Assembly (NCBI RefSeq): GCF_001314605.1 | Contig: NZ_LIHP01000001.1 | Location: 248,001-312,000 of the forward strand | DNA: 64,000 nucleotides | Reading direction: 5' to 3' | DNA from: Marinobacter sp. HL-58 | Lineage (GTDB): Bacteria; Pseudomonadota; Gammaproteobacteria; Pseudomonadales; Oleiphilaceae | Shown here: positions 1-64,000 of the stretch, in pieces | How positions within the stretch are numbered: position 1 is the stretch's first letter | How the letters are laid out: every line of letters starts with the position of its first letter | Notes under the pieces: generated by a model | The model's database searches: none | The model's input: only the letters and a program-made list of their open reading frames with translations | Told to the model about the DNA's origin: nothing | Program-made: the position numbers and the translations under genes

Positions 1-1
1 G

Positions 2-862
2 GCCCGCTCGCTGATTCCGGAAAGAACCCTCGATATCGTGCAGGATTCAGGGTATCTGAACGTGGGCATGTACAGGGATTTTCCGCCCTATTCCTATGAG
101 GTGGACGGAGAGCCCAAGGGCGTGGATGCCGACCTGGGTCGTCTTATTGCCGAAGGGCTCGGGGTGGAGTTCCGTCCCTACTGGATTACCCCGGACGAGA
201 GCCTGGGGGATGATCTGCGCAACCATATCTGGAAAGGACATTATCTGGCCAAGACCCGAATCGCGGACATCATGATGCGGGTACCCTACGACAGCACCTT
301 CAAGTATATGCGGGACTCCACCGGGGAGATGATCAACGAACAGGTGGTTTTCTTCGGCCCGTATCAGCAGGAGCGATGGCAGATTGCCTTCGACCGGGAT
401 CGACTGGACGGCGTGGAAACCGTCGCGGTTTTTCAGTACCACCCCATTGGTGTGGAGGTTGACACCCTTCCGGCCACTTACCTCACATCTGCTTTTGGTG
501 GGCGCCTGCGAAATCAGGTCCAGCATTACAGGAACGTTGGTGAGGCGTTCGGGGCGATGGAGCAGGGCGAGATTGCCGGTGTCATGGGCATGCGGGCAGA
601 GATTGAGTACCAACTGGAGGCCCATGCAGACGATGGTTTCACCAAGGCCGGTAACGGCTTCCCGGGGATGTCAAAACAGGTGTGGGATGTGGGCCTGGCA
701 GTTCGCCATACACACAGGGCACTGGGGTACGCGATCGCTGCAATCGTGGATCGCATGGTCAGATCGGGAGAAATGGCAGAGCTCTATGCCAGCCATGGGC
801 TCTCCTACAGCAGGCCGGGATACTACGACGATATTCTCGGCCCGGAGGAGAGTGAGGAATAA
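2..862 (+). CDS. Quinoprotein dehydrogenase-associated substrate-binding protein (MoxJ/XoxJ-like), 5' truncated
   Basis: Periplasmic solute-binding fold of the SBP_bac_3 type. The frame is open to the left edge (reading A-R-S-L-I-P-E before the first possible GTG at 38), so the true start and the signal peptide lie outside the window. Visible parts are the N-terminal strand LNVGMYRDFPPYSY and the hinge region MRVPYDSTFKYM. The gene lies immediately upstream of a PQQ alcohol dehydrogenase on the same strand. This matches the MoxJ/XoxJ-type binding proteins linked to quinoprotein dehydrogenases, whose role is thought to be activation or maturation of the enzyme rather than uptake. Family assignment rests on sequence character plus context; an ordinary amino-acid ABC binding protein is the alternative. 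Confidence 0.75.
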   Translation, partial: ARSLIPERTLDIVQDSGYLNVGMYRDFPPYSYEVDGEPKGVDADLGRLIAEGLGVEFRPYWITPDESLGDDLRNHIWKGHYLAKTRIADIMMRVPYDSTFKYMRDSTGEMINEQVVFFGPYQQERWQIAFDRDRLDGVETVAVFQYHPIGVEVDTLPATYLTSAFGGRLRNQVQHYRNVGEAFGAMEQGEIAGVMGMRAEIEYQLEAHADDGFTKAGNGFPGMSKQVWDVGLAVRHTHRALGYAIAAIVDRMVRSGEMAELYASHGLSYSRPGYYDDILGPEESEE

Positions 863-879
863 ATCATTCATCCGGTTTC

Positions 880-905
880 AGCCCGCCATGCGCGGGCTTT
901 TTTGT
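880..905 (+). terminator. Rho-independent terminator after the binding protein
   Basis: GCCCGC and GCGGGC arms around a short CAT-type loop are followed by a run of T. It separates the binding-protein gene from the dehydrogenase gene, so the latter should have its own promoter in 906-1052. Confidence 0.75.
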
Positions 906-1052
906 GGGGGTCTTACTACCAAGTGATGAGAAAACCTGTTCTGGCGGTTAATTGTTGCGATTGCGGGTGAGGCCAAGAATGTGTGTCAGAGGCGGGAAAA
1001 ATTCCCGGTTCGCAGTACACACTGACAACAAGAGAACTTGGAGAGCGCAACC

Positions 1053-2828
1053 ATGAGATCGAATTCGTTCGGTAAACAGTTTGCCGCCAGTGCGCTGGCG
1101 CTGGCTGTATCCCTGGGGGCCCATGCGGTCACCGATGAAGACATCCTGAACGACCAGGATACTGTTGATGACATCGTAAGCTACGGTATGGGCGTGCAGG
1201 GCCAGCGTTTCAGTCCGATGAAGGCCCTCAACACCGATAACGTCAAGTTTTTGCAGCCCGCGTGGGCGTTCTCCTTTGGTGGCGAAAAACAGCGGGGCCA
1301 GGAGTCCCAGCCGCTGATCAAGGATGGTGTCATGTACGTGACGGCTTCCTATTCCCGCGCTTATGCAGTTGATGCACGCACCGGTGAGGAAATCTGGCAG
1401 TACGATGCCCGCCTTCCGGATGGCATCATGCCCTGCTGTGACGTGGTCAACCGGGGCGGTGCTTTGTACGACGACCTGTTCATCTTCGGTACACTCGACG
1501 CCAAACTGGTGGCCCTGAACAAGGACACCGGCAAAGTGGTGTGGATCAAGAAAGTCGCTGATTACCAGGCCGGTTATTCCATGACAGCCGCCCCGTTGAT
1601 CGTCAAGGGCAAGCTGATCACCGGTGTTTCCGGTGGTGAGTTCGGCATTGTCGGCAAGGTGGAAGCCCGTGACCCGAAAACCGGTGATCTGCTGTGGATG
1701 CGCCCGACCGTGGAAGGCCACATGGGGTATGTCTACAAGGACGGCAAGGAAATCGAGAATGGTATTTCCGGTGGCGAAGCCGGCAAGACCTGGCCGGGAG
1801 ATATGTGGAAGACGGGTGGCGCAGCCACCTGGTTGGGTGGCACTTACGACCCGGATACCGATTCGCTGTTCTTCGGCACCGGTAACCCTGCGCCGTGGAA
1901 CTCTCACCTACGTCCCGGCGACAACCTGTTCTCGTCCTCCCGTGTTGCCATTGATCCGGACGACGGCAGTATCAAGTGGCACTTCCAGACCACTCCCAAT
2001 GACGGCTGGGACTATGATGGCGTTAACGAGCTGATCTCCTTTGATTACGAGGAAAATGGCAAGACCGTCAAGGCGGCGGCCACCGCGGACCGTAACGGCT
2101 TCTTCTACGTGCTCAACCGAGAGAACGGCGAGTTCATCCGCGGCTTCCCGTTTGTGGACAAGATCACCTGGGCCGAGGGCCTGAACGACGATGGCAGCCC
2201 CATCTACAACACCGAAAACGGTCGCCCGGGTAACCCCGCCGATGCCGATGGTGAGAAGGGCGAAACCGTGGTTGCCTTCCCGGCATTCCTCGGTGGCAAG
2301 AACTGGATGCCCATGGCCTACAGCCAGGATACCGGCCTGTTCTATGTACCGTCCAATGAATGGTCCATGGACATCTGGAACGAGCCTGTAAACTACAAGA
2401 AAGGCGCTGCATACCTGGGTGCCGGCTTTACCATCAAGCCCGCAAACGACGAGTTTATTGGTGTTCTGCGTGCCATGGACCCGAAAACCGGTGAAGAAGT
2501 CTGGCGCTACAACAACCCGGCCCCGCTTTGGGGTGGGGTGCTGGCCACAGCAGGCAACCTGGTCTTTACCGGTACGCCGGAAGGTTACCTGAAGGCGTTT
2601 GACGCCAAGACCGGCGAGGAGCTCTACAAGTTCAACACCGGTACCGGGGTAGTAGGTACGCCTGTGACCTGGGAAATGGACGGCGACCAGTATGTGTCCA
2701 TCGCCACTGGCTGGGGCGGTGCCGTGCCCCTGTGGGGTGGCGAAGTGGCCAAGGTGGTGAAGGACTTCAACCAGGGTGGTACAGTCTGGACGTTCAGGCT
2801 GCCGAGCGATCGCGTAGCGAGCAACTGA
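1053..2828 (+). CDS. PQQ-dependent alcohol dehydrogenase with lanthanide-type active site
   Basis: Periplasmic quinoprotein of the methanol/ethanol dehydrogenase family, 591 aa. It oxidises primary alcohols to aldehydes using PQQ and passes electrons to a cytochrome c. It has a Sec signal (about residues 1-25, ending GAHA), eight-bladed propeller repeats of the DPKTGE.VWRY type, and the adjacent Cys128-Cys129 that form the family's unusual vicinal disulfide. The catalytic Asp is D320 in [11 protein letters not shown]. Asp322, two residues on, is the position filled by Ala or Ser in calcium enzymes (MxaF, ExaA, PedE) and by Asp in XoxF and PedH, so a lanthanide cofactor is inferred. The ATG at 1053 follows GGAGAG; an in-frame TTG at 1038 lies upstream of that site. 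No cytochrome c gene follows. The precise alcohol substrate cannot be read from sequence. Confidence 0.92.
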
Positions 2829-2854
2829 TCAGAGGGACCGACATCTGTCGTTAG

Positions 2855-2887
2855 AAAAGGGGTTGCCTTCGGGCAGCCCCTTTTTTC
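2855..2887. terminator. Bidirectional rho-independent terminator between convergent units
   Basis: AAAAGGGGTTGCC and GGCAGCCCCTTTT arms (one G-T type mismatch) around a TTCG loop, with a T run on the plus strand and an A run on the left. It serves the dehydrogenase gene and, on the other strand, the ABC operon ending at 2890. Confidence 0.85.
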
Positions 2888-2889
2888 AT

Positions 2890-3675
2890 TCAGGCGGCCT
2901 GGTGCCTTGCCGTTTCGGTGACCGAATCGTTGATATGCTGATACAGCGTCTGGTCGGTCTGGCCGATTGGCAGGTCGTAGGTGATGGTGGCACCAAATGC
3001 CTGGGGGTCGTGGGGGTCGTTGCGAACCTTGTCGAATACCAGCAGCCGGGTGCCGAGGTAGAAACCTTCTTTCAGGTCATGGGTAACCATGAAGATCGTG
3101 GTGCCGGTTTCCTTCCACAGCTTCAGCAGCAGATCGTGCATGTCGCCGCGAATGCCCGGGTCCAGTGCACCGAAAGGCTCATCCAGCAGCAACACCCGCG
3201 GGCGCATGATCAGTGACTGGGCGATGGCCAGCCGTTGCTGCATACCCCCGGAAAGCTCGTGAGGCCATTTGCTGGCGGATGGGGTGAGGCCTACTGAGGC
3301 CAGCATGGCATCCACTTTTTCCAGGGCCTGTCGCCGGGCGGCACCGAACAGCTTTCCAAGCCGCGGCTTCTGCTCCAGTTCCAGCCCCAGCAATACGTTC
3401 TGGCGAACGGTCAGGTGCGGGAACACCGAATAACGCTGGAAGACGATGCCCCGGTTCCTGTCCGGCTCCCCCGGGAAGGGCTCACCCTCCAGCAACAGCT
3501 CGCCGCGGCTCGGGGTCTCCTGGCCCAGCAGCATTTTCAGGAATGTGGACTTGCCACAGCCCGAGGCGCCAACGAGGGTGCAGAACTCACCCTGCCTGAC
3601 GGAGAGGTTGAGGTTTTCCAGCACCACCTGGCCGCTGTAATCCTTCCAGAGATTGTTGACGGTAATAAAGCTCAT
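2890..3675 (-). CDS. ABC transporter ATP-binding protein, guanidine riboswitch-controlled
   Basis: Cytoplasmic ATPase of a TauB/SsuB/NrtD-type importer, 261 aa. Walker A GASGCGKST lies at residues 36-44, the LSGGMQQR signature at 141-148, Walker B VLLLDEP at 161-167, and the H-loop in MVTHDLKEGF. It starts at the ATG at 3675 (MSFITVNNL), sharing TGATG with the permease stop; the open frame runs further upstream but only as nonsense across the permease gene. With the permease it is the last gene downstream of a guanidine-I riboswitch. No binding protein is encoded here. The matching one is probably the gene at 20817-21884 in the guanidine catabolism operon. Substrate assignment to guanidine or a breakdown product is therefore inference from regulation. 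Confidence 0.92.
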   Translation of the reverse strand: MSFITVNNLWKDYSGQVVLENLNLSVRQGEFCTLVGASGCGKSTFLKMLLGQETPSRGELLLEGEPFPGEPDRNRGIVFQRYSVFPHLTVRQNVLLGLELEQKPRLGKLFGAARRQALEKVDAMLASVGLTPSASKWPHELSGGMQQRLAIAQSLIMRPRVLLLDEPFGALDPGIRGDMHDLLLKLWKETGTTIFMVTHDLKEGFYLGTRLLVFDKVRNDPHDPQAFGATITYDLPIGQTDQTLYQHINDSVTETARHQAA

Positions 3676-4490
3676 CAGTGGCCTCCTGCGTTGTACCAGG
3701 GGAACAGCCTGCGATTGATCAGGCGCAGACACTGGTCGATAACAATGGCGAGAATGGTGATCCAGATGACATAGGGCAGGATCACATCCATGGCGAGATA
3801 GCGGCGCACCAGGAAGATGCGGTAGCCAAGGCCCTCGGTGGAGGCAATGGCTTCCGCCGCAATCAGGAACAGCCAGGCCGGGCCCAGGCTCAGGCGCACG
3901 GCGTCGATAAGGCGGGGCAGAACCTGGGGCAGCATCATGCGGGTAATCACCTGCCAGGAGTTGGCGCCCAGAGTCTGGATCTTGATCAGTTGCTCCCCGG
4001 GCAGCTCCCGCACCCGCTGGGCCACATCGCGCATCATGATCGGGGCGGTGCCAATCACGATCAGCATGACTTTGGAGAGCTCTCCCAGGCCGAACACGAT
4101 AAACAGGATTGGCAGTATCGCCAGCGGCGGGATCATGGAAAGCGCCGACACCAGCGGTGCGAGGTTGGCCCTTATCAGGGGCAGGGTGCCATTGAGAATG
4201 CCGATAACCAGTGCCAGGGAAGCGGCAATACCAACCCCGATGCCCAGGCGTTTCAGGCTGGCGGTGGTGTCTTTCCACATCAGGTAGTCGCCGCTGCGCC
4301 GGTCTTCCTGGAACGCCATGCGCTCGACGCCGGCGGTCATCTGTTCCAGGCCGGGCAGCAATTTGTCGTTGGGGTTTTCAGCCAGGCGCTCCTGGGAAGC
4401 CAGGCTGTAGATCAACATGATCAACAGGAAGGGCAGCAAACCAAGCAGGGTGGCCGATACTCGCCCGGGATGGCGGTTGATCACTCTCAT
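3675..4490 (-). CDS. ABC transporter permease, guanidine riboswitch-controlled
   Basis: Inner-membrane permease of the BPD_transp_1 (TauC/SsuC-like) type, 271 aa, with about six membrane segments: one near residues 12-30, then several from about 95 onward, including the cytoplasmic coupling segment around the conserved Ala/Gly loop (GANSWQVITRMMLPQVLPRLIDAVR). The ATG at 4490 (MRVINRHPG) follows AGAGGAG. The open frame extends to 4619, but that part is the riboswitch and not protein. Its TGA overlaps the ATPase start. Together they lack only a binding protein. Control is expected to be induction by guanidine, with a sigma-54-like promoter at 4748-4763. Confidence 0.92.
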   Translation of the reverse strand: MRVINRHPGRVSATLLGLLPFLLIMLIYSLASQERLAENPNDKLLPGLEQMTAGVERMAFQEDRRSGDYLMWKDTTASLKRLGIGVGIAASLALVIGILNGTLPLIRANLAPLVSALSMIPPLAILPILFIVFGLGELSKVMLIVIGTAPIMMRDVAQRVRELPGEQLIKIQTLGANSWQVITRMMLPQVLPRLIDAVRLSLGPAWLFLIAAEAIASTEGLGYRIFLVRRYLAMDVILPYVIWITILAIVIDQCLRLINRRLFPWYNAGGH

Positions 4491-4554
4491 AGGTTGTCTC
4501 CTCTGGTCACACAACACGGCAAGGTCATCGCGGGCAACAGCGTCCCTTGCGATC

Positions 4555-4665
4555 CAGTCTCCCGGGCTTTTGTCCCGCCGTGTAACCTCCCAGAGGTCGG
4601 TAACTCTCGGACCAGCCATCCGGGCTGATCAATAAAGCCTGCCCGGACCGGAACCCTAGTCACCC
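4555..4665 (-). promoter_or_regulatory. Guanidine-I (ykkC) riboswitch upstream of ABC permease
   Basis: Read on the minus strand, the segment has the conserved blocks of the ykkC class in order: CTAGGGTTCCG, GGCTGGTCCGAGAG, then ACACGGCGGGACAAAAGCCC and GGGAG. These blocks form the guanidinium-binding pocket in the known class. The aptamer ends about 65 bases before the permease ATG. I see no T-tract hairpin after it; pairing between the linker and the AGAGGAG ribosome site could provide translational control, which is inference. Confidence 0.93.
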
Positions 4666-4747
4666 ATTGTGTCCGTTGTATCTGCCGCCTGTTCTGCGGT
4701 GTTGCTGTGAACGGATAGGGATTATCAGAAATACCTGTCCGGAATAG

Positions 4748-4763
4748 TGCAGATGGCGTGCCA
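4748..4763 (-). promoter_or_regulatory. Putative sigma-54 promoter for the ABC transporter transcript
   Basis: Minus strand reads TGGCACGCCATCTGCA. This matches the -24/-12 pattern TGGCACG-N4-TTGCA with one change, and the essential GG and GC are spaced by 10 bases. It lies about 85 bases upstream of the riboswitch. A near-identical site is found at the second guanidine locus (27182-27197). Nitrogen control through NtrC is the natural expectation, but no enhancer site was identified. Confidence 0.65.
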
Positions 4764-4854
4764 GATTCGTGAAACCGATAAAACCGGGGTAAATCAAGGT
4801 GCAGGGGCTTCAGTGGGTGCGCCATGGTGGTGCGCAGCCATGAAGGGTGCACCA

Positions 4855-5886
4855 TCATGAATCTCCGTTCTCCAGAAGGGACCCGGCCGCGGCCAGAATT
4901 TCCCGGTGACTCTGCCGTTCCCGACCAGCGCCACCGGCAATGTGACCCCATTCCGACGTCAATGCATCCAGGCTGGCGCCGGGCATGCCCCGTGCGTCTT
5001 CGGCGGCATCTTCCGCGGTGAAGTAAAGGTCTGTCGTGCTGGGCATCAGCCGCGTGGGCATGGCGATTGCCGACAGTGCCCTGGCGTAGTCGCCGCCGAA
5101 AACCGGGTTGTTGCTTATATCGCCCCGTTGCCAGGTTTCCAGGACGGCAAGCAGGTTGTTGGCGTCCTGGTCCAGGTGGTCGTCCTCCCAGAACTGCAGC
5201 AGCGCTTCGATGGAATCAAACCCGGCCTCGCGCCATCGCTCATGGCGGAAAAACGCCTGGGAATAGGCCCAGCCGGCATACACACGGCCAAATGCCCTGA
5301 GCCCCCGCTGCGGAGGTTTCCGGTAGTGGCCGGCTTGATAGTCCCCGTCGCAGGTCAGTGCGGCCTTGACGCCCTCCAGAAACACCCGGTTATGGGGATA
5401 ACAGCGGGCCGTGCAGCAACTGGCCAGTACCGCCCGGACGCGGTCCGGAAACAGACAGCCCCACTGCAATGCCTGCATGCCTCCCATGGACCAGCCCATG
5501 ACCAGCGCGATGCTGGCGCCGCCAAAAACTTCATCCACCAGCCGCTTCTGCAGCGTCACATTGTCGTAAAGGCTGACCGTGGGAAAGCCGGGGCCGGCCT
5601 GCTGGCCCGGGATATTCGAGGGTGATGAGGATTCCCCGGCACCGAGCATGGAGGGGATCACAATGCAGTATCTGTCCGGATTCAGGGGGCTGTCGGTGCC
5701 AACCCAGGGATGGTTGCCGGCCGCTGCACCACCGTAGTACGTGGGAAGCAGTACCAGGTTATCTTTTGGTGCGTTGAGTTCCCCGATCTGATGGTAATGC
5801 AGGCGTGCGGAGGACAGGGTTTCTCCACCGGAAAGGAGCAGGTCTCCAGCTTCAAAATCATCCTTAAGCCATTGCTTTGCTGACAT
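4855..5886 (-). CDS. Alpha/beta hydrolase of the MetX/homoserine acetyltransferase-like family
   Basis: Cytoplasmic alpha/beta-fold enzyme, 343 aa. The nucleophile elbow GWSMGG has Ser133, and the likely triad partners are Asp286 (TTDLYF) and His315 (EWGHIAGG). The spacing is that of the MetX-like group, but many members with this architecture are hydrolases of unknown substrate rather than acyltransferases. The start at 5886 (MSAKQWLKDD) follows GAGAGG; a further in-frame ATG at 5940 lacks a comparable site. It is divergent from the type III glutamine synthetase gene, which suggests a nitrogen-related role, for instance release of ammonia or an amine from an amide. That is inference. Transcription runs toward the guanidine riboswitch at 4665. 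Confidence 0.8.
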   Translation of the reverse strand: MSAKQWLKDDFEAGDLLLSGGETLSSARLHYHQIGELNAPKDNLVLLPTYYGGAAAGNHPWVGTDSPLNPDRYCIVIPSMLGAGESSSPSNIPGQQAGPGFPTVSLYDNVTLQKRLVDEVFGGASIALVMGWSMGGMQALQWGCLFPDRVRAVLASCCTARCYPHNRVFLEGVKAALTCDGDYQAGHYRKPPQRGLRAFGRVYAGWAYSQAFFRHERWREAGFDSIEALLQFWEDDHLDQDANNLLAVLETWQRGDISNNPVFGGDYARALSAIAMPTRLMPSTTDLYFTAEDAAEDARGMPGASLDALTSEWGHIAGGAGRERQSHREILAAAGSLLENGDS

Positions 5887-5954
5887 TTCCGGCCTCTCTC
5901 GATGTATGGTTTCCGGGTGACAAAACCGGCTGTCCTGCATTTATATATACATGC

Positions 5955-5970
5955 TGGCATGTAAGTTGAA
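5955..5970 (+). promoter_or_regulatory. Possible weak sigma-54 site upstream of glnT
   Basis: TGGCATGTAAGTTGAA resembles the -24/-12 pattern but has GA instead of GC at -12, which normally matters. It is listed because glnT homologues are nitrogen regulated and because two better sites exist in this window. Confidence 0.25.
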
Positions 5971-6043
5971 TGAGAAAACCGTTGAAAGAAACGTGCCAGA
6001 ACACACATCGACTACCGGTATCGCCGGGTTAGAGGGGAATACA

Positions 6044-7402
6044 ATGACAGACCTGACCAACAACCAGGCCCTGAAAAAGAAGCTTGCGGATGCGGGCGTC
6101 AAATACGCCATTGCCAGTTATGTGGATATTCACGGCATTGCCAAGGGCAAGTTTGTGCCCGTGGCCCATCTTGGCCAGATGATGGAAGGCTCCGAGCTTT
6201 ATACCGGTGCTGCCCTGGATGGTGTCCCGCAGGATATCTCGGATGATGAAGTAGCTTCCATGCCGGATGCGGACGGCGTGGCTATCTGCCCCTGGAACCG
6301 TCAGCTGGCCTGGTTTCCCGGTAACCTGTACCTGAATGGCAAGCCGTTCGAGGCCTGTTCCCGCAACATCCTCCGGCGCCAGCTAGCGACTGCGGCCGAC
6401 ATGGGATACCGCTTCAACCTGGGCATCGAAACCGAGTTTTTCCTGTTCCGGGAAACCGAAGACGGCGGCTTCGCCCCCCTGAGCGACCGGGATAACCTGG
6501 GCAAGCCCTGCTATGACCCACGCACCCTGATGGACAATCTACCGATCATGGACGAGCTGGTGGATGCGATGAACGAGCTGGGCTGGGATGTCTATTCCTT
6601 CGACCATGAAGACGCCAACGGCCAGTTCGAAACCGACTTCAAATATGCCGACGGCCTGACCATGGCGGACCGCCTGGTGTTCTTCCGCATGATGGCAAAC
6701 GAGATTGCCCGCAAGCACGGCGCCTTTGCCAGCTTCATGCCCAAGCCTTTCGCCGACCGGACCGGTAGCGGTGCCCATTACAATATGTCCCTGGCGGACA
6801 TCAAAACCGGCAAGAACCTGTTCGAGCCCAATGGTGATGACCTGCATGACTGTGGCATCAGCAAGATCGCCTATCACTTCACGGCCGGCGTGCTGAAACA
6901 CGGCGCCGCCATCAGCGCTGTGATCGCCCCCACGGTGAACAGCTACAAGCGCCTGGTGCGCCAGGGCAGCATGTCCGGTTCCACCTGGGCGCCGGTGTTC
7001 ATGTGCTACGGCTCCAACAACCGTACCAACATGATCCGCATTCCCGGCATGGGTGGCCGCATTGAATGCCGCGCGGCAGACATTGCCTGCAATCCCTATC
7101 TGGGCAGCGCCCTGATCCTGGCCGCCGGCCTGGAAGGCATCCGCGAAGGCCTGGACGCCGGCGCCCCGCACCATGAGAACATGTACAACTACAGCGATGC
7201 GGAAATCGCCGAGCAGGGCATTGAGTACCTGCCCCGAAATCTGGGTGAAGCGGTGGAAGCGTTCGAGGCGGATCCGCTGGCCAGAGAGGTGTTTGGTGAG
7301 GCCATGTTCAACAGCTTTGTCGAGTACAAGAAGGGAGAGTGGGAGAGCTACCAGAACCACGTGTCTGAGTGGGAGGTGGAGCGTTATCTGAAGATGTTCT
7401 GA
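6044..7402 (+). CDS. glnT: Type III glutamate-ammonia ligase (GlnT-type glutamine synthetase)
   Basis: Cytoplasmic ATP-dependent ligase, 452 aa, of the glutamine synthetase superfamily. Visible landmarks are the N-terminal beta-grasp (VDIHGIAKGK), the metal-binding GIETEFFLF, the NGQFE motif (EDANGQFETDF), GSGAHYNMSL and the ATP-site region RIPGMGGRIECRAAD. It joins ammonia, or an amine in GmaS-like relatives, to glutamate. The ATG at 6044 has AGAGGGG seven bases upstream; the open frame extends to 5951 without a good start. The neighbouring divergent gene is an alpha/beta hydrolase, and the guanidine transporter lies beyond it, giving a nitrogen-scavenging neighbourhood. It could instead be a gamma-glutamylmethylamide synthetase; sequence alone does not separate them here. 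Confidence 0.88.
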   Translation: MTDLTNNQALKKKLADAGVKYAIASYVDIHGIAKGKFVPVAHLGQMMEGSELYTGAALDGVPQDISDDEVASMPDADGVAICPWNRQLAWFPGNLYLNGKPFEACSRNILRRQLATAADMGYRFNLGIETEFFLFRETEDGGFAPLSDRDNLGKPCYDPRTLMDNLPIMDELVDAMNELGWDVYSFDHEDANGQFETDFKYADGLTMADRLVFFRMMANEIARKHGAFASFMPKPFADRTGSGAHYNMSLADIKTGKNLFEPNGDDLHDCGISKIAYHFTAGVLKHGAAISAVIAPTVNSYKRLVRQGSMSGSTWAPVFMCYGSNNRTNMIRIPGMGGRIECRAADIACNPYLGSALILAAGLEGIREGLDAGAPHHENMYNYSDAEIAEQGIEYLPRNLGEAVEAFEADPLAREVFGEAMFNSFVEYKKGEWESYQNHVSEWEVERYLKMF

Positions 7403-7424
7403 GAATCTGGCTGCGTCGGCATTG

Positions 7425-7475
7425 TCCGATTAATGCAAATGTTATTTACAGAATATCCGGATCTGGCAAAGGATT
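7425..7475 (+). repeat. Copy 1 of an upstream element shared by two chemoreceptor genes
   Basis: This 51-base stretch aligns without gaps to 10769-10819, with 37 identities by hand count. The best-conserved blocks are TTAATGCAAA and ATCCGRATYTGGCA. It ends 82 bases before the chemoreceptor gene at 7557. Function unknown; a shared promoter or regulator site is the simplest reading. Confidence 0.5.
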
Positions 7476-7556
7476 GGAGCATGAGTAACTGACAGAAGGG
7501 GGCGAGGCGTACAACGAATTCATGGCTCGATCACTTACAGTAAAGGAATATTGACT

Positions 7557-8777
7557 ATGGGTTTACGTGTCTCGCACCTGCTTCTTACAAATGCTGTTAT
7601 TACAATTCTGTTGCTGTCCATCCAGTTGCTATTGAATGACAATTTTGCAATCCAGTCCTGGCTTGTTGTATTTATTGGCGTTGTAGTTGCCGTAGCAACA
7701 ACCTTTACTGTTTATCGAAAAGTAACCATAAATCTCGCTAAAACGACTCACTTTGCAAAGCTCATCGCTAGTGGCGATCTTACGGCCACCATTAACAGCG
7801 ATTCAAAAGACGAATTTCACGAGATCAACGCAAGTCTCAATAGTGCGGCAGAAAGATTACGCAGAATTATTCGCAGCATAGATAGGGCAGCCGATACGTT
7901 GGGGGATCTATGTGGAAAAAGTGAAGATACTGCTGAAAAGAGCGCATCAACCATCGAGAATCAGACTAGTCGTGCAGAAAGTCTCGCTGCTGCGATAGAA
8001 GAGATGTCATCGACAATCAGTAATATTTCAGATGAAGTCCAGGCTATTTCAGAGCGTGCGGATAATGCCAGCGAAAATTCAGGCAATGCGCGTGAAGCTC
8101 TTGCCGGTCAGGTTGATGGACTGGACTCGCTAACTGAGTTGGTTATCGCTTTTTCAGCGAAGTTTGATCAGGTCGAGGCAAGAACCAGTGACATCGGTAA
8201 AGTACTAACGGTTATCAATGAGGTTGCCGAACAGACGAATCTGCTTGCGCTCAACGCCGCGATTGAAGCAGCGAGAGCGGGTGCACACGGCCGAGGATTT
8301 TCAGTAGTAGCTGATGAAGTCCGGAATCTGGCAAAACGTACTCAGGAGTCCGCACAGGAAATTGCTGCGATGACCGAAGACCTGACGAAGCAGATCAAGG
8401 TCGCATCGAAGCTGTCCGACAGAGCAGAGGAAAACGCTAAAGACGCCAAAACCAAGGCAGGCATTACTGCAGACTCTATTAATACAGTTTTGCAAGCAAT
8501 CGATAAAATTGCAGAAAAGCTTATCTCTGTCGCCAGTGGTGTCGAGGAACAGACGGCCGTATCTGAGACGATTGCGGAAGATATCGCCCAGCTCTCTTCC
8601 CTCAGCCAGACCTCACTTGAAATAGCTGAAACAAACAGAGAGATTGCAGGAAAAGTAAACAGTCTTTCTGATCAATTGAATGAAGACCTCGACGAGCTGA
8701 ATCTTTCGAGAAAATTAAAACAGGCGAGAGAAGCAACAGAGATTCGCAGGTCCCCGGAACTGGAATTAGTGGGGTGA
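7557..8777 (+). CDS. Methyl-accepting chemotaxis protein without a large sensor domain
   Basis: Inner-membrane chemoreceptor, 406 aa. It has two closely spaced hydrophobic segments (about residues 6-26 and 34-54) with almost no periplasmic loop, then a HAMP-like segment (about 55-108), then a cytoplasmic signalling coiled coil. The CheA/CheW-binding hairpin tip is [20 protein letters not shown]. With so little outside the membrane it may sense membrane or cytoplasmic state. The ATG at 7557 follows AAAGGA. By eye its sequence is clearly richer in A+T and uses more A/T-ending codons than its neighbours, which hints at recent acquisition. Its upstream region shares an element with the Aer-like gene at 10980. 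Confidence 0.9.
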
Positions 8778-8861
8778 TCAGCAGCTTTAGTGTATTGGCT
8801 AACGCCATTAGTCAGGTATTCGCCTGTTTAGAGCAAGTGATGGTGAACATTGCCATCTGTC

Positions 8862-10439
8862 TCAGATCTTGAACCGGGCGACCTGCATGCTGAGCCCTTC
8901 TGCCAGTCGTGCAAGTTCCTGGCTGGCAGCGGATACCTGTTCGGTGGAAGCAGCAGACTGATCGCCCACATCCCGAATCAGGGTGACATTTTGATTGATA
9001 TCTTCTGCCACAGAGCTCTGTTCTTCGGCGGCGGTCGCGATCTGGCTGTTGTACTGGCGGATTTCCTCAACCCCTTGCGCCATTTCCTGAATGACCGTAC
9101 CTGCCAGTTGCGCTCGCTCGAGTGTCTGTTCCGCAAGTTTGTTACCGGTCTCCATGCTGGCCACCGATGTATCAGCGCTGCTGACGAGATTGCTGATCAG
9201 GGTTTCAATCTCGGCAGCAGAGCTCTGGGTACGCTGAGCCAGGGAGCGCACTTCGTCTGCAACCACGGAGAAGCCGCGCCCGTGCTCGCCGGCACGGGCG
9301 GCTTCTATGGCGGCGTTCAGCGCCAGCAGGTTGGTCTGTTCGGCAACGGACTTGATCACATCCAGCACCGTAGCGATGTTGTTGGTTTCCGCCTGCAGGC
9401 CGCCAAGCTGTTTCGATACATTGGCGCTCTGTTCGTTCAGATCCGCGACCAGCTCCAGGGTTTCCCTGACGGCTTTTTCACCATTGCCGGACTTTTCGCT
9501 GGCCTGATTGGCAGCCTCAAAAGCAGCTTCAGCACTTTTTGCCACATCATTGACGGTCGCGACCATCTCATTCATGGCGGTGGCAACCTGATCGGTCTGG
9601 GACTGCTGTTCTGCCACTCCCTGGCTGGTCTGATTGGTGACTGTGGAAAGCTCCTCCGAAGACGATGCAATGCCGGACGCCCCGGTTTCGATTTCGCGAA
9701 TCAGCGCTCTCAGATTGGTTATCATGGTGGCAAAGGCGGCAAGCAACTGGCCGAACTCATCCCCTCGCTGGCTCTGAACATCCACGGTAAGATCCCCTGA
9801 GGCAACCTTGTTGGCAACGCCAACCACTTCCTTTATCGGCTTGGTAATTGAGCGAGTCAGAGCCCATGCAAGTAATATGGCACTGAGAAGAGCTACCGCG
9901 GTCACGATAATGATTTCTGCAATCGCGAGGTCATACGCGTCCTGCAACTGTGCCTGCTCACGGTATTTCAGCTCCTCCATGAGATCGATGGTGCCGGTTG
10001 CCGCTGCGTACATCTGCTCTTCGAGGGATCTGACGATTTCTTCCGGCCCGGAGATTTCCGTTTCGTACCTCCTGAGAAGCTCCCCGTAGGATCTGACACC
10101 GTCAAGAATCCGCTCCGCCTGCTGCCGGTCCTCGCTGCCCGCTTCATTCATTTCAAGCAGTGATGCGAGTTCACTTTCAGCTTCATCGACGAACCCTATG
10201 GCACGCTCGATGTACTGTGAGTCCTGTGTGATCGTAAAGTTTCTTTCGTCTCTTTCTGCCTCCAGAAGGTCAATTTCAGCAGCGTTGGCATGCCTTACAA
10301 CTGACGCACCATGGTTGTAGTCATTGAGTGAAAGGATGCCGACGGTAGATACGATGATTAGAAGAACAAGAAGGATTCCGAAGCTTGCCGCCAGTTTTCT
10401 AACGACGGCAACATTCCCGAAAAATTTTCTCAACAGCAT
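8862..10439 (-). CDS. Methyl-accepting chemotaxis protein with 4-helix-bundle sensor domain
   Basis: Inner-membrane chemoreceptor, 525 aa. TM1 is at about residues 15-37 ([17 protein letters not shown]), followed by a periplasmic helical domain of about 140 residues containing the [12 protein letters not shown] segment typical of 4HB ligand-binding domains. Next come TM2 ([20 protein letters not shown]), HAMP ([23 protein letters not shown]) and a signalling domain with the tip [20 protein letters not shown]. The ATG at 10439 follows GAGG; a TTG seven codons earlier is possible. The ligand is unknown. It is divergent from the Aer-like receptor across a 540-base spacer. Confidence 0.92.
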
Positions 10440-10979
10440 TTTGATGGAGCCTCTGAGCAAGTGTGCGAGATTCTCATAGCGGTTAGAACAAATATATGCA
10501 CCGGACTGATTCTAGATCGCGTTCGGGTAATCCGCTCAGTGGGAAAGAATCCCGGGTAATTCTCTAAGTCCTTGTTACAGAGCATTATTTACAAGACGGC
10601 TGTCCTGTTTTTTTGCCAAATATGGATGCCGAGCATGAAAGAATTGCAATAATTGGATAAATCAACAGATCTGGCTCAGCTGATGACAGCCCTGGTGCTA
10701 TTGCAGGATTCCGGTGTTTGATCAGGGGCTGCGTCAGATAGGTGCATATGTTCGGAATGTCTGCGTTATCCAGTTAATGCAAAAGTTGTCCGCCTGATAT
10801 CCGAATTTGGCACAGAATTTCATCCGGAATTGTTAAAAAAATGTAGCAAGAACATAGTCTTTAGTGAGCAGCCTGGCGGAAAGCGCACTGGGTGAGTATC
10901 TCGGGAACAGTCTACATTCAAGCAGATACGTGACCTAGTCGGACTGTGAATATTAAATCTTCCTTCAGGAAATCTGCCC
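10440..10979. other. 540-base divergent intergenic region, no gene recognised
   Basis: The region lies between two divergent chemoreceptor genes and should hold both promoters. It contains the second copy of the element at 10769-10819 and an AT-rich centre around 10570-10660. I found no ORF with a convincing ribosome site, no terminator and no recognisable RNA gene. A small RNA here cannot be excluded. Confidence 0.5.
10769..10819 (+). repeat. Copy 2 of the upstream element shared by two chemoreceptor genes
   Basis: Gap-free partner of 7425-7475 (37 of 51 identical by hand count). It sits 161 bases upstream of the Aer-like gene and has the same orientation relative to the downstream gene as copy 1. 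Confidence 0.5.
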
Positions 10980-12578
10980 ATGCGAGTCAACCAACCAGTT
11001 TCCAATCGAAATGTGCCTGTGGGCCCTGACGCCAATATCCTGTCCACCACCAATCCCAAGGGCCAGATCACTCACATTAACGATGAATTTGTCGAGATCA
11101 GTGGGTTTTCCAGGGATGAATTGATTAATCAGCCCCATAACATCATTCGCCACCCGGACATGCCCAGGGCCGCTTATGAAGAAATGTGGTCAAGACTGCG
11201 AAATGGTGAAACCTGGCTGGGTGCCGTCAAGAACCGGTGCAAGAATGGGGACCATTACTGGGTCCGCGCCTACGCAATTCCGGTACTCGACAAGAACGGT
11301 CAGGTTCAGGAGCTGCAATCGATACGCTCCCAGCTTGAGCCGGAGGCCCAGGCCCGTGCGGAGAAACTGTATGCAAACCTGAGTAAGAGTCAGCCAGCCA
11401 AGGGGCCCGTCAAGCGGGGCAGCTTGCGACGCGGTCTCCCGCTTCATGCCAGGCTCATGCTAGTCATGGCTCTGGTCATAGCCATTTCTACGTCCGTGCA
11501 GCTGTTGATGCCGTCCACGATGGCTATTGCTCTTTCCGGCGGGATCGCTTTTGTGGTTTCGCTGGTAACCATCGGGTGGCTGACGGGGCCGTTCAGGAAA
11601 TGTGTTCGCCGGGCAAGGTCCGTGATTGATGACACGGTGGCCGAGCATATTTTCTCGGGTCGTGTTGATGACATTGGCAGCCTTGATCTGGCGATCACCC
11701 AGCAATCGGCGGAACTGGATGCCGTCGTGAAGCGCCTGCACGATGTTATCGGGAAGCTTGATGGCGGGGCTGAGCACACAATCAGCCGCAGCACCGATGC
11801 TCATTCTGCAGTACAGCAGCAATCCACAGCGACAGACACCATTGCTTCTGCCAGTGAGGAGATGTCCGCGACCTCCCGGGAAGTGGCCAGTAACGCCATG
11901 AGTATGCTTGAACAGGTGCAGTTGGCATCGGAACGGGTAGCCAGAGGACGGGAGCTTACCCAGGAGACAAGGAACAGTATGGAAGCTCTTTCAAAAGAAC
12001 TGGGCCAGGCGAGATCGGCTGTGAGTGAACTGACTGAAGCCAGTCGTGGCGTTACCCAGGCACTGGAGGTTATCGGAGAGATTACGGAGCAGACCAATCT
12101 GCTGGCGCTGAATGCCTCTATTGAGGCGGCCCGGGCCGGTGACGCAGGCCGTGGATTTGCTGTTGTGGCGGATGAGGTTCGCAATCTCGCCCGGAGCACC
12201 AAATCAACCACCGAACAGATTGACCAGACCCTCAAGCATTTCCGGCAGACCGTTGCTGATGCAACCAGCTCAATGGAGCGTTGTGATGTCCACGCAACGC
12301 GGACGGTGGAGAACGCCGTCAGCTCCGATCGCACTCTGGAAGAGCTGGTGCAGAATATTGACCATATCTCGGAAGCCTGCAACGGCACCTCGGCGGCGGC
12401 GGAGCAGCAGCACAATGCATCTTCCGAGATTTCGGGGAAGATTATCAGCATCAACGAACTCGGGGACTCGGCTATGCGACTGGTTCAGGAGGCGCAGCAC
12501 GCTACCAACGACCTCAAACAACAGATTGGTGATGTTGCGCGGCTGGTGCTGCGGCTCAGGGAAAGGGCGCGTCTCTGA
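10980..12578 (+). CDS. Aer-like PAS-domain chemoreceptor (aerotaxis/redox)
   Basis: Energy-taxis receptor, 532 aa. The N-terminal PAS domain (about residues 10-120) carries the Aer hallmarks [21 protein letters not shown] and [11 protein letters not shown], which in Aer bind FAD. It is followed by a central membrane anchor (about 157-200, two hydrophobic segments with no periplasmic domain), a HAMP-like linker and a signalling domain with tip [20 protein letters not shown]. It should sense cellular redox state from the cytoplasm and signal to CheA. The ATG at 10980 has AGGA upstream. The following gene, a hybrid kinase, contains a very similar PAS domain (YYWVSSTIVPCLD), suggesting a related input. 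Confidence 0.9.
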
Positions 12579-12622
12579 GGATGGTGGCAGTCTGAGGGAA
12601 TCACCAGCCATGGGATCGGGAA

Positions 12623-15600
12623 ATGATTGATATTGCCGTTGTTGGCGATGCTGCCACCGGAAAGTGGGTAGAGCGCCAGGAACAGAAACTGGGTTCAGAA
12701 GGTTTGCGGTGCGGTTTTTTTGACTGGAAGTCCGGGCCGGGCAATGTTTCCGGGGTAGATCTCTGGTTGGTCGATATTGGCTGTTTAGCACCGCACGAGG
12801 CGAAATCCCTGGATACGATTGACGCGTTGAACGGAGAGTCTGCTTGCAGGCCGTGGGTGGCGATGGCAAACACGTTTTCTCTTGAGCTGACGCAGGTTGC
12901 TCTGTCGCTGGGTGCGGCACGGTGCCTGAGCAAGCCGGTGACACCCCGAGCTCTGTTGGAGTGCTGTCGGGACCTTGGCGTTGGAGAGCCACCCCGCAGC
13001 GGAATGCTGGCTGTGATCGAGGCCAGGGACACGGCTTATCAGGGGCTCGATAACGCATTGACGGGTGCGGGGTTGGCGGTCGAGAGGCTCGTTGACGTCG
13101 AGGCCGGTGTGCTTGCTTTGCAAAAAGATCCCCCTGACGGTCTTGTCATAAGCCACTATCCCGAATCCCTGTCGATCCGGGCCGTTATTGATCTGCTCCG
13201 GTCCTTTCCCCAACTCAATGCGGTTCCGGTATTTATAATTAAAGGTAAAACCAGGCAGGGTGAGGTCTTGCTGGCCCTGAACGCCCTTGTTGACGTTGTC
13301 TATGTTGCAGGCATTGACGAGTTGACTTCAGCGGTCACCGCCCGTTTGAACCGGAATCTGCCGGCAACAGGGGCCCGCCACCGGCTTTATGAAAAATTCC
13401 ATGACTATGAGCAGGAGCAGCGCGCCCTTCACCTGCATGCCATTGTCAGCAAGACGGATCGGGCTGGTCGGATTATTGAAGTGAATGATCGGTTTTGTGA
13501 AATCAGTGGCTATTCCTCAGAAGAATTGATCGGCCAGAACCACCGTATGCTCAAATCCGGACATCATTCAGTGGAATTTTACCATGAGCTCTGGTCCAGC
13601 ATCAGCCAGGGCGAAGTCTGGCGAGGTGAAATTTGCAACCGTGCCAGGGATGGATCCTATTACTGGGTGTCCTCGACTATTGTCCCCTGCCTGGACCAGT
13701 CAGGCCGCCCCTACCAGTACATTGCCATCCGCAAGGATATTACTCACGTCAAGGGTGCAGAGGCCCTTATCAGTCAGCAGGGAGTGCTGGCCAGTTGCCT
13801 GGGAGAGCTTGGCGCGCGGCTGCTTGATGTGGGTTGGCAGGAAGCTGTCCATGGACTCCGCGTCGCCTTTGCGCCTCTGTGTTATCTCTTACAGGCGGTT
13901 GGTGTAGCACTGGATCTGCAGAGACATTATCCGTTCCTGCATTATCTGCCAAAGGCATCGCCAGTCACGGAAGAACTGCCCGCACTGTGGATCCGGAACG
14001 CCGAAACCGAGCATGGTGGTCCCGGCTCTGGCGGGGCTCCGGCGTTTAGAGCTCCGTTAATGTTTAATGATGTTCAGCTGGGTACGGTAAGCATTGTCGG
14101 CCCATACAGCCCTACGGGCGAGACCTTCTCGCAGCAGGGTTTAATTGAGCTGTTTGCCAATATCCTGGCGGGAGCGCTGACTCGATGGCAACGGGAATTC
14201 GAGCATGAGCATAATCGTGAGCGCCTGCGGATTGCCCAGAAGTACTCGGGCATTGGCACCTGGGAATGGAACATCGCGACGGGTGAGCTCTACTGGACAG
14301 AACAGATTCCGGTCCTGTTCGGCTACCACGAAGGAGAGCTGGAGACCTCCTATGAAAACTTTATGAGTGCAGTGCACCCGGAGGACAGGGGAAAGGTCGA
14401 AACGGCCATAAAGGAGACGATTGAAGAGGATCATCCTTATCGTATCGAACATCGGGTGGTCTGGCCCGATGGCCAGATCCGGTGGCTACTGGAGACCGGA
14501 GACATTACCCGCGACGAATCCGGCAAGGCTGTCCGCATGCTGGGGGTGGTGCAGGACATTACCGGGATCCGGGAAGCCGATCTCAAGCTGGAGGCACAGG
14601 CCAGCCTGCTGAACATGCTCCACGATTCGCTTAACGCGTTTGTACTGGAGGGGAGGTTCAAGGCAACCCTGGATACCATGCTTGATAATCTGATCGGGCT
14701 TACTGGCAGCGAGTTTGGTTATCTGGCGGAGGTTCTGTATGACCATTCTGAAAAGCCCTACCTTCGCGTGCAGGCCATTACCGATATCAGCTGGGATGCG
14801 ATGTCCTCGGAGATGGTCAGTCGTGTAGGCACAGACCGTTTCGAATTCCGGGAACTGGACAACATGCTGGGCGCCTGTATCCGCGAGGGCGGGCCGGTCG
14901 TGGTTGATCAGGCATCGGCGGATGCCTCCCTCCGGTGCCTGCCTCCCGGGCATCCTGACATCCGCACCTTCCTGAGTGTTCCCATTTTTGTGGGAGCGGA
15001 GCTGGTGGGAACCTTTGCCCTGGCCAACCGGAAAGAGGGCTATGACGAGGAGCTCATCGAATTCCTGGGACCGTTTATGGCGACCTACGGGGTGATTATC
15101 AAATCCCAGCGCATGCTGGACATGGAGGCGATCAATCAAAAAAACCTGGTACGGGCCAAACAAAGGGCGGATCAGGCCAACCGGGCCAAGTCGGAGTTCC
15201 TGTCAAGCATGAGCCATGAATTGCGGACGCCTCTGAATGCGATCCTGGGTTTTGGTCAGTTGCTTGAGATCGATAATGACCTTGATGAAGAGCAACAGGA
15301 CAACGTCCGGGAAATCCTGAACGCCAGCAGGCATCTGCTTACACTGATCAACGAAGTCCTGGACCTGGCCAAAATCGAGTCAGGCAAACTCGACCTGTCG
15401 CTGGAAAGCATTCCCGTTTCTGAGCTAATGGAAGAAACCCTGACCCTGGTGCGGCACATGGCCCAGTCCCGGGGAATCAATATTCGCGTGGAAGACACTG
15501 ACGGCTTCCGGGTTACTGCAGACTGGACCCGCCTGAAGCAGGCCGTGACGAACCTTGTTTCCAATGCCATCAAGTACAACCGGCCACAGGGTGAGGTGTT

Positions 15601-16309
15601 GATTTCAGCCAGGCAGCATTGTGAAAACTGGGTGGATATCCGGGTATCGGATACCGGTCCCGGTATTGAACCGTCACGGACTTCCGAGTTGTTCCAGCCA
15701 TTCAATCGGCTGGGAGCTGAACTGAGCCATATTGAGGGCACAGGCATCGGCCTGGCCCTGACCCAACGTCTGGTGGAGTTGATGGGGGGCACTATCGGAG
15801 TGGAAAGCCGTGTTGGCGAGGGCTCCACATTCTGGCTCCGGTTGCCATCCGAAGACGGCGGCAGTGCTATCAACACCACTGGCGCGCCGGTCATTCAATC
15901 GCAGAGCCAGCCAGCGCAAACCGGTGACAACCAGGTGCAAGAGACCCGGTCCGTTCTGTATATCGAGGACAATCCCGCAAACCTGAAGCTGGTTGCCCGC
16001 ATTCTGCAACGCTTTCCCGGCGCCGATTTGCTGACTTCAGCCAGCGGTGCCGAAGGCGTGGCGCTGGCCAGGGCTGAACAACCGGATCTTGTGCTGCTGG
16101 ATATCAACCTGCCTGACACGGACGGGTATCAGATCCTCCGGTCGCTGAAAACCAACCGCAAAACATCAGCCATCCCGGTGATCGCCCTGACGGCCAACGC
16201 CATGCACAACGAAGTACGTCGGGGTAAACAGGCCGGCTTTGATGACTATCTGACCAAACCTATAAGTGTGGACGACCTGCTTGCCACTCTGGAAACTTAT
16301 CTGAGGTAA
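12623..16309 (+). CDS. Large hybrid sensor histidine kinase (REC-like/PAS/PAS/GAF/HisKA/HATPase/REC)
   Basis: Cytoplasmic sensor kinase, 1228 aa, with no membrane segment. The order is: a receiver-like domain (about 1-125, with a DLWLVDIG strand and SKPVTP), a second degenerate receiver-like domain (about 130-250), an Aer-like PAS (about 275-380), a GAF-like stretch (about 390-520), and a PAS of the PAS_3 kind (WEWNIATGELYWTEQIPVLF, about 540-650). A GAF domain (about 670-830) is followed by HisKA with phospho-acceptor His865 (SHELRTPLNA), HATPase (about 960-1085, DTGPGIEPS, GTGIGLALTQ) and a C-terminal receiver with Asp1160 (LVLLDINLPD). It sits seven bases upstream of the HD-GYP response regulator, its probable phosphotransfer partner, and so would control c-di-GMP breakdown. 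Signals are unknown. Confidence 0.92.
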   Translation: MIDIAVVGDAATGKWVERQEQKLGSEGLRCGFFDWKSGPGNVSGVDLWLVDIGCLAPHEAKSLDTIDALNGESACRPWVAMANTFSLELTQVALSLGAARCLSKPVTPRALLECCRDLGVGEPPRSGMLAVIEARDTAYQGLDNALTGAGLAVERLVDVEAGVLALQKDPPDGLVISHYPESLSIRAVIDLLRSFPQLNAVPVFIIKGKTRQGEVLLALNALVDVVYVAGIDELTSAVTARLNRNLPATGARHRLYEKFHDYEQEQRALHLHAIVSKTDRAGRIIEVNDRFCEISGYSSEELIGQNHRMLKSGHHSVEFYHELWSSISQGEVWRGEICNRARDGSYYWVSSTIVPCLDQSGRPYQYIAIRKDITHVKGAEALISQQGVLASCLGELGARLLDVGWQEAVHGLRVAFAPLCYLLQAVGVALDLQRHYPFLHYLPKASPVTEELPALWIRNAETEHGGPGSGGAPAFRAPLMFNDVQLGTVSIVGPYSPTGETFSQQGLIELFANILAGALTRWQREFEHEHNRERLRIAQKYSGIGTWEWNIATGELYWTEQIPVLFGYHEGELETSYENFMSAVHPEDRGKVETAIKETIEEDHPYRIEHRVVWPDGQIRWLLETGDITRDESGKAVRMLGVVQDITGIREADLKLEAQASLLNMLHDSLNAFVLEGRFKATLDTMLDNLIGLTGSEFGYLAEVLYDHSEKPYLRVQAITDISWDAMSSEMVSRVGTDRFEFRELDNMLGACIREGGPVVVDQASADASLRCLPPGHPDIRTFLSVPIFVGAELVGTFALANRKEGYDEELIEFLGPFMATYGVIIKSQRMLDMEAINQKNLVRAKQRADQANRAKSEFLSSMSHELRTPLNAILGFGQLLEIDNDLDEEQQDNVREILNASRHLLTLINEVLDLAKIESGKLDLSLESIPVSELMEETLTLVRHMAQSRGINIRVEDTDGFRVTADWTRLKQAVTNLVSNAIKYNRPQGEVLISARQHCENWVDIRVSDTGPGIEPSRTSELFQPFNRLGAELSHIEGTGIGLALTQRLVELMGGTIGVESRVGEGSTFWLRLPSEDGGSAINTTGAPVIQSQSQPAQTGDNQVQETRSVLYIEDNPANLKLVARILQRFPGADLLTSASGAEGVALARAEQPDLVLLDINLPDTDGYQILRSLKTNRKTSAIPVIALTANAMHNEVRRGKQAGFDDYLTKPISVDDLLATLETYLR

Positions 16310-16316
16310 ACCGATT

Positions 16317-17381
16317 ATGTCTGCTTTTTCCGACACCCGCTTCCACGAGCACGCGATTTTCGTGGTTGATGATGAGCCGGTGAATCTCAAGCTACTGGAA
16401 CGCATCCTGTCAGCTGAGGGGTACCGGAATGTCGTGTCCATTGGTGATCCGTTCATGGTGCTGCCGGCCTACAGGGAGCATCAACCCGCGCTGATTCTGC
16501 TGGATCTGAATATGCCAGGCATGAGCGGTTTCGAGGTGATGGAGCAATTGGCGGGTCTGCAGGATCCGCTGATGCCACCTATCGTGATCCTTACTGCACA
16601 GAATCAGCAGGACTCCCTGCTGCAGGCTCTGCAGCAGGGAGCTCGCGATTATGTAACCAAGCCGTTTGATCGCCGTGAGCTGCTGATGCGGGTGCGGAAT
16701 TTTCTGGACGCCCACCTGGCCCATCGGATGGTGCGGGATCAGAAAGCGCATCTTGAGGTGCTGGTTTCAGAGAGAACCCGTGAACTTCAGGAGACCCGCC
16801 TGGAAATCATTCGAAGGCTGGGACATGCCGCAGAATATCGGGATGAAGAGACTGGCAACCATATCATCCGTATGAGTCAGATGTGCGCGCTTCTGGCCCG
16901 CAAACTGGGCTGGTCGGAATCCCGGTGTGATCTGATTCTTCACGCCAGCCCCATGCACGATATCGGCAAGATCGGTATTCCCGACGCCATTCTTCTCAAG
17001 CCGGGAAAGCTGGATCCGGACGAGTGGCAAATCATGAAAACCCATGCCGAGATTGGCGCCCGTTTGCTCGATGGCAACGATAGCGAACTGTTGAGCATGG
17101 CCCGGGAGATCGCGCTGAGTCACCATGAGAAATGGGATGGCAGCGGTTACCCCGCAGGTCTGTCCGGCAAAGACATTCCGCTGTCAGGCCGCATCGCCGC
17201 CCTTGCCGATGTGTTCGATGCCCTGACCTCGGAACGCCCCTACAAGCGCGCCTGGAAGCTGGAGGATGCGGTTGCGCTGATCCGTGATAACAGGGGTAAA
17301 CACTTTGACCCGGAGCTGGCCGATCTTTTTCTGGCGGATGTGGACAGTTTTGTACAAATCAAGAACGCTTACCGGGATTGA
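16317..17381 (+). CDS. Response regulator with HD-GYP c-di-GMP phosphodiesterase domain
   Basis: Two-domain output protein, 354 aa. The receiver at about 12-130 has acceptor Asp63 (LILLDLNMPG) and conserved KP (YVTKPFD). A helical linker leads to HD-GYP at about 165-340 with HDIGKIGIPD and HHEKWDGSGYP intact, so hydrolysis of cyclic di-GMP is expected. It is in one operon with the hybrid kinase upstream (7-base gap) and the diguanylate cyclase downstream (15-base gap), which places an opposing pair under one sensor. Confidence 0.93.
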   Translation: MSAFSDTRFHEHAIFVVDDEPVNLKLLERILSAEGYRNVVSIGDPFMVLPAYREHQPALILLDLNMPGMSGFEVMEQLAGLQDPLMPPIVILTAQNQQDSLLQALQQGARDYVTKPFDRRELLMRVRNFLDAHLAHRMVRDQKAHLEVLVSERTRELQETRLEIIRRLGHAAEYRDEETGNHIIRMSQMCALLARKLGWSESRCDLILHASPMHDIGKIGIPDAILLKPGKLDPDEWQIMKTHAEIGARLLDGNDSELLSMAREIALSHHEKWDGSGYPAGLSGKDIPLSGRIAALADVFDALTSERPYKRAWKLEDAVALIRDNRGKHFDPELADLFLADVDSFVQIKNAYRD

Positions 17382-17396
17382 AAATCGTAATGAGTC

Positions 17397-18656
17397 GTGA
17401 AAATGAACCGCAATGATCTGGACTGGTGGATTGATCTTGTGCCCGATGCGGCAATCGTGGTCGGGCGTGATCAGGTGGTGGTGGCCGCCAATGGTCGCGC
17501 AGATGCAATATTCGGGGCTCCGGAGGGAGGACTAAAGTGTAAGGCGTTGGAATTGCTGATTCCGGAGGCTTCACGCCAGGCCCATCGACAATACGTGGCG
17601 GATTTTTTTTGCGAGGAAGAATGCCGGGCAATGGGGGCGGGCCTGCGCTTCCAGGGCCGGCGGCTGGATGGTCAGCTCCAACCTATGGATATCATGCTCA
17701 ATCGTATAAAGGTGGCAGATCAGGAGTTCACCTTGGCGTTGATCAGGGACGACTCAGAGCGGGTAGCCATACAACAGATACGTGAGGAACTGGAGACTAC
17801 CACAGCGCGGCTGGCCCGAGCCCAGGAAGTGGGGGGACTAGGGTGGTGGGAGTTCGACGTTGAGTGTCAACGGCTTGTCTGGTCGCCCATGGTCGCCGCA
17901 ATCTTGGGATTGCCGGAGAAAATTGAAGCGTCACTGGCCCTGGTGGCAGAGCATTCTCATCCTGACGATCGTCCTCGGGTGCTGGACCTCCATCGGAACC
18001 TGATGACAGCTGCGGGCACCAGTCTGACTTACAGGATTCGCCGGCCGGATGGCGAGGTGCGGTGGTTACAGGAAACAATTGATCACGGCACCGGAAATCG
18101 GGTTTTGGGCGTAATGCGCGACATCACCACCGAAAAGTCTCTGGAAGACAGGCTCAGAAAAGAGTCGGTCATTGATGATCTGACAGGGATGTATAACCGA
18201 AAGCAATTTAACCGGGATCTGAAAAGCCGTTACTCCGCATTCATTCGTCGTGGTCGCAACGCATCTGTGATCATGTACGATTTTGACCACTTCAAGAACA
18301 TTAACGATTGCCATGGCCACCTGGTGGGCGACAAAGTGCTCAGGCAAGCTGCGCGGCTGGTCATGGATCAGCTGCGCCCCTCCGACAGCGCCTACCGCCT
18401 GGGGGGCGAGGAGTTTGCGATTATTACCGGTGATACAGTCCCAGAAGATGCGGTGCAACTGGCAGAGCGGGTTAGACACTTAATCGAAGGAGCTGAATTC
18501 AGAGCGGATGATTCGCTGGTGCGGGCGACGGTCAGTCTCGGGGTTTCCGGGTTTCGTTTGGCCGACAACCATTTTGAAGACATTCTCAGGCGCGCTGACC
18601 GGGCCCTGTACCAGAGCAAGAGGAAAACAAGGAACACCGTTAGCCTGATCGAATAG
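17397..18656 (+). CDS. PAS-domain diguanylate cyclase (GGDEF)
   Basis: c-di-GMP synthase, 419 aa. There are two PAS domains (about 10-125 and 140-250, the second PAS_3-like with WWEFDVECQRLVWSPMVAAI), then GGDEF at about 260-419. The active loop is GGEEF (RLGGEEFAI), and the FDHFKNINDCHGHLVGD metal and substrate motif is intact, so it should be active. I see no RxxD inhibitory site at the usual position. The start is either GTG 17397 or ATG 17403, and neither has a strong ribosome site, so translational coupling to the upstream HD-GYP gene is likely. It has the opposite activity to its neighbour. Confidence 0.9.
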   Translation: MKMNRNDLDWWIDLVPDAAIVVGRDQVVVAANGRADAIFGAPEGGLKCKALELLIPEASRQAHRQYVADFFCEEECRAMGAGLRFQGRRLDGQLQPMDIMLNRIKVADQEFTLALIRDDSERVAIQQIREELETTTARLARAQEVGGLGWWEFDVECQRLVWSPMVAAILGLPEKIEASLALVAEHSHPDDRPRVLDLHRNLMTAAGTSLTYRIRRPDGEVRWLQETIDHGTGNRVLGVMRDITTEKSLEDRLRKESVIDDLTGMYNRKQFNRDLKSRYSAFIRRGRNASVIMYDFDHFKNINDCHGHLVGDKVLRQAARLVMDQLRPSDSAYRLGGEEFAIITGDTVPEDAVQLAERVRHLIEGAEFRADDSLVRATVSLGVSGFRLADNHFEDILRRADRALYQSKRKTRNTVSLIE

Positions 18657-18664
18657 ATCAGGCT
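18642..18664. terminator. Hairpin between convergent cyclase and AraC genes
   Basis: AGCCTGATC and GATCAGGCT form a perfect nine-base stem around GAATA and include the cyclase stop codon. There is no T run, so efficiency as a terminator is uncertain. Confidence 0.45.
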
Positions 18665-18665
18665 G

Positions 18666-19784
18666 TCATGCTTCCTGCTCATCCATTCTGGAATGGGAGC
18701 GCAGTGAGTGCTGCATCGGACTGGCGGAACTTGTAAGCCAGTATTGCCTGATTTCCCTGAAGTTGTCTCCCGCAGACCTGACGTGATGGGTCAACTGCTT
18801 GAGATGATCCAGCTCGCGCAGGGTCTGCGTCGGGTATTCGCCGAAGTGTTGCCGATAATAGCTGGAAAATCGCCCAGCATGCTGAAACCTCCAGTTAAAT
18901 GCCTGTTGGGAGACACTGATCCTGTCCGGGTAGTCCTGGATAATGGCTTCCCTTGCCTTGATCAGTCTGCGCCCCCGAACATATTGGTAAGGAGACTGGC
19001 CGGTGTACTGCTTCATGAGGTAATGGAAATTTCGTAAGCTGAGTCCGGAACGGCTGGCCACGGCTTTGATATCGATATCCTTGTCCAGTGCATGATTCAG
19101 CAATTGTATGGCCTTACAAAGACGGCCATCATCATTGACATTTTTCCGTTCGGGTGGCCCTGAGCAAGGGAGGCTGCCTGTTTCCAGGCAGTCATATAAT
19201 CTTCGGGAGAAGCGTTCTACACGTCTTTGTGCATGTTTGTAGTCCCGAAAAAAAGGCGTCTCGTAGAGGAAATTGGTCAGTCCCTCTACCAACCGGCTTT
19301 GGTGGCTCAGAAAGGCGTGTCGGTAGCGTCCCTCCCTCAGGCAGGGTAACTGGACAATAAACAGATGTGTTTCGTCGGAGAGAGTTGCGTGAAATTCTTC
19401 GTGGGGGTCAAGGACGAATGGCGCCCAGGGACCACAAAGACGATGCTCATCGGTCACCTTGAAATCCACCGTTCCCTCTACCGGCATCACAATCGCAGCA
19501 GATCCGGCGTTGGCCCCGGAAATCATACTTGAGTGCCGCATATAGAAACCGCAGACATTCAGATTATCAGATGGAAGGAAAGACAGCCGGCCCCTGAAAC
19601 TCCGGGAGTCTGTTGGTGTGAGAATCTTCTGGGATAACCTCGGGCTGTTGGTTAAAACCTGAAGTGCCGAAAGCCAACTTTCCGGCCGGAATGTGTCCAT
19701 GCGAAGGAAGTGCTCAAGGACAAAAGACTGACTGTTGCAGGCGTACATATTAGTGGGTTTTACCGTATCTTGAGGGAGAAACAT
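18666..19784 (-). CDS. AraC-family transcriptional regulator
   Basis: DNA-binding regulator, 372 aa. The C-terminal AraC/XylS double helix-turn-helix is at about residues 245-345 (IKAVASRSGLSLRNFHYLMKQ, then QQAFNWRFQHAGRFSSYYRQHFGEYP). The N-terminal part is a cupin-like ligand region without a recognisable specificity. The start at 19784 has only a weak ribosome site; ATG 19748 is the next choice. No adjacent operon points to its target: the convergent neighbour is the diguanylate cyclase and the upstream neighbour is a TetR gene on the same strand 192 bases away. Confidence 0.87.
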   Translation of the reverse strand: MFLPQDTVKPTNMYACNSQSFVLEHFLRMDTFRPESWLSALQVLTNSPRLSQKILTPTDSRSFRGRLSFLPSDNLNVCGFYMRHSSMISGANAGSAAIVMPVEGTVDFKVTDEHRLCGPWAPFVLDPHEEFHATLSDETHLFIVQLPCLREGRYRHAFLSHQSRLVEGLTNFLYETPFFRDYKHAQRRVERFSRRLYDCLETGSLPCSGPPERKNVNDDGRLCKAIQLLNHALDKDIDIKAVASRSGLSLRNFHYLMKQYTGQSPYQYVRGRRLIKAREAIIQDYPDRISVSQQAFNWRFQHAGRFSSYYRQHFGEYPTQTLRELDHLKQLTHHVRSAGDNFREIRQYWLTSSASPMQHSLRSHSRMDEQEA

Positions 19785-19976
19785 TAACGTGAGTCAATCT
19801 ACGGGGAGGGCAATGTATCCGATGTCCAGTTATTGCAATGTTTTGGTAAAGTGCTGGCTCAGGCGAGGTTTAAGAATTGAGTTTTGATGCAGATCAATTT
19901 CTGCCTAGATAATTTAACTTTGTTTTCAGGGTTGCTGGAACTGGATCATTCGCTGCGCAGCCAATAATTCACATGA

Positions 19977-20591
19977 TCAGCTATCAACACCCAACATCAA
20001 CCAGAACCGCCTCCGGAAAAAAGGCGCTTCCTTTTTCAGCGAAAACAACTTCGGCGCAAACAGCCAGGTCTGGGTAATCCCCATCAGATAGGTATAACTC
20101 AGCAAGCCCAAGTCACTGGGATCTTCCTTTGTTGTGATCGAACCTTGCTCAACCGCCTGCCCGACCAGATCCCTGAACAAATCAATGATCGATTTCGTTA
20201 ATGCCCGTTCCCGGTTCAACGTCCGGCTCATGGCATCCGTCAGTTCCGTCTTGTTGAGCAGAATCTCGAAGGACTGCCGGTATTTCCGGTTGTTCGCCAG
20301 CAACCCCAGCCATTGCTCGATGAAATGATCCATCGCCTCGACCGGTGTCTCCCGCATGCCCGCGCACTCGGCCACCAGCGCTTCAAGGGGTTCCTGTGAG
20401 TAGGCGAGCACCGCCTCGTACAGGTCATCCTTGTTCTGGAAATGCCAGTAAATCGGCCCACGGCTACACCCGGCTTCCCGAGCAATCCGGCTTAGTGTGG
20501 TCAACGAATAGCCGTCCCGGCTGAACAGGGTCAAGGCAGCCTCAAGGACGGTCTGGCGGGTTTTTTCGGCGTCTTCCTTGGTGCGGCGCAT
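19977..20591 (-). CDS. TetR-family transcriptional repressor (AcrR/TtgR-like)
   Basis: Regulator of 204 aa. The N-terminal helix-turn-helix (about 10-56: TRQTVLEAALTLF, YSLTTLSRIAREAGCSRGPIYWHF) is close to AcrR/TtgR repressors of multidrug efflux, and an all-helical ligand domain follows. Such regulators are usually divergent from an RND pump, but none is present here, so the target is elsewhere or this is an orphan. Upstream lies a 114-base palindromic element (20629-20742) that could carry or disturb its promoter. Confidence 0.88.
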   Translation of the reverse strand: MRRTKEDAEKTRQTVLEAALTLFSRDGYSLTTLSRIAREAGCSRGPIYWHFQNKDDLYEAVLAYSQEPLEALVAECAGMRETPVEAMDHFIEQWLGLLANNRKYRQSFEILLNKTELTDAMSRTLNRERALTKSIIDLFRDLVGQAVEQGSITTKEDPSDLGLLSYTYLMGITQTWLFAPKLFSLKKEAPFFRRRFWLMLGVDS

Positions 20592-20628
20592 AAACGGTGT
20601 TTCTCAGCGGTTAACTGTGCGTTCGGAA

Positions 20629-20742
20629 GATCGGCGTTGGGGTGCCTTTCCAAAACTGTGCGGAGCCAGGGATGGCGTAGCCCAAGCGTCACATGGATGT
20701 GCCGCAAGGAGCGTGTTTTGGAAAGGCACCCCAACGCCGATC
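20629..20742. repeat. Palindromic element with perfect 28-base inverted arms
   Basis: The left arm at 20629-20656 (begins GATCGGCGTTGGGG) is the exact reverse complement of 20715-20742 (ends CCCCAACGCCGATC). The 58-base core has further self-complementary pieces (GTGCGG and CCGC, GGCGT and ACGC-like). There is no coding frame inside. It resembles a REP/MITE-like intergenic element. No second copy was noticed in this window. Confidence 0.75.
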
Positions 20743-20761
20743 CACCTCCAAAGTCTAAACG

Positions 20762-20790
20762 AAAAAGGGCACGAATATTCGTGCCCGATC
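20762..20790 (-). terminator. Terminator of the guanidine catabolism operon
   Basis: On the minus strand the perfect palindrome GGGCACGAAT/ATTCGTGCCC is followed by TTTTTC, about 30 bases after the binding-protein stop codon. Confidence 0.85.
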
Positions 20791-20816
20791 GTATCAGAGT
20801 TTTAGAGGACGATCGC

Positions 20817-21884
20817 TCAGATCTCGTCGTCAGCAGCCATCTGCATGTAGCTGTCATCAAAGCGGAACTTCACGTTGCTCTCATCACCCATAATGGAACC
20901 ATCGGGAAACTCGATACCGACAAAATCCGGACTCTGGGCGCCCTGGCCCAGCAGGCCCTTGTCGAACGAGAACTGACGAACATCGTCCATGGCGGACCGC
21001 GCTTCGTCACTGCGGATGAACTCCACCGAATTCTCCGGCTCCCAGAACATTTTCATGCCCTCCAACTGCATTTCATAACCTTCCTGGTCCGTGCCGGAGA
21101 TTTCACCCAGCATGGCGCGGGCTTCCTGGCCTTCTTCGCTGTCGGATTTGAGGATGCTCATGGTTTCATACCAGGCGCCCACCAGGGCCTTGCCCAGTTT
21201 CGGGTTGTCCGCCAGGGTTTCCGTGTTCACCATTGTCAGGTCCTTGATGTGGCCGGGAATCTGGCTGGAGTCGAACAGTGGCGTGACGCCCGGCATGGCG
21301 GCCACTTCCGTCAGCAGCGGGTTCCAGGTAGCGACATGGCGCACCTCGTCCGTCTGGAAGGCCGAGACCAGGTCGGCGTCGGAGATGTTCACCACATTGA
21401 TGTCCCGCTCCTCTAGGCCAACGCTGTCCAGCGCCCGCACCAGCAGGTAATGGGAAACGGACAGCTCAACCAGGTGTACGGTTTCGCCTTCCAGGTCCTC
21501 GATAGACTCGGCGTCTTTCGATACCAGGCCATCGTTGGCGTTGGAGTAGTCCCCCACAATCAGCGCCGTAGTATCCAGGCCGGAGGCCGCCGGAATCGAC
21601 AGGCCATCCATGCTTGTAGCCACCACGCCATCGAACTGACCGGCGGTGTACTGGTTGATGGATTCGATGTAGTCGTTCACCTGCACGATATCCACTTCAA
21701 TATCGTACTTGTCCGCCCACTTTTTCATGATGCCGCTGTCTTCGGCGTACTGCCAGGGCACCCAGCCGGCGTAGATGGTCCAGGCAATGCTGAAGGAATC
21801 CTTTTCCTCGGCAATGGCGCCCATGGACAGAGAAGCGGTCAGCAGACCGGCCGCCAGACGTTTACTCATGTCAGATGTTTTCAT
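20817..21884 (-). CDS. ABC transporter substrate-binding protein of the guanidine/urea carboxylase region
   Basis: Periplasmic binding protein, 355 aa, of the NMT1/TauA-like fold. It has a Sec signal (about 1-25, AAGLLTASLSMGAIAEE), then FSIAWTIYAGWVPWQYAEDSG and the domain-linking region VVATSMDGLSIPAASGLD. It closely resembles the binding-protein family described next to urea-carboxylase genes (the TIGR03427 type, from memory). The ATG at 21884 has GAGGAGAG. It is the last gene of the riboswitch-controlled catabolic operon, 61 bases after the carboxylase. No permease or ATPase is adjacent; the pair at 2890-4490 under the same riboswitch class is the likely partner. Ligand guanidine is inferred from context. 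Confidence 0.9.
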   Translation of the reverse strand: MKTSDMSKRLAAGLLTASLSMGAIAEEKDSFSIAWTIYAGWVPWQYAEDSGIMKKWADKYDIEVDIVQVNDYIESINQYTAGQFDGVVATSMDGLSIPAASGLDTTALIVGDYSNANDGLVSKDAESIEDLEGETVHLVELSVSHYLLVRALDSVGLEERDINVVNISDADLVSAFQTDEVRHVATWNPLLTEVAAMPGVTPLFDSSQIPGHIKDLTMVNTETLADNPKLGKALVGAWYETMSILKSDSEEGQEARAMLGEISGTDQEGYEMQLEGMKMFWEPENSVEFIRSDEARSAMDDVRQFSFDKGLLGQGAQSPDFVGIEFPDGSIMGDESNVKFRFDDSYMQMAADDEI

Positions 21885-21945
21885 GGTATCTCTCCTCGGG
21901 CTCTGCCCGTGTTGGTCGATTCACTCTTCTTTTGTGTTGCTGGCA

Positions 21946-24900
21946 CTATTCATTAACGTCTTCCACGATCACCACCGGCGTACCCGGTGATACCGCCTGG
22001 CCCGCTTCCCGGCGCACGTCCACGACGCGGCCGCTCACCGGGCTCAGCAATTCAATTTCCATCTTCATGGATTCGATAACCGCCACCGGGCGCTGGGCCT
22101 CGATCAGGTCGCCGGGCTTGACCAGGCATTCCCAGAGGTTGCCGGCCACGTGGCTTTCCACCGCGTGCTGGCCTGCGGGCAGGTTGGCGATGTCATCCTC
22201 GCCTGTGTCTTCCATCGGGGCTTCGGAACTGAAATTGATCTGGCCGGATTCGATCCAGCGTTGAAGTTCCTCGTCGAAGGCCTGTTTGCGTTTGCCGGTG
22301 AAGGCTTCGATTTCGTCGTTGTTATCCGTCAGGAACTGCTCGTAATCCTTCAGGTTGAAGCGGGTTTCCTCGATGCGGATCGGGTAGTCGCCGTTGGGGA
22401 AATCCCGGCGGATCTGCTGCAGCTCCTCGGCGCTGACTTCGTAGAAACGCACCTGATCAAAGAACCTCAGCAGCCAGGGTTTGCCCGGCTCGAAATACTC
22501 GGTGTTGCGGTAGCGGTTCCACATCTGCAGGGTGCGCCCGACGAACTGGTAGCCCCCCGGGCCCTCCATGCCATAGATGCACAGGTAGGCGCCGCCGATG
22601 CCCACGGAGTTCTCTGCGGTCCAGGTACGGGCCGGGTTGTATTTGGTGGTCACCAGGCGGTGGCGCGGGTCCAGGGGCGTGGCCACCGGGGCGCCGAGAT
22701 AGACGTCCCCCAGGCCCATCACCAGGTAGCTCGCATCGAAAAGGGTCTGTTTGACCTCGTCGATGCTGTCCAGCCCGTTAATGCGGCGGATGAATTCCAG
22801 GTTGCTGGGGCACCAGGGGGCATCCTTGCGCACCGACTGCATGTATTTGGCGATGGCGGTCTGGCAGGCTTCGTCGTCCCAGGACAGGGGCAGGTGCACG
22901 ATGCGGGCCGGCACGTCCCACTCCGGCTGTTTTTCCAGTTCCTTTTCGGCACTGATCAGCAGGTCCAGCAGGGCCCGCTGGTTCAGGTTCTGGCTGTTGT
23001 AGTGCACCTGCAGGGAGCGGATGCCGGGGGTCAGTTCCAGAATCTCTTCCAGGTTCTTCTCCCGCAGCCACTGCATCAGGGCGTGGGCGCGGAAGCGCAG
23101 GCAGATGTCCAGCTCCATGGGGCCGTATTCCACCAGCACGTAATTGTCGCCGGCGGCGCGATAGACCACGCCGGTTTCGTGTTCCTCGGTGCCGAGGGAG
23201 GCCAGTATCGGCGACACCGGGGTAATGGGTTTGATGCGCGTGGTAGCGGCGGTCAGGGTGGCCACGGATTCGTCCAGGGCCTCCCGCAGGGCGACCGCCT
23301 GGTCCTGGCAAACGGGGACGAACCGCACCTTGTCACCGGCCTTGAGCTGGCCCAGTTTCCACAGGTCGGCACTGATGACGGTGACCGGGCACACGAAACC
23401 GCCCAGGCTGGGGCCATCGGGGCCGAGGATGACCGGCATGTCGCCGGTGAAATCCACCGTGCCCACGGCGTAGGCGTTGTCATGGATGTTGGAGGGATGC
23501 ATGCCCGCCTCGCCCCCATCGCTGCGGGCCCACTCGGGCTTGGGGCCGATCAGGCGCACGCCGGTGCGGCTGGAGTTGTAGTGGATTTCCCAGTCGCTCT
23601 TGAAGAAGGTGTCGATGTCGCCGTCGGTGAAGTAATCGGGCGCGCCGTGGGGGCCATAGGTAACGTGCAGTTTCCATTCCCTGCCAATGGTTGGCTTGAG
23701 TTCGTTGATCAGCTTCGCCGCGGGCGCTGGCGTGGTGTCGGCCAGAGCCAGGACATCGCCGGCCCGCAGGGCGCGACCACAGTGGCCGCCGAACTGGCCA
23801 AGGGTGAAGGTGCTGCAGGAGGTCAGGTATTGCGGGCAGTCCAGTCCACCCCGGAAAAGCACATAGGCGCGGGCGCCCGAGTCCTTGCCGGCGCCGATTT
23901 TCAGGGTGGCGCCGGAGGGTACGTCGAGCACTTCCCAGAAGGCCACCGGCTGGTCGTCCAGGCTCGCCTCCAGTGCCGCACCGGTCAGCACAATCTGGGT
24001 GGCCCGGTTGAAGACGAGGGTCGGGCCGCGCAGGGTGATTTCCAGGCCGGGTGCGCCTTCCTCATTACCCAGCAGCCGGTTGCCCAGGCGGAAGGAGTAG
24101 CTGTCGAAGGGACCGGAGGGAGGCACGCCCACTTCCCAGTAGCCGATGCGGCCCGGGTAATCCTGGATCGTGGTCAGGGTGCCGCCGCTGATCACGTCCA
24201 CCGTGGCCGGCCGGTAGTCGAATTCGTTGAGGGTGCGGGTAAACAGCCGGCCTTCAGCAAAACGCGGGTCTTCCAGCACCTGGCGTACATACTGGCGGTT
24301 GGTTTCGATACCGTAGAGTTCACTGGTATCCAGGGCCTGCATCAGCCGCTGGCGGGCGGATTCCCGGTCGTCTTCGTGGACAATCACCTTGGCCAGCATG
24401 GGGTCGAACAGGGGAGACACCTCGGTACCCGGCTGAATCCAGGTGTCGATCCGCAGGCCCGCCTCCTCCGGCCAGCTGACATTGGTCAGCAGGCCGGCGG
24501 AGGGCTGGAAGTCCTTGTTGGGGTCTTCGGCATAGATCCGCGCCTGTATGGCATGGCCTTTGGGTTGCAGGCCTCTGGCCAGAGCCTCCAGGTCGCCGAG
24601 GGTGCCTGCTCCCAGTTCCACCATCCAGCGCACGATATCCACGCCGTACACCTGCTCGGTCACGCCGTGCTCCACCTGCAGGCGGGTATTTACTTCCAGG
24701 AAGTAGAACTCGGCGGTGTCCGGGTCGTAGATGTACTCCACGGTGCCGGCACTGCGGTAGTCAATGCTCTCGCCAAGCTGGCGGGCGGTGGCGTGCATGC
24801 GCTGGCGGACGTCATCGGACAGTCCGGGCGCGGGCGCCTCCTCAATCACCTTTTGATTACGGCGCTGGGCGGAGCAGTCCCGCTCACCCAGGGCCACCAC

Positions 24901-25572
24901 CGTGCCTTTGCCATCACCGAACATCTGCACTTCGACGTGGCGGGCGTGTTCCACGAATTTTTCCAGGAACACGCCACTGTTGCTGAAGTTGTTCTGGCTC
25001 AAGCGCTGCACGGACTCGAAAGTTTTGCTCAGGTCTTCGGCGCCGAAGCAGCGGGACATACCGATGCCGCCACCGCCGGCGGTGCTTTTCAGCATCACCG
25101 GGTAACCGATATGCTCGGCTTCCGCCAGGGCCTCGTCCAGACTGCCCAGCAGGCCGGTTCCGGGCAGCATGGGTACCCCGGCTTTTTCCGCCAGGGAGCG
25201 GGCCGTGTGTTTGAGGCCGAAATCTTCCATCTGTTCCGGCGTGGGGCCGAGGAACACGACGCCCTCGGCGTCGCAGCGGCGGGCGAAATCCGCGTTCTCG
25301 CTGAGAAAGCCGTAGCCCGGATGGATCGCCTGGGCACCACTTTTCGCAATCACCCCGAACAGTTTGTCCTGGTCCAGATAGGTGGCCGCCGCCGATCCTT
25401 CCCCCAGCGACCAGGATTCGTCTGCCTGACGTACGTGCAGCGAATCGGCATCGGCTTCCGCGTAGACCGCCACCGAGGTAATGCCCATGGCCTTCAGGGT
25501 GCGGATCACCCGGCAGGCAATTGCGCCCCGGTTGGCGATCAGGACCTTCTTCAGGGGCTGGTTCAGTTCCAT
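21946..25572 (-). CDS. Biotin-dependent guanidine carboxylase (urea carboxylase family)
   Basis: Cytoplasmic ATP- and biotin-dependent enzyme, 1208 aa. The order is: biotin carboxylase (about 1-450; [44 protein letters not shown]), the KipA/AHS2-type half (about 460-770; [21 protein letters not shown]), the KipI/AHS1-type half (about 820-1040), then a biotinyl domain with Lys1170 in ESMKME. The family was long annotated urea carboxylase. Members beside guanidine-I riboswitches and the two DUF1989 subunits carboxylate guanidine, and the product is deiminated to allophanate. That context is present, so guanidine is the preferred call. Its ATG overlaps the upstream deiminase stop by ten bases. 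Allophanate hydrolase, normally next, is missing from the window. Confidence 0.93.
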
Positions 25573-26201
25573 ACCAGCACCTCGATGGGTGTGGGGTTCC
25601 AGCCGTTGCAGGGGTTGTTCAGCTGCGGGCAGTTGGAAATCATCACCAGCACGTCCATCGCCGCTTTCAGTTCCACGTACTTGCCGGCGTCGGAAATGCC
25701 GTCTTCAAACGTCAGCCCGCCCTCGGCGGTCACCGGCACGTTCATGAAGAAGTTGATGTTGTGGGTGATGTCCCGCTTGCTCATACCCAGCTCTTCGTGT
25801 TCGGTCACCGCCACCAGCCAGCTGTCGCGGCAGGCGTGCATGCACTTTTTCTCCAGGGCATAGCGGGTGGTGTTGCTTTCCGCCGCACAGGCGCCGCCCA
25901 GGGTGTCGTGGCGGCCACAGGTGTCGGCGGTGATTTCCAGCATCACGTTGTTTTCCGAGGACACCAGTTTGGAGCCGGCGGTCAGGTAGACATTGCCCTG
26001 CTCGCGAATGGTGTCCACGGCGCTGTAGCGTTCGGTGGGGTTGTGGGCGTTGTAGAAGAGGGTGTCGGCCGCCTGGTTGCCTTCCAGGTCCAGGATACGG
26101 ACGGTCTCGCCGGCCTTCACCACTTTCAGGAAATACTCGCCCGCCGGCACGGTTTCACGGAAGGCGGCGTTGTCGGGGTTCAATTCGCTGTGCTTGATCA
26201 T
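25563..26201 (-). CDS. Carboxyguanidine deiminase-type subunit (urea carboxylase-associated, DUF1989), shorter
   Basis: Protein of 212 aa and the shorter of two tandem homologues. Landmarks are [26 protein letters not shown] and the C-terminal [12 protein letters not shown]. The pair (UAAP1/UAAP2, later CgdA/CgdB) forms a deiminase that converts carboxyguanidine to allophanate with release of ammonia. The Cys, His and Asp residues in these motifs are candidates for metal or catalytic roles. Which subunit this is cannot be fixed from sequence alone. The start at 26201 has CCGGAG upstream, with a 12-base gap from the longer subunit; it overlaps the carboxylase gene, so translation is probably coupled. 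Confidence 0.88.
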
Positions 26202-26213
26202 CTCCGGCCTCCG

Positions 26214-26954
26214 TTACTGGAACAGGTGGTACAGGGCGTTATTGGCGAAGGCGCGGGTGGCCTCCGGTGACGAGGTCTTGCAGGGGTCGGCATCGGTAAC
26301 CGGGGCCGCCTGGAAGAGCTGATAACGCACTGGATGGCTCGGATATTCCGGGGCCGGATTGAGCGGGTGGGGGCAGGTGTGCAGCACCACGATGGTGTCC
26401 ATTTCGAAACGCAGGTCCACGGTGACACCGGCGTGGGAATGGTCGCTGACAAAGGCCATGTTGCCGTCGTCGTCGGTTTTTACCCGGCTGAACCAGTTCA
26501 GGTTGGCGGTCAGGTCCTTCTTGCCCAGGCCGTACTTGGCCAGTTCGTTGAGGAAGCTGGTGAAGCCGTTGCGGTGGTAGTGGTTATGGGCTTCCTGGTA
26601 GGTCTTCTTACCCCAGCGCTGCTCCACCAGCTCGGCATTGCAGGTACCGCTGACGGTATCGTGCCAGCCCAGGTCATCGCGGATGATGGAGGCAAACACA
26701 CGACCCATGTCCGAGAGCAGAACGTGGCCCCTGGTGAGTTTGAAGGTGTGCTGGTTTTTCAGGGTGTCCGGCATGTTGTACCGCTCGAGGGGATTCTCGG
26801 GGTTGTACATCAGCATGCCTACATTGGCCCCGCCGGTTTCATCGATCAGGCGCAGCACGTGGCCACGGCGCATGACAAAGGACCAGTGGGATCCGCCGGG
26901 AATCAGATCGTCGTACAGGGGTGTTGCACAGAGAGGGGCTGCGGTCTGCAACAT
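26214..26954 (-). CDS. Carboxyguanidine deiminase-type subunit (urea carboxylase-associated, DUF1989), longer
   Basis: Protein of 246 aa, first gene of the guanidine operon and paralogue of its 212-aa neighbour. Shared motifs are GGANVGMLMYN, GWHDTVSGTCNAE and HTCPHPLNPAPEYPSHPV. The N-terminal region GGSHWSFVMRRGHVLRLID is typical of the family. The ATG at 26954 follows a perfect AGGAGG. The leader between the gene and 27115 holds a guanidine-I riboswitch and a terminator hairpin, so synthesis should rise with guanidine. With its partner it is expected to act on the carboxylase product. Confidence 0.9.
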   Translation of the reverse strand: MLQTAAPLCATPLYDDLIPGGSHWSFVMRRGHVLRLIDETGGANVGMLMYNPENPLERYNMPDTLKNQHTFKLTRGHVLLSDMGRVFASIIRDDLGWHDTVSGTCNAELVEQRWGKKTYQEAHNHYHRNGFTSFLNELAKYGLGKKDLTANLNWFSRVKTDDDGNMAFVSDHSHAGVTVDLRFEMDTIVVLHTCPHPLNPAPEYPSHPVRYQLFQAAPVTDADPCKTSSPEATRAFANNALYHLFQ

Positions 26955-26981
26955 GGCCTTTTCCTCCTGGTTAGGGCATCC

Positions 26982-27017
26982 AAAAAAACGAGAGGCGTCA
27001 GTAACTGAACGATCCTC
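26982..27017 (-). terminator. Riboswitch expression-platform terminator, guanidine operon
   Basis: Minus-strand GAGG...TCAG-TTA-CTGA...CCTC is followed by TCGTTTTTTT. The 5' arm GAGG overlaps the GGGAG end of the aptamer, so ligand binding could prevent the hairpin from forming. That would be a classic transcription-attenuation on-switch. The overlap is seen; the mechanism is inferred. Confidence 0.7.
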
Positions 27018-27115
27018 CCGGGCTTTTGTCCCGCCGTGTAACCTTGGAAAAGGTCGTCAACTCTCGGACCAGCCATCTGCCTGGATTGGTGGCAGACCGG
27101 AACCCTAGTTGACCA
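27011..27115 (-). promoter_or_regulatory. Guanidine-I (ykkC) riboswitch upstream of guanidine catabolism operon
   Basis: The minus strand contains CTAGGGTTCCGGTC, GGCTGGTCCGAGAG, and ACACGGCGGGACAAAAGCCC followed by GGGAG, all in the ykkC order. The variable P1b/P2 parts differ from the copy at 4555-4665 while the binding-core blocks are identical. Identical cores with diverged stems argue for two old, functional copies rather than a recent duplication. Confidence 0.95.
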
Positions 27116-27181
27116 TTGGTCAGATTGTGGCGCTTTGATTGTGGTTTCAGTAACCGACGTCTCGCTGCGTACTCCAGTCTT

Positions 27182-27197
27182 TGCAGGGTCCATGCCA
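27182..27197 (-). promoter_or_regulatory. Putative sigma-54 promoter for the guanidine catabolism operon
   Basis: Minus strand TGGCATGGACCCTGCA matches TGGCAYG-N4-TTGCA with C for the first T, with GG and GC correctly spaced. It lies about 70 bases upstream of the riboswitch. It shares its -12 box CTGCA exactly with the site at 4748-4763. Confidence 0.65.
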
Positions 27198-27267
27198 ATT
27201 CATAAACGTCTGATTTTGATGGATTAAGATTTAGTTGCTCGAAATTGATCGCCACCTGACAGGGCGC

Positions 27268-27286
27268 GCGCACCAGTCTGGTGCGC
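27268..27286. promoter_or_regulatory. Palindrome in the exaC upstream region, candidate operator
   Basis: GCGCACCAG and CTGGTGCGC are perfect nine-base arms around one T. It lies 210 bases upstream of exaC and 70 bases upstream of the minus-strand sigma-54 site. The 541 bases from 26955 to 27495 otherwise hold only the riboswitch leader of the left operon and the exaC leader; no further gene was seen. Confidence 0.4.
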
Positions 27287-27495
27287 CGGCGGGTGCCTTT
27301 GCGGTGCAATGTTTATTTGAGGGTGTCTATTGGCGTGAGGGCAGTGGTGCCGTGGCTCTTATGCCATCTACTACCAAGGGAGGAGTTTTTCACCTCCATC
27401 GAATCATTCAACTATCCGGTATTGGGGTCTACATTGAGTGGGTAAACGCGAAAGGCCGCGTTGCCCTTCGACAAACACAACAAGAGGTCGAGACC

Positions 27496-29016
27496 ATGAT
27501 CTACGCACAACCCGGAAAGGAAGGCTCCGTCGTCTCCTTCAAACCCCGTTACGAAAACTTTATTGGTGGTGAGTGGGTCGCTCCCGCCAAGGGCCAGTAT
27601 TTTGAAAACATCACACCGGTGACCGGTGATGTGATCTGTGAAATTCCGCGCTCCACTGCCGAAGATATTGAACTGGCACTGGATGCCGCCCACAAGGCTG
27701 CGCCGGCCTGGGGCAAAACCTCTACTACCGAGCGTTCCAACATTCTGCTGAAAATTGCCGACCGCATTGAGCAGAACATCGAGATGCTGGCGGTTGCCGA
27801 GACCTGGGACAACGGCAAGGCGGTGCGTGAAACCATCAACGCCGACCTGCCCCTGGCCGTGGACCACTTCCGTTATTTTGCCGGCTGTATCCGTGCCCAG
27901 GAAGATACTTCCAGCGCTATCGACAACAACACCGTGGCCTATCACTACCATGAGCCGCTGGGTGTCGTGGGCCAGATCATCCCCTGGAACTTCCCGCTGC
28001 TGATGGCAGTGTGGAAGCTGGCGCCCTGCCTGGCGGCGGGTAACTGCACCGTTATGAAGCCGGCCGAGCAGACACCGGCCAGCATCCTGATCCTGATGGA
28101 TCTGATTGGTGACCTGCTGCCGGCGGGTGTGGTCAATATCGTCAATGGTTACGGCATCGAAGCCGGCCAGGCCCTGGCCACCAGCAAGCGCATCGCCAAG
28201 ATCGCGTTCACCGGCTCTACACCGGTTGGTGCCCATATCCTCAAGTGCGCTGCTGAAAACATCATCCCGTCCACGGTGGAGCTGGGTGGCAAGTCCCCCA
28301 ACATCTACTTCTCAGACGTGATGCAGGCCGAGCCGGAATTCATCGACAAGTGCGTGGAAGGCCTGGTGCTGGCGTTCTTCAACCAGGGTGAGGTGTGCAC
28401 ATGCCCTTCCCGCGCGCTGATCCAGGAAGACATGTACGACGAGTTCATGGCCAAGGTTGTCGAGCGCACCAAGTCCATCAAGCGTGGCAACCCGCTGGAT
28501 ACCGATGTGCAGGTGGGTGCCCAGGCGTCCAAGGAACAGTTCGACAAGATCATGTCCTATCTGGAAATCGGCAAGCAGGAAGGTGCGGAAGTGCTGACCG
28601 GCGGTGGCCGTGAAGAGATGGAAGGCGAGTACAACAACGGCTTCTATGTTCAGCCCACGCTGCTGAAAGGCAAGAACAACATGCGTGTGTTCCAGGAAGA
28701 AATCTTCGGCCCGGTGGTGGGTGTAACCACCTTCAAGGACGAGGAAGAAGCACTGGCCATCGCCAACGACACCGAGTTTGGTCTGGGCGCCGGCCTCTGG
28801 ACCCGCGACATCAACCGTGCCTACCGCATGGGCCGCGCCATCCAGGCAGGCCGTGTATGGACCAACTGCTACCACCAGTATCCGGCTCACGCGGCCTTTG
28901 GTGGTTACAAGAAGTCCGGTGTTGGCCGCGAGAACCACAAGATGGCACTGGACCACTACCAGCAGACCAAGAACCTGCTGGTGAGCTACGACATCAACCC
29001 GCTGGGCTTCTTCTGA
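27496..29016 (+). CDS. exaC: NAD-dependent acetaldehyde/aldehyde dehydrogenase ExaC
   Basis: Cytoplasmic aldehyde dehydrogenase, 506 aa. It has the Rossmann motif GSTPVG, general base Glu in VELGGKSPN and catalytic Cys in [12 protein letters not shown]. Close similarity to ExaC/AldB enzymes that oxidise the acetaldehyde made by the PQQ ethanol dehydrogenase is supported by the adjoining pqqABCDE cluster. The ATG at 27496 has AGAGG nine bases upstream; the open frame reaches back to 27235 but without a family match. It is separated from pqqA by a terminator, so it is probably its own transcription unit. Confidence 0.93.
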
Positions 29017-29140
29017 TCCCGGCAACGCACTGACTGTTGTGCCCGGGCCCCATCCACACGGGCCCGGTGGCGAGTCAGCACACGGATGTGCACTTTTTTC
29101 CCGGTGACTGGCCGGGGTATGGGTTTTCCTGCCATTTTTC

Positions 29141-29165
29141 AGGCCCTTCCCAGGGCCTTTTTTTG
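29141..29165 (+). terminator. Rho-independent terminator after exaC
   Basis: AGGCCCT and AGGGCCT arms with seven or more T after the stem. An additional GC-rich hairpin (CCGGGCCC/GGGCCCGG) at about 29043-29067 lacks a T run. The rest of the 333-base gap 29017-29349 carries the pqqA leader and promoter; no other gene was seen. Confidence 0.85.
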
Positions 29166-29349
29166 TTTTCACGGCCTTATTCACGGCGATGGTCCGAAAG
29201 GATGACTTTCGCGCCCCGCATCAGCCGAAAATCAGTTCCAAAGTACCATATTTGACCCTCCGGAGACTGGGTAGGATTGAGTGTGAGTTACCGGAAAACC
29301 GGCTAACGGGTCGTGAACGCCACAACAATCATCACAAGAGGTAAGCACC

Positions 29350-29421
29350 ATGTGGACCAAACCAGCCTATGAAGACCTGCGGATCGGCTTCGAAGTCACC
29401 ATGTACTTCGCCAACCGCTGA
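29350..29421 (+). CDS. pqqA: PQQ precursor peptide PqqA
   Basis: The 23-residue ribosomal precursor of pyrroloquinoline quinone (starts [10 protein letters not shown]). Glu15 and Tyr19 in the segment FEVTMYF are the two residues that PqqE crosslinks and that become PQQ; the E-x3-Y spacing is intact. The length fits the family (22-24 aa). A ribosome site AGAGG lies just upstream at about 29337-29341. It is followed at 53 bases by pqqB. Confidence 0.97.
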
Positions 29422-29474
29422 GAACGGATGGCCAGCCGCTCCGTGCTGGCCGTTTTGCTTCCGGAGTTCCCGCC

Positions 29475-30404
29475 ATGCAGATTCGTATTCTTGGTTCCGC
29501 AGCCGGAGGTGGCTTTCCCCAGTGGAACTGCAACTGCGCCAACTGTGACGGTTTCCGTAAAGGCAGCCTGAACGCGAAGGCACGCACCCAGTCGTCCATT
29601 GCCATCAGCGAAGACGGTGTCAGCTGGATTCTCTGCAACGCTTCCCCGGATATCCGTGCCCAGCTTGCAGCTTTTGAAGCCATGCAGCCTGGACGCGCCC
29701 TGCGGGATACCGGTATCGGTGCCGTTCTGCTTATCGACAGCCAGGTGGATCACACCACGGGTCTGCTGATGCTGCGCGAGGGCCTGCCACTGGATGTCTG
29801 GTGTACGGCACAGGTGCATGAGGACCTGAGCAGTGGCTTTCCCCTGTTCCGAATGCTGGAACACTGGAACGGTGGGCCCCGGTGGCGTGAGGTGCCCTGT
29901 ACCGATCAGCAATTCTTCACCATACCCTGCGCGCCGTCGCTGAAACTGACAGCCATTCCGCTGCTCAGTAACGCGCCACCGTACTCTCCACGCCGTAACA
30001 ACCCCCACCCGGGCGACAACATTGGCCTGTTTATCGAAGACACCGGCAGCGGCGAAACCGTGATGTACGCACCGGGGCTGGGCCAGCCGGATGAACAGAT
30101 TCTGCAATGGATGCGCAAGGCAGACACCCTGCTGGTGGATGGCACCGTCTGGCATGATGATGAAATGCTGCGGTGCGAAGTAGGTACCCGCACCGGGCAG
30201 GAAATGGGGCATCTGGCCCAGAGCGGTCCCGGTGGCATGATCGAGGTGCTCGACACCATGCCGGCAAAGCGGAAGATTCTTATCCATATCAACAACACCA
30301 ACCCCATTCTGAACGAGAACTCCCCAGAACGGGCTGTGCTGGAAAAGCACGGTATCGAAGTGTCCTTCGACGGAATGCACCTGGATAGGGCGGTGCCCTC
30401 ATGA
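29475..30404 (+). CDS. pqqB: PQQ biosynthesis protein PqqB (metallo-beta-lactamase fold)
   Basis: Cytoplasmic protein of 309 aa. It has the PqqB N-terminus [19 protein letters not shown] and the lactamase-like motif [10 protein letters not shown] in place of the full HxHxDH. PqqB is a non-haem iron hydroxylase acting on the PQQ precursor in the late pathway. Its TGA overlaps the pqqC start (ATGA), consistent with translational coupling. Confidence 0.97.
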
Positions 30405-31156
30405 ATGCTATCGCAACCCCGGCGATGAACCGGCAGGATTTCGAGCAGGCCCTGCGGACCAAAGGCCGGTATTACCACATACACCATCCGTACCATAAAG
30501 CCATGTACGGCGGTGACTGCACGCCGGAGCAGATCCGTGGCTGGGTGGCCAACCGTTACTATTACCAAATCAATATTCCCCGGAAGGACGCCGCCATTAT
30601 GGCCAACTGCCCGGATGCGTCCGTGCGCAGGTTGTGGCTGCAGCGGGTGTTGGATCACGACGGCCACAGCGACGACCAGGGCGGTATCGAAGCCTGGCTC
30701 CGCCTGGCGGAAGCCGTGGGACTGACCCGGGAGGAAGTGATCGACCAGCGCCATGTGCTGCCCGGTGTCCGCTTTGCGGTGGACGCCTATCTGAACTTTG
30801 CCCGCCGGGCCACCTGGCAGGAAGCGGCCTGTTCGTCCCTGACGGAACTGTTCGCGCCGGAAATTCACCAGTCCCGGCTGGACAGCTGGCCGCAGCATTA
30901 TCCCTGGATCAGAACCGACGGCTACGTCTATTTCCGCAAGCGGCTGTCGGAAGCCAGGCGGGATGTGGAGCATGGCCTGAGCATCACCCTGGAGCATTTC
31001 ACCACCGCGGCACAACAGGCCCGTGCCCTGGAAATCCTGCAATTCAAACTGGACATCCTATGGTCGATGTTGGATTCCCTGACTATGGCTTATCAGCACC
31101 AGACGCCCCCGTATCATACCGTCACCGACCAGCCCGTGTGGCACCGGGGGCTGTGA
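30401..31156 (+). CDS. pqqC: Pyrroloquinoline-quinone synthase PqqC
   Basis: All-helical cofactor-free oxidase, 251 aa, that carries out the final ring closure and eight-electron oxidation to PQQ. Family signature regions are [36 protein letters not shown] and DHDGH, which hold the active-site His, Tyr and Arg residues. It overlaps pqqB by four bases and pqqD by one base. Confidence 0.97.
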
Positions 31157-31431
31157 TGGCGATGTCCATGGAGCAGGTACCGAGACTGCGGCCAGGTTTC
31201 CGCTTCCAGTGGGAACCGGCCCAGAATGCCCATGTGCTGCTGTACCCGGAGGGCATGGTGCGACTCAATGACAGTGCCGGGGCGGTGCTCAAAGAAGTAA
31301 ATGGCGAGCGCAGTGTGGCGGATATCGTTACCAGGCTGGAGCAGCAGTTTCCGGACGCAGGCTCCCTGGAAAACGATGTCAGCGATTTCCTGAAAGATGC
31401 CGAACAGCAGCACTGGATACTGTTCACATGA
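31156..31431 (+). CDS. pqqD: PqqA-binding chaperone PqqD
   Basis: Small winged-helix peptide-binding protein (RRE domain), 91 aa. It presents PqqA to PqqE. Recognisable features are [34 protein letters not shown] and the C-terminal [15 protein letters not shown]. The ATG at 31156 shares TGATG with the pqqC stop. Two more in-frame ATGs follow within five codons, so the first residues are uncertain. It overlaps pqqE by four bases. Confidence 0.95.
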
Positions 31432-32582
31432 GCGGCCATCACGCCATGCCTGCCGGTGATCGCCCCGGTATCGGCCCGCCACTGTGGTTGCTGGCGGAGC
31501 TGACCTACCGCTGCCCGCTGCAGTGCCCCTACTGTTCCAACCCCCTGGATTTTGCCCAGAGCCAGCAGGAACTGACCACCGAGGAGTGGGTGCGGGTACT
31601 GCGCCAGGGCCGTGAGATGGGTGCGGCCCAGCTGGGATTTTCCGGGGGTGAGCCCCTGGTGCGCCAGGACCTGCCGGAGCTGATTTCCGAGGCGCGGCAA
31701 CTGGGTTACTACACCAATCTGATCACTTCGGGGCTGGGACTCAGCGAGGCCAAGGTGACTGCTTTCCGCGATGCCGGGCTGGACCATATCCAGGTGAGTT
31801 TCCAGGCCTCGGACCCGGAACTGAACAACGCGGTGGCCGGTTCCCGCAAGGCCTTCGATCAGAAGCTGGCCATGGCACGGGCGGTAAAAGAAGCGGGCTA
31901 CCCCATGGTGCTCAACTTCGTGATCCACCGCCACAACATCCACCAGATGGACGATATTATCAGCCTCTGCGAACGGCTGGGGGCGGACTATGTTGAACTG
32001 GCAACATGCCAGTATTACGGCTGGGCCTTTGAAAACCGGGAAGGGCTGATGCCCTCGAAAGCCCAGCTGGAGAAGGCCGAGGCGGAAGTGAACAGTTACC
32101 GCAAACGCCTCACGGCCAGCGGTTCGGCCATGAAACTGATCTTCGTGACCCCGGATTATTACGAGGAACGGCCAAAGGCCTGCATGAACGGCTGGGGTAG
32201 CCTGTTTCTCACCGTGGCGCCGGATGGCACCGCCTTGCCGTGCCACAGCGCCCGACTGCTGCCCATCGAGTTTCCCAATGTGCGGGAATCCTCGCTACAC
32301 TCCATCTGGTATGACAGCCCGGGATTCAATCACTACCGGGGTGACAGCTGGATGCCGGAGCCCTGTCGTTCCTGCGATGAAAAGGGCAAGGACTTCGGCG
32401 GCTGCCGCTGCCAGGCCTATCTGCTCACCGGCAATGCCGACAACGCCGATCCGGTGTGCAGCAAGTCATCCCACCACGATCGCATTCTTGCCGCCCGCAA
32501 GGCGGCGGACCACGCCACTGCCGGGCTGGAGGAGCTGACCTATCGCAACACCGACAACTCCCGGCTGTTCTTCCGCGGCTGA
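31428..32582 (+). CDS. pqqE: Radical SAM PQQ biosynthesis enzyme PqqE
   Basis: Radical SAM/SPASM protein, 384 aa. The N-terminal CPLQCPYC (C-x3-C-x2-C) binds the SAM cluster, and GGEPL follows. The SPASM region has the Cys pattern CMNGWGS...PCHSA and [19 protein letters not shown] for auxiliary clusters. It forms the Glu-Tyr carbon-carbon bond in PqqA with PqqD bound. ATGA overlap with pqqD. A later ATG at 31446 is possible. Confidence 0.97.
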
Positions 32583-32607
32583 CGCCTCTGGCGAGGCGGA
32601 ATCCTCC

Positions 32608-34431
32608 GTGTTTTCCACAATCTCCGCCGAACAGGCTTCCGCGGCGTTTGTTCAGCGGGGGGCGTTAACGGTATCTCCGGCCGGAATCTTCTGGCTGGAG
32701 TTTGATCCGGACAGCAGCAAAACCCTGCTTTACAGAGCGGCTGAAAATGGCCCGCAGCGTGTCACCCCGGAAGATTTCAGCATTCGCAGCCAGGTGAATG
32801 GCTATGGCGGCGGGGCAGTCTGTGCCGGTTGCGCCGCGGTTTATGCGGTTGAGGCTTCCGGGCAGCAGATTCATCGTATCGATACCCAGTCAGGTGCTGT
32901 CGGGGCCATCACCTGTGACAGCCAGGCCTGCTTCGGCGGGCTGGCATGGGATTCGCGCCATCAAAGGGTGCTTGCCGTCCGTGAATACAGCGGACGCCAG
33001 CAACTGGTGGCGGTGCAGGACGGCTCCGGAATCCGGTGTTTGCATGAAGGTGAGGATTTTTACAGCACCCCGGCGTTGTCGGCCAGTGGCACGCGAATCG
33101 CCTGGGTGTGCTGGTCCCTGCCGGACATGCCGTGGGTGAGATCCGTGCTCTGGACGGCGGATGTGAATGCCGAAGGCGCACTGGAGCATGCCCGCTGCAG
33201 GCCGGCCCCCGGTGAGGGCAGTGTCCAGCAGCCGGTATTCTATGGTGAGGAACTGCTGGTGTTGTCGGATCACGACGGTTGGTGGCAACCCTGGCGTGTG
33301 TCCACCGGGGCAGAATCGGCGGTCTGGACCTGTCTGGATGCGACAGCCGCGGACCACGCCAGCGCGCCCTGGCAACTGGGTGAGAGTCATCACCGGCCGC
33401 TTGAGAATGGCGGTTGGGCCCGGGTCCGTTACCGGTCAGGCACCGGCGAACTCTGGCTGCAGGCCAGTGCCGACGCACCTGCCCGCAGGATTGCTGCGGA
33501 CTACACGGATTTTCGCCACCTTACAGTCCGGGATGGCCGGTTACATTGTATCGCCCACTCGGCAACGCGTCTGGATACGGTTCTGAGCATTGATCCCGCA
33601 ACGGGCGAGTTCCACACACTGGCTGGTGGTGAGAGGCCTTTCAACGCCGATACAATCCCACCGGAAACCTTCAGGATTCCACCTTCCGGGGAGGTGAGGG
33701 AAGAAGTCAGTGGATTATGGTACCCGCCAGCCGGTGGTTCGTCGGAAACTTCCCCACCACCGCTGATACTGATTGCCCACGGCGGGCCCACGTCAACGGC
33801 CTGGCCGGTGTTCAATCCACAGGTCCAGTTCTGGTGCCATCATGGTTTTGCGGTAGCCGAGATCAATTATCGTGGCAGCGCCGGATTCGGCCGTGATTTT
33901 CGCCTGGCATTGGCCGGTAACTGGGGCCAGGCGGATGTCGAGGACATGGAGCGGGCGGCCGATCATCTGGCGGCCACCGGCCGCGGAGATGCCCGCCGGC
34001 TGTTTATCCAGGGCCGCAGCTCCGGTGGCTATACGGCACTGATGGCCATGACCCGAAGCGAACGATTCCGGGCCGGTGCCAGCCTGTTCGGGGTGAGTGA
34101 TCCTGCCCGACTGCGGGAGGTGACTCACCGCTTCGAGTCGGGCTACCTGGACTGGCTGCTGGGATCACCGGAGGAGTTCCCCGGTCGCTGGCACGATCGT
34201 ACACCGGTGCGGCAGTCTCATCGTATCCGCGGGCCCATGATATTTTTCCAGGGCGGGCAGGATCGGGTCGTCGTGCCGGAGCAGACCAGGGCCATGGTCC
34301 GGGAGCTTGAGAGAGCCGGGCAGGCCGTTGAGCTCTGGTGGTTCGAGGAGGAAGGGCATGGCTTCCGGCAGCGTGAAAACCAGGTTGCGCTGCTGGAAAA
34401 TCTGCTCGCCTTCTATCGGAGGAATCGCTAA
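32608..34431 (+). CDS. S9-family serine peptidase linked to the pqq operon
   Basis: Prolyl-oligopeptidase/dipeptidyl-aminopeptidase-type enzyme, 607 aa. The N-terminal part (about 1-350) is a beta-propeller and the C-terminal part an alpha/beta hydrolase. The nucleophile lies in GRSSGGYTAL, the acid in QGGQDRVVVP and the His in EEGHGFRQ. There is no signal peptide, so it is cytoplasmic. The GTG start at 32608 is supported by AGGCGGA. It follows pqqE by 25 bases. S9 peptidases occur in Pseudomonas pqq clusters (named pqqM in one cluster, from memory). No M16-type PqqF/PqqG is in this window, so this enzyme is a candidate for trimming modified PqqA; that role is inference. Confidence 0.88.
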   Translation: MFSTISAEQASAAFVQRGALTVSPAGIFWLEFDPDSSKTLLYRAAENGPQRVTPEDFSIRSQVNGYGGGAVCAGCAAVYAVEASGQQIHRIDTQSGAVGAITCDSQACFGGLAWDSRHQRVLAVREYSGRQQLVAVQDGSGIRCLHEGEDFYSTPALSASGTRIAWVCWSLPDMPWVRSVLWTADVNAEGALEHARCRPAPGEGSVQQPVFYGEELLVLSDHDGWWQPWRVSTGAESAVWTCLDATAADHASAPWQLGESHHRPLENGGWARVRYRSGTGELWLQASADAPARRIAADYTDFRHLTVRDGRLHCIAHSATRLDTVLSIDPATGEFHTLAGGERPFNADTIPPETFRIPPSGEVREEVSGLWYPPAGGSSETSPPPLILIAHGGPTSTAWPVFNPQVQFWCHHGFAVAEINYRGSAGFGRDFRLALAGNWGQADVEDMERAADHLAATGRGDARRLFIQGRSSGGYTALMAMTRSERFRAGASLFGVSDPARLREVTHRFESGYLDWLLGSPEEFPGRWHDRTPVRQSHRIRGPMIFFQGGQDRVVVPEQTRAMVRELERAGQAVELWWFEEEGHGFRQRENQVALLENLLAFYRRNR

Positions 34432-34513
34432 AAAAAGTGCAATGATCACCGGCGTCGGTTCAGGTAAACTTGAACCTGATATAACAACAACAGCAACACT
34501 GACGAGAACGCCC

Positions 34514-35677
34514 ATGAGCTACGACATTTCTGCTCTGCGCAAGTTTGTATCCCCTGAAATCGTCTTTGGTGCCGGCTCTCGCAAGGCGGTGGCCAACTTT
34601 GCAAGTAACTTCGGTGCCCGGCATGTGTTCCTGGTGTCGGACCCGGGCGTGGAGAAAGCCGGCTGGGTAGCGGAAATCGTGGACATCCTGGTGAACGCAG
34701 GCATTCGCGTGACCGTGTTTACCGGCGTCTCGCCCAACCCGAAAGTGGATGAGGTCATGGCCGGGGCGGAACTGTACCGGTCGAACGAATGCGATGTGAT
34801 TGTTGCCATTGGCGGGGGTAGCCCCATGGATTGCGCCAAGGGCATTGGCATTGTCAGCGCCCATGGCCGGAATATCCTTGAGTTCGAAGGTGTGGATACC
34901 ATTACCTCACCCTCGCCACCGATGATCCTGATTCCCACCACCGCCGGAACATCCGCCGACGTGTCCCAGTTCGCGATCATTTCCGACCCCAACCGTCGCT
35001 TCAAGTTTTCCATTATCAGCAAGGCGGTGGTGCCGGATGTGTCACTGATCGATCCGGAAGTGACGGAAACCATGGACGCTTATCTCACCGCCTGTACCGG
35101 TGTGGATGCCATGGTGCACGCCATCGAGGCTTTTGTTTCCACGGGCAGTGGCCCGCTCACCGACACCAATGCGCTGGAAGCCATAAGGCTGATCAATCGC
35201 AATCTTGAGCCCCTGGTGCAGAATACCGCGAACGTGCACCTGCGGGAGCAGATCATGCTGGCCTCGATGCAGGCGGGCCTGGCATTTTCCAACGCCATCC
35301 TGGGGGCGGTGCATGCCATGTCCCACAGCCTGGGCGGGTTCCTGGATTTGCCCCACGGCCTCTGCAATGCGTTGCTGCTGGAACATGTGGTGGCCTATAA
35401 CTACACCTCTGCCGAGGACCGCTTCAAGCGGGTGGCTGAAGCCATGGACATCGACACCCGGGGCATGTCGAAACCGGTGATAAAACAGCGCCTGATGCAG
35501 CGGATTGTTGCCCTTAAACAGGCGGTGGGCCTGGAAGCAAAGCTCGGTAAACTGGGGGTGACCACCTCCGATATCCCCTATCTGTCCGGATTTGCGCTGC
35601 AGGACCCCTGTATTCTCACCAACCCGCGCAAATCCTCCCGCCGCGATGTCGAAGTGGTTTATGAAGAAGCCCTCTGA
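34514..35677 (+). CDS. ercA: ErcA, iron-containing alcohol dehydrogenase-like regulatory protein
   Basis: Group III (iron-type) alcohol dehydrogenase fold, 387 aa. The NAD motif is GGGSPMDCAKG; metal-ligand segments are DAMVH, VHAMSHS and LPHG, all intact. In Pseudomonas aeruginosa the orthologue sits beside pqq and a sensor kinase gene and affects control of ethanol oxidation. The same order here (pqqE, peptidase, ercA, kinase) supports the name. The start is the ATG at 34514 (MSYDISALRKFV), with a GACGAGAA-type site; the open frame upstream is inside the peptidase gene. It overlaps the kinase by 17 bases. Confidence 0.92.
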   Translation: MSYDISALRKFVSPEIVFGAGSRKAVANFASNFGARHVFLVSDPGVEKAGWVAEIVDILVNAGIRVTVFTGVSPNPKVDEVMAGAELYRSNECDVIVAIGGGSPMDCAKGIGIVSAHGRNILEFEGVDTITSPSPPMILIPTTAGTSADVSQFAIISDPNRRFKFSIISKAVVPDVSLIDPEVTETMDAYLTACTGVDAMVHAIEAFVSTGSGPLTDTNALEAIRLINRNLEPLVQNTANVHLREQIMLASMQAGLAFSNAILGAVHAMSHSLGGFLDLPHGLCNALLLEHVVAYNYTSAEDRFKRVAEAMDIDTRGMSKPVIKQRLMQRIVALKQAVGLEAKLGKLGVTTSDIPYLSGFALQDPCILTNPRKSSRRDVEVVYEEAL

Positions 35678-37415
35678 TTCCAGAGATGCCGATTACGATA
35701 TCGGCGATCTCCTCGGTCTCGGCAGCCAGTCGGTGCGCAAGAACTACTACCCGGCTCTGCAGGAACGGATTGACCAGCTGGAAGCGGAGCGGAACCGCTA
35801 CAAGTGGCTGTTTGAAAATGCGCTTCACGGCATCTTCCAGGCCAATCTGAGGGGTGGCTTTGTGGCCGCCAATCCCGCCATGGCCCGTATCTGCGGTTAT
35901 GAAAGCCCCGAGGCGATGATGACGAAGGTCATCCGGCTGCGTGAACAGCTGTTCTGCAATTCCGGGGAGTTCGACGCCATTCGCCAGGAGTTGCTGGACG
36001 AGGGCAGCCTCAGTGCCCGGGAAGCCCGGCTCAGGCGCGCCGATAATACCCCGGTGTACGTTGCCATTACGCTGTTGCGTCGGCCAGACCTCGGGCCTGA
36101 AGTGGTGGAGGCATTCGTTGCGGACATCACCGAGCGCTACCAGGCACGGGAAAAGCTTCGGCAGCTCAATGCCGACCTTGAGCGCCGGGTGGAAGAGCGC
36201 ACCGACGAACTGCAGAATGCCAACGTGGTGTTGCGCTACCAGATTGAACAGCGGGAAAAGGTAGAGCGGGAACTGGTGGTGGCGGTGGACGCCGCCCGGG
36301 AAGCCAATGAAAGCAAGGACAAGTACCTGGCAGCCGCCAGCCATGACCTGTTGCAACCACTCAATGCCGCGCGGCTGCTGGTTTCCGCCCTGATGGACAG
36401 CAATCTGCCGGCGGATGAAAACCGCCTGGTTGAGCGCGTAAAACGTTCCCTGGACAGTGCGGAAGACCTGCTGGCGGACCTGCTGGATATTTCCAAGCTG
36501 GAACAGAAAGCCATGCAACCGGATTTCGTGCACACCGACATCGGCGAATTGATGCGGGGCCTGGCCCAGGAATTCGAACCGCTGGCGGAAAATGCCGAAC
36601 TTAATTTTCGCCTGCGGGCAGGCACCGGTACGGTTCGCACAGATCCGCGTATGCTCACCCGTATTCTCAGGAACCTGTTGAGCAATGCCTTCCGGTACAC
36701 CCGGGATGGCGGAATACTGTTTGCCGCCCGCAAGCGCGGGCCCAACCTGGAAATCGGTGTGTGGGACACCGGTATCGGTATCGAACAAGACAAGCTGCAG
36801 GACATTTTCCGTGAGTTTCACCAGATACTGCCCAAAGGCGGAGGCGGGCGCCAGGGTGTGGGCCTGGGGCTGGCCATTGTTGACCGGATGGCCAGAGTCC
36901 TGGGGTATGACATACGGGTAGACTCCAACTTCGGCAGGGGGTCCTGTTTCAGCGTCCTCATGCCCCTTGATACCGTTACCGAAGCGCCTGCGGGACGCCC
37001 GATCAGGGACGTTCCGGCGCCGGCATCCTCGTCCTTTGACGGGCTCCGGGTGCTGGTGGTTGATAACGAAGAACCTGTGCAGGAGAGTATGAAAGCTCTG
37101 CTGGAACGATGGGGCTGCCGCGTGGTGACCGCTGGCAGTGCCTCCGAGGCCATTGAGCGTTGCCGGATAACGGATATTATCCTTGCGGACTTCCACCTGG
37201 ACGGGAATCGTACCGGTTGCGAGGCGATCCACGCGCTCCGCCGCCACTTTGATCGTGATATTCCCGCTGCTGTCATAACCGCGGACCGAAGCGATACCAC
37301 CCGCCGGTTTATCAGCGCCCAGTATCTGCCCATTCTCAATAAACCGGTCAAACCCAACCGCCTCAGGGCACTGGTCACCAGCCTCAGTGCATCGGTGAAC
37401 CCTGTTACCGAATGA
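35661..37415 (+). CDS. ercS: ErcS-type hybrid sensor histidine kinase
   Basis: Cytoplasmic kinase, 584 aa, with a PAS domain (about 45-170; WLFENALHGIFQANLRGGFVAANPAMARICGY), a coiled coil (about 170-225), HisKA with His228 in ASHDLLQPLNAARLL, HATPase (about 335-450; DTGIGIEQD, GVGLGLAIV) and a C-terminal receiver with Asp in IILADFHLDGNRTG. The architecture and DLLQPLNAARLL match the ErcS/NahK group. The ATG at 35661 lies inside the ercA end, so the two are translationally coupled. It probably controls the alcohol-oxidation regulon, though a cognate regulator is not in the window. Confidence 0.85.
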   Translation: MKKPSDSRDADYDIGDLLGLGSQSVRKNYYPALQERIDQLEAERNRYKWLFENALHGIFQANLRGGFVAANPAMARICGYESPEAMMTKVIRLREQLFCNSGEFDAIRQELLDEGSLSAREARLRRADNTPVYVAITLLRRPDLGPEVVEAFVADITERYQAREKLRQLNADLERRVEERTDELQNANVVLRYQIEQREKVERELVVAVDAAREANESKDKYLAAASHDLLQPLNAARLLVSALMDSNLPADENRLVERVKRSLDSAEDLLADLLDISKLEQKAMQPDFVHTDIGELMRGLAQEFEPLAENAELNFRLRAGTGTVRTDPRMLTRILRNLLSNAFRYTRDGGILFAARKRGPNLEIGVWDTGIGIEQDKLQDIFREFHQILPKGGGGRQGVGLGLAIVDRMARVLGYDIRVDSNFGRGSCFSVLMPLDTVTEAPAGRPIRDVPAPASSSFDGLRVLVVDNEEPVQESMKALLERWGCRVVTAGSASEAIERCRITDIILADFHLDGNRTGCEAIHALRRHFDRDIPAAVITADRSDTTRRFISAQYLPILNKPVKPNRLRALVTSLSASVNPVTE

Positions 37416-37465
37416 CGGTCTACACTTAACCCTGTCAGTAACCGATTCCGTCAGGAGAGTGTGCC

Positions 37466-37750
37466 ATGGCCGTTTCAGAAAATGCCCTTACCAATCATGA
37501 AGTGACTGTTTGCCTGTCTGGCGGTGCTGTGCTCGGGCCGTTTAATGCCACCTGGTCAAGGGACGAGGGAGGTGACGTAAGAGAGCTTGCCCGCGAGTAC
37601 GATGCCTTTCTGCAGGGAGAGAAGCAGCGCCGGTTCAAGTTTCACCTGCACGACACCTACACCAATACGGTACATACCCTGATTCTGAATTTTGATCAGG
37701 TCACCGGCATTTGCGACCATGTCAGACTCAAGTCCCCCCTGAACGGATAA
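37466..37750 (+). CDS. Small conserved-looking protein of unknown function
   Basis: Hypothetical protein of 94 aa with a good ribosome site (CAGGAGAG) and an ATG at 37466. It has no signal peptide or membrane segment and is rich in charged residues, including a central DAFLQGEKQRRFKFHLHD. The C-terminal part looks like a beta-sheet. I do not recognise the family. It lies between ercS and fumC, 28 bases before fumC, and may be cotranscribed with it. Confidence 0.7.
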   Translation: MAVSENALTNHEVTVCLSGGAVLGPFNATWSRDEGGDVRELAREYDAFLQGEKQRRFKFHLHDTYTNTVHTLILNFDQVTGICDHVRLKSPLNG

Positions 37751-37777
37751 TCAGGGCTGGTCAATAAGGAGGATGTC

Positions 37778-39154
37778 ATGAGCACGTTCAGAACAGAAAA
37801 GGACAGCCTGGGTGAAGTACACGTTCCCGAAGATGCCCTCTGGGGCGCCCAGACCCAGCGGGCTGTCGAAAATTTCCCGGTCAGTGGCCTGCCCATGCCG
37901 CCCGCCTTTATCGCCGCCGTGGTTCGGGTAAAGCAGGCGGCCGCTGATGCCAACGCCAGTCTCGGTCTGCTGGATAACGACGTGCGCGATGCCATCGTTG
38001 CCGCCGGTGACCGGCTGCTCAACGGCGAGTACGCTGACCAGTTCCCCATTGACCGCTACCAGACCGGCTCCGGCACCAGTACCAACATGAACGTGAACGA
38101 GGTGATCGCCGCACTGGCCAGAAAGGAAGGTGTGGACATTCACCCCAATGACCACGTCAATATGAGCCAGAGCTCCAACGACGTGATCCCCACCGCCATT
38201 CATGTCAGCGCAGTGGCGGGTATTCACGAGCGCCTGCTGCCGGCGTTGACCCATCTTTGCGGCATTATCTACGAGCGGGAAGCGCTTTTTTGCGACCAGG
38301 TCAAAACCGGCCGAACCCATCTCATGGATGCCATGCCGGTCACCCTCGGGCAGGAGTTACGTACCTGGCGGGAGCAGTTGCTGGCGGCAGGTAAACGCCT
38401 TGAGGCGGCAGCCGAGGACCTGTTGCAGGTGCCCCAGGGCGGAACCGCGGTAGGCACCGGCGTGAACGCGTTGCACGAATTCCCGGAGCAGTTCGTCAAG
38501 TTCCTCAAGGCCAACACCGGCTACCACTTCCACTCGCTGGAACACAAGTTCGTGGGCCAGAGCGCCATTGATGCTCCGGTGGCCCTGTCGTCCCAGCTGC
38601 GGGGCCTGGCCATTGTGCTCACCAAGATTGCCAATGATCTGCGCTGGATGAACAGTGGCCCTATTCACGGGCTGGCGGAAATCAGCCTGCCGGCCTTGCA
38701 GCCGGGCAGCAGCATCATGCCGGGCAAGGTCAACCCGGTGATTCCCGAGTCGGTCGCCATGGTGGGCGCCCAGGTGATGGGGCTGGACAGCAGCATTGCC
38801 ATTGCCGGGCAGTCCGGTAATTTCCAGCTGAACGTGATGCTGCCTCTGGTAGGCGCAAACCTGCTGGATATGATCGAGCTCCTCACCAACGCGTCCACCA
38901 TTCTGGGTGACAAGGCGATTCGTGACTTCACCGTGAACGCTGATCATCTGGACGCTGCGGTAGGCAGGAACCCGGTACTGGTGACCGCACTGAATCCGGA
39001 AATTGGTTACAGCCTGGCGTCTGAAATTGCGAAAGAAGCCTACCAGAGCGGAAGGCCGGTTATCGATGTGGCCGAGGAGCGCAGCGGCCTTGACCGGGAC
39101 AGGCTGGAAGAGTTGATGGACCCGCTGAAGCTCACAAAGGGCGGCGTGGCCTGA
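37778..39154 (+). CDS. fumC: Class II fumarate hydratase FumC
   Basis: Iron-independent fumarase of the TCA cycle, 458 aa, forming malate from fumarate. It has the family signature GSSIMPGKVNPV, active-site regions GSGTSTNMN, HPNDHVNMSQSSND and TGRTHLMDAMP, and FumC-typical length. The AGGAGG-type ribosome site is at about 37768. The same window carries mqo, the next TCA step. Confidence 0.96.
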   Translation: MSTFRTEKDSLGEVHVPEDALWGAQTQRAVENFPVSGLPMPPAFIAAVVRVKQAAADANASLGLLDNDVRDAIVAAGDRLLNGEYADQFPIDRYQTGSGTSTNMNVNEVIAALARKEGVDIHPNDHVNMSQSSNDVIPTAIHVSAVAGIHERLLPALTHLCGIIYEREALFCDQVKTGRTHLMDAMPVTLGQELRTWREQLLAAGKRLEAAAEDLLQVPQGGTAVGTGVNALHEFPEQFVKFLKANTGYHFHSLEHKFVGQSAIDAPVALSSQLRGLAIVLTKIANDLRWMNSGPIHGLAEISLPALQPGSSIMPGKVNPVIPESVAMVGAQVMGLDSSIAIAGQSGNFQLNVMLPLVGANLLDMIELLTNASTILGDKAIRDFTVNADHLDAAVGRNPVLVTALNPEIGYSLASEIAKEAYQSGRPVIDVAEERSGLDRDRLEELMDPLKLTKGGVA

Positions 39155-39198
39155 CAAATCGGGCGCCCCGGTGTGTCACCTGACGGAGGCTGAGCAGT

Positions 39199-39681
39199 TT
39201 GCTGATTTCTCTCGAGCTCTTCGTGATGCTGGTATTGGCAAACGGGGCGCCAGTGGTTGCTGCCCTGGTATTGGGCCGGCACTGGTCCGCGGCGGTGGAT
39301 GGCGGGCGCCTCTGGCGTGACGGCAGGCCTATATTTGGTAAAAGCAAGACCTGGCGAGGTGTTGTCTCCGGAACCCTGGCCTGTGGCCTGTTTGCATGGC
39401 TCACCGGAATCGGGCTGTTGTTCGGCCTGCTGTTCGGATTACTGGGGCTTGCCGGGGATATGCTCAGCAGCTTTATCAAGCGCCGCGCCGGCCTCGTTTC
39501 CAGCGCCAGGGCAACCGGGCTGGACCAGGTACCCGAGGCGTTGCTGCCGATGCTGCTGGCGTGGTATTGGCTGGATCTGAACTGGCTTTTGGTGACCGCT
39601 GTTGTGGTGCTTTTCACCCTTTCCAATATACTGCTGTCGCCGCTGCTTTACCGCCTGGGCATTCGTCACCAGCCCCACTGA
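39199..39681 (+). CDS. CarS-like (CDP-archaeol synthase family) membrane protein
   Basis: Integral membrane protein, 160 aa, with about four hydrophobic segments. The cytidylyltransferase-like region has DGRPIFGKSKTWRGVVSG (residues about 42-59), followed by FGLLGLAGDMLSSFIKRR. This K-T-W-R-G and G-D-x-x-S-S-F-x-K-R pattern is that of the DUF46/CarS family, in which archaeal members make CDP-archaeol and the related CdsA makes CDP-diacylglycerol. The bacterial role is not established. The start is TTG at 39199 with a perfect GGAGG nine bases upstream, which decides it. It is convergent with the phosphoesterase 11 bases on. Confidence 0.82.
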   Translation: MLISLELFVMLVLANGAPVVAALVLGRHWSAAVDGGRLWRDGRPIFGKSKTWRGVVSGTLACGLFAWLTGIGLLFGLLFGLLGLAGDMLSSFIKRRAGLVSSARATGLDQVPEALLPMLLAWYWLDLNWLLVTAVVVLFTLSNILLSPLLYRLGIRHQPH

Positions 39682-39691
39682 GCCGGGTTCG

Positions 39692-40666
39692 CTAATCCGG
39701 CCCGGCGGTGAGGGTATGCAGTGTCACTTCCGGCGGGCAGTTCAGGCGCACATTGACCACCGAGGTGCCGGTTCCGGGGGAGGTATAACCCTGCATGCCA
39801 TTGCGGCGCCAGTAGCCCCGGCCGAGTTCCCTCGGGCAATCGGAATCAAGAGTGACGGGAATGCCCCCGGGCAGGCATATCTGCCCGCCATGGGTATGGC
39901 CGCAGAGAAAGACGTCATAGCCGGCATGGGCCGCTTCCCGCCAGATTTCAGGGGTATGGCTCAGTAATATGCTGATTCCGCCCGGCGGAATCCTGTCCCC
40001 GGCCTTGTGCAAATTGTGAACCTTGTAGAAATGGGCATCGTCCACGCCGGCCAGGTAGAGCTTGTCATCGCCCCGCTGGATTTCCGCATGCTCGTTCATC
40101 AACAGGTGATACCCCATATCCTCCAGGCCCGGCACCATGCGCACGCTGTCATGGTTGCCCAGAACCGCGTACGCCTTACCCCGGATGGCATCGCGCAGCC
40201 TTGCCATGCCTTCCATGGCATCTTCAATCGGCCCCCAGGTCTGGCGGCGGTAGTCACCGGTCAGAACGCACAGGTCATACTCGAGGGGGGCGATCCGGTT
40301 GAGCACTGCCTGCAGGTTGGCCTCGTCCATATCCACGTGGAGGTCGGTCAGCTGCAGGATTCTGTAGCCTTCAAAGGCGGCCGGCAGGCCGGTAATGTGA
40401 AACTGGTTGTGGACGGTATCGAGCCGGCGGCTGTTGGCTTGTCCCCGGCGGAAAAGTCCGGCCATTTTAAGGCAGGTACTGATGAATCCTGGTGCGGAGG
40501 TGATATTCTCCAGATGGAATGAATGCCGGTCCGGCCCGAAAACCTTTGCTTCGGCTTCCCGTTCAATGCCCAGTCGCTGTCGCGCATGAACCGGGCCAAG
40601 CCGGAGGCTCAGGCGGTACTCCAGCAACTCATCCTGGTTTTCTGGTGTATGGGCCCGGGCTGTCAT
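39692..40666 (-). CDS. Metallophosphoesterase (YkuE/calcineurin-like)
   Basis: Dinuclear metal phosphoesterase, 324 aa. The five family motifs appear in order: DLHVD, GDYR, GNHD, the His of LLSHTPE, and GHTHGGQ. An N-terminal extension of about 95 residues has no clear signal peptide. The substrate is unknown; relatives act on UDP-lipid or other phosphodiesters. It starts at 40666 (MTARAHTPEN). Its convergent neighbour is the CarS-like gene, and the pair could share a lipid context, which is weak inference. Confidence 0.88.
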   Translation of the reverse strand: MTARAHTPENQDELLEYRLSLRLGPVHARQRLGIEREAEAKVFGPDRHSFHLENITSAPGFISTCLKMAGLFRRGQANSRRLDTVHNQFHITGLPAAFEGYRILQLTDLHVDMDEANLQAVLNRIAPLEYDLCVLTGDYRRQTWGPIEDAMEGMARLRDAIRGKAYAVLGNHDSVRMVPGLEDMGYHLLMNEHAEIQRGDDKLYLAGVDDAHFYKVHNLHKAGDRIPPGGISILLSHTPEIWREAAHAGYDVFLCGHTHGGQICLPGGIPVTLDSDCPRELGRGYWRRNGMQGYTSPGTGTSVVNVRLNCPPEVTLHTLTAGPD

Positions 40667-40811
40667 TGCTGATCCTGTTGGTTGTTGTAAACGTTTCCTG
40701 TCACGATCCGGTCAACACGCCCTTTCATTATGGTTGGGTCTGGGAGTGATGCAACAGGGAAGTCATAATGTTCATCCTTCTTAACTCACGCTATTAACGA
40801 CAGAGAGTTCC

Positions 40812-41990
40812 ATGTTCAAGGAAGCCCGCGCCGGCACTTTACCCGCCTGGCACATTTTCATGCTGTTTCTGCGCCTTGGCCTGACTTCGTTCGGGGGCCC
40901 TGCGGCCCACCTGGGTTTCTTTCATGAAGAATTTGTAAAGCGCCGCCGGTGGCTGTCGGATTCCGCCTATGGCGAGGTGGTTGCGCTTTGTCAGTTATTG
41001 CCGGGGCCCGCCTCCAGCCAGGTTGGATTGACGCTCGGATTTCTGCAAAACGGGTACCGGGGGGCTGCGGCGGCCTGGATTGGCTTCACGTTGCCATCAG
41101 CCTTGCTGATGACCCTGTTTGCCCTGGGCCTCGGGTTCTGGCCGGGAGCCGGCGAGGGCGGCTGGATTACCGGCCTGAAGCTGTTCGTGGTTGCGGTTGT
41201 TGCCCAGGCGGTCTGGCAGATGGGCAGAAGCCTTTGCCCGGACAGTCCGCGGTTATCCATAGCCCTGCTGGTGGCCATACTGCTGCTGACCGTCGGAGCA
41301 ACCTGGATGCAGATCCTTGCCCTGCTAGCTGCCGGTGCTGCCGGAGCACTGCTGAAACTGCCACAGCAAGCCTCGGCGGAAACCCTGACCATCCCCGTTC
41401 AGACCCGTCGCCCCATGGCCTTTTTCGCGGCGTTTGTGATCCTTCTGATGCTGGCGTTCATACCCCTGGCATCAGGCTCCCTCGGCTGGATCTGGGCCGA
41501 GTTGTATCGTGCCGGTGCCCTGGTGTTTGGTGGCGGGCACGTGGTGCTGCCCTGGTTGCAGGAGGGCTTCGTGGCCTCCGGTGATATGCCGGCAGACACA
41601 TTCCTGGCGGGCTATGGTGTTGCCCAGGCGATGCCGGGGCCGCTGTTCTCCTTTTCAGCGTTTCTTGGTGGCGTGGAAGGCGGCTGGTCCGGCGCCGTGG
41701 TGGCAGTCGTTGCCGTCTTCCTGCCTGGCACCCTGCTGGTGTTCGCCGGTCTCCCTCTGTGGTCCTACATTCGCAGTCATGAGGTTGCCCGGGCAGCGCT
41801 TGCCGGGGTCAATGCGGGTGTTGTCGGTCTATTGCTGGCGGCACTGTATGATCCGGTCTGGACTTCTGCCGTAGATAGTTCAGGCGCAATCGCATTCGTC
41901 CTGCTGGCATGGGTGAGCCTGGCTGTCTGGCGGGTACCGGTATGGGCGCTTGCACCTGTGAGTGCGCTGGCCGGCCTGGTGTTTTTCTGA
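40812..41990 (+). CDS. chrA: Chromate transporter ChrA
   Basis: CHR-family inner-membrane protein, 392 aa, of the long two-domain form, with about ten to twelve hydrophobic segments. The N-half signature is LRLGLTSFGGPAAHLGFF...QLLPGPASSQ and the C-half counterpart is ALVFGGGHVVLPWLQEGF...AQAMPGPLFSFSAFLGG, showing the internal duplication. It exports chromate, or possibly sulfate-like anions. No chrB or other resistance gene is adjacent. Confidence 0.92.
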   Translation: MFKEARAGTLPAWHIFMLFLRLGLTSFGGPAAHLGFFHEEFVKRRRWLSDSAYGEVVALCQLLPGPASSQVGLTLGFLQNGYRGAAAAWIGFTLPSALLMTLFALGLGFWPGAGEGGWITGLKLFVVAVVAQAVWQMGRSLCPDSPRLSIALLVAILLLTVGATWMQILALLAAGAAGALLKLPQQASAETLTIPVQTRRPMAFFAAFVILLMLAFIPLASGSLGWIWAELYRAGALVFGGGHVVLPWLQEGFVASGDMPADTFLAGYGVAQAMPGPLFSFSAFLGGVEGGWSGAVVAVVAVFLPGTLLVFAGLPLWSYIRSHEVARAALAGVNAGVVGLLLAALYDPVWTSAVDSSGAIAFVLLAWVSLAVWRVPVWALAPVSALAGLVFF

Positions 41991-42086
41991 TCAGTATCAT
42001 CGGGGGTGGCCAAACCGTTTCTGTCAGGCCACACTTGGCTCAAATGCACGCAAACTTGTGGTAATGACTCAGAGGCAGAAGCTGAT

Positions 42087-42734
42087 ATGTCAACATCCTG
42101 CAATATACCCGGTCTTAACGTGCCCAAAAGTCGCTTCCCGGACCCGGAAAGCGATCTGCCAGCCGGCAGTGATCAGGAGCAGAGAATCGTGCTGGCTGGT
42201 GGCTGCTTCTGGTGCGTGGAGGCGGTTTTCCTGGCGGTCAATGGCGTTTCCCGGGTCGAATCCGGCTACGCCGGCGGCAGCGCGGATACTGCGAATTACG
42301 AAGCGGTATGCAGCGGCCAGACCGGCCACGCCGAAGTGGTGGATGTCCGGTATGACCCGCAAACCGTGAGCTTCGGGGAGATCCTGAAAGTTTTCTTCTC
42401 GGTGGCACATGACCCTACCCAGCTTGATCGCCAGGGTAACGACCGGGGCACCCAGTACCGTTCTGCCATTTTCTATGAAACGCAAGACCAGAAACGGGTG
42501 GCCGAGGCCTACATCCGGCAGCTGGATGACGCAGGCGTCTACGACGATCCCATCGTCACCAGCCTGGAACCCCTGGACGCCTTTTACCCTGCGGAGTCCT
42601 ACCACCAGAACTTTGCGGCGCGTAATCCCTACCAGCCATACATCATGGCTGTTGCCGCGCCAAAGATGGAAAAGCTTGTGGACACATTCGGTGACCGGCT
42701 CAAGCCCGGTTACACCGGCAATGATATTGCCTGA
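42087..42734 (+). CDS. msrA: Peptide methionine-(S)-S-oxide reductase MsrA
   Basis: Repair enzyme, 215 aa. The active-site Cys is in [22 protein letters not shown] and the resolving-region YHQNF are present. The ATG at 42087 is supported by AGAGGCAG further upstream, and the N-terminal 30 residues before the domain are unremarkable. It is followed at ten bases by msrB, so the two stereoisomer reductases form an operon. Confidence 0.95.
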
Positions 42735-42744
42735 GGAGGCTGCT

Positions 42745-43173
42745 ATGAGCGTTTCTGCTGCAGGTTACGACCTGACCCCGCTGACACCGGAACAGATTGA
42801 GGAGAAGGCCGCCGGCCTGACCGACGAGGAGCGCCGTGTGTTACTGGATCACGGTACCGAGCGGCCTTTTTGCGGCACCCTGCTGGATAACAAGAACCCC
42901 GGTGTCTACTACTGCCGGTTGTGCGAGCTGCCCCTGTTCAGCTCGGATTCGAAGTTTGACTCCGGTACCGGCTGGCCCAGCTTTTTTCAGCCCTTCGACA
43001 CCGACCACATCCGCTACCTTGAGGACAGCAGCATGGGGATGACCCGGACCGAGATCCGGTGTCCTCGCTGTGACAGCCACCTGGGGCATGTATTCCCGGA
43101 CGGCCCTCCGCCTACCGGACAACGATACTGTCTTAACTCCGTGGCCATGGTGTTCAGGGAAAGCGAGAGCTGA
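42745..43173 (+). CDS. msrB: Peptide methionine-(R)-S-oxide reductase MsrB
   Basis: Protein of 142 aa. Two zinc CxxC pairs are visible (CRLC, CPRC), with [10 protein letters not shown] and the catalytic Cys in RYCLNS. The ATG at 42745 has GAGGAGG. It is cotranscribed with msrA. Confidence 0.96.
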
Positions 43174-43183
43174 TCTGCGAGGC

Positions 43184-43206
43184 GGGCTACCGTTATCGGG
43201 TAGCCC
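43184..43206. terminator. Hairpin between convergent msrB and cytochrome c genes
   Basis: GGGCTACC and GGTAGCCC form an eight-base stem that includes the cytochrome stop codon. No T run follows on either strand. Confidence 0.4.
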
Positions 43207-43513
43207 CGGCGACCTCCACGATATAGTCCGCAAGAGCCTCGATCTGCTCCGATGACAGGGATTCGTTAAAAGCGGGCATGATTCCGACACCGCCGGTGAC
43301 GGCGTTGATGACCTGTTCTCGGGAGGGTTTCATTTCGTCCAGATCCGGGCCAATGGTTCCCGAAGAACCGGCGTCTGAGAGAGTATGGCATACCGTGCAG
43401 GAGGGCTGAGCCTCCTCGGTAAAGACCTGCTTGCCTTTTTTCGTGTCGCCGGCCAGTGCCGGGTAACTGCATGCCAGCAGGCTCAGTGACACCGCTAAGA
43501 CGGTCTTTCTCAT
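43193..43513 (-). CDS. Periplasmic monohaem cytochrome c, probable SorB-like partner of sulfite oxidase
   Basis: Protein of 106 aa with a Sec signal (about 1-21, ending PALA), haem motif CTVCH at 39-43 and a likely axial Met in GIMPAF. Lying 59 bases downstream of the molybdenum sulfite oxidase gene, it is the probable electron acceptor, as in SorAB. The start at 43513 (MRKTVLAVSL) fits the signal peptide; the longer frame adds eleven residues without improving it. Confidence 0.87.
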   Translation of the reverse strand: MRKTVLAVSLSLLACSYPALAGDTKKGKQVFTEEAQPSCTVCHTLSDAGSSGTIGPDLDEMKPSREQVINAVTGGVGIMPAFNESLSSEQIEALADYIVEVAGATR

Positions 43514-43572
43514 AATTTGAGTATCCGGAAGTGAACCATGCCGGAACATCCCGGATCCGGCATGGTTATGTG

Positions 43573-44799
43573 TTAACTGACAGTGACCGTAACCCCGTGG
43601 TCCTTCCAGCCGTTGTGGCCGTAACCCCGTTCGTTTTCGGTCCGGCCCTCTGGCTGGGTGTTGCCCCTGGTATCGGTCGCCCTGCTGACGATACTGTATT
43701 CTCCTGCTGACAGATCCGCGGCCGCTACAAAGGGGCGCCAGGCGTAGGGGCCGAGATCCGGGCCCAGGAAACGGGCCTGTTTCCAGTTTTTGCCGCCATC
43801 TGTAGAAACCTCGACCTTGTCGAGGGCAACAGTGCCACCAAACGCCACACCGTAAATCATGTTCCGGCCATTCTGTCCGGTTTCAAGCGGGGAGGTTACC
43901 CAGGATTTGACGTTCATTTCCCACATGGAAGGCTGATCCGGGGAACCTTTCTTGCCCACATCACGGACCCGGTAGCCTGAGGCCTGGATTTTCGCGTCAG
44001 TCTGGCTTTCGGTAAAAGCAATGGCTTTGACATACTTGACATTGTTCACACCGTAGTAGCCGGGAATGACCATGCGCAGTGGGCCGCCATGGGTGTGTGT
44101 CAGGGGTTCATCGTTCATTTCCCACGCCAGAATCGCACTTTCCAGGGCATCGGTTGGCACGGAACGCTCAACGATAACGGTTTTGGGATCCAGTCCGTCC
44201 GGCAGCGATTCGCCACCTGTGCTGGTGATATAGCGGGCGCCTGAATCCGGGCCTCCAAGGGCATCCACTACATCTTTCAGCGGCACGCCTGTCCACATAA
44301 CACAGCCCGCTGCCCCGACTGTCCATTGGGTACCGCTTGCCCCGTGGGGAAAGAATGCCCGGCCGTTACCGGAACACTGAAGTACCGAAGCTACGGTGGT
44401 AACGCCCATTCCCTTGAGCTCGCCGACCGTGAGGGTGCGCGGGTTGCGGACGCCTTCAATCTTTACCTCCCAGGCATCGGGATTGTCGGCAATATTTTTC
44501 GGAGGCGCAGGCAGATTGTTACGAACGAACAGTCGGTCACTGGGTGTGATGACTCCATTGCCAATGGCATCGCGCCGGGTTTCCATGGTGTTCGCGCTGT
44601 GGACAATCAAGGCGTTGCGTTCTTTCCAGGCGGCGTAGTCCGGCAAGGACTTGGGCTCTTCGCCCCTGGCAACAGGGACGAAGCCAAGCAGGCTTACGGC
44701 AGCCATTGCACCTGCACTGCCTAACAGCAGTTTCCTGCGCGCCGGGTTATTGAGCCCCGGATCGTTCGCGCCCCGTTGCAGCATTGTTTCCTGTTTCAT
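43573..44799 (-). CDS. sorA: Molybdopterin sulfite oxidase, SorA-like, Tat-exported
   Basis: Periplasmic sulfite dehydrogenase, 408 aa. The twin-arginine signal has RR at 21-22 (NPARRKLLLG). The Moco domain has the Mo-ligand Cys142 in VLQCSGNGR and substrate-site regions RYITSTGGES and HTHGGPLRMVIPGYYG. A C-terminal Mo-co dimerisation domain follows (about 290-408). It oxidises sulfite to sulfate and passes electrons to the adjacent cytochrome c. The start at 44799 (MKQETMLQRG) has GGAG; the longer frame to 44841 is less likely. SoxC is the main alternative, but SoxD and other sox genes are absent. Confidence 0.88.
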   Translation of the reverse strand: MKQETMLQRGANDPGLNNPARRKLLLGSAGAMAAVSLLGFVPVARGEEPKSLPDYAAWKERNALIVHSANTMETRRDAIGNGVITPSDRLFVRNNLPAPPKNIADNPDAWEVKIEGVRNPRTLTVGELKGMGVTTVASVLQCSGNGRAFFPHGASGTQWTVGAAGCVMWTGVPLKDVVDALGGPDSGARYITSTGGESLPDGLDPKTVIVERSVPTDALESAILAWEMNDEPLTHTHGGPLRMVIPGYYGVNNVKYVKAIAFTESQTDAKIQASGYRVRDVGKKGSPDQPSMWEMNVKSWVTSPLETGQNGRNMIYGVAFGGTVALDKVEVSTDGGKNWKQARFLGPDLGPYAWRPFVAAADLSAGEYSIVSRATDTRGNTQPEGRTENERGYGHNGWKDHGVTVTVS

Positions 44800-44977
44800 G
44801 GTCCGTCTCCTTTTGAGGTTATTGTGGAACGGTGGAGCCATGGCCTGTCCTTCGGGGCAGGTTATATCCTTATTACTTATAGGGGATGGTCAAATTTTGT
44901 GCAACGCGTTTCTGCTATTATTTGATGGCACCCTGAACCGGCACATCAGACCGGGGATTTGCGCCATTGAACAGGTT

Positions 44978-45949
44978 TCAGCGAATGACAGTGGTTGCCA
45001 GATAGCCGGCGTAGCAGACGTATACAAGCAGCAATATGACGCCATCGGGCCGCCCGATGGTGCGGGATTTGCCGGTAAAGCCGAAGCTCATGACCAGAAG
45101 GCCGATGGTGAGGGCCGTCATCAGGGTCCAGTCGCGGTAGAGAACCTCCTTATCCACGGCCAGTGGCTCGATCGTTGCTGCCAGGCCAACAACCGCCAGG
45201 GTATTGAAAATACCGGACCCCAGGATGTTGCCCAGTATCAGGTCATGCTCTTTTTTCTTGACTGCTGCCAGCGCGGACGCCAGTTCCGGCAGGGAAGTGC
45301 CGATGGCAACGATGGTCAGGCCGATGATCAGGTCGCTGACGCCAAGGCTCTGGGCTATGAAAACCGCACCCCACACCAGCATGCGGGAACTGACCAGCAG
45401 CAGTACCAGGCCGATAACGAGCCAGATCACCGCACGATTCAATGGCATTGGATGGGCGGCCAGTTCGGCATCAGCACCGCTGATCAGGGCATCATCCTTG
45501 CCCTGTATGCCCTGGTAGATGGACCAGCCCATCACAGCGGCGAATACAGCCAGCAGCACCCAGCCGTCGAGCCGGGTCAGTACCCCGTCAATCAGCTGGT
45601 AGCCGGCGATCGCGGTCAGTACCAGCAGCAGCGGCAGTTCCTTGCGTATCACCTGTGAATGCACGGCAATCGGGGCGATCACCGCAGTAAGGCCCACAAT
45701 TACAGCAATATTGGTGATGTTCGAGCCGTAAGCGTTGCCCAGCGCAAGCCCCGGGTTGCCATCCAGTGCTGCCATGGCAGAAACCGCAAGCTCCGGTGCA
45801 GAGGTTCCGAACCCGATGATGACCATACCGATGAGTAATGAGGGCATGCCCAGGTGCTTGGCGGTTGCTGCGGCGCCTTCAATAAAGCGGTCGGCGCTCC
45901 AGACAAGAAGAACCAGCCCGGCGATGATTGCTGCAAATGCCAGTAACAT
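44978..45949 (-). CDS. Calcium/sodium antiporter of the CaCA family (YrbG-like)
   Basis: Inner-membrane antiporter, 323 aa, with about ten segments. The two alpha repeats are visible: GFGTSAPELAVSAMAALDGNPGLALGNAYGSNITNI and AIGTSLPELASALAAVKKKEHDLILGNILGSGIFN. They are the inverted cation-binding halves with the essential Glu and Asn/Asp. It is divergent from mqo across 235 bases. Confidence 0.93.
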   Translation of the reverse strand: MLLAFAAIIAGLVLLVWSADRFIEGAAATAKHLGMPSLLIGMVIIGFGTSAPELAVSAMAALDGNPGLALGNAYGSNITNIAVIVGLTAVIAPIAVHSQVIRKELPLLLVLTAIAGYQLIDGVLTRLDGWVLLAVFAAVMGWSIYQGIQGKDDALISGADAELAAHPMPLNRAVIWLVIGLVLLLVSSRMLVWGAVFIAQSLGVSDLIIGLTIVAIGTSLPELASALAAVKKKEHDLILGNILGSGIFNTLAVVGLAATIEPLAVDKEVLYRDWTLMTALTIGLLVMSFGFTGKSRTIGRPDGVILLLVYVCYAGYLATTVIR

Positions 45950-46067
45950 AAAGTAGCCCTGATAATGAAAGCCGCCCGGTATGAGACTAAAGTGGCGGTG
46001 ATATCGTCAACCTCAGGCGCAAGAATGGTCGCCGGGCGCGCGCATTTTATACGTTTGGCCCGCGATT

Positions 46068-46110
46068 GATAATCGCAATTTATTATCCGTTGAAAAAACG
46101 GGATAATCGC
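46068..46110. promoter_or_regulatory. Cluster of GATAAT inverted and direct repeats before mqo, possible operator
   Basis: GATAAT (46068-46073) and ATTATC (46082-46087) are inverted around eight bases, and GATAATCGC recurs directly at 46102-46110. The pattern recalls Fur-like sites but is not a clear match. It lies in the divergent region between the antiporter and mqo. Confidence 0.35.
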
Positions 46111-46184
46111 GCCACAACTTCAGAAGGCCCCTCTGCTGATCGTGGACGGGCTACAGGCTTTTAAACCAGCTAGGGTGAAAACCA

Positions 46185-47666
46185 ATGGCCGTTAGACAGG
46201 CAGATGTAGTGCTGGTCGGCGGTGGCGTCATGAGCGCTACCCTCGGCATGATGCTCAGGCAACTGGATCCTTCCCTGGGCATCGTCATGGTGGAGCGTCT
46301 TGATCACGTGGCCCATGAAAGCACCGATGGATGGAATAACGCGGGAACCGGCCATGCCGGTTACTGTGAACTCAACTACACCCCGGAAACCGGGGATGGT
46401 GATGTCAGCATCGAGCGGGCGCTGAAAATAAACGCCTCGTTCGAAGTTTCGTTGCAGTTCTGGTCGCACCTGGTGGAGCAGGGCATGCTGCCGGAGCCGA
46501 AGAGCTTCATAAACCGCACGCCGCACCAGAGTTTTGTCTGGGGAGAAGACGGCGTGAAGTTTCTCAAGCGCCGTTACGAAAAACTGAGCGCCCACCACCT
46601 GTTCCGCGAGATGGAGTACACCGAATCCCCGCGTGACCTGGAAGAATGGATGCCACTGGTAGTACGAAACCGGGACCCGATGCAGCGGGTCGCGGCCACC
46701 CGGGTCCGGCATGGTTCCGATGTGGACTTTGGCTCGCTTACCCGCAGCATGGTGAAATTCCTGGAAACCACGCCGAATTTCGAGCTCATGCTCAGCAGCC
46801 CGGTGCATTATCTGGCCAAGCGCGACAACGGGCGCTGGAAGGTGCGGGTCAAGAACCAGAAAACCGGTGAGCTTACCAAGCTCGAGGCGGGCTTTGTCTT
46901 CCTGGGAGCCGGCGGCGGTGCGCTGCCGATGCTGCAGAAGTCCAACATCGACGAATCGAAAGGTTACGGTGGTTTCCCTGTCAGTGGTCAATGGCTGGTA
47001 TGCCAGAAGCCGGAAATCGTCGAACAACACCATTCCAAGGTGTACGGGAAGGCCCCGATCGGCGCCCCGCCCATGTCCGTGCCTCACCTGGATACGCGCA
47101 TCATCAACGGCGAGCCGGCGCTGCTGTTTGGTCCCTTCGCAGGCTTTACCACGCGTTTTCTGAAGCAGGGCTCCGTGTTCGACCTGATCGGTTCGGTCAG
47201 TCCCACCAACCTGCGGCCCATGCTGTCTGTGAGCCGGACCAATATGGACCTCACCCGCTACCTGATCGGTGAGGTATTCCAGTCCCACAGCGACCGGGTA
47301 GCGTCTCTGCGCAATTACTTCCCTGATGCCCGTGAGGAAGACTGGCGCCTGCAGGAGGCCGGTCAGCGGGTACAGATAATCAAGAAATCCAAAGACGGCG
47401 GCGGCAAGCTGGAATTCGGCACCGAAATTGTGGCGGCCAAGGATGGCAGCCTTGCTGCGCTTCTTGGTGCATCGCCAGGTGCATCCACGGCCGCCCATGC
47501 CATGATCGATGTGATCGAGCGCTGCTTCCCGGAGCGCATCAGGTCACCCGAATGGCAGGAGCGCATGAAAGTAATGGTGCCCTCCTACGGTCAGTCACTG
47601 GTGGATGATGAGCAACTGCTCAACAGTGTGCGTGAACGGACCCTCTCGACCCTGAAACTGGCGTGA
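46185..47666 (+). CDS. mqo: Malate:quinone oxidoreductase
   Basis: Membrane-associated FAD enzyme, 493 aa, oxidising malate to oxaloacetate and reducing quinone. The N-terminal FAD fold is VVLVGGGVMSATLG, and Mqo-typical GWNNAGTGHAGYCELNYTP is present. The length matches the family. The ATG at 46185 follows AGGGTGAAA. It works with fumC in the TCA cycle. Confidence 0.96.
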   Translation: MAVRQADVVLVGGGVMSATLGMMLRQLDPSLGIVMVERLDHVAHESTDGWNNAGTGHAGYCELNYTPETGDGDVSIERALKINASFEVSLQFWSHLVEQGMLPEPKSFINRTPHQSFVWGEDGVKFLKRRYEKLSAHHLFREMEYTESPRDLEEWMPLVVRNRDPMQRVAATRVRHGSDVDFGSLTRSMVKFLETTPNFELMLSSPVHYLAKRDNGRWKVRVKNQKTGELTKLEAGFVFLGAGGGALPMLQKSNIDESKGYGGFPVSGQWLVCQKPEIVEQHHSKVYGKAPIGAPPMSVPHLDTRIINGEPALLFGPFAGFTTRFLKQGSVFDLIGSVSPTNLRPMLSVSRTNMDLTRYLIGEVFQSHSDRVASLRNYFPDAREEDWRLQEAGQRVQIIKKSKDGGGKLEFGTEIVAAKDGSLAALLGASPGASTAAHAMIDVIERCFPERIRSPEWQERMKVMVPSYGQSLVDDEQLLNSVRERTLSTLKLA

Positions 47667-47698
47667 TATTCCCAATCGATATAAGACCGGCAAAAGTG

Positions 47699-47732
47699 CC
47701 GGCAATACTGGCTTGATAGCCCGTATTGCCGG
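47699..47732 (+). terminator. Hairpin after mqo
   Basis: CCGGCAATAC and GTATTGCCGG form a perfect ten-base stem 33 bases after the mqo stop. There is no T run, so it may be an mRNA-stabilising hairpin or a factor-dependent terminator. Confidence 0.5.
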
Positions 47733-47818
47733 CGCTCGTTGCGTTTCAGGGCCTTGGTTTGGTTGCGATTTGTAACCAGGGCGTTAGGTTATAAGTACAC
47801 CCCCGAAGGAGAACGCTT

Positions 47819-49051
47819 ATGAGCGAGCACAAGTTCGATCCGAATAAAGGCTATGTTGCACTCCTGGGCTGGAGTCTGAATGCGGTGGAAGCCGCCGACA
47901 AGTTTGACCGCCGATACGTGGTGGTGGCCCCTGACTGGGCCGAGGCCTACTGCAAGGAACACGATATTCCCTATGTTCCCTGGAACTTTGAGCGGCTGAA
48001 TGACCGCTCTGTAGAGATTGCCCAGACGCTCAAGGATATGGGTGTTGATGTGGCAATTCCGTTATTCGAGGAAACCGTGGAGTGGGCCGGTGCCATCAAC
48101 TCGGTGTTGATGGATCAGCCGAAACTGTTTGGCCAGTCCATGTTGTTGCGGGACAAGGCCCTGATGAAGCGTCGCGCCCAGCTCGGCGGTATCCGCGTGG
48201 GCATCTTCGAGGAAGCCCATGATCGGGAAGACGTTATCCGTTTCCTGAAACGCGTTAACCAGACACTGCTCAAGCTGGATGGTGACCCTAACGACCCCAT
48301 CCACCTGAAAGCCTTTGATAAGGCCGGTTGCCTCGGGCACCGTGTTATCCGCACGCCGGACGAAGTGGATACCATTCCCGAGGAAGAGTTTCCGGTATTG
48401 ATGGAATCCCACCTGGACGGTTGGGAATTCGCGGTTGAGGCCTGGATTCACAATGGCAAGATCGCCTTTCTGAACATCTCCGAATACGTCACCCTGGGTT
48501 ATTCCGTGTTCGTGCCGGCAACCCCGGACCTGGAGAAATACCGGGAACAGATTACCCGCGAGATCGAGAAGCTGATCAAGACCTTCGATATCGAATTCGG
48601 GTTTATTCACCCGGAATACTTCGTGACCAGCGACAGCACCATGTACTTTGGCGAGGTGGCGTATCGGCCGCCGGGCTTCAAGGTCTTCGAGCTCCTCGAG
48701 CGCGCCTATGGATTCAACGCCTATCAGGCATTGATCATGACGTTCGACCCGAAAACCACCGACGAGGAGGTCAAGGCGTTCTTCCCGAAAGAGGTGGTGG
48801 ACGCCAAGGGTTATGCCGGTTGTTTCGGTGTTTACCCGCGCCGCCGGGTGGTCAGCAAGCTGGAAATGCCGGAGGAGACCGAGAACCACGAGTATTTCGA
48901 GTCTCACGAGCTGACGCCGCCGCTGGAAGAAACGGTTACCAAGCGCACCGCCTTTGGCACGCACTGGGGCCTGATCTACTTCTTCGGTGAAGACCCTTAT
49001 GTGATGAGAGATTTGCTGAAACATCAGGAAGAACTGGATTTCTATGTATAA
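47819..49051 (+). CDS. ATP-grasp ligase of unknown substrate
   Basis: Cytoplasmic protein, 410 aa. The N-terminal pre-ATP-grasp fold (about 1-95; YVALLGWSLNAVEAA, VAIPLFEETVEW) resembles carbamoyl-phosphate synthase/carboxylase relatives. The ATP-grasp core (about 110-310) has a lysine-rich entry (LLRDKALMKR) and the metal/phosphate motif GEVAYRPPGFKVFELL. It should activate a carboxylate with ATP and join it to an amine or thiol. The C-terminal 90 residues are unassigned. The ATG has CGAAGGAG. The next gene, 53 bases on, encodes a large protein with a possible cysteine-hydrolase core, which suggests a peptide or amide pathway; that is inference. Confidence 0.82.
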   Translation: MSEHKFDPNKGYVALLGWSLNAVEAADKFDRRYVVVAPDWAEAYCKEHDIPYVPWNFERLNDRSVEIAQTLKDMGVDVAIPLFEETVEWAGAINSVLMDQPKLFGQSMLLRDKALMKRRAQLGGIRVGIFEEAHDREDVIRFLKRVNQTLLKLDGDPNDPIHLKAFDKAGCLGHRVIRTPDEVDTIPEEEFPVLMESHLDGWEFAVEAWIHNGKIAFLNISEYVTLGYSVFVPATPDLEKYREQITREIEKLIKTFDIEFGFIHPEYFVTSDSTMYFGEVAYRPPGFKVFELLERAYGFNAYQALIMTFDPKTTDEEVKAFFPKEVVDAKGYAGCFGVYPRRRVVSKLEMPEETENHEYFESHELTPPLEETVTKRTAFGTHWGLIYFFGEDPYVMRDLLKHQEELDFYV

Positions 49052-49104
49052 TTCCGCAAGGAATTAACAATAACGGGTCTGGCACAGATCCTGAGGAAGA
49101 CAGT

Positions 49105-51129
49105 TTGAGCAATTCCGACGCTGGAAACCCGGCACCTGTCGTTAACTTCGATAAGCTGGTGCAGCGACTGGATGATGCCATAGCGGCTCTCGACGAGAGC
49201 CGCGCTTTTGCAAAACCCGGCAAGCTGCCCCGGCTGTTCGATACAGTCCGCCGGGTATTGCTTCAGCCGGGTGGGTGTCTTGCGGTCCAGGAGCGGGCCG
49301 AATGGCTTGAGAAAGCCGGCGTGTTCCTGGGCACCGACTGGGCAGAGCCCTCCATCCTTTTACCGTCGCTGACAACTTTCTCCCTGCAAAGCCCCAATGC
49401 CGACACGGTCATTATCGAGGCGCTCAGTGAACTGAGGTTGCTGGCGGTTGCCCGTGGCGAATACCTGCACGAGACCGTTTCTGCGGAACAGGCGCACCAT
49501 TACCTGACTCAGGTACTGGCGATCAATCTCAACATGTTGTTCGGTGAAACCGGTGAAGCCGAGCGGGAACAGGGTAAGCTGGCCCTGGTCAGCCGTGCGG
49601 TGGTGCAGCACATTGCTGCCAAAATCGGCTATGAGCATGTCATCGACAAGCTCATCGAAGAAATCTGGCGGATATTGCAGCAGCGGCCAATCCAGGTTAC
49701 CAGTGTGCGGCAGATGATTACCCAGATCGCTTTGTGCAGGGTGGACCCCAATGTCGATCTTGGTGGCGCCGGCCAGGGCGCCGAGCGCCTGATTTCAAGT
49801 CTTTACGGGCCCACCCAGGCCTGCCGTGAAGACCCGGGCATTCCGGTTTACGAGGAGCGCCTGCAGTCCATGGATTCGGGGGCGTTACAGAGTGAGGCCA
49901 CCGGATTTGCCCGCTCCATGCATGATACCGGGCTGGTGTCACCTTACCATGCCGCGTTTGTGCGCTTTATCCTGGAAAAGCAGGATTCCATGCTGACCGA
50001 GGCGCTGGGGCTTTCCAGCACCGGTCGTGACTGCCTGCTGTGCTACAAGGACCTGGTTCACGAGCTGGTTGCCGAAGGTGTTTTTCCGGAAACGGCCCAG
50101 GGCCTCTACGGGCTGGCACTGATGCTGGAGAGGGGGATTCTCTACCAGCCGCCGGTGGCGCCCGCTCTCTGGCGTCAGGCGCGCCTGTCCATCTGTCCCG
50201 AGGCACGTGAGCGCATCCAGCTGGCTTACGGTTACCAGCCCCAGCCCAAGGCCTGGCTGATCCAGGGTGTGCTGAACATGCTGGGCCAGCCGCTTGGTGT
50301 AGGGCAGGGCAATAATCCCACCTGCCAGTCGGCGCGCGCGCTTTCCATGTGGGCCTATAACGACCCGGACTATCTGTTGCAGATGGTGGCCTGGGCCGCC
50401 CGTGACAACGAGATCATCATGCATTTCGAAGGCCAGCCGGTGTCGTCGGTGACGAGCCAGGGTGGTGTGGCCTCCGAAGTAACGCTGGACCTGGATCCGG
50501 TTTCGCTGGTGGTGGTGCCGCATCTGGACAGGATCTACGCTGAGATGGGCCGTTTGTGCGTGGGCCGTCAGGGCGACCCCCATCAATGGGTGAACCCGGA
50601 ATTTCACGGCTGGTCAGCCGGACGGGGTTTCCGGATCAACGTTGATGTGGCAACGGGACAGCTGGATGATCTGGAAACCTTCCTGCGGCATTTCTATGCC
50701 AGTTATCACCCCTACTACAACGGCAATCAGCCGTTGATCCACCCGCAGCCCGCAGGCGTGGCGGTTACCGACAGCGCCGCGCGATTCATCGGCTGGCACG
50801 CGATCACCATACTTCGGGTGACACTGGACCCGGATGACGTAATGCGGGTGTATTTTTTCAATCCCAATAACGATAGCGGCCAGAACTGGGGTGACGAGGT
50901 GGTGGTCAGTACCGCCGGGAAAGGCGAGCGTTTCGGTGAAGCGTCTCTGCCCTTTGAACAGTTTGCTTCCCGGCTGTACATTTTCCATTTTGATCCCCTC
51001 GAACGGGGTGAGCCTGCAGAAGTCGGCGAGGAAGAACTGGAACGGGTGATCGGCCGTGTTCACCGCAGCTGGGGCCGGGACCGGCTTCCCGCGGAAGCGC
51101 TTCAGGCAGAACCACCACTGGAAGGATAG
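49105..51129 (+). CDS. Large unrecognised protein with possible Cys-His-Asn hydrolase/transglutaminase-like core
   Basis: Protein of 674 aa, no signal peptide or membrane segment; family not recognised. Residues 1-380 look all-helical. The C-terminal half contains GQGNNPTCQSARALSMW with Cys407 at the start of a helix, AARFIGWHAITILRV with His565 and VYFFNPNNDSGQNWG with Asn586. The order and spacing are those of papain-like or transglutaminase-like folds, where a helix-capping Cys precedes a strand His and an Asn or Asp. The start is TTG at 49105 with GAGGA eight bases upstream. It is flanked by ATP-grasp and ThDP-enzyme genes on the same strand. The catalytic reading is inference from motif layout only. 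Confidence 0.7.
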   Translation: MSNSDAGNPAPVVNFDKLVQRLDDAIAALDESRAFAKPGKLPRLFDTVRRVLLQPGGCLAVQERAEWLEKAGVFLGTDWAEPSILLPSLTTFSLQSPNADTVIIEALSELRLLAVARGEYLHETVSAEQAHHYLTQVLAINLNMLFGETGEAEREQGKLALVSRAVVQHIAAKIGYEHVIDKLIEEIWRILQQRPIQVTSVRQMITQIALCRVDPNVDLGGAGQGAERLISSLYGPTQACREDPGIPVYEERLQSMDSGALQSEATGFARSMHDTGLVSPYHAAFVRFILEKQDSMLTEALGLSSTGRDCLLCYKDLVHELVAEGVFPETAQGLYGLALMLERGILYQPPVAPALWRQARLSICPEARERIQLAYGYQPQPKAWLIQGVLNMLGQPLGVGQGNNPTCQSARALSMWAYNDPDYLLQMVAWAARDNEIIMHFEGQPVSSVTSQGGVASEVTLDLDPVSLVVVPHLDRIYAEMGRLCVGRQGDPHQWVNPEFHGWSAGRGFRINVDVATGQLDDLETFLRHFYASYHPYYNGNQPLIHPQPAGVAVTDSAARFIGWHAITILRVTLDPDDVMRVYFFNPNNDSGQNWGDEVVVSTAGKGERFGEASLPFEQFASRLYIFHFDPLERGEPAEVGEEELERVIGRVHRSWGRDRLPAEALQAEPPLEG

Positions 51130-51158
51130 ATTCAGCCGGGAAATCCGGTACAGGAGAC

Positions 51159-52832
51159 ATGATGACCGCAGAGGCCAATGACCGCCGCAATGGCGCCGAG
51201 CTGTTTGTTCGCGCCCTGGAAAATGAAGGGGTCCGTTATATTTTCGCGGTTCCGGGTGAGGAAAATCTGGATCTTCTGGAAGCTTTGAGAGAGTCCGGCA
51301 TCGAGCTGATTCTCAACCGCCATGAACAGGCGGCCGGCTTCATGGCGGCCACCTACGGACGGCTGACCGGGCGGGTTGGCGTTTGCCTGTCGACCCTGGG
51401 CCCTGGTGCCACCAACCTGGTAACAGCGGCCGCCTACGCGCAGCTGGGTGGCATGCCCATGATGATGATTTCCGGCCAGAAGCCCATCAAGTCCTCCAAG
51501 CAGGGGCTTTTCCAGATACTGGATGTGGTGGACCTGATGCGTCCGCTGACCAAATACACCCGCCAGATCAGCAACGCCAATACCATTCCGGCCAAGGTGC
51601 GGGAAGCTTTCAGGCTGGCATCGGAAGAGCGCCCCGGCGCCGTGCACCTGGAACTGCCGGAGGACATCGCCTCGGAACTGGCAGACTCCGACACCCATAT
51701 TTTCCAGCCCAGTGATGCCCGCCGGCCCACGGCCAGTGCCAAAAGCCTGGATATCGCCTGCGACATGATCCGCCAGGCAAGGCACCCGCTGATCATGATC
51801 GGCGCCGGCGCCAATCGCAAACGGGTGTCCCAGGCGCTGATTCACCTGGTGAATGTGACCGGTATCCCCTTTTTCACCACCCAGATGGGCAAGGGCGTGG
51901 TGGACGAGCGTCATCCCGGGTACCTGGGCAACGCCGCCCTGTCGTCAGGCGACTTCGTTCATTGTGCCATTGATCACGCCGACCTGGTCATCAATGTGGG
52001 GCATGACGTGGTCGAGAAGCCTCCGTTCTTCATGAAACCTGGCGGCAAGCAGGTCATTCATGTGAACTTCAGCGCCGCTGACGTGGACCCGGTCTACTTC
52101 CCCCAGCACGAAGTGGTGGGAGACATCGCCAACAGCGTGGAATACCTGGCGGAGCAATGCGGTCAGTGCTCATCCCATGACTTCAGCCGGTTTATGGAAG
52201 TGAAAGCCGCGGTTGACCATCATCTGGCTGAAAAAGTCGATGATAACCGTTTCCCGGTGATCCCCCAGCGTATCGTCCACGATGTGCGCCAGGTCATGCC
52301 GGAGGACGGTATCATCGCGCTCGATAACGGCATGTATAAACTCTGGTTCGCCCGTAATTACCCCGCCTACGACAACAATACCGTGCTGCTGGACAACGCG
52401 CTGGCGTCCATGGGTGCCGGCCTGCCCAGCGCCATGATGGCGGCGATGCTGTATCCACACCTCAAGGTGATGGCGGTGTGCGGTGACGGTGGTTTCATGA
52501 TGAACAGCCAGGAGCTGGAAACCGCGGTACGCCTCAAGCTCAATCTGGTCATACTGATCATTAACGATAATGCCTATGGCATGATCAAGTGGAAGCAGTC
52601 CCAGGAGGGCTTCCAGAATTTCGGGCTGGATTACAACAACCCGGATTTCGTGAAATACGCCGAGTCCTATGGCGCCACCGGCCACCACATCAGTCGCACT
52701 GAGGATCTGCAGCCAACCCTGAAAAGCGCGCTGACGGCCGGGGGCGTGCACCTGATTGACGTGCCCGTGGACTACAGTGAAAACCGCCGCGTGTTTGATG
52801 AAGAATTGGTAAAACTGACCTGTAATCTCTAG
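51159..52832 (+). CDS. Acetolactate synthase-like ThDP-dependent enzyme
   Basis: Cytoplasmic ThDP enzyme, 557 aa. The cofactor-activating Glu is in LNRHEQAAGFMAATYGR. The central domain follows (about 195-335), then the PP domain with GDGGFMMNSQELETAVRLK...NDNAYGMIKWKQ, the ThDP/Mg motif. It is nearest to catabolic acetolactate synthases or related decarboxylases; no regulatory small subunit or other ilv gene is present, so branched-chain synthesis is not implied. ATG 51159 or 51162 (adjacent) after GGAGA. It lies 29 bases after the 674-aa gene and is probably cotranscribed with it and the ATP-grasp gene. Confidence 0.85.
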   Translation: MMTAEANDRRNGAELFVRALENEGVRYIFAVPGEENLDLLEALRESGIELILNRHEQAAGFMAATYGRLTGRVGVCLSTLGPGATNLVTAAAYAQLGGMPMMMISGQKPIKSSKQGLFQILDVVDLMRPLTKYTRQISNANTIPAKVREAFRLASEERPGAVHLELPEDIASELADSDTHIFQPSDARRPTASAKSLDIACDMIRQARHPLIMIGAGANRKRVSQALIHLVNVTGIPFFTTQMGKGVVDERHPGYLGNAALSSGDFVHCAIDHADLVINVGHDVVEKPPFFMKPGGKQVIHVNFSAADVDPVYFPQHEVVGDIANSVEYLAEQCGQCSSHDFSRFMEVKAAVDHHLAEKVDDNRFPVIPQRIVHDVRQVMPEDGIIALDNGMYKLWFARNYPAYDNNTVLLDNALASMGAGLPSAMMAAMLYPHLKVMAVCGDGGFMMNSQELETAVRLKLNLVILIINDNAYGMIKWKQSQEGFQNFGLDYNNPDFVKYAESYGATGHHISRTEDLQPTLKSALTAGGVHLIDVPVDYSENRRVFDEELVKLTCNL

Positions 52833-52883
52833 CCCGTGTAGTATCATTCACCCGGTTCCGGACAGCGGTTTGAGGGTGGCGGT

Positions 52884-53756
52884 ATGATGTATGCGTGGTT
52901 GAAGGTGGCAGTATTGACGCTGGTGGTGTCTTTTGCTGCGGGTTGCAGCAAGCCGGAGACTCCCCAGGAAGTGGCCGCCGAGTTCTGGCAGGCCCTGGCG
53001 GAAAACGATGCGGATGCAGTCGCTGACCTGTCGACGCTTGCCAACCCCTCCGACTTCGACGGCTATGACCAGGACTGGTTTGAAACCGTACCCGACTTCG
53101 GCCGGGTGATTATTGAAGACCGCGAAGCCTCGATTGTCACCCGCCTGCCATCCGAAAGCGGGACTTCCGGCGAGCGCCGGGAAGTGATTACCTGGCTGGT
53201 GGAACTCAATGGTGACTGGCTGGTGGACTATGATCGCACCGGAAAGTCCGTCATCAATCGCTCCCCCCTCGACAGCCTGATGGGCGAGATCAACAAGCTG
53301 GGCGAGCGTTTGTCGGCGACGTTCAGTCAATCCTCTGACGATATCGCCATCCAGATGGATGAAATGGCCCGGGAGTTTGAAGCATTCTCCGACGAAGCCA
53401 ACCGCAGGGCCAGGCAAGCCATGGACGATTATGGCCGTGCACTGCAGGGGTTGATGGAAGAGCTCAGGGAATCTGTTGAAGAGGCCCTGGAAGAAAACCG
53501 GCAGGCCCCGGCTGGCGATAGAAGTGCCTTGCAGCAAACCGCTGCCGAACTGGGCAAAAGCAGCGACAAGCTGGATGAACCGGACTTTGAGGCCTTTGCT
53601 GACAGCTCCCGCACGCTGGCTGAGGCAGGCGAGCGGTTTTCACAATTGAGCGACGAGTCCTTCAGGAAGTACCAGCAGGAATGGGATGCCAGGCTGGAAA
53701 AAGTCAGTGAGCGCACAATCGCCTTTTTTGAAGAACTTCAGGGCGAGGCCCGGTAA
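52884..53756 (+). CDS. Putative lipoprotein with coiled-coil C-terminus
   Basis: Secreted protein of about 290 aa. A lipobox is present (VSFAAGC, Cys21 from the first ATG), so outer- or inner-membrane anchoring is expected. Residues 25-120 resemble the small DUF4878/NTF2-like lipoprotein fold (ETPQEVAAEFWQALAENDADAVADL); from 125 onward the sequence is charged and helical, likely coiled coil. Function unknown. ATG 52884 or 52887. It follows the ThDP gene by 51 bases and converges on the exoD gene. Confidence 0.78.
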   Translation: MMYAWLKVAVLTLVVSFAAGCSKPETPQEVAAEFWQALAENDADAVADLSTLANPSDFDGYDQDWFETVPDFGRVIIEDREASIVTRLPSESGTSGERREVITWLVELNGDWLVDYDRTGKSVINRSPLDSLMGEINKLGERLSATFSQSSDDIAIQMDEMAREFEAFSDEANRRARQAMDDYGRALQGLMEELRESVEEALEENRQAPAGDRSALQQTAAELGKSSDKLDEPDFEAFADSSRTLAEAGERFSQLSDESFRKYQQEWDARLEKVSERTIAFFEELQGEAR

Positions 53757-53765
53757 CAAGACGGG

Positions 53766-54365
53766 TCAACCCACAAGGCTGGTGAGCACAAACCAGCCTG
53801 TCACCAGCGTGAACGATGTTGCCAGTACGGCCAATAGCCCGTCCCGAGCCACTATGGCCAGCCCGAAAGCCATCAGTGCGGCACCGCCGCCATTGGCGCT
53901 GAAAGGCACCAGTTCCATCAGTGGCATCGCCATGGCAACCGCCATGCAGATAATCGCCATCACATAAAGCCCCGGGCCGTCCACCAGGAATACCAGCCGT
54001 GGGCCTGTCCAGCGGTCGAGAAACCGGGCCGGCTTCTGCAGCCAGTCCAGTCCCCTGAGCAGCTTGTCCCGCGGAACCGAACGCGCGGAAATCCACGCCG
54101 GCAGCCAGATGGAATGTCTGCGGCATAACAACTGCCCGAGCGTGAGCAGCACTATCAGCCCAAGAACCGTTGGAACCCCCGGAATATCGCCAATCAAAGG
54201 CGCGATAATTATCAGCCCCGCCAGCAAAACCAGCGGCCCGAAAGACCGCTCGCCCACGCCATTGAGAATGTGGTTCACCGACACAACCCCAGGCCCTGCC
54301 GCGGACTCGCGGATCTGGTCCAGAAGCTGTTGCATGCTGGTTGCGTCGTTATGGTTTCTTTCCAT
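53766..54365 (-). CDS. ExoD-family membrane protein
   Basis: Inner-membrane protein, 199 aa, with four or five hydrophobic segments (for example LVLLAGLIIIAPLIGDIPGVP and VMAIICMAVAMAMPL). The N-terminal GPGVVSVNHILNGVGERSFGPL is the ExoD signature. ExoD affects exopolysaccharide production and alkali tolerance in rhizobia; the biochemical role is unknown. It is divergent from the peroxiredoxin. Confidence 0.88.
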   Translation of the reverse strand: MERNHNDATSMQQLLDQIRESAAGPGVVSVNHILNGVGERSFGPLVLLAGLIIIAPLIGDIPGVPTVLGLIVLLTLGQLLCRRHSIWLPAWISARSVPRDKLLRGLDWLQKPARFLDRWTGPRLVFLVDGPGLYVMAIICMAVAMAMPLMELVPFSANGGGAALMAFGLAIVARDGLLAVLATSFTLVTGWFVLTSLVG

Positions 54366-54387
54366 GCTTTAAATCTATTTGATCTAT

Positions 54388-54410
54388 AGATATAACTTTA
54401 TTGTATATCT
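54388..54410. promoter_or_regulatory. Inverted repeat in the exoD/peroxiredoxin divergent region
   Basis: AGATATA and TATATCT are perfect seven-base arms with a nine-base spacer, in an AT-rich stretch 78 bases upstream of the peroxiredoxin gene. Candidate operator; it does not match a consensus I can name. Confidence 0.35.
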
Positions 54411-54487
54411 GTGGGTGAACGGGTTATTGTGGTCGGGACATAACGAGGCATACAGCCTCCCATGCAAAACCCGACAGGAGATTCACC

Positions 54488-55114
54488 ATGACTTTAAGAC
54501 TTGGCGATACCGCACCGAACTTTACCATTGACAGCACCGCTGGCCAGATCAATTTCCACGACTGGGCAGGGGATTCCTGGGTATTCTTCTTCAGCCACCC
54601 TGCCGATTTTACCCCGGTGTGCACCACCGAAATGGGCCGCACCGCCCAACTGGCGAAGGAATTTGAGGCCCGCAACGTGAAGCCGCTGGGCTTGTCCACC
54701 GACACCGTTGAAGAGCACGTCAAGTGGATTGAAGACGTCAATGATACCCAAAACACTGACCTGCAGTTCCCGATCGTCGCTGATGCCGACCATAAAGTGG
54801 CCGAGCTGTACGAGATGATTCATGCCGGTGAGAGCGAAACGGCAGCCGTGCGCAGCGTGTTTATCATCGACCCGAACAAGAAGATCCGCCTGACCATGAC
54901 CTATCCGATGGCTGTGGGCCGGAACTTCGACGAAATCCTCCGGGTGATCGATGCGCTTCAAACCAGCGACGAGCACAGTTGTGCCCTGCCGGCTGACTGG
55001 CAAAAAGGTGATGATGTCATCATTCCGCCCTCTATCTCCAATGAGGAAGCCAAGGGAATGTTCCCGAACGGCTGGAATGAGATCCGTCCCTACCTGCGCA
55101 CAACCAAACTCTGA
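54488..55114 (+). CDS. 1-Cys peroxiredoxin (Prx6-like)
   Basis: Peroxide-reducing enzyme, 208 aa. The peroxidatic Cys45 is in DFTPVCTTEMG, and the Prx6-type long C-terminal domain has SCALPADWQKGDDVIIPPS. No resolving Cys is seen at the typical 2-Cys position, so an external reductant is needed. The ATG at 54488 follows ACAGGAG. A strong terminator follows. Confidence 0.93.
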   Translation: MTLRLGDTAPNFTIDSTAGQINFHDWAGDSWVFFFSHPADFTPVCTTEMGRTAQLAKEFEARNVKPLGLSTDTVEEHVKWIEDVNDTQNTDLQFPIVADADHKVAELYEMIHAGESETAAVRSVFIIDPNKKIRLTMTYPMAVGRNFDEILRVIDALQTSDEHSCALPADWQKGDDVIIPPSISNEEAKGMFPNGWNEIRPYLRTTKL

Positions 55115-55130
55115 TCGGTTTGGCGGATAA

Positions 55131-55165
55131 AAAGGGTGCCTGCCGGTTGGCAGGCACCCTTTGTT
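55131..55165. terminator. Strong rho-independent terminator after the peroxiredoxin
   Basis: AAAGGGTGCCTGCC and GGCAGGCACCCTTT form a 14-base perfect stem with a GGTT loop, A run on the left and TTTGTTCGTTT on the right. Confidence 0.88.
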
Positions 55166-55189
55166 CGTTTGATCAGGGTCAAGCCGGTA

Positions 55190-55205
55190 GTTATAAGCTT
55201 ATGAC
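55190..55205. promoter_or_regulatory. Near-perfect palindrome upstream of the sulfur cluster
   Basis: GTTATAAGCTTATGAC is symmetrical except for one base pair. It lies 78 bases upstream of the rhodanese-gene ribosome site and is a candidate regulator site. No copy was found in the divergent region before the sulfide:quinone oxidoreductase gene. Confidence 0.35.
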
Positions 55206-55282
55206 AATGCTTGAGCGGCCCGGCACTACAGGAGTATGTTGAATAAACCGTCGGGGAATTCCGATTCCAGGAGAAAATGATC

Positions 55283-55828
55283 ATGACACGTTTAATGTTC
55301 GGCTTTTTATTAGCCCTTGCCCTCAGTTTCAATGCCCACGCCGAGGATGCCCTTTCTCTCACACCCCAGCAGACCTATGACATGGTTCAGGAAAAGGGTG
55401 ACGAGATTCTGTTTGTGGATGTCCGGGACCCGGTGGAGATCATGTTTATCGGCTATACGGATGTGATCGACAAGAACATTCCCTTCAAGCTGGTGGACCG
55501 CTCTGAGTTTCTTGCCGACAAGGGCCGCTTTGCCATGAACACCAACCCGGATTTCGTGGCCGATGTGGAAAAGGCCCTGGAGGAAAAGGGCCTGGACAAG
55601 GATGCTCTGATCATCACCATGTGCCGTTCCGGGGCAACCCGCGGCAAGCCAAGTGCTGACTATCTGCTGGAGCGCGGCTTCACCAACGTGAAGTACATTG
55701 ATAATGGTTTTCAGGGTGGTGGTGCCAAAGAAGGCAAGAAAAAAGGTATGAGGATCGTCAACGGCTGGCAGAACGATGGCCTGCCGTGGTCCATGACACT
55801 CAATCCGGAGAAAATCTATCGCCCGTAA
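55283..55828 (+). CDS. Periplasmic rhodanese-domain protein
   Basis: Sulfurtransferase, 181 aa, with a Sec signal (ending NAHA, about residue 20). The single rhodanese domain has the active loop MCRSGATRGKPSA, where Cys would carry the persulfide; DVRDPVEI is the domain start. The ATG at 55283 has AGGAG nine bases away, whereas the ATG six bases earlier would leave only three. It heads a run of inorganic-sulfur genes and may move sulfane sulfur from thiosulfate or persulfides. Confidence 0.88.
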   Translation: MTRLMFGFLLALALSFNAHAEDALSLTPQQTYDMVQEKGDEILFVDVRDPVEIMFIGYTDVIDKNIPFKLVDRSEFLADKGRFAMNTNPDFVADVEKALEEKGLDKDALIITMCRSGATRGKPSADYLLERGFTNVKYIDNGFQGGGAKEGKKKGMRIVNGWQNDGLPWSMTLNPEKIYRP

Positions 55829-55925
55829 TGGCGGTCTTTTCGGGTTAATGACTCTGAAGTCGCAGTAGCAGGGAGTTTGTCGATACTTCTGGTGATCCCG
55901 GGGTCGGGATCATGGAGGAGAAAAC

Positions 55926-57542
55926 GTGAAAAAAACGGGGTGGAAATATCTGGTTCGTTTTGGCAGGCCTGCTGCCCGTATAGTTCTGGCCGGAGCATTG
56001 ATTTGCTCCGGCTTTGCTGTTTCTGGGGCCGAGCGCCCGCCCGCCACTGCTGATCACAGTAAATTCGAGGCACTTGAGGGCCCGTTCGAGAACGCCCGGG
56101 ACGTCACGGAAGCCTGCCTTGGTTGTCATACCGAAGCCGGTAAACAGATCCGGGAGACCACGCACTGGACCTGGACCTACGAGCACCCTGAAACCGGGCA
56201 GACGCTTGGCAAAAGCGAGGTCATTAACAGCTTTTGCGGTATGGCAATCACTAACGAGCCACGTTGCACCTCGTGCCATGTAGGCTACGGGTGGGAAGAC
56301 ATGAGGCAGCCTCCACCTGCTGCAGACAACGCCGTTGATTGTCTCGTGTGCCATGACACCACCGGTGATTACTGGAAGTTTCCCACCCTGGCCGGTTATC
56401 CCACTGACAAGCCCCGGGAATGGCCCAAGGGCAGTGGGGACATGGTTCAACCGCCAGACCTGGAAAACATAGCGCAACATGTCGGGGCCAGTGGCCGCGC
56501 CAACTGCGGAAGCTGTCACTTCTATGGCGGCGGTGACGATGGCGTCAAACACGGAGACCTGGACTCTTCCCTGGTGGACCCACCGCGGACGCTGGATGTT
56601 CACATGTCACCGGACGGCCTCGACTTCGCTTGCGCTGACTGCCACACCAGTTGGGGGCACCAGGTGGCTGGCAGCCGTTACCAGGCCAATGCCGCCGACA
56701 CCCTGGGCATTGATGTGCCCGGGCACACGGATTTCAGCCGTGCCAGTTGCCAGTCTTGCCACGGCGATTCGCCGCATCCGCAACAGAAACTCAACGACCA
56801 TGTCGATACCCTGGCCTGCCAGACCTGCCATGTGCCGGAATTCGCCCGTGGCGGTGTTGCCACAAAGATGTGGTGGGACTGGTCCACCGCCGGCAGGCTG
56901 GATGAAAACGGGGAACCGATTACCGAGTACGATGAGCACGGTCATCCCAGTTACCTGAGTGAAAAAGGGGACTTCCGCCACGGGGAAAATGTGGTACCCA
57001 CCTACGCCTGGTTCGACGGCACGGTGAAATATACCCTGGTGGACGAGCGGCTGGATGTGGATCACCCGCCTGTCGCCATCAACCGGGTAGAGGGCAGCCC
57101 GGACGATCCCGGATCGCGCATCTGGCCGTTCAAGGTGATGGAGGGCAAGCAGCCCTATGACACCGAGCGGGAAACCCTGCTGGCTACCCATGTGTTTGGC
57201 GCCGATGACACGTCACTGTGGAGCAACTTCAGCTGGCCAAAGGCCCTGAAGGCGGGAAGCGAGCTGTCCGGTATGCCGTTCAGCGGCAATTACGACTTCA
57301 TCGAAACCACCATGCACTGGCCCATTACCCATATGGTGCCACCGGCTGAACAGGCACTGGATTGCGCCTCTTGCCATGCCAGTAACAGCCGCCTGGCGGG
57401 TCTTCCCGGAATCTATATGCCGGGGCATAACGGTAACCTCTGGCTGGATCGCATTGGCTGGTTACTGGTGGCCCTGACTCTTGCGGGCGTGGTGCTTCAT
57501 GGTCTGGCAAGGATTGTGCTCAAGGGGAGGAAGTCGTCATGA
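55926..57542 (+). CDS. Octahaem c-type cytochrome, tetrathionate reductase (Otr)-like
   Basis: Multihaem periplasmic protein, 538 aa, anchored by a C-terminal membrane helix (about 510-530). There are exactly eight CxxCH motifs: CLGCH, CTSCH, CLVCH, CGSCH, CADCH, CQSCH, CQTCH, CASCH. Family members reduce tetrathionate, and also nitrite or hydroxylamine in vitro; direction in the cell is unclear. A Sec signal with basic start and hydrophobic core precedes residue 36. The GTG start is at 55926 after GGAGGAG. Its stop overlaps the cytochrome b start (ATGA), so they are coupled and probably form a quinone-linked complex. Confidence 0.9.
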   Translation: MKKTGWKYLVRFGRPAARIVLAGALICSGFAVSGAERPPATADHSKFEALEGPFENARDVTEACLGCHTEAGKQIRETTHWTWTYEHPETGQTLGKSEVINSFCGMAITNEPRCTSCHVGYGWEDMRQPPPAADNAVDCLVCHDTTGDYWKFPTLAGYPTDKPREWPKGSGDMVQPPDLENIAQHVGASGRANCGSCHFYGGGDDGVKHGDLDSSLVDPPRTLDVHMSPDGLDFACADCHTSWGHQVAGSRYQANAADTLGIDVPGHTDFSRASCQSCHGDSPHPQQKLNDHVDTLACQTCHVPEFARGGVATKMWWDWSTAGRLDENGEPITEYDEHGHPSYLSEKGDFRHGENVVPTYAWFDGTVKYTLVDERLDVDHPPVAINRVEGSPDDPGSRIWPFKVMEGKQPYDTERETLLATHVFGADDTSLWSNFSWPKALKAGSELSGMPFSGNYDFIETTMHWPITHMVPPAEQALDCASCHASNSRLAGLPGIYMPGHNGNLWLDRIGWLLVALTLAGVVLHGLARIVLKGRKSS

Positions 57543-58141
57543 GCCGGGTAATGATCTACAAGCGTTTCGAGCGGTTCTGGCACTGGTTCCAGGCACTGCT
57601 GATCTTCTCGCTGTTGTTTACCGGCTTCGAGATTCACGGCAGCTATTCGGTGCTTGGCTTTGGTGAGGCAGCCCGGCTGCATACTCTTGCCGCCTGGGCA
57701 TTGATCATCCTGTGGCTGTTTGCCATTTTCTGGCACATCACCACGGGTGAATGGCGCCAGTATATCCCCACGAAAAACGGATTGTTCGCGGTCATGCGCT
57801 ACTACCTGATCGGTACCTTTACCGGTGAAGCGCATCCCTACCGGAAAACCACCCGGGCCAAGCACAACCCGCTGCAGCGGCTGGCCTACCTGTTTTTCAA
57901 GCTGATGATTACCCCGGTCATCTGGCTCAGCGGTCTGCTTTACCTGTTCTACAACGACTGGCCGGCAACGCTTTCCGGGGTGCTAGCACTGGAGACAGTA
58001 GCGCTGATTCATACCGCTGCCGCCTTTGCGATGCTGATATTCATTATTGCCCATGTGTACATGGCAACCATGGGCCCGAAGCTGACAAGCCTGATCAAGC
58101 CCATGGTGACCGGTTACGAAGATCTGGAAGATTCCCGCTAG
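57539..58141 (+). CDS. Cytochrome b561-family membrane subunit
   Basis: Inner-membrane dihaem cytochrome b, 200 aa, with four helices and haem-ligand His residues in FERFWHWFQALL, RLHTLAAWALI, FWHITTG and ALIHTAAAF...IIAHVYM. It would pass electrons between the quinone pool and the octahaem cytochrome, whose gene it overlaps by four bases. Convergent overlap of four bases with the anion-channel gene. Confidence 0.9.
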   Translation: MSRVMIYKRFERFWHWFQALLIFSLLFTGFEIHGSYSVLGFGEAARLHTLAAWALIILWLFAIFWHITTGEWRQYIPTKNGLFAVMRYYLIGTFTGEAHPYRKTTRAKHNPLQRLAYLFFKLMITPVIWLSGLLYLFYNDWPATLSGVLALETVALIHTAAAFAMLIFIIAHVYMATMGPKLTSLIKPMVTGYEDLEDSR

Positions 58142-59100
58142 TCCTCTATGCAGATCGCCCGGTGCCGCACGGCCCGGGCTGTCTTGCTTATCAAAACCGC
58201 AATCAGAACCGTCAGAAACCCAAGCAGTGCCATTCCCAGCCATTTGAAAAAGGGCAGTTGCAGCTGTTCGTACATCAGGAAGGTCGCAATGGTGATGGCT
58301 GCCATCGGGAATGAGTAGGCCCACCAGGACAGGAAGAACTCCAGCCGCAGGAATCGGGTTACCTGGGTCAGCAGCATGAGTGTCAGGAAGATCGCAACGT
58401 AGTAAAGCACGCGGCCAAACGCGTTGACCTCACCCACAAGCTGGAACCAAGAAACAAAGCCAACGGCCGGCGGGGCAATCAGGATAAACAGCGTGGGCAA
58501 CAGTTTTGCCGGCAGTGGCTGGTGAAAGAACATCCGGTAGAAAATGATGGTCAGCAGTACCAGCCAGAAAACCAGCCCGATGCTGAAGAAAAACCAGGAG
58601 ATCTCGGGGGAGGCATGCCCGACACCCGCAATGGGCACCAGAATATTACCGACGATGGGAATAAACCAGGCCGGGTTGATGTGGGCAACCTCGAAGTGGG
58701 TCTGGTGCAGCCATGCCGACAGAACATAGAGGGTAAAGGAAAGATGCAGTGCAGCCCCGATGGCCCAGCAGATCAGCGAAAGGTCGTTGCTGTAGGGCAG
58801 AAGCGCGACACTTAACAGAATAAGGCCGATGGATATGGTCGGGAAGAAGTTGAGCTTTATGGGATGGGTAAACTCCGCTTTTACCTGATCCGGGTATTTC
58901 ACGGCCTTGGCCAGATAGCACAACAGCAGCACCGCAAATGTGGTAATGGTGAGCCCAAGCAGTACCGGGCTCGGGCTCACAGAAAGCTCCAGTAAAGATT
59001 CCGCCCGGTGCCAGGCAATGCTGAATCCGCTCATCCCCATGATTACTGCAAACCAGGAGATCGGAAAATTCTGTAATCGGGAGGGCCGTACCTCTGTCAT
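58138..59100 (-). CDS. SLAC1/TehA-type anion channel
   Basis: Inner-membrane protein, 320 aa, with about ten helices. Family landmarks are ISWFAVIMGMSGFSIAWHR at the N-terminus and NPAWFIPIVGNILVPIAG in the middle, as in TehA/SLAC1 channels. Relatives carry chloride, nitrate, tellurite-related anions or sulfite (the fungal Ssu1 branch). Its place between sulfur-oxidation genes makes sulfite or another sulfur anion a reasonable guess, no more. Confidence 0.87.
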   Translation of the reverse strand: MTEVRPSRLQNFPISWFAVIMGMSGFSIAWHRAESLLELSVSPSPVLLGLTITTFAVLLLCYLAKAVKYPDQVKAEFTHPIKLNFFPTISIGLILLSVALLPYSNDLSLICWAIGAALHLSFTLYVLSAWLHQTHFEVAHINPAWFIPIVGNILVPIAGVGHASPEISWFFFSIGLVFWLVLLTIIFYRMFFHQPLPAKLLPTLFILIAPPAVGFVSWFQLVGEVNAFGRVLYYVAIFLTLMLLTQVTRFLRLEFFLSWWAYSFPMAAITIATFLMYEQLQLPFFKWLGMALLGFLTVLIAVLISKTARAVRHRAICIED

Positions 59101-59129
59101 CTATCCACCTCTGGTAACTGAATAAACGA

Positions 59130-59157
59130 AAAATGCCCGGGCGAAGCGCCCGGGCAT
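59130..59157 (-). terminator. Terminator after the DsrE-like gene
   Basis: ATGCCCGGGCG and CGCCCGGGCAT form an 11-base stem followed, on the minus strand, by TTTTTCG. Confidence 0.87.
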
Positions 59158-59172
59158 CCCGAACAAGCAGGA

Positions 59173-59616
59173 TCAGAATGTGAATGTTCGCATCTTCGGG
59201 TTCAGCATCTGTTCACTCATCTCCGGGGGCATTGCAACACCGACGCCGTCAATCAGGTCTTCCTTGCTGTTGTCGCTGTTGGGCAGGTACAAGGCACAGA
59301 CTTTTGCTTCACCGCCGTTCTTGAGCAATCCGCGAAGCATCTGGCCAGGCGTAACATCTTTCGGTTTCAGCGCTGGCGCTTCATAGGATTTCAGCGCCAT
59401 ATCCCCCGCCTCGTCACACAACAGCACATTTACCTTGGTTCCTTGCTCAGCCATGGTATTGGACAGCACCATGGCCATCCCCTGGGTCTGCAGGGAATCG
59501 CTGGAGAGGATGACCAGTACTTCTTCAATAGCCTCTTCATGGTTATCAGCATGAACGCTGAACGGTGCAAGCGCAATCAGAGCAGCGGCTGCCATAGCTT
59601 TGAAAGATTTGATCAT
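59173..59616 (-). CDS. Periplasmic DsrE-family protein
   Basis: Small secreted sulfur-handling protein, 147 aa, with a Sec signal (about 1-23, ending VHA). The DsrE/DsrF-like fold has Cys residues in KVNVLLCDEAG and EAKVCALYLPN, the first in the position often used to hold sulfane sulfur in this superfamily. Its placement with rhodanese, ETHE1-like and SQR genes supports a role in persulfide transfer. It has its own terminator. Confidence 0.82.
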   Translation of the reverse strand: MIKSFKAMAAAALIALAPFSVHADNHEEAIEEVLVILSSDSLQTQGMAMVLSNTMAEQGTKVNVLLCDEAGDMALKSYEAPALKPKDVTPGQMLRGLLKNGGEAKVCALYLPNSDNSKEDLIDGVGVAMPPEMSEQMLNPKMRTFTF

Positions 59617-59727
59617 GGGAAAGACTCCTTCTTTGGTTGATCGATAGATTTCATGCCCAGATTACGTGGCCTCAGGGTCCTCTTCAGTGACAAAGTCACT
59701 TTCGCGCCCGTTATCCGGATCCGGTCC

Positions 59728-59755
59728 AAAAAAAAGCCGGGCAATGAAGCCCGGC
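59728..59755 (-). terminator. Terminator after the ETHE1-like gene
   Basis: GCCGGGC and GCCCGGC arms around AATGAA, followed on the minus strand by eight or more T. Confidence 0.9.
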
Positions 59756-59786
59756 AAAGGGGTTGTCTGCGTTTGCTGCAAGGGTG

Positions 59787-60695
59787 TTACTCCCAGGCAG
59801 CGCCCTCCAGGGCATCCAGTGGAATCTTCAGATAACGCTTGCCGTTGGCCTCCGGCTCCGGCAGCCGTCCACCACGGGTATTTACCTGGAGCGCATGGAG
59901 AATCAGCTTCGGCATGGGCAATTCGCTGTCGCGCTCATTGCGCAGGTGCACATACTGTTCTTCCGTGGTGCCGGCCAGGTGCTTGTTGGCCTGTTTCTGT
60001 TCCCGCACGGTGCTCTCCCACTGGGGCTCGCGGCCACCGGGCATGTAATCGTGGCCGGTGAACAGGCGGGTATCGTCAGGCAGCGCCAGAATGCCCTGAA
60101 TGGACTCCCAAAGCTGATGGGCATCACCACCCGGGAAATCGGCACGGGCGGTGCCGAAATCCGGCTGGAAAATAGTGTCGTGCACGAATGCCGCATCACC
60201 GATCACATAGGTGACGGAGGCCAGGGTGTGGCCCGGGGAAAACATCACCCGGCCCTTCAGTTCACCCACCCGGAACTCGTCGCCGGCACGGAACAGGTGA
60301 TCCCACTGGGAGCCATCGGCGGGAAAGTCCGGCCAGTTATAGATACCTTTCCAGAGCTCCTGCACACCGGTCACATAGCCGCCTATGGCCGTTGGAGCCC
60401 CGGTCTGTTCCTTCAGATACTGTGCCGCCGAGAAGTGGTCGGCGTGGGGGTGTGTGTCCAGTACCCACTGCACTGAAAAGCCCTGCCTGCGAACGTACGC
60501 CAGCAGCTCGTCCGCGTGGTGGGTTGCTGTGGCACCGGATTTCTCGTCGTAGTCCAGAACCGGATCGATAATGACGCACTGCTTTGTATCGGGGTCGCTG
60601 ACCACGTACTGAACGCTGAAGGTGCGGGGATCGAAAAAACCCGCCACATCAGGAGTGCCTGATCTGGTTGCGGGGGAATTCTGGAAAATGTTCAT
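59787..60695 (-). CDS. ETHE1-like metallo-beta-lactamase fold hydrolase (persulfide dioxygenase-type)
   Basis: Cytoplasmic enzyme, 302 aa. The metal motif is THPHADHFSAA, further ligands are SPGHT and HD of HDTIFQ, and GTARADFPGGDA is typical of ETHE1-like persulfide dioxygenases/Blh. Expected reaction: glutathione persulfide plus oxygen to sulfite. It is divergent from the sulfide:quinone oxidoreductase, the usual partner. The 277 bases between them are AT-rich and carry both promoters; no operator was identified with confidence. Confidence 0.9.
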   Translation of the reverse strand: MNIFQNSPATRSGTPDVAGFFDPRTFSVQYVVSDPDTKQCVIIDPVLDYDEKSGATATHHADELLAYVRRQGFSVQWVLDTHPHADHFSAAQYLKEQTGAPTAIGGYVTGVQELWKGIYNWPDFPADGSQWDHLFRAGDEFRVGELKGRVMFSPGHTLASVTYVIGDAAFVHDTIFQPDFGTARADFPGGDAHQLWESIQGILALPDDTRLFTGHDYMPGGREPQWESTVREQKQANKHLAGTTEEQYVHLRNERDSELPMPKLILHALQVNTRGGRLPEPEANGKRYLKIPLDALEGAAWE

Positions 60696-60972
60696 GAGCG
60701 CGTCCTCCTCGTCTGAAAGCGCTTGGGTTTTGCTCTATGGTTATTAGGATATAGCTATTGGTTTTATGCTTCCAATTGACCGGGAAAATGATGGTCATGA
60801 GCAAAAGCTATCAAAAATGATAATTTGATTGTGTAGCCCTAATTTTATGACTGCGAAGTAGTGACCCGAGCTAATATATAAATAAATAATCTAACGATAG
60901 AACCGTTTGTTTGGTACGCTTTGACTTATCTCAAGCGTCACAAGCACCACACAAAGACAAGAGGTTCGATGC

Positions 60973-62244
60973 ATGATCAGCAACACAACAACACCCAGAG
61001 GCGAGCTCAAAACCCATACGGTATTGATCGTCGGCGGTGGCGCCGCCGGCATTTCGGTCGCAGCCAGCATTCACAAGCGGGACCGGAATCTTGATATTGC
61101 CATTATCGAACCGGCTACCAGGCACCATTACCAGCCAGGCTGGACGATGGTCGGCGGTGGCGTATTCCGGCCGGAAGTGACCTCCAAAGCCATGTCAGAA
61201 GTGATGCCAAGCTTTGTGTCCTGGTATCAGAAGGGAGTAACCGCCGTTAATCAGGATATCCATCAGGTGGAACTGGATGACGGCTCGTCCATTGGTTACG
61301 AGGCGCTGGTTCTGGCGCCGGGGCTGGAGCTTAACTGGGGCGGTATCGAGGGCCTTGAAACGGCGCTGGGCTCGAACGGTGTCACATCGAACTATCGCGA
61401 AGGCATGGCCAGTTACACCTGGGATATGGTGCAGAATCTCAAGCGGGGCCGTGCACTGTTCACCCAGCCCCCCATGCCGATCAAGTGTGCCGGTGCCCCC
61501 CAGAAAGCGATGTACCTGTCTTCCGACTACTGGCTCAGGCATGGTGTGCTGAATGATCTGGATGTCCAGTTCCACAATGCCGGGGCCGTTCTGTTCGGGG
61601 TGCCGGATTACGTGCCCGCGCTGGAAGCCTATATTGAAAAGTACGGTATTGATGTGAACTTCCAGAGCACCCTGGTGGCGGTTAACGGTCCCGCCAGAAC
61701 CGCCGTGTTCCGCAGTAACGATGGGGATGGCAACAGCCAGGAGCGGGAGGTGGAATTTGATATGCTGCACGCGGTGCCACCTCAGCGCGCGCCCAGGTTC
61801 ATCCGGGAATCAGCGTTGGCTAACGAAGGCGGCTGGCTCGATCTGGAAGATGACACCCTGCGCCACAAAACCTATCCCGACATTTTCGGCCTTGGTGATG
61901 TCAGCGGCACCGGCAATGCAAAAACCGCCGCCGCGGTTCGCAAGCAGGCGCCGGTTGTGGCTGAAAACCTGATTGCCAGCCTGCGTAATCAACCGCTGCG
62001 CGCAGCGTACCTGGGCTACGGCTCCTGCCCCCTGACGGTGGAGAATGGTAAGATTGTGCTGGCGGAATTCGGTTACGGCGGTGTTCTGCAGCCGAGTTTC
62101 CCCAGGTGGATCAACGACGGCACCAAGGCCACCCGGGCAGCCTGGTGGCTCAAGGCGAAGCAACTGCCAGCGCTGTACTGGCATGGTATGCTGAAAGGAC
62201 ACGAGTGGCTGGCCAGCCCGGCTGTTCGTTCACCCAAAGACTGA
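60973..62244 (+). CDS. sqr: Type II-like sulfide:quinone oxidoreductase
   Basis: Membrane-associated FAD enzyme, 423 aa, oxidising sulfide to sulfane sulfur and reducing quinone. The FAD motif is VLIVGGGAAGISVA. The two redox Cys are in PIKCAGAPQKAMYLS and GYGSCPLTVENGKIVLAEF, both hallmarks of the family. The third N-terminal Cys of some types is absent, which fits type II. The ATG at 60973 has AGAGG about 12 bases upstream. It is divergent from the ETHE1-like gene. Confidence 0.93.
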   Translation: MISNTTTPRGELKTHTVLIVGGGAAGISVAASIHKRDRNLDIAIIEPATRHHYQPGWTMVGGGVFRPEVTSKAMSEVMPSFVSWYQKGVTAVNQDIHQVELDDGSSIGYEALVLAPGLELNWGGIEGLETALGSNGVTSNYREGMASYTWDMVQNLKRGRALFTQPPMPIKCAGAPQKAMYLSSDYWLRHGVLNDLDVQFHNAGAVLFGVPDYVPALEAYIEKYGIDVNFQSTLVAVNGPARTAVFRSNDGDGNSQEREVEFDMLHAVPPQRAPRFIRESALANEGGWLDLEDDTLRHKTYPDIFGLGDVSGTGNAKTAAAVRKQAPVVAENLIASLRNQPLRAAYLGYGSCPLTVENGKIVLAEFGYGGVLQPSFPRWINDGTKATRAAWWLKAKQLPALYWHGMLKGHEWLASPAVRSPKD

Positions 62245-62291
62245 CCAGGCTTGCGGAGAAATAGCGCCAGCCAGGAACAAGGGGTGGTTTC

Positions 62292-62972
62292 ATGTGCGGC
62301 CGATTTAACGTAAGCGATGATCCCCTGGTACAGGGGCTGCTGGAAGAACTCGGCATCCCTCTGCGAATTGAACCCCGAGTCAATATCGCCCCGGGAGCAA
62401 AAGCCGATATCGTTTACGAAACCACCCGGGGGCGGACCCTGCAGGAGGCCATCTGGTCACTGCTCATAGAGCCCAGGCCGGACGGCGGTGGCTACCGCCC
62501 CTCACCAAAATACAGCACCTTCAACGCCCGGTCCGGAAGTCTGGAAACCAGCCCGCTCTGGAAAAAACGGTTCCACTCCCAGCGCGCCATCATCCCGGCC
62601 AGCGGTTTCCATGAATGGACCGGCGAGAAAGGGCACAAGCAGTGCTACAACATCCATCCGGTCAACAGCGCCATCGCCTTTGGCGGCCTCTATGAACTCT
62701 GGGACTTCCAGGGCGATGTTGTCCCGTCATTTACCATCATTACCCTGCCACCACATGCCAGGTTCAGCCATATCCATCCCAAAAGCATGCCGCTCATGCT
62801 CAGGCCGGAGGATTTTGACATGTGGTTGGACCCGTACCTGACCAATACCGACCCGCTGCAGCATCTTCTTAAATCCCGTATCCGGCAGCCATTGCTGGTA
62901 GAGCCCATCAAGTCACCAGAAAGTCTTGAGAAAACAGGGCAGGGTGAAGAAATTGCGGCGGATGGGGTGTGA
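62292..62972 (+). CDS. SOS response-associated peptidase family protein (YedK/HMCES-like)
   Basis: Protein of 226 aa that crosslinks abasic sites in single-stranded DNA. Cys2 (MCGRFN) becomes the catalytic residue after Met removal. The Glu in PASGFHEW and the His of HIHPKSMPLML complete the site, all intact. The start is fixed by Cys2. It has no operon partner; whether LexA controls it is unknown, and I saw no clear LexA box in the 47-base gap upstream. Confidence 0.94.
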   Translation: MCGRFNVSDDPLVQGLLEELGIPLRIEPRVNIAPGAKADIVYETTRGRTLQEAIWSLLIEPRPDGGGYRPSPKYSTFNARSGSLETSPLWKKRFHSQRAIIPASGFHEWTGEKGHKQCYNIHPVNSAIAFGGLYELWDFQGDVVPSFTIITLPPHARFSHIHPKSMPLMLRPEDFDMWLDPYLTNTDPLQHLLKSRIRQPLLVEPIKSPESLEKTGQGEEIAADGV

Positions 62973-62993
62973 TAGCCAACCATGAAAAGCCGC

Positions 62994-63011
62994 GGGAACT
63001 GAACTGACCCC
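62994..63011 (+). repeat. Left inverted repeat flanking the toxin-antitoxin pair
   Basis: GGGAACTGAACTGACCCC pairs with 63934-63952 on the opposite strand, with one substitution and one one-base gap. The two sites enclose about 0.92 kb that holds only the two small genes. Confidence 0.5.
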
Positions 63012-63064
63012 TATCAGTTGGACATCTTGTCGACGCCTGGCCTGGTTGGTTTTGGTGGATCTTA

Positions 63065-63085
63065 TGTATATACTTTGTATATACA
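63065..63085. promoter_or_regulatory. Perfect 9-3-9 palindrome, likely operator of the toxin-antitoxin pair
   Basis: TGTATATAC and GTATATACA are perfect arms around TTT. It lies 19 bases upstream of the toxin-like ATG and probably overlaps the promoter. Ribbon-helix-helix antitoxins commonly repress from such sites. Confidence 0.7.
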
Positions 63086-63103
63086 GAATCAGTGAGGGAT
63101 ACA

Positions 63104-63385
63104 ATGGCGCTGAAATGCTCGTCTGCAGTGAAGCAGAAGCTGGCACAGAAACACGGTGTCAGTCTTGAGGAGGTCCAGCAATGTTTCGCGAACCGGGAAG
63201 GTAATCTGTTAGAGGACAGCAGGGAAGAGCACAAAACTGATCCACCAACCCAGTGGTTTATTTCTGAGACAGACTACGGGCGGCGCCTCAAGGTGGCGTT
63301 TATGCTTATGGGGAGTGACATCATAGTTAAGACAGCTTACGAGCCGAACGAGACCGAAGAGAGAATCTACCAGAAATTCGGGTAA
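63104..63385 (+). CDS. BrnT-like toxin (RelE-fold family)
   Basis: Small basic protein, 93 aa. KLAQKHGVSLEEVQQCF near the N-terminus and RRLKVAFMLMGSDIIVKTAYEPNETEE at the end follow the BrnT pattern (KHGVSFEEA, then a beta-sheet core). Relatives are often mis-annotated as ADP-ribosyl-dinitrogen reductase hydrolase. BrnT toxins are ribonucleases that inhibit translation. The ATG at 63104 follows GAGGG; GTG/ATG codons upstream are less well placed. It is followed at 59 bases by a ribbon-helix-helix gene. Confidence 0.7.
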   Translation: MALKCSSAVKQKLAQKHGVSLEEVQQCFANREGNLLEDSREEHKTDPPTQWFISETDYGRRLKVAFMLMGSDIIVKTAYEPNETEERIYQKFG

Positions 63386-63444
63386 CCCATCGCAACAGTC
63401 GCAGTGACAGAAAACAGAAGAATGAACGCGACGGGAGGAAGAGC

Positions 63445-63786
63445 ATGAGCAAGAAGAAGATTGAAAATACCCCGGAAGCCTGGGAAGACGGAAGCCTGGG
63501 CCGGGATGAAGAGTATGTCCGTGTATCTAAGAACGTGGACGAGTCAGCCTTGAACGAGGCGGCTGGACTCCAGCCTATCTCTATCCGGCTCCAGAAATCG
63601 CTGATTGAAGACTTCAAGATGATCGCGGAGATCAATGGCATTGGATACCAGCCCCTGATTCGCCAGGTGTTAAAGCGATTTGCTGATGCAGAGAAAAAGC
63701 GAATTCTGCGGGAGAGAGCTACAGAATTCCGTGAACTTGGTGATGATGATCCTGATGAGTCCAATGGCAATGTTGCTTGTGGATGA
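63445..63786 (+). CDS. BrnA/CopG-like antitoxin
   Basis: Acidic N-terminus followed by a ribbon-helix-helix DNA-binding segment (PISIRLQKSLIEDFKMIAE, GYQPLIRQVLKRF; about residues 43-85), 113 aa. It should bind and neutralise the preceding toxin and repress the operon through the palindrome at 63065-63085. The ATG is preceded by GGGAGGAAG. The toxin-first order is the BrnTA arrangement. Confidence 0.75.
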   Translation: MSKKKIENTPEAWEDGSLGRDEEYVRVSKNVDESALNEAAGLQPISIRLQKSLIEDFKMIAEINGIGYQPLIRQVLKRFADAEKKRILRERATEFRELGDDDPDESNGNVACG

Positions 63787-63933
63787 ACTTGGGTTACTTT
63801 GAGCCAAGTGTGGCAGGGATGCCCATTATGGATTCTGTTGGCACAGTGACCCTACGCCAGAAAACATGCGATTTCACGAAGAGAACAGAAGCAATTGGAG
63901 CCGGATTTTTCCCACACTGGGTGGACCTAATAC

Positions 63934-63952
63934 GGGGTCAGGTTCAGCTCCC
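63934..63952 (-). repeat. Right inverted repeat flanking the toxin-antitoxin pair
   Basis: GGGGTCAGGTTCAGCTCCC is the near reverse complement of 62994-63011. The surrounding 63787-64000 holds no gene I can support. Confidence 0.5.
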
Positions 63953-64000
63953 AGTGGTATTGCCAAGCCCATGATTGCGATTGGCAGTTTGAAATCAGTG

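Follow-up and report, generated by a model that had tools for sequence, protein, structure and literature searches.

Three closely packed open reading frames on the plus strand of Marinobacter sp. HL-58 raise the question of which of them belong together and what chemistry they share. They lie in the window, the whole stretch of 64,000 nucleotides that was analysed, in the order AG, P2 and TH. AG (47819–49051, + strand, ATG start) encodes a putative ATP-grasp ligase of 410 aa, P2 (49105–51129, + strand, TTG start) a protein of 674 aa and TH (51159–52832, + strand, ATG start) an acetolactate-synthase-like ThDP enzyme of 557 aa, as an earlier sequence-only reading had laid them out. The intergenic gaps are 53 nt (AG–P2) and 29 nt (P2–TH), and motifs resembling ribosome-binding sites stand 5' of AG (AAGGAG, 47806–47811, +), of the TTG start of P2 (GAGGAAG, 49093–49099, +) and of TH (AGGAG, 51152–51156, +).

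That reading took the three genes as one unit, with TH as an acetolactate-synthase-like enzyme lacking a small subunit. The description of TH holds: the protein scores 886.8 bits against NCBIfam NF006187, above the cut-off of 509, which identifies it as a standard PRK08322-type acetolactate synthase, and no small-subunit gene was seen by eye in the translations of window positions 44000–57000. The three-gene unit survives only in part, namely as the pair of AG and P2. Of 52 Marinobacter loci, 34 have TH next to P2 and 18 do not; outside the genus it adjoins P2 in none of 28 loci, 25 of which had enough sequence to tell. Since this adjacency is limited to part of Marinobacter, TH was rejected as a member of the module and is judged to be a passenger, an unrelated neighbour of AG–P2.

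AG is adjacent to P2 in 73 of 80 named loci, and in 28/28 of those outside Marinobacter. Strong matches to both proteins were found in the same genomes, in 11 of 398, 10 of 321 and 118 of 163 genomes in three samples that all include the window's own genome, so the implied co-occurrence is confirmed for these two genes. Single matches outside the shared genomes are weak or broken. Dropped from the counts were G226 (P2, E 4e-4), G663 (AG, E 8e-24), G441 (P2 over 39 residues, E 5e-5, perhaps by chance) and G555 (P2 fragments), while G470, G485 and G496 were scored as present with a partial best P2 match. AG is gone from G555 and two P2 fragments are left, indicating that P2 there is only debris after the loss of AG. 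In G468, a P2 locus (L184) stands without AG, and an AG is found elsewhere in the genome (E 9.7e-222), scoring like paralogues of 76–78% identity. A second copy of P2 stands alone on contig C16 of the window's own genome, which counts against the pairing. Distances between AG proteins correlate with those between P2 proteins (r 0.75, 53 loci), a value reached in 0 of 2000 permutations. AG and P2 are a real two-gene unit, and both are proposed to be obligate in an enzyme module not described before. The carriers among the best 80 P2 matches listed are Marinobacter, Halomonas and relatives, Marinimicrobium and one Ectothiorhodospiraceae MAG, all of them marine or halophilic groups. The literature searches made turned up nothing on this module.

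The window's AG scores 23.1 bits against Pfam ATP-grasp_4, below the curated cut-off of 27, and it was therefore placed in the ATP-grasp superfamily and not in that Pfam family. All 53 sequences of AG alignment A2 match the same profile (best E 1e-6), and on this profile similarity the ATP-grasp identity first proposed for the gene appears sound. A weak LAL_C2 match in 6 of the 53 relatives (best E 0.0055) and the PDB sequence nearest to the AG profile, L-amino acid ligase BL00235 (E 0.0078, also weak), make AG lean towards a distant relative of the L-amino acid ligases. AG shares the ATP-grasp signature with these BL00235/BacD-type enzymes but differs in the remoteness of that PDB match and in its slow evolution, as evidenced by a mean column identity of 91% over 53 sequences, a conservation at least equal to that of the malate:quinone oxidoreductase adjoining in most Marinobacter loci. 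No dipeptide or antibiotic cluster was noticed around AG.

P2 is a true coding sequence, with relatives of 39–95% identity across many genomes. No match was obtained in Pfam, NCBIfam, PDB sequences, PHROGs or PADLOC, and a P2 profile run against PDB sequences returned only designed helical bundles (E 0.17 and 1.5); judged from its sequence, P2 appears to be a new family without a Pfam entry. It consists of a helical N-terminal part (about residues 1–395), also rich in invariant residues, and a putatively papain-like C-terminal domain (about 396–635). Cys407 (codon 50323–50325), His565 (50797–50799) and Asn586 (50860–50862, all +) occur where the sequence-only reading had placed them, as the proposed nucleophile, general base and third residue, respectively, and they are invariant in 70/70 close and 18/18 divergent sequences. 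The divergent set comprises 18 sequences, of which the other 17 share 39–75% identity with the window's P2; Gln401 (50305–50307, +), Asn588 and Gln593 are likewise invariant in all 18. In papain the oxyanion Gln (Q19) and the nucleophile (C25) are six residues apart. Gln401 stands six residues N-terminal of Cys407 and by this spacing is presumably its counterpart, so that P2 has both the ordered Cys, His and Asn and the preceding Gln of clan CA.

Structural modelling is consistent with this assignment at low scores. The model of the whole protein has a pLDDT of 72.7, and the C-terminal part folded alone came out worse (56.2). DSSP places the Cys at a helix start (directly N-terminal of helix 408–419) and has the His and Asn within strands or following them (His565 in strand 561–574), although the loop 396–408, which holds Gln401 and Cys407, has a pLDDT below 50. 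Of the 50 rows listed in a fold search with the C-terminal model, 49 are, judged by title, papain-type cysteine peptidases or toxins, and the remaining one is a type VI effector; absence of a family from these lists does not exclude that family. The best match is weak (Z 6.0, rmsd 4.0, 110 residues aligned), as is that to calpain (Z 4.9 over 197 residues), and most rows align only the strand-rich half of the domain, without the Cys. Foldseek against the PDB gave nothing significant (no E below 0.4), and BFVD nothing below 0.001, with papain-family proteases at E 0.08–0.3. The proposal of a papain- or transglutaminase-like enzyme therefore keeps its support in the conserved residue order and in weak papain-like fold matches, but finds none in Pfam or PDB sequences. 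P2 may accordingly be read as a possible papain-like fold that shares the invariant Gln, Cys, His and Asn of clan CA peptidases and differs from them in its missing sequence match and low fold scores.

A third partner, missed by the sequence-only reading, is likely to be a class-II HDAC-like deacetylase, whose gene in the window's genome lies on a different contig (C21). This subfamily was found in 109 of 134 AG-positive genomes and in 1 of 73 AG-negative ones, an association for which the Fisher tests ignore shared ancestry and the E-value threshold was chosen after the gap had been seen; the single exception is a fragment in G441, which was scored AG-negative. Within the family (163 genomes) the counts are 96/118 against 1/45, and outside it 13/16 against 0/28. 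The deacetylase is not obligate, because 22 of the 118 AG-positive genomes in the family and 3 of the 16 outside it (G395, G707 and G016) lack it. Its gene adjoins AG or P2 on C21 of the window's own genome, in G434, G446, G426, G193, G803 and G726 and at L060, and lies away from the pair in most genomes; in four Marinobacter loci a GNAT acetyltransferase gene adjoins it. Pfam PF00850 was matched by all four members scanned (2e-90 to 9e-96), and the His pair, the Asp/His/Asp zinc ligands and the Tyr are invariant in 25/25 sequences. With these features it resembles known class-II HDAC and HDAH deacetylases, from which it is set apart as a subfamily of full-length proteins that has an N-terminal stretch of its own and tracks AG and P2. 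No signal peptide was seen by eye in AG, P2 or the HDAC-like protein, and all three were therefore taken as cytoplasmic.

Joint inheritance of AG, P2 and usually the deacetylase in marine and salt-loving bacteria suggests a reversible amide-forming pathway. We assign a probability of about 0.5 to the reading that AG and P2 are obligate, and the HDAC-like protein the usual third, parts of an undescribed module running a reversible ligation cycle. Judged by its family, AG would activate a carboxylate as an acyl-phosphate and couple it to an amine, in the manner of L-amino acid ligases, and P2, as a papain-like cysteine enzyme, would hydrolyse or transfer the amide so made, its helical N-terminal part perhaps binding the substrate. 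The deacetylase, together with the GNAT acetyltransferase where present, may set whether the acceptor amine is free, and the target of the cycle, within a metabolite or a peptide, would be an amine of amino-acid or lysine type. Iyer et al. (2009), cited in PMC10318531 and PMC4431377, reportedly described neighbourhoods of ATP-grasp amidoligases with papain-like or NlpC-type hydrolases. AG–P2 likewise pairs a ligase with a cysteine hydrolase, and differs in that P2 has no Pfam entry, carries a helical part of about 395 residues and has an HDAC as usual third partner.

A tentative alternative sees the module as the producer of a small amide-linked metabolite, such as an acetyl-protected dipeptide or a halophile amide osmolyte, with AG joining the parts, the deacetylase stripping the protecting acetyl group and P2 trimming or recycling the product. 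The leaning of AG towards dipeptide-making ligases and the marine or halophilic groups of the carriers among the best 80 matches are consistent with it. No gene is known to have been assigned to the synthesis of N-carbamoyl-glutamine amide. Purple sulfur bacteria are among the organisms listed with amide osmolytes (PMC7824335). A search for conserved neighbouring genes covered 90 loci, 30 loci and, at most five genes from P2, 38 non-Marinobacter loci; its finds served only as weak hints. An MscS/MscK-type mechanosensitive-channel gene, which would also suit an osmolyte, is found close to the pair in 13 of the 38, all from the Halomonas group, and at L157 a BCCT gene and another mechanosensitive-channel gene flank AG–P2; in 10 Marinobacter loci, as well as at L165 and L184, matches of 30–43% to this BCCT occur at a greater distance. 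However, the Halomonas group also shares an S4/FtsJ-type methyltransferase (19/38, and in Marinimicrobium L062), an AbrB-like protein (12/38) and a DUF883 protein (12/38) near P2, and its recurring neighbours seem to be no more than gene order shared by related genomes; across distant lineages no transporter or biosynthetic gene recurs near the pair in the 90, 30 or 38 loci. PotF-like and aldehyde dehydrogenase neighbours (L116 and L233) were sighted once each.

In glutathionylspermidine synthetase/amidase, an ATP-grasp synthetase and a papain-like amidase form a make-and-break pair. The same division of labour could mean that AG–P2 makes and breaks a polyamine or other amine conjugate as a non-homologous counterpart, which we consider doubtful. 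AG and P2 are encoded as two separate proteins and are unrelated to that system by Pfam scan, in which no GSP_synth or CHAP domain matched at E up to 1. On C16, the second P2 adjoins an ABC transporter that by eye looks polyamine-type, of which Pfam identifies the solute-binding protein only, but this neighbour is known from one genome. The partner is class-II HDAC-like, and HDAC10 of that class is a polyamine deacetylase according to PMC5454378. The partner nevertheless scores better against HDAH (208 bits) and against single-domain HDAC6 (184) than against HDAC10 (157) and acetylpolyamine aminohydrolase (123).

It is improbable that P2 is non-enzymatic and that its papain-like domain serves AG as a scaffold for binding or regulation: the fold matches are weak, the enzymatic role is predicted from sequence and the N-terminal part is itself rich in invariant residues, yet a scaffold would have no need of papain-site Gln, Cys, His and Asn that stay invariant down to 39% identity. 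In eukaryotes, tubulin tyrosine ligase, vasohibin and HDAC6 modify tubulin, and this trio would be mirrored in enzyme type, whether or not the ligases are homologous, by AG, P2 and an HDAC6-like deacetylase. We give little credence to the corresponding reversible modification of protein or peptide tails, in which AG would add an amino acid or peptide, P2 remove it and GNAT and HDAC block and free the same lysine-type amines. An origin in phages, plasmids or defence systems was rejected: P2 was found in no phage, 71 pattern matches in viral contigs gave zero confirmed, PADLOC and PHROGs were empty, and the only plasmid hit is one 1.8-Mb Halomonas replicon whose matching stretch is unannotated in the collection. 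The earlier proposal of one operon for a pathway needing the ThDP enzyme is highly improbable, the shared strand, tight spacing and 34/52 adjacency being outweighed by the separation of TH from P2 in 18/52 Marinobacter and 28/28 other loci (25 with room) and by its standard acetolactate synthase type.

Bacterial HDACs are described in PMC11532494 as largely uncharacterised. The deacetylase as third partner suggests a role for one bacterial HDAC subfamily and leads to the prediction that AG, P2 and HDAC work one after another on the same amine substrate in the reversible ligation cycle. With AG at least as conserved as malate:quinone oxidoreductase and P2 without a Pfam entry, the module probably does something important, and it is probably important to Marinobacter, Halomonas and their relatives.

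Three ORFs, each with a ribosome-binding-site-like sequence, were found on one strand where the sequence-only reading had claimed them, encoding an ATP-grasp protein (AG, 47819-49051), a 674-aa protein (P2, 49105-51129) and an acetolactate-synthase-like ThDP enzyme (TH, 51159-52832). AG scores 23.1 bits against the Pfam family ATP-grasp_4 (curated cut-off 27), which is matched by 53/53 sequences in our AG alignment; judged by sequence, AG is a diverged ATP-grasp protein and TH an ordinary PRK08322-type acetolactate synthase. P2 shares up to 95% identity with its counterparts in named Marinobacter species. Searching window P2 against Pfam at E values up to 10 returned no family, the same search with 19 relatives returned four families, each matched by one relative only, and no match to P2 was found in NCBIfam, PDB sequences, PHROGs or PADLOC. 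The gene 3' of TH in many Marinobacter loci (window 52884-53756) encodes a fast-varying coiled-coil putative lipoprotein (44-78% identity).

Among the best 80 of 574 confirmed loci of named P2 relatives (sorted by record title into 52 from Marinobacter and 28 from others, except that L055, labelled Halomonas but with the Marinobacter gene order, is counted among the 52), AG lies directly upstream of P2 in 73, namely 45/52 in Marinobacter and 28/28 in the others; upstream sequence is missing in one of the seven exceptions (L042). TH directly follows P2 in 34/52 Marinobacter loci and in 0/28 others, 25 of which have sufficient downstream sequence. Of the proposed three-gene operon, the AG-P2 pairing is supported and the membership of TH is not. 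Across 53 loci, AG and P2 distances are correlated (r 0.75; 0/2000 permutations as high), and AG changes at about half the rate of P2.

The two genes also co-occur, with AG and strong P2 matches in the identical 11 of 398 Pseudomonadota genomes (a twelfth P2 match, E 4e-4, was treated as spurious), strong AG and P2 in the identical 10 of 321 gammaproteobacterial genomes, and both in the identical 118 of the 163 genomes sampled from the window's family, where three partial P2 (G470, G485 and G496) were counted as positive. Beyond these 118, mere traces of P2 occur in G441 and G555, the latter having P2 split into two fragments and no AG. In G468, AG is missing beside P2 (L184) and another AG is present elsewhere (E 9.7e-222, scoring like 76-78% paralogues). 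AG and P2 are inseparable at the whole-genome level. A distant AG relative (E 8e-24; L229, 4768-5904) is encoded in the gammaproteobacterial genome G663, where P2 is absent, and the AG family is thus wider than the pair.

Alignment of 18 P2 sequences, with identities to window P2 down to 39%, revealed 91 invariant columns, among them Q401, C407, Q408, H565, N586, P587, N588, Q593 and G596, and so included all three residues earlier proposed as papain- or transglutaminase-like (Cys407, His565 and Asn586). Gln401 lies six residues ahead of Cys407, the spacing of papain. In the AlphaFold2 model (pLDDT 72.7; below 50 at 396-408), P2 is helical up to about residue 395, helix 408-419 starts right after Cys407, strand 561-574 carries His565, and Asn586 comes just past strand 580-585. 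Foldseek gave no significant match of this model in the PDB. VIA-align matched residues 397-638 to papain-like peptidases (Z up to 5.6) and also aligned the N-terminal helices with unrelated proteins of helical structure (Z up to 6.6). Folded by itself (pLDDT 56.2), the C-terminal part matched 285 chains at Z >= 2, the best at Z 6.0 (rmsd 4.0, 110 aligned); going by their titles, 49 of the 50 listed are papain-type cysteine peptidases or toxins, the remaining one (9jdd) being a type VI effector, and most of the 50 align over no more than the strand-rich half, where His and Asn lie. Z values below 8 may mean little alone, but taken together, the weak fold matches and the invariant residues suggest that P2 is papain-like, with a probability of about 0.8.

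A class-II HDAC-like deacetylase gene (HDAC) was spotted in the surroundings of divergent AG/P2 copies. Its product matches PF00850, with HDAC6 and HDAH as best PDB matches, and the catalytic residues H151, H152, D187, D189, H191, D277 and Y319 are invariant in 25 members. Presence was scored at E <= 1e-80 with the protein of contig C21 of the HL-58 genome as query, a threshold fixed after a gap was seen between members (<= 2e-85) and non-members (>= 9e-68). HDAC was present in 96/118 AG-positive versus 1/45 AG-negative genomes of the family (a fragment, in G441), in 83/105 versus 1/19 within the genus, and outside the family in 13/16 versus 0/28, the latter hand-picked from listed AG-negative genomes of the Pseudomonadota and gammaproteobacterial samples (Fisher p 5e-22, 8e-10 and 1e-8, respectively, shared ancestry ignored). 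HDAC is statistically linked to AG-P2. It adjoins AG or P2 on C21 and in G193, G803 (order P2-HDAC-AG, single strand), G726 and L060 (both AG-P2-HDAC, single strand; HDAC of L060 cut at the contig end), as well as, by match coordinates, in G434, G446 and G426 (L212-L214); it lies 3 kb from the pair in G138 and away from it in the remaining genomes examined. A GNAT gene adjoins HDAC on C21 and in G434, G446 and G436. In two Halomonas-group genomes (L195, L197), HDAC adjoins genes judged by eye to be fadBA-like (fatty-acid oxidation).

Neighbours other than HDAC and GNAT recur among related genomes only. Those that recur across 38 non-Marinobacter loci encode an S4/FtsJ methyltransferase (19 loci), a mechanosensitive channel (13 loci) and an AbrB-like protein (12 loci), nearly all in the Halomonas group; L157 likewise has a mechanosensitive channel beside AG-P2. 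In Halomonas-group loci such as L058, L061, L063, L068-L077 and L082, AG-P2 sits in a syntenic block with genes for a phospholipase A1, an MscS/MscK-type channel and an S4/FtsJ methyltransferase.

Besides AG1-P2-TH in the window (C8:248001-312000), the HL-58 genome has two further loci: on C21, AG2 and a P2 with a broken reading frame are arranged divergently, and on C16 a P2 stands alone. The C21 copy (L117, C21:290000-309000; P2 at 11463-13413) is broken near the residue matching 566, as evidenced by two matches in different frames; at the corresponding place in G446 (L214), the called P2 ORF is only 191 aa. Directly preceding GNAT-HDAC-AG2 in L117 is a RES-domain gene with an Xre-like gene ahead of it (6905-8004), by eye a toxin-antitoxin-like pair, and G434 (L213) has the same arrangement. 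In the C16 region (L116, 2026-8512), the genes next to the lone P2 encode an ABC transporter that by eye looks polyamine-type, an FAD oxidoreductase and a methyltransferase.

Ligase-hydrolase neighbourhoods were reportedly described by Iyer et al. 2009, likely the nearest description, which may mention these genes. No description of an AG-P2-HDAC module was found in the literature covered on ATP-grasp/papain-like/HDAC pairings, amidoligase neighbourhoods, Marinobacter and Halomonas, and we count it as a variant of the already known ATP-grasp plus cysteine hydrolase kind. The portions covered of PMC7824335, PMC10318531, PMC4431377 and PMC4784309 do not mention it, and the term ATP-grasp is absent from PMC11532494. 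The novelty lies in P2 as a family, in how strictly it is tied to AG, and in the deacetylase partner.

The data show the pairing, co-inheritance and conserved residues of AG and P2, as well as their statistical link with HDAC. By family resemblance, AG may couple a carboxylate to an amine at the expense of ATP, P2 would hydrolyse or transfer the resulting amide, and HDAC would free the amine. Such a make-and-break cycle agrees with the absence, in all sampled genomes, of an intact-looking P2 lacking AG. Its candidate substrates are a metabolite, a polyamine, or a peptide or protein tail.
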